Assembly (NCBI RefSeq): GCF_000308835.1
Contig: NZ_BAGN01000044.1
Location: 1-32,764, forward strand
Origin: Nocardia vinacea NBRC 16497
GTDB lineage: Bacteria; Actinomycetota; Actinomycetes; Mycobacteriales; Mycobacteriaceae
Direction of reading: 5' to 3'
Length of the DNA: 32,764 bases
Shown piece after piece: positions 1-32,764 of the stretch (position 1 is the stretch's first letter; each line of letters begins with the position of its first letter). The position numbers and the translations under genes are program-made. The notes beneath the pieces are model-generated. The model did no database searches. It was not told the origin of the DNA and saw only the letters and a program-made list of their open reading frames with translations.

Positions 1-1
1 A

Positions 2-907
2 CCGATGCCGCCGGAACCCCCGGTGCCACCGACCACGCCGACGACACCGGTACCTCCGACGACACCAGTACCTCCGACGACACCAGTACCTCCGACGACA
101 CCAGTACCTCCGACGACAGCGGTACCTCCGGCACCACCGCTGACGCCGGCGCCCCCGTTCCCCCCGACCACGCCGGAACCCCCGCAACCCCCAACGTTCC
201 CACCCCACGACCCGACGACACCCCCGCACGACCGGGTACACCCGCCGTCATCAGGCCACCCGTCGGAACCTCCGAACCGCCCGGGTACGCCCGTGCCTTC
301 GGAGCCATACGACCAGCACCACTCCGGTGCCCCACTGTCTCCCGGCTGGCCCGACGCATCCCACCAACCGATCAATCCCGTTGCACCGCAACAAGACCCG
401 ACTACTCAAACAAGTCTACCGCCGATGACACCCCCGCCCATCGGCGCACCACCGTCACCCACTCGAAACCGCCAAGGTTCCAACGGCCATCGCAACCGCC
501 CATCCCAGAACGGCAACAGCGCAACCCTTTTCGTCCAACCCTTCTCCGGCTTCGGAGTGCCCGCACACTTCGACCCGGAAACCGGTGCACTCCAAGCTGT
601 CGGCGGCGGAATCGGCCCGCAACTCGGCGTATACGGCGATCTCGGTGACACACCGGTCGTCTTCTACCGCGACCCTTCCGGCCTCGCCCTACGCGTCGGC
701 GACAACACCATCAACCTCGACACCCCCCTCGTCGCAATCGAATGGGAACCCGTAGAGAACCGCCGAACCCGCTTCGCCGTCACCGCCTCCGGCACCGTGG
801 TCTGCCAGCTCCTGTACCGCTCGCTCCCACCCGAACTCGACCTGGGCCGCCTGATCCACGACGTCTGCGCCACCCCCACCCGCCGCACCCAAATCTTCAC
901 CCGCTGA
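2..907 (+). CDS. 3' part of a Pro/Thr-repeat protein of unknown function (5' end outside window)
   Basis: The frame is open to the left edge, so this is probably the C-terminal part of a longer protein; an ATG at 5 lies in the frame but has no visible ribosome binding site. About 165 residues are dominated by Pro, Thr and Ser, beginning with a tandem TTPVPP-type hexapeptide, as in a wall-spanning or flexible linker. The last 125 or so residues look folded: they contain alternating hydrophobic stretches, a GVYGDLGDTPVVFYRDPSG segment, an IEWEP segment and two cysteines (in VVCQLL and HDVCAT). I do not recognise this C-terminal domain. The layout, a long linker followed by a compact C-terminal module, would suit a surface protein or a polymorphic-toxin tip, but nothing catalytic is visible. 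The next gene, a lipoprotein, starts about 190 bases downstream. Confidence 0.6.
   Translation, partial: PMPPEPPVPPTTPTTPVPPTTPVPPTTPVPPTTPVPPTTAVPPAPPLTPAPPFPPTTPEPPQPPTFPPHDPTTPPHDRVHPPSSGHPSEPPNRPGTPVPSEPYDQHHSGAPLSPGWPDASHQPINPVAPQQDPTTQTSLPPMTPPPIGAPPSPTRNRQGSNGHRNRPSQNGNSATLFVQPFSGFGVPAHFDPETGALQAVGGGIGPQLGVYGDLGDTPVVFYRDPSGLALRVGDNTINLDTPLVAIEWEPVENRRTRFAVTASGTVVCQLLYRSLPPELDLGRLIHDVCATPTRRTQIFTR
41..130 (+). repeat. 18-bp tandem repeat, five copies, coding
   Basis: Five consecutive 18-bp units (41-58, 59-76, 77-94, 95-112, 113-130) share the core ACGACACCAGTACCTCCG. The three central copies are identical and the outer two differ by one or two bases. In frame they encode repeated TTPVPP. 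The near-identity of the middle copies suggests recent slippage, so copy number may vary between strains. Confidence 0.9.
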
Positions 908-1101
908 CCCATGGCGCACCGCATCCCACAACCGCGAAAGTTTCGGGAACTGCTCGCGCATCTGGGACCAGGTCCGGCGCAATCGCCGCTGTAGTGGCTG
1001 GTGGGTGCCAATGCTCGATCAGGTATCCGTGCAGGTCGGCCAGCTAATTCGCCTGGGGTACCGCACAATTGGGTACCGATGAAGGTATGCCGAAGGAAGT
1101 C

Positions 1102-1755
1102 ATGAATACACGCAAGCTCCTGCTGGTGTCATTGGTGTTCGTGCCGCTGTTGACAGCTGGTTGCGCACACCAGAATTCGAAACCCATCTCCCAGGCCGTG
1201 CCGCATCCGCCCGCCGCGCACGAGGCCGCGCGGGTGCCGGTCGGTCCGGGCCCGTCGGGGACCTATACGGTACAGCCGCAACCGGCCGAGGGCAGCTGCC
1301 ATTTCGGCAAGTCCGCCAGCGGGCAGCCGCTACCGGATCCGGGGTGCACCCCGGGCGCGACCAACCCCAAGGTCACCGCCGATACCTTGGGTAGCACCAT
1401 TTGCGCCAGCGGCTACACCTCCTCGATCCGCCCGCCGGCCAACATCACCAACCGGGAAAAGGACGCCAACGCCAAGTCTTACGGCTACAGCGGCCCTCTG
1501 CACGATGCCGAATACGACCATCTGGTCTCGCTGGAACTCGGCGGCGACCCCAACGATCCGCGCAACCTGTGGGTGGAGCCGCCTTCCCCCGACCACAAGC
1601 CCGGTTCCGGACCCAACAACCCGAAGGACACCGTCGAGAACCAGCTGCATTCGCTGGTGTGCTCGGGCAAGGTGGCACTGACCGACGCCCAGGACGCCAT
1701 CGTCGCCGATTGGACCACCGCGCTGTCCACCGTCGGCCACCCCGACGGGAAGTAA
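1102..1755 (+). CDS. Secreted lipoprotein with HNH-like motif
   Basis: I chose ATG 1102 because GAAGGAAG lies just before it and it gives a clean signal peptide. In-frame TTG 1069 and ATG 1087 would add a charged extension. From 1102 the product has 217 residues: a short Asn-Thr-Arg-Lys n-region, a hydrophobic core (6-17) and the lipobox LTAGC with the lipidated Cys at 21. A Pro/Ala-rich linker follows. The C-terminal half carries YDHLVSLELGGDPNDPRNLW (Asp139-His140 and the downstream Asn), which resembles the DH...N pattern of HNH/endonuclease-VII-like folds found in small secreted proteins of actinobacteria and proteobacteria. Two cysteines (in STICAS and LVCSGK) could form a disulfide. Nuclease activity is an inference; many family members are uncharacterised. 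The protein should be anchored on the outer face of the membrane. Confidence 0.7.
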   Translation: MNTRKLLLVSLVFVPLLTAGCAHQNSKPISQAVPHPPAAHEAARVPVGPGPSGTYTVQPQPAEGSCHFGKSASGQPLPDPGCTPGATNPKVTADTLGSTICASGYTSSIRPPANITNREKDANAKSYGYSGPLHDAEYDHLVSLELGGDPNDPRNLWVEPPSPDHKPGSGPNNPKDTVENQLHSLVCSGKVALTDAQDAIVADWTTALSTVGHPDGK

Positions 1756-1927
1756 TGGTGCACGGCCAATAGTGAGTGGGATGGAGCTCTTGCTTCAGGG
1801 ACGGTTAAGCGGTGGGCTTTCGTGAATCGCGTATCTCGGCGCTGTGCCAGGATAGGAACGGTAATAGGCTCGGGCACTGTGCGTGCGTTCCCATGCGTGG
1901 TGCACAGATGAGGGAGATTGCGGCAAC

Positions 1928-3565
1928 GTGACCACACCTGATGGCGAAGCACCCGGCGACAAGTCGAATAAAGAGCCGACCCCGAATCACGAGCAGCGCG
2001 CGGCGGTACCGGATGGCGACGCGGAGTTCATGGCCGAGTTCATGAAGGCCTTCGAGGCGGCCGACGCCAATCCCGCCGACGCCAACCTCGCTGACGCCAA
2101 CCCCGCCGAGGACGAGCAAGAAGACGAAGACGCCCCCGACATCGGCTTCGCTCTCGACGAACCGGTAGACGTCGCCGAGCAAGCCAGACAGCTCATGCGC
2201 CGGATCGCCCGCGCACTCGCCGCCGGTGGGCCACCGGGCTGGCGGCGCCTGGAGGCCGTCTTCGCGATGACCACGAGCACCGAAATCGGGTTGGTGACCT
2301 TCGTCGATGACGAGCAGCGCGAGGCGCGGGTCCAGCCTGCCGATGAGGTGGTCGAACTGGTCCGCGAACAGCGGCATCTTTCGGCCCAATTGAGCGATGG
2401 CCCCTGGTGGCGGCTGTTGATCGAGTTGGCGAACACCGGCGAGATCGAGGTCGATTACGACTATGGTGACGAGCCCTTCCCGGACGATCACCTATTCCTT
2501 CCCGAGGTCTATCTCGCGGATTTGCAGGCGTATCCGCGCGATCGATTGCCGGTTTGGCTCGCGGCCTATGTCGGCCACGGTGACCGGCAATCGCGCCCGG
2601 CGGCCGCAGCGGCCGCGCAGGCCAGGGCGGACCGGGAGACCGGTGTGCGCCCGGTGCTATCCGAGCGGGACTTTCCGGCCTTCCCGGTGATGTCGGCCCG
2701 CTGGGCGATCATCGCGGCTGCTTTCGTGGCCGCCGGATCACAGTGGGGGCCAAGGGTTTTGCCCGCGCTCGGCTGGTTCGAAGGTTCGAAACGCAGCGGG
2801 TCGACCCTGTATGCCCTGCCGGGTGGTCGCGCGGTGCTGTCCGGTGGCGTGTGGAATTCGCCCGAACTCGATGCCGTCTACAACGGCGCGACGCCGATGC
2901 CCGCACTGTATGCCGGCGCCCCGGAGTGGGTTGCCAATCCGGTGCTGAATCCGCGTGCGGCCAGCGGGTTGTTGTCGTTCTGCTATTGGTGGGACGGCGG
3001 TCGGTGGTACCGCGGCGAGTCGCCGACCGCGGACCGGCTCAGCGAAGCGGTGCCCGGCATCTGGACCTCCGATACGGTGGCCGGCGTGGTCGCGGGGTTG
3101 GTCGCGGAGCAGCCGAGCGATGGGCAGCGCGCGGCGGTGGCGAATCTGGTGTCGGCGGCGGAAATCGGTGTGGTAACCCGGGATACGCTCGTCGAGGTCT
3201 TCGGCGACGACGGCACCTTCGATATCGACAGCGCCCTCTATCAGCTCACGCTGGCCGGTGTGACGATCACCTTGCCGGAGCCGATCTCGCGTGATGCCGC
3301 GATCGCCCAGGTCCGCCAGTTCATCCTGGATCAGAACGTGGACACGACCGGCTATCCGCTGGAAAATCTGCGCGCAGACCGGATCAGCGTCGGCTGGATG
3401 GTGTACGTGCCGACCGAACCCGGTGAGATCTCGATCGGGCGCGCGATCTTCTATGTCGCCGATGACGGTGTGCTGGAACAATCTTCGTCATCGGTGGCAC
3501 CGTCGGTCTATGTCGCGGAGTTCGAGCAGCGCTTCCAGCAGCGGCACGGTTCAGTGCAGACCTAG
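1928..3565 (+). CDS. Multidomain YezG/DUF600-like and Imm35-like protein (putative immunity or ESX-linked)
   Basis: GTG 1928 is preferred over ATG 1883 because GAGGGAGA precedes it at a workable distance, giving 545 residues. After an acidic, repetitive tail (ADANPADANLADANPAEDEQ) come four regions. (1) Residues about 75-215 contain WWRLL, DYDYGDEPFP and YPRDRLPVWL, as in YezG/DUF600 immunity proteins. (2) About 255-370 hold GWFEGS, GGRAVLSGGVW, LYAGAPEWV and FCYWWDGGRWYRGES, a domain I cannot name. (3) About 380-450 is a helical segment. (4) About 457-545 contain DTTGYPLENL, GWMVYVP and a closing VYVAEFEQRF, resembling the Imm35/YrhB immunity fold. No signal peptide or membrane segment is visible, so it is probably cytosolic. 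A shorter paralogue lies at 4829. YezG proteins neutralise WXG/LXG toxins in Firmicutes; that role here is inferred from fold resemblance only. Confidence 0.65.
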   Translation: MTTPDGEAPGDKSNKEPTPNHEQRAAVPDGDAEFMAEFMKAFEAADANPADANLADANPAEDEQEDEDAPDIGFALDEPVDVAEQARQLMRRIARALAAGGPPGWRRLEAVFAMTTSTEIGLVTFVDDEQREARVQPADEVVELVREQRHLSAQLSDGPWWRLLIELANTGEIEVDYDYGDEPFPDDHLFLPEVYLADLQAYPRDRLPVWLAAYVGHGDRQSRPAAAAAAQARADRETGVRPVLSERDFPAFPVMSARWAIIAAAFVAAGSQWGPRVLPALGWFEGSKRSGSTLYALPGGRAVLSGGVWNSPELDAVYNGATPMPALYAGAPEWVANPVLNPRAASGLLSFCYWWDGGRWYRGESPTADRLSEAVPGIWTSDTVAGVVAGLVAEQPSDGQRAAVANLVSAAEIGVVTRDTLVEVFGDDGTFDIDSALYQLTLAGVTITLPEPISRDAAIAQVRQFILDQNVDTTGYPLENLRADRISVGWMVYVPTEPGEISIGRAIFYVADDGVLEQSSSSVAPSVYVAEFEQRFQQRHGSVQT

Positions 3566-4227
3566 GATCCGTCGGTGCGCCAGCGATAGCCGAAGCCGCG
3601 GATGGTGGTGATCAAGCCGGGCCGGTCGAGTTTCGCGCGCAATCCGGCCATATGCACATCAAGTGCCCGCGATACCGAGGCCGATGAGTCGCCCCAGATG
3701 CGGTCCATCAGCTCTTGCCTGCTGACGGCGGTATCGGGTCGCTCCGCCAGGATCCGAACCAGCTGGAACTCCTTGTGGGTCAGCATGATCGGCACCCCGG
3801 CCACCTGGACCTGCCGGGCTATCAGATCGACCCGAACATCCTGGGAGACAACCGCTTCCACGGGCGAGGTGTGGATCACGACGCGACGGGTGACCGTCTC
3901 CAGCCGCGCGACCAGCTCCGCGATGCGCGGCGGTTTCACCAGGTAGTCGTCCGCGCCGGAGCGCAGCGCGAGCACCACGGTGCGCTCACCGGCCCGTGCG
4001 GTGAGGATCAGTACGGGTACCGAGCTGACTGCACGCAGCCGCCGCAACACCTCCAACCCGTCCATATCCGGTAGTCCGAGATCGAGGATCACCGCGTCGT
4101 AGTCGCGGTGGGTACGTAGTAGGTCTGCGCCGCGCCGCTTGCGGTCGACGAGATAGCCGCGAGCGGCGAGCGCGGCCTGCAGCGCTTCCCCGACTCCGTC
4201 ATCGTCTTCCACCAGCACAAGCCGCAC
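3562..4227 (-). CDS. OmpR/PhoB-family response regulator
   Basis: The start is GTG 4227, with GAGGATC about nine bases before it; the longer open frame upstream has no receiver homology. The 221-residue product has the normal family length. The receiver domain (1-115) shows acidic Glu-Asp-Asp-Asp near residue 7, the phosphoacceptor Asp in VILDLGLPDMDG and the conserved Lys in LVKPP. The winged-helix DNA-binding domain (about 125-220) shows LTHKEFQLVRILAE, SRQELMDRIWGD, VSRALDVHMAGLRAKL and the wing signature TTIRGFGYRW. It should act as a phosphorylation-dependent transcription factor. No histidine kinase is encoded beside it, so within this window it is an orphan. Its last four bases overlap the 3' end of the convergent gene 1928-3565 at a shared CTAG. 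Its targets are unknown. Confidence 0.9.
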   Translation of the reverse strand: MRLVLVEDDDGVGEALQAALAARGYLVDRKRRGADLLRTHRDYDAVILDLGLPDMDGLEVLRRLRAVSSVPVLILTARAGERTVVLALRSGADDYLVKPPRIAELVARLETVTRRVVIHTSPVEAVVSQDVRVDLIARQVQVAGVPIMLTHKEFQLVRILAERPDTAVSRQELMDRIWGDSSASVSRALDVHMAGLRAKLDRPGLITTIRGFGYRWRTDGS

Positions 4228-4507
4228 GCGCCGATCCTCGCAAAGCGAAGGTTCGACGCGCAGCCGTTTGCGGATAGCCATGCCCGAGGCGCACGGCCAC
4301 CTCGGCATCGGCCTGCGCCTCGATCGCCGAGAGTGCCGGCAATGCCGAAGATGAGCATTGCGTGCGTCGGCCGATGCGGTCGGACTGCGCCTGCAGCACC
4401 ACGAATGCAAACAGCGCAATGAAATTGATCCACGCCGCGGACGGCTTGGGAGATATGCGCGGTATGGCGACGACCCCGCGCTCGCCCGTCATTTGTGTCG
4501 TAGTCAT
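4199..4507 (-). CDS. Doubtful small single-pass membrane ORF upstream of the response regulator
   Basis: ATG 4507 is preceded by AGAAGGAGATTCACA, one of the best ribosome binding sites in the window. The 102-residue frame contains one plausible membrane segment (AAWINFIALFAFVVLQAQ, about residues 28-45). It then becomes Arg/Ala/Ser-rich and overlaps the response regulator start by 29 bases. I do not recognise it. Either it is a real small membrane protein, perhaps translationally coupled to the regulator, or it is the 5' remnant of a degraded membrane protein whose reading frame has been lost after the hydrophobic stretch. The composition after residue 45 looks like out-of-frame coding DNA, which favours a remnant. 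Confidence 0.3.
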   Translation of the reverse strand: MTTTQMTGERGVVAIPRISPKPSAAWINFIALFAFVVLQAQSDRIGRRTQCSSSALPALSAIEAQADAEVAVRLGHGYPQTAARRTFALRGSARAACAGGRR

Positions 4508-4828
4508 TGTGAATCTCCTTCTGGCGCCGCACTTACCGACGTAAAAGGCGACTGCGAGTGCAGTCACAACACTTTGCCAGGGGTCCGCTCAGCCCCTCAG
4601 GAAAAAAGTCCGAATGAAATTCACGTTTCGAAAAATCGGCAGATGCCCAGGTCGGAGGTGGGATCGAATTCTTAACAGTCTCTTTAGCTAGTCGCCATCG
4701 GTAACGCGATACGGGTGCCGATCCGCGTGCCACTATCGAAAAAGACATCGGTGGCGACTGCGTGCCCAGAGCTCGAAACAACAGCGCGCGATCGGTGAAT
4801 CGGCTGTGTTGGAACAGGAACGAGAGCA
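4508..4828. other. Intergenic region between the response regulator unit and 4829
   Basis: This 321-bp stretch separates divergent units and is locally AT-richer than its surroundings. No convincing ORF was seen. It contains an 8-bp palindrome TTTCGAAA (4626-4633) and, around 4670-4692, two loosely repeated TTA...AGTC blocks (TTAACAGTC and TTAGCTAGTC) that could be tested as regulator sites. No clear sigma-70 promoter pair could be assigned on either strand. Confidence 0.4.
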
Positions 4829-6100
4829 GTGAATCAAGCATCGCGTAGCGATTCCGTGGGGGGTGGTGGTCGAGCGACGGGCGACGGACGGATCGGCGGC
4901 CCGAGTACCGCAGTCGCCGACTCCGCCGGCCGGTACGCCGACACATTGGTCTCGCGCATCGCGAGCGAGTTGGGGGAACTCGGCCCACTCGGTTGGCAGC
5001 GTCTCAACGCGGTATTCGCATTGACCGTGACCGTCGAGTCGGCGCGCGTCGAGTTCACCGGTGCGCATCGGCCGGTACGCCTGGAAGTGCCGGAGTCGGT
5101 GGTCGCGCTGGTGCGGCAGTATCGTGCCGAGATCGCCGCATCCGGCACCGAGCCGTGGTGGCGACTGTTGTTGCGGGCCAACGTATACGGTGACATCGAG
5201 GTCGATTACGACTACGGCGACGAGCCGTTCCCCGCCGATCAACTCTTTCGCCCGGAGGCGTATCGCGCCGATGTGGCGGCGTATCCGCGGCCGCGACTGC
5301 CGGTGTGGTTGGCGGCCTACATGAATCACCGTGACCGGCAGTGTCGCCGCCCGCGCCGCGCCGTGGCCGCCGCCCTCGTCGGCCGGGCGCACGGGGTGAC
5401 CGCGCGGCCGGTGGATCCGGAATTTCCGTCGTTTCCGCAGTTGTGGGCACGATGGGCGATGATTTCGGCGGCACACGTTGCCGTTTCGTCCGACCGCGGC
5501 CCCCGGGTCGTGCCGTCGAACGGCTGGTTCGAAAGCGGCGGGAACGGTAGCAGCGGCTCCACGCTGTACGCCGTGCCGGGCGGCCGAGCCGTGCTCTCGG
5601 GCGGAGTATGGGACGCACCGGCATTGAACGCGGCTTATAACGGCGGCGTCGATCTGCCGAATCTCTATGCGGGAGCGCCGGATTGGGTGACGAACTCGGT
5701 GCTGAGTCCGCGTGCGGCCGTCGGGTTGCTCTCGTTCTGCTTCTGGTGGGACGGTCAGCGGTGGTATTGTGGGGAGTCGCCCTCGGTGCAGCAGTGTGGT
5801 GTGGCAATGCCGCAAATCTGGCAGTCGCACACCGTGATCGAGACGGTGGCCCGGTTACTGTCGGGGGATCCGGGCACCCGAACACGAACCGCGGTGGCGC
5901 GCTTGCTGACCGCCGCAGAGCGCGGGGAGGTCACCCGAGAGCTGTTGGTGGACGCCTTCGGTCGCGACGGCGATCTCGAAGCCGCGACCCGTCAGCTGTC
6001 GGCGGCCGAGTTGCTCGCGCCGCGGTCGAATCGAGTCCATGCGATGGGAGTTCACCACTTGGACGGCAAACGTCCATGCGATGATCGAATTGTGCTATAG
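4829..6100 (+). CDS. Second YezG/DUF600-like paralogue, lacking the C-terminal Imm35-like domain
   Basis: GTG 4829 follows GGAACGAGA. The 423-residue product aligns along most of its length with the protein at 1928-3565. Shared blocks include GPLGWQRLNAVFALT, WWRLLL, IEVDYDYGDEPFP, RPRLPVWLAAY, GWFESG, GGRAVLSGGVWDAP, LYAGAPDWV and FCFWWDGQRWYCGES, then a helical segment. The two differ at the ends: this copy lacks the acidic repeat tail, and after RQLSAAELLAPR the sequence diverges into about 28 unrelated residues, where the paralogue continues into an Imm35-like domain. No remnant of that domain is readable in any frame up to 6350, so the loss looks like a deletion or replacement rather than a single recent frameshift. 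Function is unknown; the immunity reading rests on resemblance of the N-terminal domain to YezG. Confidence 0.65.
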   Translation: MNQASRSDSVGGGGRATGDGRIGGPSTAVADSAGRYADTLVSRIASELGELGPLGWQRLNAVFALTVTVESARVEFTGAHRPVRLEVPESVVALVRQYRAEIAASGTEPWWRLLLRANVYGDIEVDYDYGDEPFPADQLFRPEAYRADVAAYPRPRLPVWLAAYMNHRDRQCRRPRRAVAAALVGRAHGVTARPVDPEFPSFPQLWARWAMISAAHVAVSSDRGPRVVPSNGWFESGGNGSSGSTLYAVPGGRAVLSGGVWDAPALNAAYNGGVDLPNLYAGAPDWVTNSVLSPRAAVGLLSFCFWWDGQRWYCGESPSVQQCGVAMPQIWQSHTVIETVARLLSGDPGTRTRTAVARLLTAAERGEVTRELLVDAFGRDGDLEAATRQLSAAELLAPRSNRVHAMGVHHLDGKRPCDDRIVL

Positions 6101-6353
6101 CCCGAGGTCGGATGAGGCTCGGGAGGTGTGAGGGCTTCCGGGCCAACGCCCAAATCGAGACACTGCAGAGCTACTGATACATCGTTTCGCGCCCATCTGT
6201 GAACAACCCATGAGCACCAGCATGATTCACGATGAGGTCACCGACCGTTCACGCAGCTCATGGGATGATCGGTGTCGTATGTGCGCGGATGAGGGACGCG
6301 AGGGGGCGCACACCGCGCGTCGAGGCAGCACCGAGCAGGACAGGAGTTGACCA

Positions 6354-8165
6354 ATGGCGCCGACAGATGACAAGCCCAATCCGTGGCAGCTCTCCGGGGA
6401 CGATATCGGCAAGGATTCACAGAATCTGACGGTCAAGCAGAAGAGTCTGCAAACCCTGGCCAAGTACGCCATCGACCTGTACGACGTCTTCGACACCATC
6501 GAGGGTTGGACACACTTCGTCGAGAAGGTCGATGGATTCGGGAATCTCCCCTCCGGCATTGCGTTACAGGGCAAGTTCCAGCGTGCGGGCCGCGACTTGA
6601 ACGATCGGGCCAAGAGCCATAAGACCATTCTCGAGGACCTGGCACAGCAGTTCATCACCGCGGGCAAGCTGTACACCGCCGCTGAGGAGGCCAATACCTC
6701 CGGATTCGATCGGCTCAGGAATGCCCGCTCCGCCGAACGCCACGGCAGTTGGAGTCTGCCCGCCGACGGCACCACCAAGATCCCGGATTGGGGCGGGAAG
6801 ACCGGCCGAACCGATAAATACGGCGGACCACCGGCCGACCTGAAGCAATATGCCAACGAGAAGGACGGACGCGATACCGAACCGGTTCGTCCGGAGCCGG
6901 CGAGTGTCCTGGATTACCCGACCGCCTACTCCTGGCACCAATCGTTGATCAACGGGATGGGGCACACCTCCGACGCCTCCGGCATCTGGAGCGATATGGC
7001 CGAGCATGTGACGGGGCCGGCCGCGAATCTGGGCAACCAGATGACTGCGATGCAGACCTCGGATGACTGGAACAGCGACGCCGCCGTGAAGGCGGGCGGC
7101 GCGGTTCAGGCCTATGTGTCCGGTGTGCAGAACATGGTCGATGGCATGCGCATGGTCGCCAGCAACCTGCTGAACACCTCGGGCTGGCTATGGGCGGTGC
7201 AGGCGAATACCCCCAATATTCCGCCGGATACGGTCGGGACCCAGTACGCGCGTGATGAAGTCGAGAAGGCCAAGCGGATCTTCAACGACTGGTACGTACC
7301 CGGACTCGCGGCATCCAGCAATGCGATTCCGCTCATGGTTCAGCCGGTGAGCCCGGTGGTGCAGCCGACCGCGCCGACGCCGACGCCCACTCGGACCCAG
7401 CAGACCGGACCCGGTGGCGGCACCGGCGGAACCGGCAGCGGAAAAGGTGGGACCTCGGCCGCCCAATCGCAGGCTGCTCAGCAGGCGCTCGCCGATCAGC
7501 GCAAGGCGACCCAGCAGGCCGAGAAGACCGCGGCCGAGCAACGCCAGCAGGCCGAACAGCAGCGTCAGCAGGCCGAGCGCGAGGCCGCGCAGCGCGAGGC
7601 CGCGCAGCAGCGGGCTACACAGCAACAGGCTGCCGAACAGGCCGCGCAGCAAGCCGCCCAACAAGCCAGTCAGTCCGCGCAGCAGGGCTTGGATGGCGTG
7701 AAGCAGGCAATGGACCAGGCCGCACAGGCGGCGGCGCAGCAAGCGCAGGCCGCGGCGGCCAAGGATATGCAGTCGGCAGGCCTCGCCGGTCTGCCTTCCG
7801 CACTGTCGGCGCTGGGCAAGGACGCGCTCAAGGCAGGCGGCAGTAGCGGAGCAGGTAAGGGCGGTGGCGCAGGCGGCGGTGCAGGTAGCGGTGCCGGAGC
7901 GAATCTTTCACCCAATAGCCTGCAGAATTCGAAGTTGTTCCCGCGGGCGGCGGCCGCCGAGATGGCCGGGGCCGCGACGGCGAGCCGCGCGGGCATCGCG
8001 AGCACCGGCCAGCCGGGTTCGCCCGGTGGTATGGGTCCGGCGGGCCACGGTGCCGGTGGTCAGAACAAGGAACATAAGCGGGCCGCGTATCTGGATTCGG
8101 TCGAGCACATCGAAGAGGCGCTCGGCGACGCGCCGGTCGTCGTCAAACCCGTTGTCGAGCAATGA
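6354..8165 (+). CDS. Large ESX candidate substrate with helical N-domain and Gln/Ala coiled coil
   Basis: ATG 6354 is preceded by AGGAG at ideal spacing; 603 residues. Residues about 15-120 are predicted helical and end in GKLYTAAEEANTSG, which contains Tyr107-xxx-Glu111, the YxxxD/E pattern of the ESX export signal. A middle domain (about 180-330) resembles the helical part of PPE/EspB-like substrates. Then come a Pro/Thr linker, a long Gln/Ala/Glu/Arg coiled coil (about 370-475) and a Gly/Ala/Ser-rich segment. The C-terminus, RAAYLDSVEHIEEALGDAP followed by VVEQ, looks like a conserved tail of large ESX-associated proteins in nocardiae, from memory rather than search. Its stop overlaps the espG start by four bases (ATGA), so the two are probably translationally coupled, making the next gene its likely chaperone. 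The identity of the substrate is inferred. Confidence 0.6.
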   Translation: MAPTDDKPNPWQLSGDDIGKDSQNLTVKQKSLQTLAKYAIDLYDVFDTIEGWTHFVEKVDGFGNLPSGIALQGKFQRAGRDLNDRAKSHKTILEDLAQQFITAGKLYTAAEEANTSGFDRLRNARSAERHGSWSLPADGTTKIPDWGGKTGRTDKYGGPPADLKQYANEKDGRDTEPVRPEPASVLDYPTAYSWHQSLINGMGHTSDASGIWSDMAEHVTGPAANLGNQMTAMQTSDDWNSDAAVKAGGAVQAYVSGVQNMVDGMRMVASNLLNTSGWLWAVQANTPNIPPDTVGTQYARDEVEKAKRIFNDWYVPGLAASSNAIPLMVQPVSPVVQPTAPTPTPTRTQQTGPGGGTGGTGSGKGGTSAAQSQAAQQALADQRKATQQAEKTAAEQRQQAEQQRQQAEREAAQREAAQQRATQQQAAEQAAQQAAQQASQSAQQGLDGVKQAMDQAAQAAAQQAQAAAAKDMQSAGLAGLPSALSALGKDALKAGGSSGAGKGGGAGGGAGSGAGANLSPNSLQNSKLFPRAAAAEMAGAATASRAGIASTGQPGSPGGMGPAGHGAGGQNKEHKRAAYLDSVEHIEEALGDAPVVVKPVVEQ

Positions 8166-8947
8166 ATCGCACCTGGAAGTTCACCGATCTTGAATTCATC
8201 GTCCAGTGGGAGGCATTGAAGCAGGACTACCTGCCGGAGCCATTCGTGTACACCTGTCGCACCTGGGTGAACGAGGATTATGTCCGGGAACAACAGGATG
8301 CGCTGGCGCGGCTGCGGCACTCCGGAGATCGGTCGTTCGACGATGTGCTGGACGTGCTGGCCTTCCCGGATCTGCGCATCGTCGCGGAAGGCTACGACCC
8401 GGCGGAACCGTGGAACCCGGACGTGCCGGTTCGGCTGCACGGTGTCCGCCGGGGTGAGCGCGGCTATGTCATCTCCGAGCTTTCCGGCGAAACATACTGG
8501 CATTCCGGTGGTTTCACGATTACCGAATGCGATGCCGTCGATCTCGCGGGTGCGATCGTGCGAGCGCTGCCGGAGGTCGAGCCGGGACGCCGCGCCACCG
8601 TGGTGCTGTCCACCCAGGTCGAGGGCGACGGACTCGATTACTCGCTCGGCCGATCGGTGGTGCACGATTCTTTCGACGATACGATCGCCGATCGCTCCGC
8701 GGAATTCTTGGCACTGCCCACATCCTGTTCCGGAACGATCGATGTGATCCAGGGGCGGTCGCGTTTCGGCCCGCGCGGGATTACTCGACATCGGCTGCGG
8801 TGGCGCGATATTCGCGACGACGGCCGCTATGCGATCGACGACCAGAATCCTCCGGTGGCGCGTGCCACCGATGCGAAACACCTCGCCGCGATGATCAATA
8901 CGCGAGTCGTCGAGGTAGTCCGTGCGATCAAGGACGAGCGAGTCTGA
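8162..8947 (+). CDS. espG: EspG-family ESX chaperone (first copy)
   Basis: The 261-residue product begins with RTWKFTDLEFIVQWEALKQD and LPEPFVY, the usual opening of EspG proteins, and has family length. EspG proteins are cytosolic chaperones that bind the hydrophobic tip of PPE-type substrates and keep them soluble until export; EccA is thought to release them. Other family-like stretches are PDLRIVAEGYDP, a central VRLHGVRRGERGYVISEL segment and a C-terminal helix ending VVEVVRAIKDERV. The start overlaps the stop of the large candidate substrate by four bases, and YbaB/EspH-like genes follow closely, so all four look co-transcribed. A second EspG gene lies 4 kb downstream, and the two are only distantly similar. 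Confidence 0.8.
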   Translation: MNRTWKFTDLEFIVQWEALKQDYLPEPFVYTCRTWVNEDYVREQQDALARLRHSGDRSFDDVLDVLAFPDLRIVAEGYDPAEPWNPDVPVRLHGVRRGERGYVISELSGETYWHSGGFTITECDAVDLAGAIVRALPEVEPGRRATVVLSTQVEGDGLDYSLGRSVVHDSFDDTIADRSAEFLALPTSCSGTIDVIQGRSRFGPRGITRHRLRWRDIRDDGRYAIDDQNPPVARATDAKHLAAMINTRVVEVVRAIKDERV

Positions 8948-8959
8948 AAGGTGGCCGCC

Positions 8960-9301
8960 ATGGACGGAACACAACCGGGTATTCCCGAGTGGACCGCGAC
9001 CTCGCGCAGCGGCGCGATCTCGGTGCGCACCACGGAACAGGGCCTGCCACTCGGCATTTCGGTCGAACCGGCCGAGTTGAAGCGCGATCCGCAAGCATTG
9101 GCGGCCGAGGTGTTGCGGCTGTGCAGGCAGGCGGCCAATCGGGCCGGGATGGCGCGTAGGGCGGAGTTGGCGGCGGCGGGAGTGCCCGTGGAGATGTTGG
9201 CGCTGAGCGGATTGCCGACCGCCGAAGATGTTGCGCGCCAGGAATTAGCTGAAGAGCAGGAGTACGAGACCGAGCCGGACAGCTGGTTGCGTCAGGTGTA
9301 G
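8960..9301 (+). CDS. Small EspH/YbaB-like ESX-associated protein
   Basis: ATG 8960 is chosen because GAAAGG lies about eight bases upstream; GTG 8951 in the same frame sits inside that site. The product has 113 residues. The pattern SGAISVRTTEQGLPLGISVEP followed by a helix DPQALAAEVLRLCRQAANRAGM resembles the strand-strand-helix core of EspH (DUF2694) and YbaB-fold proteins encoded beside ESX genes in mycobacteria. An acidic tail (QELAEEQEYETEPDSW) follows. It lies 12 bases after espG and 28 before a clearer YbaB homologue. The role is probably cytosolic and accessory, perhaps partnering the adjacent YbaB-like protein. The family call is by pattern and is less certain than that of its neighbour. 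Confidence 0.55.
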   Translation: MDGTQPGIPEWTATSRSGAISVRTTEQGLPLGISVEPAELKRDPQALAAEVLRLCRQAANRAGMARRAELAAAGVPVEMLALSGLPTAEDVARQELAEEQEYETEPDSWLRQV

Positions 9302-9329
9302 CTCCCGTTGTCCGAGAGGAGTTTTCATC

Positions 9330-9629
9330 GTGTACGAGACCATGGACGAACTGATGGCCGGCGTGCAGCGACGGCTGTATCGGATCCGGGATCTGACCGA
9401 CGATATGGCCGGAGTGCGCGGTCGGGAGACGGCGCAGGACGGTTCGATCACCGTGGCGGTCGACGGCAACGGAACATTGCTGGATCTGCAATTCTCCCAG
9501 GCTGTTTCGCGGATGACACCGGCGGAATTCGAGTCGACGCTGGTAGCGACCGCGGCTGCCGCGGTGCGGCAGGCATTCGAGCGACGTAGCGAATTGGTCA
9601 CTGCCTTCAACGAGGAAGTCGCCGAGTAG
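9330..9629 (+). CDS. YbaB/EbfC-family protein
   Basis: GTG 9330 follows GAGAGGAG at good spacing; 99 residues, the usual family size. The core is two strands (DGSITVAVDGNGTLLDLQF) followed by a long C-terminal helix (TPAEFESTLVATAAAAVRQAFERRSELV), with an N-terminal helix in front, as in the YbaB/EbfC DNA-binding fold. ESX loci of mycobacteria carry similar genes (for example espL). Housekeeping YbaB lies next to dnaX and recR; neither is here, which supports an ESX-specific role. It may form dimers, possibly with the preceding EspH-like protein. This is the last gene of the first substrate operon; 128 bases separate it from the EspC-family gene. Confidence 0.75.
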   Translation: MYETMDELMAGVQRRLYRIRDLTDDMAGVRGRETAQDGSITVAVDGNGTLLDLQFSQAVSRMTPAEFESTLVATAAAAVRQAFERRSELVTAFNEEVAE

Positions 9630-9757
9630 ACACCCGACGTTCACGCTGTCCCCGTAGAACTTTTGTCAAGAACCTTAAGTTTTGCTTTCAGGCTTTGCGG
9701 TTTGATCGATGGGTTCTATGAAGAGTCGTCAGTTCCATTACGGGATGGGGGATCACG

Positions 9758-10069
9758 ATGAGCGAACTCGTAGCAACGCCTGATGCGATTCGTGCGTATG
9801 GGGACGCGGCGGTGGCCATGGCCACCGGTGTCGCGACGGCCGGTGCGTTCGACCAGGTGGCAACCGTGGCGGCGGCCGCGCCGGTATTCGGCTTGATCGG
9901 CCAGGATTTTCTGCTGGCGTTCGCCTACGCGCAGTCCAATCACGTGAGTTCGATGTTCGAATTGGCCGGTGTGCACGCGGGTACCGCGCTGACCGCGCAT
10001 CAGGGCGCCGCTGCCTATGAGGCGGCCGAGGCGGCATCCGGCACCGAATTCGGCGCTGCCGGCGTCTAG
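9758..10069 (+). CDS. EspC-family (DUF2580-like) ESX target protein
   Basis: ATG 9758 is preceded by GGGGGA seven bases upstream; 103 residues. The start ELVATPDAIRAYGDAAVAMA, a central QDFLLAFAYAQSNHVSSM and the length fit EspC-type type VII secretion targets, which form a helical hairpin. Near the C-terminus is Tyr87-Glu-Ala-Ala-Glu91, a good YxxxE export signal. The next gene starts two bases after its stop and encodes an EspA-like Gly/Ala-rich protein, so the pair mirrors the espA/espC co-substrates of mycobacterial ESX-1, in the opposite order. Products of this type are exported through the ESX pore and some form surface structures. Confidence 0.75.
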   Translation: MSELVATPDAIRAYGDAAVAMATGVATAGAFDQVATVAAAAPVFGLIGQDFLLAFAYAQSNHVSSMFELAGVHAGTALTAHQGAAAYEAAEAASGTEFGAAGV

Positions 10070-10071
10070 CA

Positions 10072-11352
10072 ATGACTGTGCCGCTCGACCCGTCGATCGT
10101 GGATCTGCTGCGCGGCAGTGCCCTTGCGCCGCTGATCGATCGACCGGTCAACGACATCCTGAAGGATATGGGCCTCGGTCCCCTGCCCGAAATCTCCGGG
10201 CTGCCACCGCTGCCCGAACTGCCGCCGCTGCCGGTCATCGATCTGGCCGCACTGGCCAGGCCGCTCACCGATATGGCGAGCGGTTTCGGCACCGGAAATC
10301 TCGGCGCGCCCGCAGGCGGCGGACCCGACCCGACCAAGGTGCTCTCCGATACCGCGCAGGCCGCGCAGACCGCGATCCAACTCGGCACCCAGGCGCTGCA
10401 GACCGTGATGTCGCTGTGGCAGGGCTTGGCCGCGATGCAGGCCGCGAACAAGTCAGGCCAGGCCGCGGAGAACGGCGCGGAACTCGCCACCCAGAGCGCG
10501 CAGGAGAAGGCGTCGCTCGCCGGTGGCGCGACCTCGGTGGCGACCGGCGGTGCGCTGATGGCGTCGGTCATCGCCAAGTACATGGCCACCGTGGCCGCGG
10601 CGACGCCGTGGCTGGCAACCGGTGGCGGACAAGCGTTTATCGCGGCGGCGACGGTGGAGGCGATCACCGAGGGCATCGCGGTGGTGACCAAGACTCGGGT
10701 CGAAATGACCGCGCATTCGGCGAATATGACCGCCGTGGGCAAGAAGGTCAAGGTCACCGATGCCCCCAAGGGCGTCGATTCGATGCAGCAGGTAATGCAG
10801 CTGCTCACCCCGCTGATGACCATGGCGCAGACCGGCGCGCAAACGCTCACCCAGGTGGCGACGCAGAACGCGACGCAGGCTCAGAAACTGCAGGCCGACG
10901 CCATCGCGAGGGAACAGCGCGAAGCTACGGAGAAGGACGAGACCGAGCACGGCGCGTCGGGTGGTGGCGCAGGCGCAGGCGGCGGCGGTGCCGGTGTGGG
11001 CGGTATCGGCGCGGCCCCGATATCGACACCACTGAGCCCGTGGAGCGGACCGCGCACCGCCGGACTCAGCGGTATGCCCGGCTTCAATGCCACCGGAACC
11101 GGTTCCGCGGCAGCGGAACCCGCTGCCGGGGTGCGTGGCACCACCGGTGCGCCGGGCAGCCCGGGCATGATGCCCTATGGCGCGGCAGGTGCGCGCGGAG
11201 CGGGGGATGCGGGCAGCGATATGCCCGGTTTCCTGGTCAATGCCGAACACGGCGAAGAGGTCGTCGGACCGATCGAGGGGGTCTCGCTGCCGGTGGTCGG
11301 CGCGGCCGAACAGATCTCGGAGCCACCACCCGATAAAGAACTCACCCTCTAA
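10072..11352 (+). CDS. EspA-like Gly/Ala-rich candidate ESX substrate
   Basis: ATG 10072 lies two bases after the EspC-family stop; 426 residues. A Pro/Leu-rich start (LPEISGLPPLPELPPLPVI) leads to a helical region (about 90-270) that includes an apolar GGALMASVIAKYMATVAAATPWLATGG-type stretch, described here by its ends, around 160-190. A low-complexity Gly/Ala segment follows at about 300-390, and the tail is acidic. There is no classical signal peptide. The pairing with an EspC-type gene and the apolar middle resemble EspA, but I cannot align it convincingly to EspA and the call rests mostly on position. It should be co-transcribed with 9758 and with the PE gene 25 bases downstream. Confidence 0.5.
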   Translation: MTVPLDPSIVDLLRGSALAPLIDRPVNDILKDMGLGPLPEISGLPPLPELPPLPVIDLAALARPLTDMASGFGTGNLGAPAGGGPDPTKVLSDTAQAAQTAIQLGTQALQTVMSLWQGLAAMQAANKSGQAAENGAELATQSAQEKASLAGGATSVATGGALMASVIAKYMATVAAATPWLATGGGQAFIAAATVEAITEGIAVVTKTRVEMTAHSANMTAVGKKVKVTDAPKGVDSMQQVMQLLTPLMTMAQTGAQTLTQVATQNATQAQKLQADAIAREQREATEKDETEHGASGGGAGAGGGGAGVGGIGAAPISTPLSPWSGPRTAGLSGMPGFNATGTGSAAAEPAAGVRGTTGAPGSPGMMPYGAAGARGAGDAGSDMPGFLVNAEHGEEVVGPIEGVSLPVVGAAEQISEPPPDKELTL

Positions 11353-11377
11353 GGGGTCGTTGATTCAGGAGGTTGCG

Positions 11378-11710
11378 ATGGCAAGCGGCGGTGCGGATTT
11401 CGATGGAGTGATGTTCGATCCGGCAGCGGCCCGGGATGCGGCCACCCGGCTCGACGGACTCGCGGCCCGACTGGAAGCGGAACTGCGCGAGGGCTTGCCC
11501 GCGTTGACGGTGCCGCCGGCCGGGGTCGACGAGGTTTCGGGGCGCGCGGCGCAGACGATGAACGATGTCGCGGCCTCCTACGGTCAGAGCGCGACCGCCG
11601 GAATCGTGGAATTGCGCAAGCTGGCCGCGACCCTGCGCGCACAGACAGCACAGTTCGGACGCGCCGAGAACGACAGTATCGCCGACTTCGGCGTCGCCGG
11701 CGCGGCCTGA
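11378..11710 (+). CDS. PE-family protein
   Basis: ATG 11378 has a perfect AGGAGG six bases upstream. The product has 110 residues, the length of a bare PE domain with no C-terminal extension. Characteristic features are FDPAAARDAATRLDGLAARLEAEL, the central PPAGVDEVSGRAAQTMNDVAASYG (matching the PE pattern pAG.DEVS..A) and the closing helix. PE proteins pair with PPE proteins in a four-helix bundle and carry the YxxxD/E export signal after the second helix. Here the equivalent position reads Phe93-Gly-Arg-Ala-Glu97, so the Tyr is replaced by Phe. The PPE gene follows 29 bases downstream and an EspG gene after that, the classic PE-PPE-EspG set. Confidence 0.75.
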   Translation: MASGGADFDGVMFDPAAARDAATRLDGLAARLEAELREGLPALTVPPAGVDEVSGRAAQTMNDVAASYGQSATAGIVELRKLAATLRAQTAQFGRAENDSIADFGVAGAA

Positions 11711-11739
11711 CACCACAGCGAATACGACACGGAGCCACC

Positions 11740-12720
11740 ATGATCGAACCACCGCAGCCCGGTTTCACCGGTGTGGTCTGGGGCGCCCGCGAGCCGGATC
11801 GGCTGGCGCGTGAACTGTCCACCGGTCCCGGCGCGGTACCGATGGCCGAGGCCGGTGCGGCGTGGACCCGGCTGGCCGCCGGATTCGGCACGGCGGTCGC
11901 CGAATACGAACTGATCGTCGCGTCCATACGCGGTGCGTGGCAATCCACCACGAGCGGCCCGGTGCTGGACCGGATTTCGCGGTTGCGCGATTGGCTCGCC
12001 GATGCCGCGACCGCCGCGGGCAATAATGCGGTGCGCGCCGAAACCCAAGCCGCCGCTCATGAATTGGCACGGCTGACCATGCCGCATACCGCCGAGATCC
12101 AGGCCATCCAGACGGTGCAGCGGATGCTCGAATCGATCGGCGGGGCGCTCGGCGCACCGCTCGAGGCGGTGGCCGCCCAGGCCGATACCGACGCCGATAT
12201 GGCGAAGGCGGCGGCCGCGCGGGTGATGCAGACCTATGAGGCGGCGACCGAACCGCTCGCGACACCGTGGATTCAGCAGGAGCCGCCCGTGATCGCCTCA
12301 TCCGCGGCGCTGGCGGCCGAGGAGGCGAGTGCGCCGGTGGCGGCCGCGACATCGGCCATGCCCGCGCTGCCCGCGATTACGCCGGGCATGTTCATGGCGG
12401 GCGGAATCGGTGCGATCCCGATGCCCGCGAAGCTGCAGCCGTATCGGGCACCGGTCTTCACCGAAGCTCCGGCGCCGGTGGAACTGACTACGCCACAACC
12501 GGTTCCGACCGCAACGGCGAGTTCGAGTGCGCTGCCGATGGTTCCCGGCGCGATGGCGGCAGGCGCCGGTGCGGAGGAAGAGGAGTACGCCCCGCGCGCG
12601 GCGGCGGTGACCGGCGACGCCATCGGTGCCGATCTCGGTATCGCCGCCGCCCCGGCGGTACTCGGCGCTCCGGAAGCACCTGCGGCCACCGGTCGGACGG
12701 CATCGGGAGGTGCCGAATGA
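11740..12720 (+). CDS. PPE-family protein
   Basis: ATG 11740 follows GGAG six bases upstream; 326 residues. The N-terminus reads PPQPGFTGVVWGAREPDRLA, with the PP...W opening of the PPE domain, and continues through a helical region to about 175 (SIRGAWQSTTSGP, then MPHTAEIQAIQTVQRMLESIGG). The usual WxG turn reads Trp-Gln-Ser here. The C-terminal half is Pro/Ala/Gly-rich low complexity with an acidic stretch (GAEEEEYAPRAAA). It should pair with the PE protein encoded just upstream and be bound at its tip by the EspG encoded just downstream, which overlaps its stop by four bases. Destination: export through this ESX system to the cell surface or medium. Confidence 0.75.
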   Translation: MIEPPQPGFTGVVWGAREPDRLARELSTGPGAVPMAEAGAAWTRLAAGFGTAVAEYELIVASIRGAWQSTTSGPVLDRISRLRDWLADAATAAGNNAVRAETQAAAHELARLTMPHTAEIQAIQTVQRMLESIGGALGAPLEAVAAQADTDADMAKAAAARVMQTYEAATEPLATPWIQQEPPVIASSAALAAEEASAPVAAATSAMPALPAITPGMFMAGGIGAIPMPAKLQPYRAPVFTEAPAPVELTTPQPVPTATASSSALPMVPGAMAAGAGAEEEEYAPRAAAVTGDAIGADLGIAAAPAVLGAPEAPAATGRTASGGAE

Positions 12721-13559
12721 CGACCATGACCAATGACGGCCTGCTCGCGGTGGCCGAGCGACTCGGTGTCCAGACCTTGCCGCTCGTGCTTTCCGTTGGA
12801 CCGCAACAGGATTCGTTCGACGCGTGGACCGAGGCGCAGCAACGCGCGGTGACCGAACTGGTCGGCGCGGGCGTGCTCGACGCCGAGGGCGATATCGACT
12901 CCGAACTGGCCGATGCCATGTGCACACTGGCTCAACCCGATCGCGAGTTGGTCGCCCGCATCTACGCGACCGGGCCCGACGGAACGCCGGCCGTGACCCG
13001 GATCTGCCTGGCCCGCCGCGGCGAACAGCATGCCATCGCGGTGCGCACCGGCGACACCTTCGACGTGCGGACCGTCTGGGCGGACGGGTCGGGCGAGGCG
13101 TTGGTGCGCCCGCTGCTCGCGGCGCTCGGAGCCGGAACACCGGCGGAGGTGGTCAATTTCAGCGCGCCGTCGAGCGAATTGAGCGAGCGGCTCACCGCTG
13201 GCGAATGCTTGCAGGTCGCTCGAAACAACACTGCGGCACAGACCTCCGAGGATTACGCGGACGCCGTCTACGCACTGGGCGTCGCCGATCGTGACGCCAC
13301 TGCTTACGGGCTGGCGTTCGCCTCCTGCCATGCCTTCGCCGAGATCGTGGCCTACGCCCATCTCGACGGTAGGACCACCCGGCCGCCCGGTGCGGTCGCG
13401 GTCTATGACACCGGACGCGGTCGCATTGTGGCCGCGCCCGGGATTGCTGCGGATCAGCAGGTCTGGTCCACGGTGACACCGGGCACCGATCACCGTATCG
13501 CACAAGCGATTTCGGCACTGATCGAATCATTGCCCGGGGGAAGGTGGCTTCCGCAGTAA
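12717..13559 (+). CDS. espG: EspG-family ESX chaperone (second copy, next to PE/PPE)
   Basis: ATG 12717 overlaps the PPE stop (ATGA) and has GGGAGG six bases upstream; 280 residues, normal for EspG. Family-like features are an N-terminal domain with LLAVAERLGVQTLPLVLSVG, the AQQRAVTELVGAGVLDAEGD helix, strands around PDRELVARIYA and ITRICLAR-like text (VTRICLARRGEQHAIAV), and a C-terminal helix ISALIESLPGG. This opening differs from that of the EspG at 8162, which begins with the FTDLEF motif, so the two belong to different EspG subgroups. Being directly behind PE and PPE, it is the obvious chaperone for that pair. Confidence 0.75.
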   Translation: MTTMTNDGLLAVAERLGVQTLPLVLSVGPQQDSFDAWTEAQQRAVTELVGAGVLDAEGDIDSELADAMCTLAQPDRELVARIYATGPDGTPAVTRICLARRGEQHAIAVRTGDTFDVRTVWADGSGEALVRPLLAALGAGTPAEVVNFSAPSSELSERLTAGECLQVARNNTAAQTSEDYADAVYALGVADRDATAYGLAFASCHAFAEIVAYAHLDGRTTRPPGAVAVYDTGRGRIVAAPGIAADQQVWSTVTPGTDHRIAQAISALIESLPGGRWLPQ

Positions 13560-13568
13560 ACCTTCCGG

Positions 13569-13586
13569 CGATGTCGCCCGACATCG
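13569..13586. repeat. Inverted repeat upstream of the WXG100 pair
   Basis: CGATGTCG and CGACATCG form a perfect 8-bp dyad with a 2-bp centre, followed by TTT. It sits in the 67-base gap between espG and the EsxB-like gene. It could be an operator, an RNA processing site or a weak terminator that sets esx expression apart from the upstream genes. Confidence 0.45.
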
Positions 13587-13626
13587 TTTCCGGGCATTGG
13601 AATCACTACACGAGAGGGTGTCCACG

Positions 13627-13929
13627 ATGAGTGGTGAAGGTGTACACGTAGACGAGGCGACCGCGAAGAAGGCCGAGGAGTTCATGGCCGCCGCGGTCGA
13701 CAACATGCAGCGCACGCTGAAGAAGATCGATGACGAGGTCGCCGCGGCGACCCACTGGGAAGGCGATGCGAAGGGGGCGTTCGTCGCGGCCTCGACCAAC
13801 TGGGCCCAGCACTCCCAGGAACTGCACAAGAAGCTCAACGCCATTACCGAGCAGGTCGGTCACGGTACCCAGCAGTACATCCAGATGGAGCAGGAAAACC
13901 GCGAAGGTTTCGAGCACATCAGCCTGTAA
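13627..13929 (+). CDS. WXG100 protein, EsxB/CFP-10-like
   Basis: ATG 13627 follows GAGAGGG; exactly 100 residues. It forms the helix-turn-helix of the WXG100 family with Trp44-Glu45-Gly46 at the turn (THWEGDAKG). The C-terminal tail has Tyr84-Ile-Gln-Met-Glu88, a YxxxE export signal, which identifies it as the signal-bearing partner of the heterodimer. It should pair with the WXG100 protein encoded 48 bases downstream, and the C-terminal tail should contact the third ATPase domain of EccC, as known for EsxB. The gene order (signal-bearing partner first) matches mycobacterial esxB-esxA. Confidence 0.9.
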   Translation: MSGEGVHVDEATAKKAEEFMAAAVDNMQRTLKKIDDEVAAATHWEGDAKGAFVAASTNWAQHSQELHKKLNAITEQVGHGTQQYIQMEQENREGFEHISL

Positions 13930-13977
13930 TCGCCTGGGCCGACACACTATTCAGTTTTCGATTCGGAGGTAATCACC

Positions 13978-14268
13978 ATGACTATGGCATATGCCAAGGG
14001 CCCGATGATGGCTCTGTACAACGATCTGGTCACCCTGCACGGCGATCTGATCAAATTCGGCAGCGACATGGAGGACGCGGGTGGCGTGCTCGAGGTGGCG
14101 TGGGAGGGCAACGTGGCCCACGCCAGCTTCAAGCAGGTCTACGACGCCTGGCACTCCGAGTACGGTGACACGCTCACCTCGCTCAACAATGTCGCCGCGG
14201 CGGTGGAGAACTCGCTGCACCGTGCGCTCGGCACCGACGGCAAGATCGGTGACGGCTTCGGGGCCTGA
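13978..14268 (+). CDS. WXG100 protein, EsxA/ESAT-6-like
   Basis: ATG 13978 follows CGGAGGTAATCACC, a strong ribosome binding site; 96 residues. Trp42-Glu43-Gly44 (VAWEGNVAH) marks the turn between the two helices. The C-terminal tail is Gly/Asp-rich and lacks a YxxxD/E motif, as expected for the partner that travels with the signal-bearing EsxB-like protein. It is the last gene of the rightward substrate cluster; a strong hairpin lies 15 bases after its stop. Confidence 0.9.
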   Translation: MTMAYAKGPMMALYNDLVTLHGDLIKFGSDMEDAGGVLEVAWEGNVAHASFKQVYDAWHSEYGDTLTSLNNVAAAVENSLHRALGTDGKIGDGFGA

Positions 14269-14283
14269 AAACACCCGTATTAC

Positions 14284-14321
14284 ACGGCCGGTCCGGAGCG
14301 TCACGCTTGCGGACCGGCCGT
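14284..14321. terminator. Bidirectional hairpin terminator between esx pair and eccE
   Basis: ACGGCCGGTCCG (14284-14295) and CGGACCGGCCGT (14310-14321) are a perfect 12-bp inverted repeat. The 14-base loop itself contains AGCG/CGCT. It lies between the convergent esxA-like and eccE genes, where it can stop transcription from both sides. There is no long T-tract, which is common in high-GC actinobacteria. Confidence 0.8.
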
Positions 14322-14331
14322 ATTCGTTCGA

Positions 14332-16125
14332 TTACCGTGCCGCGGCGAGGGATTCGCCGATGTACCACATCTCGTCCGGGGTGGTGACCATATTGACCGT
14401 CGCGCTGGCGGTCGAGGTTCGCACCGTGATCAGGTTGGGAGCCGAAATATCCTGCACCAGAACGATATCGGCATCGAACTGCGCATCGGGCTGCTCAGGC
14501 GCGCGGACATGCACGATGGTCGCGCCACCGGTCAGCGCGGTTGGGGCGATCCCGTCGAAGACCACCACGGTCGCGGTGGGAATGGGCCCGCCGGGCTGCG
14601 GTGCGGCGACGTGATGCCCCGCACCGGCGAATCGAGGTGCCAGCGAGAGCGAATGCGGCGCACCGATATTCGCGACCATGGACTGCCAGGCCTCGGGCCG
14701 GTCGGTGTGCACGATGGTGTGCGCGCCGAGGGCGATGGCCCGCAGGATCACCTGCTGTGCCAGATCCAATCGGCCGATCACCTCGAGATGTCTGGTGCCG
14801 TCACCGATCAGCGGCACCGCGATGCCCTGGCCGGCATTGTCGGCGCCGATCAGCTGACCGCAACCGGCGGTCGGCACGACGATGCCGTCGAGCGCGGCGA
14901 GCGGACCGCGGTAGTCACCGGCGTTGTCGCCGTCGCGACGAGCAGTGCGGGCGGGCAGGCAATCCAGCAGTGCGCGGAATTGCTGACCCGGCAGGGTGCG
15001 CAGGCCGGGCACCGGCGGCTCGACCGGTTCGGCCGCGGTGTCGAAGCGGACCAGCGCGCCCAGCGTGATCGGCGGGGAACCGGGTTCGCGTCCGTCGCCG
15101 GGCCGCTGCGCACCGGGTCGCAGTCGCACGGTGACCGTCGTGGTCAGGCTCGGGGTGGCCCAGATATCGGCGAAGCCGCGCGACCCGATCAACTCCGGGC
15201 CGATCTCGTAACTGGTGAGGTACAGGCCTTGGTGCACCAGCGATTTCGGGGTTTCGATGAATCCGTCCAGTGCGATACCGCGGGTGAGTTGGCGCGCCGC
15301 GCTGTTCATCTCGCCCGCGGTGAGCACCGACACCGAGATGTCACGACCGGCGAGTCGATTGGCCACCCGGCGGGTCGCGATGATCGCGGTTCGCAGCGCC
15401 CCCGCACCGCCCCCGCCACGGTTGTCCACGGCCTCGGCATTGGCGAGCGGATCCAGCCGCAGCACCAGCCAGACCGTGCGATGCGCGATGGCGGGCAGTG
15501 GGCCGAGGATGCGGTCGTAGAGCTGGGCCACCGGTCCGCCGCCTGCGGTCCGGGCGCCGGTGCTGATCACATCGATCGAGGCCAGGTTGATATCGAATTG
15601 ACTGAGGCAGCGGCCGATTTCGGTGAGCGGAAGCACCTGGTCGGTGGACAGCGAACCGCGCCGCAACAGCGTCAGCGCATCCGGCGGCGGATCGATGCGC
15701 AGCATGGTGAGCAGCAGATTGCCGTCCCAGCGCACGCCGTAACTGCCGCCCTCGGGCAGCGGCACATCGAAGGCCGCCTGGCCGGCATCGGCGGGGCCGG
15801 GCCGGGTCCGCCGCCAGCGAAAGGCGATCGTGCGCGCCAGCATGCCCACGATATTGCGTGGCTCGCGCCGACGCACCGGTACCGCGCCGACAATGAGCAC
15901 GACCGCGGCGACCGCGATGACGGCGACCGTCGGCGCCTGCAGCGCCGTTGCGATCCAGGCCGCGATCGCGGCAATCAGCGCGAGCGGAATCATGAGTCGC
16001 AAAGGCATTTGACGCAGCAGCCAGAATTCCGGATCACGTAACGTTGTGTTCGTCGCGTTCACGGAGTTTTCGTTTCCGGTTAATTCACGCGCGTTCGCTC
16101 CGGAGTCGGTATCGCGTTTGTTCAC
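14332..16125 (-). CDS. eccE: ESX membrane-complex protein EccE
   Basis: Two membrane segments lie near the N-terminus (about 43-62 and 66-84), followed by a large soluble domain. GSYGVRWDGNLLLTMLRIDP and later HQGLYLTSYEIGPELIGSRG are typical EccE text. EccE sits at the periphery of the EccBCDE inner-membrane complex and contacts MycP in mycobacterial ESX structures. I favour GTG 16125 (597 residues), which has a GGGGACGGGG stretch just upstream; ATG 16182 in the same frame (616 residues) has no Shine-Dalgarno and would lie close to the repeat array. The gene is reversed relative to its usual co-directional place at the end of ESX operons and is divergent from eccB across that array. Confidence 0.85.
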   Translation of the reverse strand: MNKRDTDSGANARELTGNENSVNATNTTLRDPEFWLLRQMPLRLMIPLALIAAIAAWIATALQAPTVAVIAVAAVVLIVGAVPVRRREPRNIVGMLARTIAFRWRRTRPGPADAGQAAFDVPLPEGGSYGVRWDGNLLLTMLRIDPPPDALTLLRRGSLSTDQVLPLTEIGRCLSQFDINLASIDVISTGARTAGGGPVAQLYDRILGPLPAIAHRTVWLVLRLDPLANAEAVDNRGGGGAGALRTAIIATRRVANRLAGRDISVSVLTAGEMNSAARQLTRGIALDGFIETPKSLVHQGLYLTSYEIGPELIGSRGFADIWATPSLTTTVTVRLRPGAQRPGDGREPGSPPITLGALVRFDTAAEPVEPPVPGLRTLPGQQFRALLDCLPARTARRDGDNAGDYRGPLAALDGIVVPTAGCGQLIGADNAGQGIAVPLIGDGTRHLEVIGRLDLAQQVILRAIALGAHTIVHTDRPEAWQSMVANIGAPHSLSLAPRFAGAGHHVAAPQPGGPIPTATVVVFDGIAPTALTGGATIVHVRAPEQPDAQFDADIVLVQDISAPNLITVRTSTASATVNMVTTPDEMWYIGESLAAAR

Positions 16126-16196
16126 AGCCCCGTCCCCGATAATCAGACCAGTATTGCGATAACAGTACCGCGCCACACCCATGTTCGGGGCTGACC

Positions 16197-16330
16197 TTTT
16201 CGAGCGACCTGCAAGCAGTCGCTACGGCCCTTTTCGAGCGACCTGCAAGCAGTCGCTACGGCCCTTTTCGAGCGACCTGCAAGCAGTCGCTACGGCCCTT
16301 TCGAGCGACCTGCAAGCACTCGCTACGACG
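16197..16330. repeat. Four tandem 34-bp repeats, each with an imperfect palindrome
   Basis: Units at 16197-16230, 16231-16264 and 16265-16298 are identical; the fourth (16299-16330) has lost one T, carries a G-to-C change and diverges at its end. Each unit begins TTTTCGAGCGACCTGC and contains AGCGAC...GTCGCT flanking CTGCAAGCA, an imperfect 21-bp dyad. The array lies between divergent eccE and eccB, so a role as a multi-copy regulator site is plausible, but a non-functional slippage expansion cannot be excluded. Confidence 0.9.
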
Positions 16331-16357
16331 AGAATAGTTTGCCCAATTGTCGCTGGA

Positions 16358-16385
16358 TTGACACCGCGGCACCGAACGATACTGT
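16358..16385 (+). promoter_or_regulatory. Candidate promoter of eccB
   Basis: TTGACA (16358-16363) and TACTGT (16380-16385) are separated by 16 bases. The first is a perfect sigma-70 -35 box and the second fits the actinobacterial TANNNT -10 pattern. Transcription would start near 16392, about 30 bases before the eccB start. Confidence 0.55.
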
Positions 16386-16423
16386 AATTATCCTGTTCGT
16401 TCCCGTAGTTCGATGGAGACCAT

Positions 16424-17929
16424 GTGCCGGCTCAGCTGACCACCAAGGCCCAGGTCAACGGCTACCGTTTTCTGCTGCGCCGACTCGATCACGCGCTGGT
16501 TCGACGCGATGTGCGGATGCTGCACGACCCCATGCGATCTCAGCTGCGTTCGATGCTCGTCGGCGCCACCCTCGGCCTGCTGGTGGTGGCCGGCGCGGCC
16601 ATCCTGGCCTTCCTGCGGCCACAGGGCGCGATCGGCGACGCGAATATCGTGATCGGCAAGGACAGCGGTGCGCTGTATGTGGTGGTGGCCGAATCCGAGG
16701 ACAAGAAGGACGACAAACGCCTGCATCCGGTGCTCAACCTGGCCTCCGCCCGGCTGATCAGCGGCAGCAACGAATCGCCCAAATCGGTGAAGGATTCGAA
16801 GCTTTCGTCGATGCCGCGCGGTCCGATGCTCGGCATCCCGGGTGCGCCCGCGGCCCTGCCCGGTTCGACGCAGGGCGGTCGTTCGGACTGGTCGCTGTGC
16901 GAAACGGTGCAGCTCTCGATCACCGGCAGCGCGGCCGCGGCGACCGGCGTGGAAACCGCGGTTTTCGCGGGCAAACCCCAACTGGACGAACGCATTCGGA
17001 CCCTGGGGCCATCGGATGCGCTGCTGGTGCGGCGGGCCGATAAGACCTATCTGATCTACGACGGCAAGCGCGCGGAAGTCGATCCCGGCAACTCGGTGCT
17101 GGCTCGTGCGCTGAACCTGACCGGGCACAAGCCGCGGCCGGTCGGCACCGGGCTGCTGGATGCCGCCATCGCGGTGCCGCCGCTGGCCGTGCCGGATATT
17201 CCGAAGGCCGGACAGCCCGGTCCGGCAAAGCTTTCCGATGTGCCGATCGGCGGGGTCATCGTGGTCGGCGGCACCGGGCGCACCGATCAGTCCCAGCTGT
17301 ATGTGGTGCTCGCCGACGGTGTGCAGCCGGTCACCGATTTCGCCGCGCAGGTCATCCGCACCGCGAATTCCCAGGGCATGCGCGAGATCAAGGCGGAACC
17401 GCCGGACGTGCTGACCAATATGCCGGTACTACACCAGCTTTCCCTCGACCACTTCCCGGCGACCACTCCGAAGATCGTCTCCGCCGAGGATGCTCCGGTC
17501 ACCTGCCTGAGCTGGGCAAAGGGGCCCGAACCAGGCAACGACGCGACCGAAAGCCCCACCGACCGCGCCGCTATCACCCTGCTCGCGGGCAACCGTCTGC
17601 CGCTGCCGGGTTCGGCTGAACCGGTGAGTTTGGCCACCTCCGACGGCACCGGCGATCGGGTCGATTCCGCCTACATCCCACCGGCTTCGGGGGAGTTCGT
17701 GCAGGTAACCGGAACGGAGCCGGGCAGTTTGCGGCGCGGTGGCCTGTTCTATGTGGCGGACAACGGAATCCGCTACGGCATCCCGGATATCGCCACCGCC
17801 CAGGTGCTCGGCCTCGGCAGCGAACCGCGCCTGGCCCCCTGGTCGATCATCGGTCAGCTGGTGCCCGGTCCGACGCTGTCGAAGAACGACGCGCTGGTCA
17901 AGCATGATATCTTGCCCGTCGGAAACTGA
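16424..17929 (+). CDS. eccB: ESX membrane-complex protein EccB
   Basis: GTG 16424 has GGAG about eight bases upstream; 501 residues. The opening PAQLTTKAQVNGYRFLLRRLDHALVRRDVRM is the canonical cytosolic start of EccB, followed by one membrane helix (about 43-65) and a long extracytoplasmic domain made of R-repeats. The two cysteines expected to form the conserved disulfide are near residues 157 (WSLCETV) and 360 (PVTCLSW). EccB caps the periplasmic side of the ESX pore. The gene ends five bases from the convergent eccA stop, leaving no room for a terminator. Confidence 0.95.
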   Translation: MPAQLTTKAQVNGYRFLLRRLDHALVRRDVRMLHDPMRSQLRSMLVGATLGLLVVAGAAILAFLRPQGAIGDANIVIGKDSGALYVVVAESEDKKDDKRLHPVLNLASARLISGSNESPKSVKDSKLSSMPRGPMLGIPGAPAALPGSTQGGRSDWSLCETVQLSITGSAAAATGVETAVFAGKPQLDERIRTLGPSDALLVRRADKTYLIYDGKRAEVDPGNSVLARALNLTGHKPRPVGTGLLDAAIAVPPLAVPDIPKAGQPGPAKLSDVPIGGVIVVGGTGRTDQSQLYVVLADGVQPVTDFAAQVIRTANSQGMREIKAEPPDVLTNMPVLHQLSLDHFPATTPKIVSAEDAPVTCLSWAKGPEPGNDATESPTDRAAITLLAGNRLPLPGSAEPVSLATSDGTGDRVDSAYIPPASGEFVQVTGTEPGSLRRGGLFYVADNGIRYGIPDIATAQVLGLGSEPRLAPWSIIGQLVPGPTLSKNDALVKHDILPVGN

Positions 17930-17934
17930 GACTT

Positions 17935-19755
17935 TCAGACGCCCAGCGAAGCCAGTACACCGGTGAGCGCGGCCTGCATATCTGGCGCTTCGATGCGCAT
18001 GAGCACCATCTCGTCCACCGCGCTCAGATCCAGCGATTCGTCATTGGCCAGTCGGAATTCGCGTTCCTCCTCGGCGGATTCGATGATGTTGCGCACGAAT
18101 CGACCGTTGCCCGCGAGGTCGATGCCCCGACGTGGCTGTCCGCTCTGATCGACCCGCTCGGTCTCATACAGCCGCCCGCACGCCTCGATCAGCAGTTCCA
18201 TTGCCCCCTCGGACAACTCGGAATCGCGGGAACGGGCGATCAGGCTGCCGATCTGCCCGAGTTCGGTCGGAGTGTAGGACGGGAACTGCAGGCGTTTGGC
18301 GAAACGTGAAGCCAGACCGTCGTTCGCGGCGAGCAGCCGGTCGATCTCGCCGTCGTATCCCGCGATGATGACCACCAGCCGGTCGCGGTCGTTTTCCATC
18401 CTGGCCAGCAGCGTATCCACCGCCTCGCGGCCGAACGCGTCACCGCCCTGCAGACCGGTCTGGATCAGCGTGTATGCCTCGTCGATGAACAGCACACCGT
18501 CCATCGCGGTATCGATCAGCTTGTCGGTCTTGATCGCGGTGCCGCCGAGGTTCTGGCTGACGAAGTCCACGCGTTTGGCCTCGACGACCTTATCGGTCTT
18601 GAGAAGCCCCACGCCGCAATAGATTTTGGCCACCACCCGGGCGATGGTGGTCTTACCGGTGCCGGGGGGTCCGGTGAAGGCCAGGTGGTTGCCGCGGGCC
18701 ATGCTGGCCATACCCTTCTCGGCCCGGATCTTGGCCAGCTGCGCGGTTGCCTGCAACTTCGCGACCTGCGTTTTCACCGATTCGAGGCCGATCTGCTTAT
18801 CCAACTCGGCGCGCGCGTCGGCCAGGATCTTCTTGGCACGGTCCTCGGCGTCGGCGGTCTGCATCGCCTCCACCGAGGGCGCCGACGCCGGATCCCAGCG
18901 GTCGGTGCGCGCGTCGATCGACTCCTTGGTGGTCACCGTGAGCCGGTAGGTGCGATCGCGCATGGCTGCGGTATTGGCGGCGAAATCCGGTGCCTGCGAA
19001 TACACCTTCTCGAAAAGGGCCTGCGCCTCGGCCTCTTTACCGGTCTCGCGCAGGCACAGGCCACGGCAGAACATGGCGGTGGTCCGGGCCGCCGGGATCG
19101 GGCCCGCTTCGGCCTGTTCCATGCGTCGGATGGCCTCGCCGAACAGGCCGAGCTGGGCGCATGCCGAGCCGACCATCACATGTGCGCCCGCCGCCAGATA
19201 CGGGTCGTCCCATTCGGCGGATCCGGCGAGCACGGCCATCACATCGGGCCAGCGCTGGGTGTTGAAGTGCAGTACGCCACGGATATACGCGCAGATCCGG
19301 TCGTCGATCTCCCGATCGGTATCCGAGAGCATCGAGGCGCGGTGCGTGGCGAGTTCGTCGAGCACCTGTTCGGCCTCGTCGTACTCCTTCTCGGAAATCA
19401 GCTGTGCCGCTTGGGCCAGCCAGATTTCGGTGTAGCCGGCCAGCGGGTAGTCGATGTACAGCCCGGCCAGGAAGCGTCCGGCCAATGCGCGCGGTGCCAG
19501 CCCCAACCGGCGCTGCTCGCGGAAAAGTGTTGTCCCACTGTTCTTGTAGAGGTTGTAGAGCACCTCGGTGGTGACCTCACCCGCCGCGGCCCGGCCCAGC
19601 CAGGCGTCGCACATCGTCGGGTCCCACTCGGTGGCACGCTGAAAAGCCAGTTTCGCGTACTCGAGATCGCGAGCCGATTCCTGCCCGTCGATGGTCAGGC
19701 CCAGCGACAGGATTCCGGCGTCGAAGGCCCGTTGTGCTTGGCGGTTGCCGGTCAT
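17935..19755 (-). CDS. eccA: Cytosolic AAA+ ATPase EccA
   Basis: I prefer ATG 19755 (MTGNRQAQRAF, 606 residues) because the known EccA N-terminus begins at about this point; ATG 19818 would add 21 residues. The N-terminal half is a TPR-like helical domain (CDAWLGRAAAGEVTTEVLYN and onward). The C-terminal CbbX-type AAA+ domain shows Walker A GPPGTGKTTIARV near residue 362, Walker B GVLFIDEAYTL near 420, sensor VVIIAGYDG and an arginine finger SRFAKRLQF. EccA is a hexamerising cytosolic ATPase thought to detach EspG chaperones from PE/PPE substrates. It is on the strand opposite eccB and eccD. Confidence 0.93.
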   Translation of the reverse strand: MTGNRQAQRAFDAGILSLGLTIDGQESARDLEYAKLAFQRATEWDPTMCDAWLGRAAAGEVTTEVLYNLYKNSGTTLFREQRRLGLAPRALAGRFLAGLYIDYPLAGYTEIWLAQAAQLISEKEYDEAEQVLDELATHRASMLSDTDREIDDRICAYIRGVLHFNTQRWPDVMAVLAGSAEWDDPYLAAGAHVMVGSACAQLGLFGEAIRRMEQAEAGPIPAARTTAMFCRGLCLRETGKEAEAQALFEKVYSQAPDFAANTAAMRDRTYRLTVTTKESIDARTDRWDPASAPSVEAMQTADAEDRAKKILADARAELDKQIGLESVKTQVAKLQATAQLAKIRAEKGMASMARGNHLAFTGPPGTGKTTIARVVAKIYCGVGLLKTDKVVEAKRVDFVSQNLGGTAIKTDKLIDTAMDGVLFIDEAYTLIQTGLQGGDAFGREAVDTLLARMENDRDRLVVIIAGYDGEIDRLLAANDGLASRFAKRLQFPSYTPTELGQIGSLIARSRDSELSEGAMELLIEACGRLYETERVDQSGQPRRGIDLAGNGRFVRNIIESAEEEREFRLANDESLDLSAVDEMVLMRIEAPDMQAALTGVLASLGV

Positions 19756-19861
19756 TGCTGCAAACCCCGAAGTGTTGGTTGGAGCTATCTTTATTGTTGC
19801 GCGATTGTCCGCGTACATCTTCCGACCAGCTTAGCGATCGCGTCGGCTCGGCTCGTCCGAT

Positions 19862-19891
19862 ACATTATGTTTTGCCACTGATAGGTTGCAA
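19862..19891 (-). promoter_or_regulatory. Candidate promoter of eccA
   Basis: On the minus strand TTGCAA (19891-19886) and TAATGT (19867-19862) are 18 bases apart, fitting a weak -35 and an actinobacterial TANNNT -10. It lies in the 269-base gap between the divergent eccA and eccD, which otherwise holds no ORF. Confidence 0.3.
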
Positions 19892-20024
19892 AGTGTGCGA
19901 CGACCACATGCGACGGGGGAACGTTCGTGCGAGAGTGGATCCGAGTCGTAGAGTTGGTTCGACAGGTAGGAAACCGGGCGCAAGTGTTTGGATCGTTCCG
20001 TAAAGAGCCGGGGTCGGTGCGCAA

Positions 20025-21500
20025 TTGACCGAACCATTGAGCAGCGGCACCCGTGCCGCCGAACCCGAACTGTGCCGCGTATCCGTCATCGGGGGAAATA
20101 CCCAGCTCGATGTCGGGCTTCCGGCGACCGTGCCTATCGCCACATTTATCGGTGATCTCGTCGCCCTGATCGAATCGCGCAATCCCGATGTCGTGGAGAG
20201 CGACGACGGCGGCACCCCACTGCATACCGAACACTGGACCCTGGCCCGGCTGGGCCGTGACGCCATCGCGCCGAGCCGCAGCCTCACCGAGGCCGAGGTG
20301 TTCGACGGTGAACTGCTGGTGCTGCGCTCGGTCACCGCGAAGGAATCGCCCGCGCTCTTCGACGATGTCATCGATGCGGTATCCCGGCTCACCAGTGTCG
20401 ATTTCCGCAGCTGGTCGCCCACTGCGGCCCGTTGGACCGGTCTGGTCGCCGCGGTGTCGGCGGTGCTGCTCGCGCTGCTGCTGCTCGCCGCTGGGCGTGC
20501 GCACGGCGATGGTCTGGCTGCGCCGTTCCTCGCGACCGGCGTCGCTGTCATCGCCGCAGTTGCTGCGGGCATCGCGGCGCGTAAGTACGCGGATCAATTG
20601 ACGGCTGCCTGGTTGTCACTGTGTGCGCTGCTGTTGTTCTTCGGCGGCGCGGCACTATTCGTGCCAGGCGATCTCGGCAGTCCGCATCTGCTGCTCGGCT
20701 GTTCGGTCACCCTGGTGGCCGCGGCTGTGATCTATCGCGCCACCGCGACCGGTGCCGCGCTCGCCGCGTCCGCGGTGACCGTCGCGCTGTTCGGCGGATT
20801 CGCCGCACTCGTGCGAATGATCTGGGATTTCGACCTACCCAAAATTTCCGCCGCCATCCTGGTGGTGGCCATCACACTGATCTCCGCGGTGCCGCGGCTG
20901 GCGGCGGTGCTGGCCAGGCTGCCGATCCCGCCGGTGCCGACCGCGGGTGGCGCGATCGATCCGGCCGATCACGAACCACGCCCCACCATCGAAGGCATCG
21001 GCGCGATCGGCGCGACGGCACTGCCCTCGGCCGCCGGACTCGGCGAGCGGGCCAGGGCGGCCAACCAATACCAGACCGGCATGCTCATCGCCTGCGCCAT
21101 TGCCGCGGTTGTCGGTGCGCTCGGCGCCGCCGATCCGCTGGGATCCGCACGCTGGCAAGGGATTACGCTTGCCATCATCGCAGCGGCGATCATCGGTCTG
21201 CGCGGCCGTTCCTTCGCCGACCTGGTGCAGGCCGGTGCGCTGATCGCGGGCGGCTGCGTCATCGGCATCGGTCTGATCACCGGATTGGCCCTCGGCGATT
21301 CGGATCTGCTGCTGCTCGCGGGTGTGCTGCTGCTGGCCTTCGCCGCGGGGGTGCTGGTGTTCGGAGTGATCGGTCCGCACCTCGAGGTGACGCCGGTGAC
21401 CCGCCGAGCCATGGAGATCACTGAATATCTGCTGATCGTGGCGGTGATCCCGCTGGTGCTGTGGATCATGGGAGTGTATTCGATGGCCAGGAACATATGA
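20025..21500 (+). CDS. eccD: ESX membrane channel protein EccD
   Basis: TTG 20025 is the first usable start: an in-frame TAA lies at 20001 and no ATG or GTG intervenes. The 491-residue product has a ubiquitin-like N-terminal domain (about 15-105, CRVSVIGGNTQLDVGLPATVPI), a short linker and then a series of about eleven hydrophobic helices up to the C-terminus. EccD dimers build the large membrane vestibule of the ESX complex. The stop overlaps the mycP start by four bases, making eccD-mycP-eccC one operon. The start codon and weak Shine-Dalgarno could limit translation of the first gene. Confidence 0.93.
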   Translation: MTEPLSSGTRAAEPELCRVSVIGGNTQLDVGLPATVPIATFIGDLVALIESRNPDVVESDDGGTPLHTEHWTLARLGRDAIAPSRSLTEAEVFDGELLVLRSVTAKESPALFDDVIDAVSRLTSVDFRSWSPTAARWTGLVAAVSAVLLALLLLAAGRAHGDGLAAPFLATGVAVIAAVAAGIAARKYADQLTAAWLSLCALLLFFGGAALFVPGDLGSPHLLLGCSVTLVAAAVIYRATATGAALAASAVTVALFGGFAALVRMIWDFDLPKISAAILVVAITLISAVPRLAAVLARLPIPPVPTAGGAIDPADHEPRPTIEGIGAIGATALPSAAGLGERARAANQYQTGMLIACAIAAVVGALGAADPLGSARWQGITLAIIAAAIIGLRGRSFADLVQAGALIAGGCVIGIGLITGLALGDSDLLLLAGVLLLAFAAGVLVFGVIGPHLEVTPVTRRAMEITEYLLIVAVIPLVLWIMGVYSMARNI

Positions 21501-22930
21501 CTGCTCGGGCGCGCGAGCCCGGCTGGCGGCGTGGAACCGGAATCTGCTGTGCTGCAGCAGTTCTCGGTGCATCGCTGCTCGGTTGGTCTGCTCCGGCCGG
21601 TGCGGTCCCGCCACCCACTATCGACCCGGGCGCACTCGGGCCCGCGCAGGTGCTCAGCGGTCGGCCCGCACCCTTGGAGCCGACCGAGCAGAAGGTCGTC
21701 TGCGCCGAACTGTCGCTCATCGGTGGTCCGCTCGCGGAGCCGCCGCTGCCGCAGCGTGTGCTCGATCTGCCCGCGGCTTGGCAATTCAGTCGCGGTGCGG
21801 GACAAAAGGTTGCGGTCATCGATACCGGCGTGAATCGGCATCCGCGACTGCCGGCACTGCAAGCCGGCGGCGACTATGTCTCGGACTCCGACGGCACCGT
21901 CGACTGCGACGGCCACGGCACGCTCGTCGCCGGCATTATCGCCGCGCGCCCGAGCCCGGACGATGCCTTCGTCGGTGTCGCGCCCGATGCCGAGATCCTC
22001 ACCATCCGCCAGTTGAGCACGCACTATGAGCGCAAGGATCGCGCGGGCGGCGATCAGCCGCGGGATGCCATGGTGCCTTCCGGTTACGGCAGTGTGCTCG
22101 GCTTGGCCGCCTCGGTGGTGCGCGCCGTCGATATGGGTGCCACGGTTATCAATATTTCCGAAGTCTCTTGCAGCGCAGCGGGAACCGACACTGCCGACGT
22201 TCCGCTCGGTGCCGCGGTGAAGTACGCCTACGACCACAACGTCGTGGTAATCGCTGCAGCGGGCAATGTGGAGAACGGCGGCGCATGCGAGAAGCAGAAC
22301 GACGGTGACGGCTGGAACAGCGTGCAGACCATCGCCAGTCCCGCGTGGTTCCAGCCCTACGTCCTGACCGTGGCCTCCATCGATCCGAACGGCTCACCCT
22401 CGGCGCTGTCGCTGCACGGGCCGTGGGTCGGCGCCGCCGCCATCGGGCGCAATATCGTCTCGCTCGACAATAAGCCGGGCGGCACCGGACTGGTCAACGG
22501 CGCGATCACCCAGGAGGGCACCGGAACCATCCAGGGCACCAGTTTCGCCGCACCCTATGTCGCCGGACTCGCCGCACTGGTCCGGTCCCGGTTCCCGGAA
22601 CTCACTGCCGGACAGGTCATCGATCGAATCACCCGAACCGCACAAGCGCCCGGTCCGGGCCACGACGATCGGGTCGGCCACGGTCTGATCGATCCGCTGG
22701 CCGCGCTCACCGCGCAACTCCCGGATAAACCGGTGAGTGTCGGCGCCGACACGCCACGTGTTATGGCGCCCCCGGTACATCCGGCGGGCCCCGATCCGCT
22801 GCCGCGACGCATCGCGATCATCGGCTCGGTCAGCTGTCTGATCGTGCTGGGACTCGGTGCGGCGCTGTCGATTCCGTTCCGGCGCGCTCGTGGTTCCGCC
22901 GATCTCGAGTCCGAAGTAACAGAGCAGTAG
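21497..22930 (+). CDS. mycP: Mycosin subtilisin-like protease MycP
   Basis: ATG 21497 overlaps the eccD stop and is preceded by CCAGGAAC. The 477-residue product has an N-terminal signal peptide (Arg-rich n-region, apolar core about 15-36). The S8 peptidase domain shows the catalytic triad Asp109 (VAVIDTGVN), His140 (DGHGTLVAG) and Ser349 (GTSFAAPYVAG), plus oxyanion Asn257 (AAAGNVENGG). A C-terminal membrane helix (IAIIGSVSCLIVLGLG) is followed by a short basic tail, as in all mycosins. It is anchored with the protease facing the periplasm, where mycosins stabilise the ESX complex independently of proteolysis and cleave some substrates. All active-site residues are present. Confidence 0.96.
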   Translation: MTARAREPGWRRGTGICCAAAVLGASLLGWSAPAGAVPPPTIDPGALGPAQVLSGRPAPLEPTEQKVVCAELSLIGGPLAEPPLPQRVLDLPAAWQFSRGAGQKVAVIDTGVNRHPRLPALQAGGDYVSDSDGTVDCDGHGTLVAGIIAARPSPDDAFVGVAPDAEILTIRQLSTHYERKDRAGGDQPRDAMVPSGYGSVLGLAASVVRAVDMGATVINISEVSCSAAGTDTADVPLGAAVKYAYDHNVVVIAAAGNVENGGACEKQNDGDGWNSVQTIASPAWFQPYVLTVASIDPNGSPSALSLHGPWVGAAAIGRNIVSLDNKPGGTGLVNGAITQEGTGTIQGTSFAAPYVAGLAALVRSRFPELTAGQVIDRITRTAQAPGPGHDDRVGHGLIDPLAALTAQLPDKPVSVGADTPRVMAPPVHPAGPDPLPRRIAIIGSVSCLIVLGLGAALSIPFRRARGSADLESEVTEQ

Positions 22931-22938
22931 AGGGACCC

Positions 22939-25900
22939 ATGGCTACCGAAGGTTTCGTGCGCCGCCCCCGCATCGCCCCGCCACGCGCACCGGGCGGTGA
23001 GCTGGCGTTGAATTCACCGCCGGAAATCCAGCGGGCCATGCCGGGACCACTGATCATGAAGTTGATGCCGGTGATCATGGTGGTCGCCGTCGTCGGCATG
23101 ATCGCGATGATGGTGATGATGGGTCGCAACCTGCTCGCCAACCCGTTCATGATGATGTTCCCGATGATGATGCTCATGTCGATGGGCGGCATGATGCTCG
23201 GCATGCGGGGCAACGGCCCCAAGGGTGCCGGCGAACTCAACGAGGAGCGCAAAGACTACTTCCGCTACCTGGACCAGATGCGCAAGGATGTCCGGCGCAC
23301 CGGCAATAAGCAGCTGGAATCGCTGATCTGGAGTCATCCGGAACCGATCGATCTCCCGTCGGTGGTCGGCACCCGCCGGATGTGGGAACGCAGGCCGAAC
23401 GATCCGGACTTCGGACATGTGCGGGTCGGGGTGGGCAGCCACCGGTTGGCGACCAAGTTGGCGCGTCCGGAAACCGGCCCGCTGGAGGATCTGGAGCCGG
23501 TCTCCACCGTGGCGTTGCGCCGTTTCGTACGAACCCATTCGGTGGTGCACCAGCTGCCGACCGCGGTGTCGCTGCGTGCCTTCCCGGCCATCAATATCGG
23601 TGGCGCCCCGGAGGAAGCCAGGATGCTGGCGCGCGCGATGCTGATGGAGCTCACCGCATTTCACGGACCCGACCACGTCGCGGTCGCCATCGTCTGCGCC
23701 GATCCGGACGGCCCGGCCTGGGAATGGGCCAAATGGCTGCCGCACCTGCAACATCCGACCGTCCGCGACGGCATGGGCTCGGCCAGGATGATGTACGGCT
23801 CACTGGCCGAACTCGAGACCGCACTCGCCTCCGAACTGCTCGAACGCGGGCGCTTCATGCGCAATCCGCAACCGACACAGGGCCGTTTGCATCTGGTGGT
23901 CATCATCGATGACGGCTACGTGAACGGCACCGAACGGCTGATCAGCGAATCCGGTCTGGATTCGGTCACCGTGCTCGATCTGACTGCGCCCGAGAACGGC
24001 TTGGCCGCGCGGCGCGGTCTGCAATTGGTGGTCAGCGATGGTGCGGTCAGTGCGAAAAGTGCTGCGGGAACGGAGAAGTTCGCCACCGCCGACGAGGTGA
24101 GCACGGCCGAATCCGCTTCCTTCGCCCGTAGCCTGGCCCGGTTCCGGATCGCGACGGCCGCACAGATCGTCAGCCTGGGCGACGACACCAGGACCGATCC
24201 GGGACTGATGGCGCTGCTGAAGATTCCGGACGCGGCGCTGATCGAACCGTCGAGGGTTTGGCGTCCGCGCACCGCGCGTGAGCGGCTGCGGGTGCCGATC
24301 GGCGTCACACCCGACGGCACCCCGGTCGAAATCGATATCAAGGAATCCGCCGAGAGCGGTATGGGTCCGCACGGATTGTGCATAGGCGCAACGGGTTCGG
24401 GTAAATCCGAATTCCTGCGCACGCTGGTGCTTTCCATGGTGACCACACACTCGCCGGACGCGCTGAACCTGGTACTTGTCGACTTCAAGGGCGGTGCGAC
24501 CTTCCTCGGCCTCGACTCGCTGCCACACGTCGCCGCGGTCATCACCAACCTCGAGGAAGAGCTCTCGATGGTGGACCGCATGAAGGACGCGCTGGCGGGT
24601 GAGATGAACCGGCGCCAGGAATTGCTGCGCGCCGCAGGCAACTTCGCCAATGTCACCGACTACGAGAAGGCGCGCGCCGCGGGCGTCGCGCTCGACCCGC
24701 TGCCCGCACTGTTCGTCATCGTCGACGAGTTCTCCGAATTGCTTTCGCAGAAGCCGGATTTCGCGGATCTGTTCGTGATGATCGGCCGCCTCGGCCGCTC
24801 ACTGCACGTCCATCTGCTGCTGGCCTCGCAGCGACTCGAGGAGAACAAGCTGCGCGGACTGGACTCGCACCTGTCCTACCGAATCGGTCTGCGCACCTTC
24901 TCCGCCAACGAATCCCGCGCCGTACTCGGCATCACCGATGCCTACCACCTGCCCGGCATTCCGGGCTCCGGCTACCTCAAGAGCGATGCCGACGATCCGT
25001 TGCGGTTCAACGCGACCTATGTGTCGGGGCCATATGTCTCACCGAGTGGCAGCCGACAGGTGGACGGCCGGGTGGTCGGCGGCCAGTCGCCCACCGTGTT
25101 CACCGCCGGACCCGTCGAGGCCGCGGCGCGGCCTGAACCGGTGCGGATGGAACTGCCCGATCTGCCACCGCCTCCGGGTGTCGAAGCGGAGGAGCCATTG
25201 GGCGGCGGCGTTCCGGAGACGCTGCTCGAGGTTGTCGTGAAACGCCTTACCGGACACGGCCGTCCGGCGCACGAGGTGTGGTTGCCGCCGCTGGACGAAT
25301 CGCCGACGGTGGATATGCTGCTGCCCGATCCGGATTGGCGCTCCCCGGTCAACCGGCACGGCCAGCTGTGGATGCCGATCGGTATCATCGACAAACCCTA
25401 CGAACAGCGCCGTGACGTGCTGACCATCCAATTGGCTGGCGCCCAAGGCAATGTCGCGGTCGTCGGTGGTCCGCAGTCGGGTAAGTCGACCACCATCCGC
25501 ACGATCGTCATGGCCGCCGCGGCGACCCACAGCCCCGAACAGGTCCAGTTCTACTGCCTCGATTTCGGTGGCGGCAGCCTTGCCGGTCTGTCCGGTCTGC
25601 CGCATGTCGGTTCGGTCGCGGGTCGCCTGGACGGCGATCGGGTGCGCCGCACCGTCGCCGAATTGACCACGCTGATGCGCCAGCGTGAGGAGCGCTTCGC
25701 CGAACTCGGCATCGAATCCATGGTGGCGTTCCGGCGCCGCAAGTACTCCCAGATGGAGGCACGGCTCATCAACGGGACCGAGGCCGATCCCAACGATCCG
25801 CTCGCCGCCGACCAATTCGGCGATGTCTTCCTGGTCATCGACGGCTGGCAGGCCATGCGCGAGGAGTTCGACGCCGTCGAACCGCAGATCACCGCCATTG

Positions 25901-26988
25901 CGGCGCAGGGGCTTTCGTACGGCATCCACCTGATCATCGGTGCCGCGCGCTGGGGCGAGATCCGGCCCAATGTGAAGGATCAGATCGGCACCCGCATCGA
26001 GCTGCGCCTCGGCGACCCGACGGATTCCGAAATGGGCAGGCGCACAGCGGCACTGGTGCCGGTCGGTCGTCCCGGTCGCGGTCTCACGCCCGATGAACTG
26101 CATATGCTCATCGCGCTGCCCCGGCTGGATTCCGATTCCGATCCGCAGACGCTGGCCGAAGGCGCCGCCCAGGCCAGAGACCAGATGCAGCAGCTCTATC
26201 CGGGCCGACGCGCCCCCGAGGTGCGCATGCTGCCATTGCAGATCAGCCGCGACGAGGTCGTGGCGATCGCGCGTAAACACGAGGTCGAACTCGGCCCGAC
26301 CAAGGTCCTCGTCGGGCTCGGCGAGAACGAATTGGATCCGTTCGTCCTGGATTTCGGCCAGGAGCCGCACTTCATGGCCTTCGCCGACGTGGAATGCGGC
26401 AAGACGACGCTGCTGCGCAATATCGCCATGGGCATTACCGAGAACGCGACACCGGAGCAGGCCAAGATCATCCTGATCGACTACCGCCGCAGCCTGCTCG
26501 GCGTGGTCGACGAGGCCCATCTCGGCGGCTATTCCACCTCATCGCAGACCTGCGGACCGATGGTCAACGAACTCGCCCGCTACATGTCCAAGCGCATCCC
26601 GGGCTCCGACATCACCCCGCAGCAACTGCGCGAGCGCAGCTGGTGGACCGGTCCCGAAATCTATCTGCTGATCGACGATTACGACATGATCACCGCGGGC
26701 ATCAATCCGCTGCTGCCACTGCTGGAGTACCTGCCGCAGGCCCGCGATATCGGTCTGCACGTGGTCGTCACCCGACGCACCGGCGGCGTTTCGCGCGCGC
26801 TCTACGACAACGTGCTCGGCGGTATGAAGAACCTCTCCGTCGACGCGCTGATCATGAGCGGTCCCAAGGACGAGGGCAAGCTGATCGGTGATGTCCGTCC
26901 GATGAAGCTGCCGCCCGGGCGCGGCATCCTGGTATCGCGCAACCGCGGTCAGGAGATGGTGCAGATCGCCTATCTGCCGCCGCTGTGA
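22939..26988 (+). CDS. eccC: ESX motor ATPase EccC (single polypeptide)
   Basis: ATG 22939 follows AGAGGG and starts eight bases after mycP; 1349 residues. Two Met-rich membrane helices (about 34-90) are followed by a stalk domain and three FtsK/SpoIIIE-type ATPase domains. Walker A motifs are GATGSGKS at 483-490, GGPQSGKST at 843-851 and the divergent ADVECGKTT at 1149-1157. The first domain has a complete Walker B (LFVIVDEF); the second and third read VIDGW and LIDDYD, the usual degenerate forms. The third domain is where EsxB-type tails bind in known systems. Having all domains in one chain differs from ESX-1 of M. tuberculosis, where EccCa and EccCb are separate. The 3' end overlaps the convergent GNAT gene by 19 bases. 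Confidence 0.97.
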   Translation: MATEGFVRRPRIAPPRAPGGELALNSPPEIQRAMPGPLIMKLMPVIMVVAVVGMIAMMVMMGRNLLANPFMMMFPMMMLMSMGGMMLGMRGNGPKGAGELNEERKDYFRYLDQMRKDVRRTGNKQLESLIWSHPEPIDLPSVVGTRRMWERRPNDPDFGHVRVGVGSHRLATKLARPETGPLEDLEPVSTVALRRFVRTHSVVHQLPTAVSLRAFPAINIGGAPEEARMLARAMLMELTAFHGPDHVAVAIVCADPDGPAWEWAKWLPHLQHPTVRDGMGSARMMYGSLAELETALASELLERGRFMRNPQPTQGRLHLVVIIDDGYVNGTERLISESGLDSVTVLDLTAPENGLAARRGLQLVVSDGAVSAKSAAGTEKFATADEVSTAESASFARSLARFRIATAAQIVSLGDDTRTDPGLMALLKIPDAALIEPSRVWRPRTARERLRVPIGVTPDGTPVEIDIKESAESGMGPHGLCIGATGSGKSEFLRTLVLSMVTTHSPDALNLVLVDFKGGATFLGLDSLPHVAAVITNLEEELSMVDRMKDALAGEMNRRQELLRAAGNFANVTDYEKARAAGVALDPLPALFVIVDEFSELLSQKPDFADLFVMIGRLGRSLHVHLLLASQRLEENKLRGLDSHLSYRIGLRTFSANESRAVLGITDAYHLPGIPGSGYLKSDADDPLRFNATYVSGPYVSPSGSRQVDGRVVGGQSPTVFTAGPVEAAARPEPVRMELPDLPPPPGVEAEEPLGGGVPETLLEVVVKRLTGHGRPAHEVWLPPLDESPTVDMLLPDPDWRSPVNRHGQLWMPIGIIDKPYEQRRDVLTIQLAGAQGNVAVVGGPQSGKSTTIRTIVMAAAATHSPEQVQFYCLDFGGGSLAGLSGLPHVGSVAGRLDGDRVRRTVAELTTLMRQREERFAELGIESMVAFRRRKYSQMEARLINGTEADPNDPLAADQFGDVFLVIDGWQAMREEFDAVEPQITAIAAQGLSYGIHLIIGAARWGEIRPNVKDQIGTRIELRLGDPTDSEMGRRTAALVPVGRPGRGLTPDELHMLIALPRLDSDSDPQTLAEGAAQARDQMQQLYPGRRAPEVRMLPLQISRDEVVAIARKHEVELGPTKVLVGLGENELDPFVLDFGQEPHFMAFADVECGKTTLLRNIAMGITENATPEQAKIILIDYRRSLLGVVDEAHLGGYSTSSQTCGPMVNELARYMSKRIPGSDITPQQLRERSWWTGPEIYLLIDDYDMITAGINPLLPLLEYLPQARDIGLHVVVTRRTGGVSRALYDNVLGGMKNLSVDALIMSGPKDEGKLIGDVRPMKLPPGRGILVSRNRGQEMVQIAYLPPL

Positions 26989-27572
26989 GCCTCGGGCGCC
27001 GGTTCTGGTGTCGGCTGCACATGGGTCAGCATCGACGTCATCGGCTCGAAGGTCCAGCTGTCGGAACGGCGTTGGAAAAGCGCACGGGACGGTCCCGAGG
27101 CGGCCGGCCCCGCGATCCTGGCCAGATGGAAGCCTTCCCTGCGGTAGTAGTCGTGCAGATCGGTGTTGGTGGTCCAGGCGTCCAGTCGGACCCAATGGCG
27201 TTGTCGTTGGCGCGCAAGCGATGCGGCGTGGGCCAATAGACGGTGACCGACGCGCTGGCCGGCGAAGCGGACGTCGACGATCATGTAGTGGACGATCAGC
27301 GCGTCGGCTAGCTCCCACGGCGACCACAGCCCCGGGTCCGACCGGTCGTTGACGGTGATCGTCCCGGCCGGTTCCCCTGTCACCTCGGCAATCCAGGTTT
27401 CGCCCGCGTCCAGCGCTTCGCCGACCGCCCGTGCGAAGATCTCGATGGGCAGGCCGCGGCCCGCGACGGTCCACTGATCGGAGCCGCGCGCGGTGAGCCA
27501 CGCGGTGCGTTGGATCCGGAGTCGACAGATGGTGCCGAGATCACTCAGAGTCGCCCGGCGGATGATTTTCAT
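26970..27572 (-). CDS. GNAT-family N-acetyltransferase
   Basis: ATG 27572 (MKIIRRATLSDLGTICRLR) gives the usual GNAT opening and 200 residues; ATG 27599 would add nine residues and reduce the gap to the GntR gene to three bases. The acetyl-CoA binding region is RFAGQRVGHRLLAHA (motif A, with a V/R-x-x-G-x-G/R-like loop), preceded by the strand VHYMIVDVRF. Motif B is RLDAWTTNTDLHDYYRREGFHLAR. The substrate cannot be told; the nearest types acetylate small amines, antibiotics or peptides. It lies just downstream of a GntR/UTRA regulator on the same strand, which probably controls it. The unstructured Pro-rich tail overlaps the eccC 3' end. Confidence 0.85.
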   Translation of the reverse strand: MKIIRRATLSDLGTICRLRIQRTAWLTARGSDQWTVAGRGLPIEIFARAVGEALDAGETWIAEVTGEPAGTITVNDRSDPGLWSPWELADALIVHYMIVDVRFAGQRVGHRLLAHAASLARQRQRHWVRLDAWTTNTDLHDYYRREGFHLARIAGPAASGPSRALFQRRSDSWTFEPMTSMLTHVQPTPEPAPEAHSGGR

Positions 27573-27602
27573 GACTGCACCGTATTCATGGCGGAACATT
27601 TT

Positions 27603-28412
27603 TCATGGCAACGAGATACCCGGTCGGTAGGAGATGCCGAGCGTATGCCGGATGACATTGCTGCCCTCGTCGTCGCCGAGTTCATAGGCCAGCCGGTTGC
27701 GGGTGGCGATCGACCGATGCCGGGTGGCCCTCGTGATGCGCTTATGGTTGGCGCCGATGCGTAGATGATCCAGCAGAATGGTGCCGGTCGCGACGCCGAG
27801 CACGATCGCCTCTTCCGCACTGGCCGGGCGGGCGACGAGCGTGTCGCGATGCGCGGTCTCGGCATGGCCGCGGTCGGCCAGTCGGCGTGTCGTGCCCTCC
27901 GGAATATCGTGTGGCGAGTCGATACCGGTAGCCTCCGCCAAGTCTCGTGGATAGAAACTGACCTCCCACGACCACGGCTCGTTGTCCAAGAACTGGACGA
28001 CCGTCCTGGCCAGCACCCAGGAATCCTCCGGCACGCCCAGCCAGTGCGCCACCTCCGGATTCGCGGGTTCCATCTTCGCGCTGAACTCCTTGGTCGGTTC
28101 GCGACGTGCGGCGCGCGCGATCTCTTCGAAGATATCGTGGGCCGATTGCGGACGATCCGGACGAATATGGTCGGTGACAACCGATTCCAGGACTTCCTGG
28201 TTTCGGACGATCGTGCCACGGGAAGTAGCTGTGTAGACCAGATTTTCGGTGACCAACACCTGAATGGCATTGCGCGCGGTCGTGATCGAAACCTGCATTT
28301 GATCGGCCAGCTCGGTGTGACTGGGCAACCGATCACCCGGATTCCACTTGCCTGCGCGGATCTCCTCGCGGAGGAGGTCTGCGATCCGGAGATACGTCGG
28401 ACCGTCCGCCAT
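27603..28412 (-). CDS. GntR/HutC-family transcriptional regulator with UTRA domain
   Basis: ATG 28412 follows GAGGAGCAAG; 269 residues. The N-terminal winged helix (1-75) is diagnostic: YLRIADLLREEIRAGKWNPGDRLPS, then ELADQMQVSITTARNAIQVLVTENLV. The C-terminal UTRA ligand domain (about 90-265) ends with LAYELGDDEGSNVIRHTLGISYRPG. Such regulators usually repress a neighbouring operon until a small ligand binds. Likely targets are itself, the GNAT gene 30 bases downstream and possibly the divergent DUF4254 gene. A candidate operator lies 28 bases upstream of its start. The ligand is unknown. Confidence 0.92.
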   Translation of the reverse strand: MADGPTYLRIADLLREEIRAGKWNPGDRLPSHTELADQMQVSITTARNAIQVLVTENLVYTATSRGTIVRNQEVLESVVTDHIRPDRPQSAHDIFEEIARAARREPTKEFSAKMEPANPEVAHWLGVPEDSWVLARTVVQFLDNEPWSWEVSFYPRDLAEATGIDSPHDIPEGTTRRLADRGHAETAHRDTLVARPASAEEAIVLGVATGTILLDHLRIGANHKRITRATRHRSIATRNRLAYELGDDEGSNVIRHTLGISYRPGISLP

Positions 28413-28439
28413 CTTGCTCCTCGGTCAGTCATGCAGGTA

Positions 28440-28457
28440 ACGAAGTGTACTCTTCGT
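28440..28457. promoter_or_regulatory. Candidate GntR operator
   Basis: ACGAAG and CTTCGT (28440-28445 and 28452-28457) are a perfect inverted repeat around TGTACT. The dyad sits between the divergent GntR and DUF4254 genes, about 28 bases before the GntR start, a typical place for autoregulation. Binding is inferred from position only. Confidence 0.4.
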
Positions 28458-28480
28458 GACTCCCTACGGCCGGGTAACGC

Positions 28481-28508
28481 TTGACAGGTGCCTTCAGAGG
28501 TTTATTGT
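28481..28508 (+). promoter_or_regulatory. Candidate promoter of the first DUF4254 gene
   Basis: TTGACA (28481-28486), a 16-base spacer and TATTGT (28503-28508) form the best sigma-70-like pair in this region. Transcription would start near 28515, about 40 bases before GTG 28557. Confidence 0.6.
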
Positions 28509-28556
28509 AATGAACGTCCTGATCCAGGTGTTGTGCGGCGATGACGGCGAGGCAAC

Positions 28557-29087
28557 GTGGCAGGTTCGGATTCATCAACGGTTGTGATGGCTCTTCCCGG
28601 CACACCTAGGTGTGTCGATTCGACGGTGCAGGCCCTGACTCCCGGGCTACTTCCCACGTCGGATCTACTTGTTCGGGCGTGTCGCGGTCACCGAGTTGTC
28701 GGTGGTCCGCTGCTCTGGTTCGCCCGTGACCTGGCGATTCTGCATGAGAGACGGCTCGTAGGTCGTGGCGGATCGGTATCGACCGATCCGGCGACGATCC
28801 TCGAAATCGAGCGTCGCAGAATCGAATTGGTCATGGCGATCGACGATTGGGTGGCGCGCAGCGTGCCGCAGCACCGGCTCGGTGCGACGCTACACACCGA
28901 AACCGTCGGCTCGGTCATCGACCGGATCGCGGAATCCTCGGTGCGCGCCCACCACGCGTTGATGACCCTGGACGCGCACAACGAACAGCTACACGTCGCG
29001 TGGCATCATCTGGCCGAATTGGCCGATGCCTATGACGATTTGGTGCGCGATGTGCTCGCCGGACGGCGGCGACTCCCGGAGTGGTGA
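28557..29087 (+). CDS. DUF4254 domain protein
   Basis: GTG 28557 has GGCGAGG just upstream; 176 residues. It is a mostly helical protein with the pattern WFARDLAILHERRL, IERRRIELVMAIDDWVA, HTETVGSVIDRIAESSVRAHHALM and HVAWHHLAELADAYDDLVRDV, which I recognise as DUF4254, a family common in nocardiae and rare elsewhere. His, Asp and Arg residues recur at helix positions, but no catalytic motif is known to me. A clear paralogue faces it at 29161-29655 across a hairpin. There are no membrane or export signals. Function is unknown. Confidence 0.75.
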   Translation: MAGSDSSTVVMALPGTPRCVDSTVQALTPGLLPTSDLLVRACRGHRVVGGPLLWFARDLAILHERRLVGRGGSVSTDPATILEIERRRIELVMAIDDWVARSVPQHRLGATLHTETVGSVIDRIAESSVRAHHALMTLDAHNEQLHVAWHHLAELADAYDDLVRDVLAGRRRLPEW

Positions 29088-29102
29088 CGACCCGGGTTGA
29101 TG

Positions 29103-29139
29103 AGGGGCCGTGGCTTCCCATCGGGTAGCCACGGCCCCT
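29103..29139. terminator. Bidirectional hairpin terminator between DUF4254 paralogues
   Basis: AGGGGCCGTGGCT (29103-29115) and AGCCACGGCCCCT (29127-29139) are a perfect 13-bp inverted repeat. The 11-base loop holds a further CCC/GGG pairing. It lies between two convergent genes, 16 bases after the first stop, and should terminate both. Confidence 0.85.
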
Positions 29140-29160
29140 TGCTGATTCGCGGTGGTCGGC

Positions 29161-29655
29161 TCACCGATGTCTGGTGTTGGGTGATAGGCACCAGCGCCCG
29201 TCTTCGGCCTCGCGGACCAAATCGCCGTAGGCGATCGATAATTCGGCCAGCCGCGTCCATGCCGCGTGCATATGTTCGCCGGTCAGATCATCGGTCATCA
29301 GCAGGTGGAAGGCGCGGTCGGCCGTGGCCGCGATGCGATCGATGATGTCGCCGAGTTCGGCGTCGTGACGGTCGGCGGTGCGTAGCGTCAGGTGTTCGGT
29401 TGCCCAGGTATTGATATTGGCAACCAATTCCATTCGGAGACAGTCGATTACGGTCGCACATTGGGGATGCTCGCGTCTTATGCGGTGCAACCGGACCAGG
29501 TCGCGCGACCATCGGCAGACATGTCCGCGGACCTGTTTCCCGCTCAGCGCGCACAGTAGTTCGCTGGTGCTCGGCAATGCGGAGCCGACATTCGTGCGCA
29601 CCAGCGTCGGAGGCCGACGGAATGTCGGATTACTACAGTGCGCCGGCGCGTTCAC
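29161..29655 (-). CDS. DUF4254 domain protein (paralogue)
   Basis: GTG 29655 overlaps the VOC gene stop by four bases (GTGA), so the two are probably translationally coupled; 164 residues. It aligns with the protein at 28557 through WSRDLVRLHRIRRE, CLRMELVANINTWATE, HDAELGDIIDRIAATADRAFHLLM and HAAWTRLAELSIAYGDLVREAEDGR. Family length and helical pattern match DUF4254. The two copies are divergent in sequence, so the duplication is old. Coupling with a VOC protein is the only functional hint. Confidence 0.75.
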   Translation of the reverse strand: MNAPAHCSNPTFRRPPTLVRTNVGSALPSTSELLCALSGKQVRGHVCRWSRDLVRLHRIRREHPQCATVIDCLRMELVANINTWATEHLTLRTADRHDAELGDIIDRIAATADRAFHLLMTDDLTGEHMHAAWTRLAELSIAYGDLVREAEDGRWCLSPNTRHR

Positions 29656-30083
29656 AGCGGTGCGGTGAGCTCGAGGTGGATGCCGTCGGGATCGCTGAAG
29701 GACAGGATCGCGATGCCGAGCCCGTCAAGCGGCGTGACCTCGCCGTGTTCGATTCCGGCTTCGGCCAAACGGGCGGCGGTGCGGGTCAGATCATCGACCG
29801 AGGGCACGGTGAAGCTGAGATGGTCCAGTCCGACGCGTTCGGAATCGAACCTGTCGGTCGGTTCAGCCACCGGGCGTAGCCCGAACAGCATTCCGTTCGT
29901 TTGGAATACGACGCCGCCGTAGAACTGGGCCGGATCGGTGCGCACCTGCGGATCCTCGGGACGGCCCGGCGATTCCACCGCGATCTCGAAACCGAGCACG
30001 TCGCGATAGAACGCCTTGGAGCGGTCGATATCGGTCACGGTCAGGCGGATGTGGTGGACACCGGTGGTTTCGACGATCGTCAT
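29652..30083 (-). CDS. VOC-family protein (glyoxalase/dioxygenase fold)
   Basis: ATG 30083 has GCGGAG seven bases upstream; 143 residues, one complete two-module VOC protein. The first module is VHHIRLTVTDIDRSKAFYRDVLGFEI and the second GLDHLSFTVPSVDDL, ending in SDPDGIHLELTAP. Putative metal ligands are His11, His88 and Glu138, all in the expected positions. Such proteins include glyoxalases, fosfomycin- or bleomycin-type resistance proteins and extradiol dioxygenases; the substrate cannot be told from sequence. It is divergent from the GlxA-type regulator, which is a plausible controller. Confidence 0.88.
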   Translation of the reverse strand: MTIVETTGVHHIRLTVTDIDRSKAFYRDVLGFEIAVESPGRPEDPQVRTDPAQFYGGVVFQTNGMLFGLRPVAEPTDRFDSERVGLDHLSFTVPSVDDLTRTAARLAEAGIEHGEVTPLDGLGIAILSFSDPDGIHLELTAPL

Positions 30084-30170
30084 ATGAACTCCGCAGGGCA
30101 GGCCGGGTAAGTAGTACGAACAGTAAGCCGCTTATTCCGCAGTTCCGAGTGTCGGAAACGACATATTCAG

Positions 30171-30184
30171 TACTGTTTGCGACA
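30171..30184 (+). promoter_or_regulatory. Candidate leaderless promoter of the GlxA-type regulator
   Basis: TACTGT (30171-30176) fits the TANNNT -10 pattern and ends seven bases before the ATG at 30184, so transcription would begin at or next to the start codon. No Shine-Dalgarno is present, which agrees with leaderless translation, common in actinobacteria. The same TACTGTT forms an inverted repeat with AACAGTA at 30119-30125. Confidence 0.45.
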
Positions 30185-31158
30185 TGGATGTTGCGGTCTT
30201 CGTGCAGGACGGCGTCGCCGACCTCGGCCTCTCCGCGGTACTCGAGACCTTCGCGACCGCAAACGGACTGCGCGCGGAGTTACAGACGGCTCCCGATCCA
30301 TGGCGCGTGCACATCGTCGCCGATGGCGAACAAGTGCTTACGGCGCACGGTTTCCGCGCGCAGACGACACCGATAACCGAACTGCCGGACGATGTCGGTC
30401 TGATCGTCGTCCCCGCAACGCGCGTCCTGGATGCGGATGGGCTGATCGGCGTGGTCTCCGCACCCGCGAATCGGCCGGTGCTGCAACTCATGACGCGGGC
30501 CTACGAATCCGGCGCGCACCTCGCCGCGGCCTGCACCGGAACCTTCTACCTGGCCGAGGCGGGTGTCCTGGACGGCGTGGTGGCGACGACGAGTTGGTGG
30601 CTCGGCCCGGCCTTTCGACGCCGATATCCGCGCATCGACCTGGACGAGAGTCGAATCCTGTGCCGGGCGGATCGGCTCACCACCGCGGCGGCCTCGCTAT
30701 CGCATATCGACCTCGCGCTAGCGCTGATCGCCGCGCAGAGTCCGACCCTGGCCGAGTTGACCGCCCGATACCTGGTGGTCGGTGATCGCCGAACGCAGAG
30801 CGACTCCGCGATTCCCGAGGTGATCGCCCGCAATGACTCCCTGGTCGCCGCATTCGAGCGCTGGGTGCGCGACCACGTCGCCGACCAGTTCCGCATCGCC
30901 GATGCCGCGCATCTGCTCGGCGTCACCGAACGCACGCTACAGCGCGCCACCCAAGCCGAAATCGGAATGTCGCCACGGGATTTCGTGCACGAGGTCCGGT
31001 TGGAACGCGCCACCCAACTGCTGCGCACCACAACCCTGACCATCGACGCGATTGCGGTCAAGGTCGGCTACCTGAACGCGGGCACCCTGCGCGGACTGTT
31101 CCGCCGCCGTCGCGGGCGATCCATTGCGGAGGTGCGCGCGTCCAGGTTGTCCTGGTGA
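30184..31158 (+). CDS. GlxA-type regulator (DJ-1/PfpI domain plus AraC HTH)
   Basis: 324 residues from ATG 30184. The N-terminal DJ-1/PfpI-like domain (1-165) begins MDVAVFVQDGVADLGLSAVLETF and contains the nucleophile-elbow-like AAACTGTFYLAEAGVLDG with Cys117, followed by TTSWWLGPAFRRRYP. The C-terminal AraC domain (about 225-320) shows RIADAAHLLGVTERTLQRATQAEIG and the second helix-turn-helix TIDAIAVKVGYLNAGTLRGLFRRRRG. Proteins of this layout are transcription factors with a ligand or stress-sensing front domain. It diverges from the VOC gene, a likely target. It ends one base from the convergent espI-like stop. Confidence 0.92.
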   Translation: MDVAVFVQDGVADLGLSAVLETFATANGLRAELQTAPDPWRVHIVADGEQVLTAHGFRAQTTPITELPDDVGLIVVPATRVLDADGLIGVVSAPANRPVLQLMTRAYESGAHLAAACTGTFYLAEAGVLDGVVATTSWWLGPAFRRRYPRIDLDESRILCRADRLTTAAASLSHIDLALALIAAQSPTLAELTARYLVVGDRRTQSDSAIPEVIARNDSLVAAFERWVRDHVADQFRIADAAHLLGVTERTLQRATQAEIGMSPRDFVHEVRLERATQLLRTTTLTIDAIAVKVGYLNAGTLRGLFRRRRGRSIAEVRASRLSW

Positions 31159-31159
31159 G

Positions 31160-32764
31160 TCAGACGCTATAGCGGCGGTGATCGATGCCGAATTCGTCTG
31201 CGACGGTAGCGGCGAGTTCGACGTAGGCACGTTTGGTGGTCTTGTGCAGGCGGTGCAGATCGATCTCGGCACCCTCGGACAGGTGTGAGTCGTACGGAAT
31301 GATGTGCACCGCGCGGCAGCGCGACAGGAAGTATTCGCGCAGCTGCTGGATGCCGACATTCGGGGAACCCTCACGCGGCAGGTTGATCACCACGACCGCA
31401 TTGCGGACCAGATGATCGTGGCCGTGCAGGGACAACCAGTCGAGCGTCGCCGCGGCACTGCGCGCGCCATCGATCGCGGCCGAGGAGATCAGCACAAGCG
31501 AATGCGCGAGGTCGAGCACGCCGCCCATCGCCGAATGCATCAGCCCGGTACCGCAGTCGGTCAGGATGATGTTGTAGAACCGCTGCAGGATGCGGGCGAC
31601 CGCGCGGTACTCCTCGTCGTTGAACGCCTCCGATGCCGCCGGATCCCGTTCGCTGGCAAGCACTTCCAATCGGCTGGTGCCCTGCGAGGTATGCCTGCGC
31701 ACATCCGAATAGCGCTGGATCGCGGGATCCAGCAAGAGATCGCGCACGGTCGAACGGGTCTGCAGCGGCACCCGCTGCGACAGCGTGCCGAAGTCCGGAT
31801 TGGCATCGACCGCGATCACCCGGTCACCACGGATGGAGGCGAAGATCGACCCGAGACCCATTGTCGTGGTGGTTTTTCCGACACCACCCTTGAGCGAGAG
31901 CACCGCGATCCGATAGTCACCGCGCACCGGCTGCCGGATCCGTGCCACCAATTCCTGCAGCCGCAACTCCTCCGCGGACAAGCCGGGATTGATCGCGCCA
32001 CCGGAAACATGGTGCACGGCCTTGCGCCACCCTCCGCTCGGCGACTTCTTCGCACGCCGCAACGGCACGTCATCGAGCGAAGGGTGCGGCCCATGCGGAT
32101 GCTGCGGCTGATACTGACCACCCTGCTGGTACCCGGGCGGCGGCCCGGCCGGTGGTTGGCCGTACCCAGCCTGCGGATTCCCAACGGGCGCTTGCTGTCC
32201 CATCGGCCCATGCCCCTGCTGCCATTGGTCAACAGGCTGCTCACCCGGTGACTGCTGCACGAAGCCCCGCGCCGCAGGATTCTGCCACTGCTCACCCTCA
32301 GGCGCCCGCCCGATCGGCGGCTGCCCGTACCCGGGCGCACCTTGCCGTGATGGGTGATCGCCGCCGGGCACTTGGCCGGTGGGACCGCCGTGCTGCGGTG
32401 CGTGGTCGCCGGGCACCTGCCCCATGGGGCCGGACGCGCCGTGCCACGGTGCCTGGTCGCTGCCAGGCACCTGCCCCGTATGCACAGGGCCACCTTGCCA
32501 CGGTGCTTGGTCGCCGCCGGGTGCTCGGCCCGTGAGCGCGGAGTTGCCTTGCCCCGGTGTGTGATCGCTGCCGGAAGCGCGCCCGATGGGTCCGCTCTGC
32601 GACGGTGCCTGGTCATTGCCGCGAGCCTGCCCCATGGGCGCAGAGCCGTCTTGCCATGGCGCGTGGCCGCCGGGTGCTTGCCCTGACCCGGGGAGGCCTT
32701 GCCACTGTGAGCGATCGCCGCCTGGCGCTGGCCCAGCGGGCTCGCTCTGCCACGGTGCCCGGTC
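31160..32764 (-). CDS. espI: EspI-like ParA/MinD-family ATPase with repeat N-terminus (5' end outside window)
   Basis: The frame stays open from the Met at 32635 to the right edge (43 further codons), so the true start is outside. At least 190 residues of Pro/Gly/Gln-rich repeats are followed by a conserved Walker-type ATPase. The deviant Walker A is LSLKGGVGKTTTTMGLG (around 31911-31862), then VIAVDANPDFGTLSQRV, the ILTDCGTGLMHSAM switch region and VVINLPREGSPNVG. The C-terminus HIIPYDSHLSEGAEIDLHRL is typical of EspI/Rv3876-like proteins. EspI modulates ESX-1 output in mycobacteria through its nucleotide-binding site. Here it lies about 4.2 kb beyond eccC on the opposite strand. Confidence 0.85.
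   Translation of the reverse strand, partial: DRAPWQSEPAGPAPGGDRSQWQGLPGSGQAPGGHAPWQDGSAPMGQARGNDQAPSQSGPIGRASGSDHTPGQGNSALTGRAPGGDQAPWQGGPVHTGQVPGSDQAPWHGASGPMGQVPGDHAPQHGGPTGQVPGGDHPSRQGAPGYGQPPIGRAPEGEQWQNPAARGFVQQSPGEQPVDQWQQGHGPMGQQAPVGNPQAGYGQPPAGPPPGYQQGGQYQPQHPHGPHPSLDDVPLRRAKKSPSGGWRKAVHHVSGGAINPGLSAEELRLQELVARIRQPVRGDYRIAVLSLKGGVGKTTTTMGLGSIFASIRGDRVIAVDANPDFGTLSQRVPLQTRSTVRDLLLDPAIQRYSDVRRHTSQGTSRLEVLASERDPAASEAFNDEEYRAVARILQRFYNIILTDCGTGLMHSAMGGVLDLAHSLVLISSAAIDGARSAAATLDWLSLHGHDHLVRNAVVVINLPREGSPNVGIQQLREYFLSRCRAVHIIPYDSHLSEGAEIDLHRLHKTTKRAYVELAATVADEFGIDHRRYSV
32330..32764 (-). repeat. Degenerate 15-18-residue repeats in the EspI-like protein
   Basis: Eight or nine imperfect units follow the consensus D-Q-A-P-W-Q-G-G-P-x-G-Q-x-P-G-G. 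Examples are DQAPWQGGPVHTGQVPGS, DQAPWHGASGPMGQVPGD and DRSQWQGLPGSGQAPGG. Unit length varies (about 45-54 bp). The array continues beyond the window edge. Confidence 0.8.

What the first reader, a model, noticed from the sequence alone, without database searches (positions are those of the whole stretch)
1928..3565. Fusion of two immunity-like folds (YezG-like and Imm35-like) around an unnamed central domain
The protein joins a YezG/DUF600-like domain (WWRLL, DYDYGDEPFP, YPRDRLPVWL) to an unrecognised central domain (GGRAVLSGGVW, WWDGGRWYRGES) and ends in an Imm35/YrhB-like domain. Polyimmunity fusions like this protect against several toxins. YezG partners WXG/LXG toxins, and the gene lies next to a full ESX locus. 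This may be an undescribed ESX-linked toxin-immunity arrangement in actinobacteria.
Basis: partly seen in the sequence, partly recalled or inferred. Interest (0 to 1): 0.7.

Follow-up and report, generated by a model that had tools for sequence, protein, structure and literature searches.

The report
EsaG-like partner of giant Nocardia effectors
This gene, whose relatives occur in 146 of 148 sampled Nocardia genomes, is predicted to encode an antitoxin-like domain joined to domains of unassigned fold; its relatives usually lie beside enormous genes that probably encode secreted effectors, and it likely binds such an effector before export rather than protecting against several toxins.

The parts
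5..907 (+). 3' end (about 300 codons) of a giant effector-like gene that runs off the left end of the contig
   Evidence: Frame open to the contig edge. The syntenic G120 gene has the same C-terminus and a 6,874-codon frame headed by WXG100_2.
557..907 (+). Conserved, unnamed C-terminal domain (about 115 aa) of that giant
   Evidence: 17 copies in 15 of 19 genomes; upstream of this family in 48 of 70 named loci; no Pfam match at E<=1
1928..3565 (+). F1, the protein of the finding (545 aa): disordered acidic N-terminus 1-79, D1 YezG-like 80-215, linker, D2 250-378, helical D3 379-446, D4 447-545
2165..2572 (+). D1, YezG/EsaG-like fold (residues 80-215; structural match spans 80-187)
2675..3061 (+). 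D2, central domain (residues 250-378), best conserved part; also a standalone protein in Streptomyces/Kitasatospora
   Evidence: 55 of 129 columns >=95% conserved; 300 relatives of similar length at E<=0.01, 120 listed
3266..3562 (+). D4, C-terminal domain (residues 447-545), not detectably Imm35; absent from the second window copy
3562..4218 (-). Response-regulator-like gene between the two copies (named by reading, no profile run)
   Evidence: Cluster c4, 7 members,
4829..6100 (+). F2, paralogue (423 aa) with D1-D2-D3 but no D4; 54% identical over 362 aa
8162..8947 (+). EspG-family chaperone gene
   Evidence: PF14011 E 1.1e-22
9330..9629 (+). YbaB/EbfC-like gene, same cluster as the YbaB-like gene of the effector modules
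   Evidence: PF02575 E 6.6e-8; cluster c2
11740..12720 (+). PPE protein
   Evidence: PF00823 E 1.7e-26
12717..13559 (+). second EspG-family gene
   Evidence: PF14011 E 9.7e-55 for 12267-13559; start
14332..26988 (.). ESX machinery: EccE (14332-16182 -), EccB (16424-17929 +), EccA (17935-19818 -), EccD (20025-21500 +), subtilase MycP (21461-22930 +), EccC (22939-26988 +)

Best explanation
This protein belongs to a Nocardia-wide family that lies beside giant WXG100_2-headed genes and likely acts as an EsaG-like partner that would bind the giant effector in the cytosol, in this window probably through the effector's conserved C-terminal domain, and hold it harmless and export-ready until the ESX type VII system takes it up. 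Shown: the EsaG-like fold of D1 in a predicted model, the gene order in both settings, the size of the neighbouring frames, the constancy of this protein where effector tips change, and the conserved C-terminal domain upstream. Inferred: that it binds the effector; that D1 does so with the strand EsaG uses against EsaD (EsaG 110-114, here 173-177); that it stays behind at export. Untested: binding, secretion dependence, antitoxin activity.
For: Linkage: 47 of 69 copies in 19 single-contig genomes lie within 6 kb of a PF25547 (WXG100_2) frame (150 of 179 matches were listed), against a mean of 1.8 and maximum 7 in 1000 random placements. Of the other 22, 14 have a same-strand frame of >=2,000 codons within 6 kb (heads of these frames not profile-tested). 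Size: linked frames median 6,630 codons (n=44), unlinked 836 (n=106), p 5e-12. Setting 1, gene then WXG100-like, YbaB-like, giant: 13 of the 20 loci (my count); nearest frame downstream on the same strand in 22 of 47 linked copies. Setting 2, gene after a giant's 3' end: 19 of 47; 48 of 70 named loci with >=3 kb upstream have the conserved C-terminal domain within 6 kb. All 17 copies of that domain in 19 genomes belong to giants next to this family, 14 with the gene downstream, 3 with it upstream of the giant's head (my reading). Co-variation with that domain r 0.81 (n=55); 0.63-0.77 after allowing for three other locus genes one at a time. Constancy: 18 unrelated tips in 20 setting-1 giants against 53% mean identity. 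EsaG's toxin-pairing strand is kept, with G171, D178, G180, D181, P183 invariant in 68. EsaG binds its effector's C-terminal domain, splits its sheet and is stripped off at export (PMC9616950, passages).
Against: No binding data. Most copies (55 of 69, my reading) do not follow the conserved C-terminal domain, so that pairing cannot be the whole story. Setting-1 correlations (YbaB-like r 0.62, WXG-like 0.75, head 0.59) are weaker than those of the three delivery genes among themselves (0.82-0.89), and all such values include species relatedness: other ESX-locus genes correlate with this protein at 0.65-0.88. In named loci the YbaB-like gene correlates with it at only 0.42. 7 of 69 copies have neither a listed WXG100_2 frame within 6 kb nor a same-strand frame that is >=2,000 codons or cut by the locus end. 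10 of 106 unlinked WXG100_2 frames are >=5,000 codons. 6 of 47 linked copies lie opposite their nearest frame. EspG genes in the same locus could serve as chaperones. The EsaG match by sequence is weak (E 0.14, behind an unrelated enolase-family entry at 0.033). D2-D4 gave no Foldseek hit at E<=0.001.
Confidence: 0.45

Rival explanations
1. Plain immunity: the conserved C-terminal domain of the upstream giant is a toxin and this protein is its antitoxin, with no role in export.
For: Antitoxin fold; gene directly downstream of the effector's last domain, as usual for immunity genes; co-variation r 0.81 with that domain, partly kept after controls.
Against: The domain is conserved across the genus (mean identity 47%, n=55), unlike a polymorphic toxin tip; 55 of 69 copies do not follow it (my reading); copies head modules whose tips are unrelated. 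No Pfam family is matched.
Confidence: 0.25
2. General export chaperone of the effector's delivery head or of the small WXG100-like/YbaB-like partners, independent of the C-terminal domain.
For: The nearest frame is downstream in 22 of 47 linked cases; 63 of 79 named loci have the YbaB-like gene downstream; the head is the part most widely shared among 21 giant pieces, up to 13 other pieces against 7 for the best other window.
Against: In named loci it tracks the upstream C-terminal domain (0.83) more than the downstream YbaB-like gene (0.41, same 45 loci). Some large WXG100_2 frames have no copy within 6 kb.
Confidence: 0.15
3. One reading: a polyimmunity protein whose domains each neutralise a different toxin.
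For: D1, D2 and D4 occur alone or in other combinations elsewhere.
Against: Only D1 has a recognised immunity fold; Imm35 fails. Constant across 18 unrelated tips. 14 of 69 copies lack D4, and 13 of those 14 still lie within 6 kb of a WXG100_2 frame.
Confidence: 0.07

Closest known systems
EsaG / YezG (PF04634, DUF600) antitoxins of T7SSb nucleases
   Different: Below the Pfam cut-off; fused to D2-D3-D4; no D-x-G-H motif in 21 giant pieces (pieces, not whole genes); the conserved C-terminal domain matches no Pfam family
EspG / EsaE / EspK T7SS substrate chaperones
   Same: Would bind substrate in the cytosol and be encoded beside it
   Different: No EspG-family match; true EspG genes lie in the same window. 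Functions of EspG, EsaE and EspK from PMC11217815 (passages)
Polymorphic toxins with WXG100-type heads (Zhang et al. 2012, PMC3482391, passages)
   Same: WXG100_2 head, RHS repeats, ADP-ribosyltransferase and other payloads, variable tips in setting 1
   Different: Frames reach tens of thousands of codons; most setting-2 giants end in one conserved domain
Imm35 (PF15567, YrhB)
   Same: Rough helix-strands-helix order of D4
   Different: No profile match in 68 homologues; 0.2% profile-profile probability

Membership tests
YezG-like (PF04634, DUF600) | YezG/EsaG fold | tested here: met
YezG-like (PF04634, DUF600) | Score above Pfam's gathering cut-off | tested here: not met
   14.1 bits against 21.7; 63 of 68 homologues match at E<=1, best 1.5e-4
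YezG-like (PF04634, DUF600) | Cognate EsaD/YeeF-type nuclease next door | tested here: inconclusive
   No D-x-G-H motif in 21 giant pieces: a motif from recall, and pieces rather than whole genes
YezG-like (PF04634, DUF600) | Neutralises the toxin | not testable with these tools
   Needs co-expression
Imm35 (PF15567) | Profile match | tested here: not met
   None of 68 at E<=1; 0 matches in the whole genome at E<=0.001
Imm35 (PF15567) | Imm35 fold | tested here: inconclusive
   (0.2% with 8 sequences, one doubtful)
Polyimmunity protein | Two or more recognised immunity domains in one chain | tested here: inconclusive
   One recognised fold; D2 and D4 unassigned
Polyimmunity protein | Changes with the toxin tips it meets | tested here: not met
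   Setting 1: 18 tip groups in 20 giants, mean identity 53%. In setting 2 it does track one conserved C-terminal domain
T7SS substrate chaperone (EspG/EsaE) | EspG-family profile | tested here: not met
   No PF14011 match in the protein or 68 homologues
T7SS substrate chaperone (functional sense) | Encoded beside the substrate genus-wide | tested here: met
T7SS substrate chaperone (functional sense) | Binds substrate, needed for export, stays behind | not testable with these tools
   Needs pull-down and secretome data

The most novel reading that the evidence does not exclude
Nocardia export single-chain effectors of thousands to about 40,800 residues through ESX systems, and this family is their dedicated holding factor, in which an antitoxin that works by splitting its client's beta-sheet (the EsaG mechanism) has been turned into a genus-wide export factor.
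Probability: 0.28. Interest if true: 0.88.

Novelty: new variant of a known kind. Interest (0 to 1): 0.62.

Why it matters
The T7SS chaperones described in the passages I saw (PMC11217815) are EspG-type or EspK. A further, antitoxin-derived class tied to giant effectors would help explain how very long proteins are kept safe and export-ready, and would link antitoxins to export factors. The family is nearly universal in the sampled Nocardia genomes, none of the 120 listed homologues carries a precomputed Pfam domain, and it marks loci with unusually long effector genes and a conserved unnamed C-terminal domain that can be tested directly.

Tried and rejected

A recount gives 22 frames downstream, 19 upstream and 6 opposite among 47, and analysis of the upstream giants revealed their conserved C-terminal domain. 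I therefore moved the claim from a pure head chaperone (0.5) to an EsaG-like effector partner (0.45) and raised plain immunity from 0.22 to 0.25.

Papers: one search listed 1 paper, 28 two, 50 and 65 none, 66 one, one listed 20 of 55, one listed 15 of 63; none of the listed titles or abstract starts concerned this family or giant Nocardia T7SS effectors. The library lacks most subscription journals.

Rows dropped: of 82 rows I used 69 and left out 13 short matches; of 179 PF25547 matches 150 were listed and used. In one search, 18 of 21 YbaB-like, 9 of 21 WXG-like and 20 of 21 heads passed my filters; effector tips were read for 20 of 21 pairs, one of which (G043) may shift frame near its end. 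One search kept 80 of 259 loci. Only 9 candidates per genome were scored, so copy numbers there are lower bounds.

Full report
Observation. The ORF at 1928-3565 (+) encodes 545 aa and contains every quoted motif. Its window paralogue at 4829-6100 is 54% identical over 362 aa and ends before the C-terminal domain. The window is a whole contig of 32,764 bases of a 10.15-Mb genome with further copies on contigs C10 and C7 and a C-terminal-domain-only match on C13. The genus is Nocardia: the best relatives are Nocardia proteins (93% identity), and a same-genus contig (G009:C341, 7,467 bases) has the size and match of NZ_BDBY01000341.1 of Nocardia pseudovaccinii.

Modularity. Outside Nocardia the domains come apart: D1 alone, D2 alone, D4 alone, D1 with D4 but no D2 (L096-L098), and D4 placed before D1-D2-D3 (L107). 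In L103 a standalone D1 lies next to a small DAGHLIA-motif nuclease, as expected of an ordinary EsaG-type pair.

Distribution. 146 of 148 Nocardia genomes match at E<=0.001. Across the family 48 of 251 genomes match, 21 of them Nocardia; 20 of the other 27 match only by separate domains (my reading). Across the class it is 18 of 296.

Linkage to giants. In 19 single-contig genomes 47 of 69 copies lie within 6 kb of a WXG100_2 frame, against 1.8 expected from random placement, maximum 7 in 1000. Of the remaining 22, 14 have a same-strand frame of >=2,000 codons within 6 kb, one more has one of 1,745 codons cut by the locus end, and three of the other seven have one of 1,278-1,973. Linked frames have a median of 6,630 codons (n=44) against 836 unlinked (n=106). 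These are stop-to-stop lengths, not annotated genes, and the distance rule favours long frames slightly. The longest, 40,807 codons in G051, is open in four 20-kb samples with GC3 0.78-0.85 and 52-143 stops in each other frame, its stop lying in the last sample. Payloads differ: ADP-ribosyltransferase, RelA/SpoT, sigma and anti-sigma domains, LuxR-type arrays, GDPD, alpha/beta hydrolases, PP2C, RHS repeats.

Setting 1. In 22 of 47 linked copies the nearest frame is downstream on the same strand. The typical order is this gene, a WXG100-like gene of about 105 aa, a YbaB-like gene of about 165 aa, the giant; 63 of 79 named loci have the YbaB-like gene downstream within 6 kb. Among 20 such giants the last 260 residues form 18 groups without a BLASTP match at E<=1e-3, while this protein keeps 53% mean and 44% minimum identity in 21 loci. 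Distances correlate with the YbaB-like gene (0.62, n=18), the WXG-like gene (0.75, n=9) and the head (0.59, n=20), less than those three with each other (0.82-0.89).

Setting 2, the window's. In 19 of 47 linked copies the nearest frame lies upstream on the same strand. In named loci 48 of 70 with >=3 kb upstream have one conserved domain of about 115 aa within 6 kb upstream; 41 of 46 upstream tips of named loci fall in one cluster. In the window it is encoded at 557-907. In 19 genomes it has 17 copies, all at the end of giants next to this family: 14 with this gene downstream within 5 kb, 3 with it upstream of the giant (my reading). It matches no Pfam family. Its distances correlate with this protein at 0.81 (n=55); in the same 45 loci 0.83, against 0.41 for the YbaB-like gene. 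As a control for shared descent, three other ESX-locus genes correlate with this protein at 0.65-0.88; with each held constant the correlation with the C-terminal domain stays at 0.63-0.77.

Function. The two settings together fit a partner of the giants rather than an antitoxin for changing tips. In setting 2 the geometry is that of EsaG: an antitoxin-fold protein encoded after the effector whose C-terminal domain it may bind. EsaG splits its client's sheet and is stripped off at export (PMC9616950, passages), so neutralising and holding may be one act. Why the family also heads modules with unrelated tips is not explained by that pairing; binding to a shared part such as the head is possible. 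Known T7SS chaperones are EspG-type or EspK (PMC11217815, passages); this protein shows no EspG match.

Limits. No binding or secretion was tested. In the window neither copy is followed by the module trio; F1 follows the giant's end with a lipoprotein-like gene between, F2 precedes other ESX genes. In G134 the equivalent of F2 does head a module, so the window may be a reduced arrangement; which state is older was not tested.

Noticed in passing
G051:C1, about 1939688-2062104 (-), sampled in L121, L168, L167, L122: A single open frame of about 40,800 codons headed by WXG100_2 next to a copy of this family; two further WXG100_2 frames of 10,828 and 15,942 codons lie beyond its end. Frames of 33,513 (G089) and 28,643 (G088) codons also occur.
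   Followed up: partly
557-907; 17 copies in 15 of 19 genomes: A conserved, unnamed C-terminal domain of giant effector-like proteins at Nocardia ESX loci.
   Followed up: partly
L111:1111-10839, L115:2853-11300, L116:3458-8932: WXG100_2-headed giants carry regulatory and housekeeping-type domains: HATPase/Sigma70 region 2/zf-HC2, LuxR and sigma region 4 arrays, RelA/SpoT.
   Followed up: partly
8162-26988: The window's ESX locus has EccA, two EspG and a PPE protein, although a 2024 paper (PMC11217815, passage) states that ESX-4 is the only T7SS in non-mycobacterial actinobacteria such as Nocardia.
   Followed up: no
1102-1755: Lipoprotein-like gene with an HNH-like stretch (by reading) between the giant's end and F1; no gene was called in the matching interval of the syntenic G120 locus.
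   Followed up: no
3562-4218: Divergent response-regulator-like gene between the two copies; homologues in six other loci, five of them between two copies.
   Followed up: no
L089-L092: Central domain as a gene of its own in Streptomyces-type genomes; I noticed no T7SS gene among the called neighbours in these four loci.
   Followed up: partly
L096:8180-9727, L097:8250-9818, L098:7306-8826: Genes in two other genera of the family joining D1 and D4, without D2, to a further C-terminal region of about 250 aa.
   Followed up: no
L103:8547-9346: Standalone YezG-like gene beside a small DAGHLIA-motif nuclease gene in another actinobacterium.
   Followed up: no
L051, L052 (G088) and L160 (G043): Some giant genes look interrupted or change frame; described only.
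   Followed up: no
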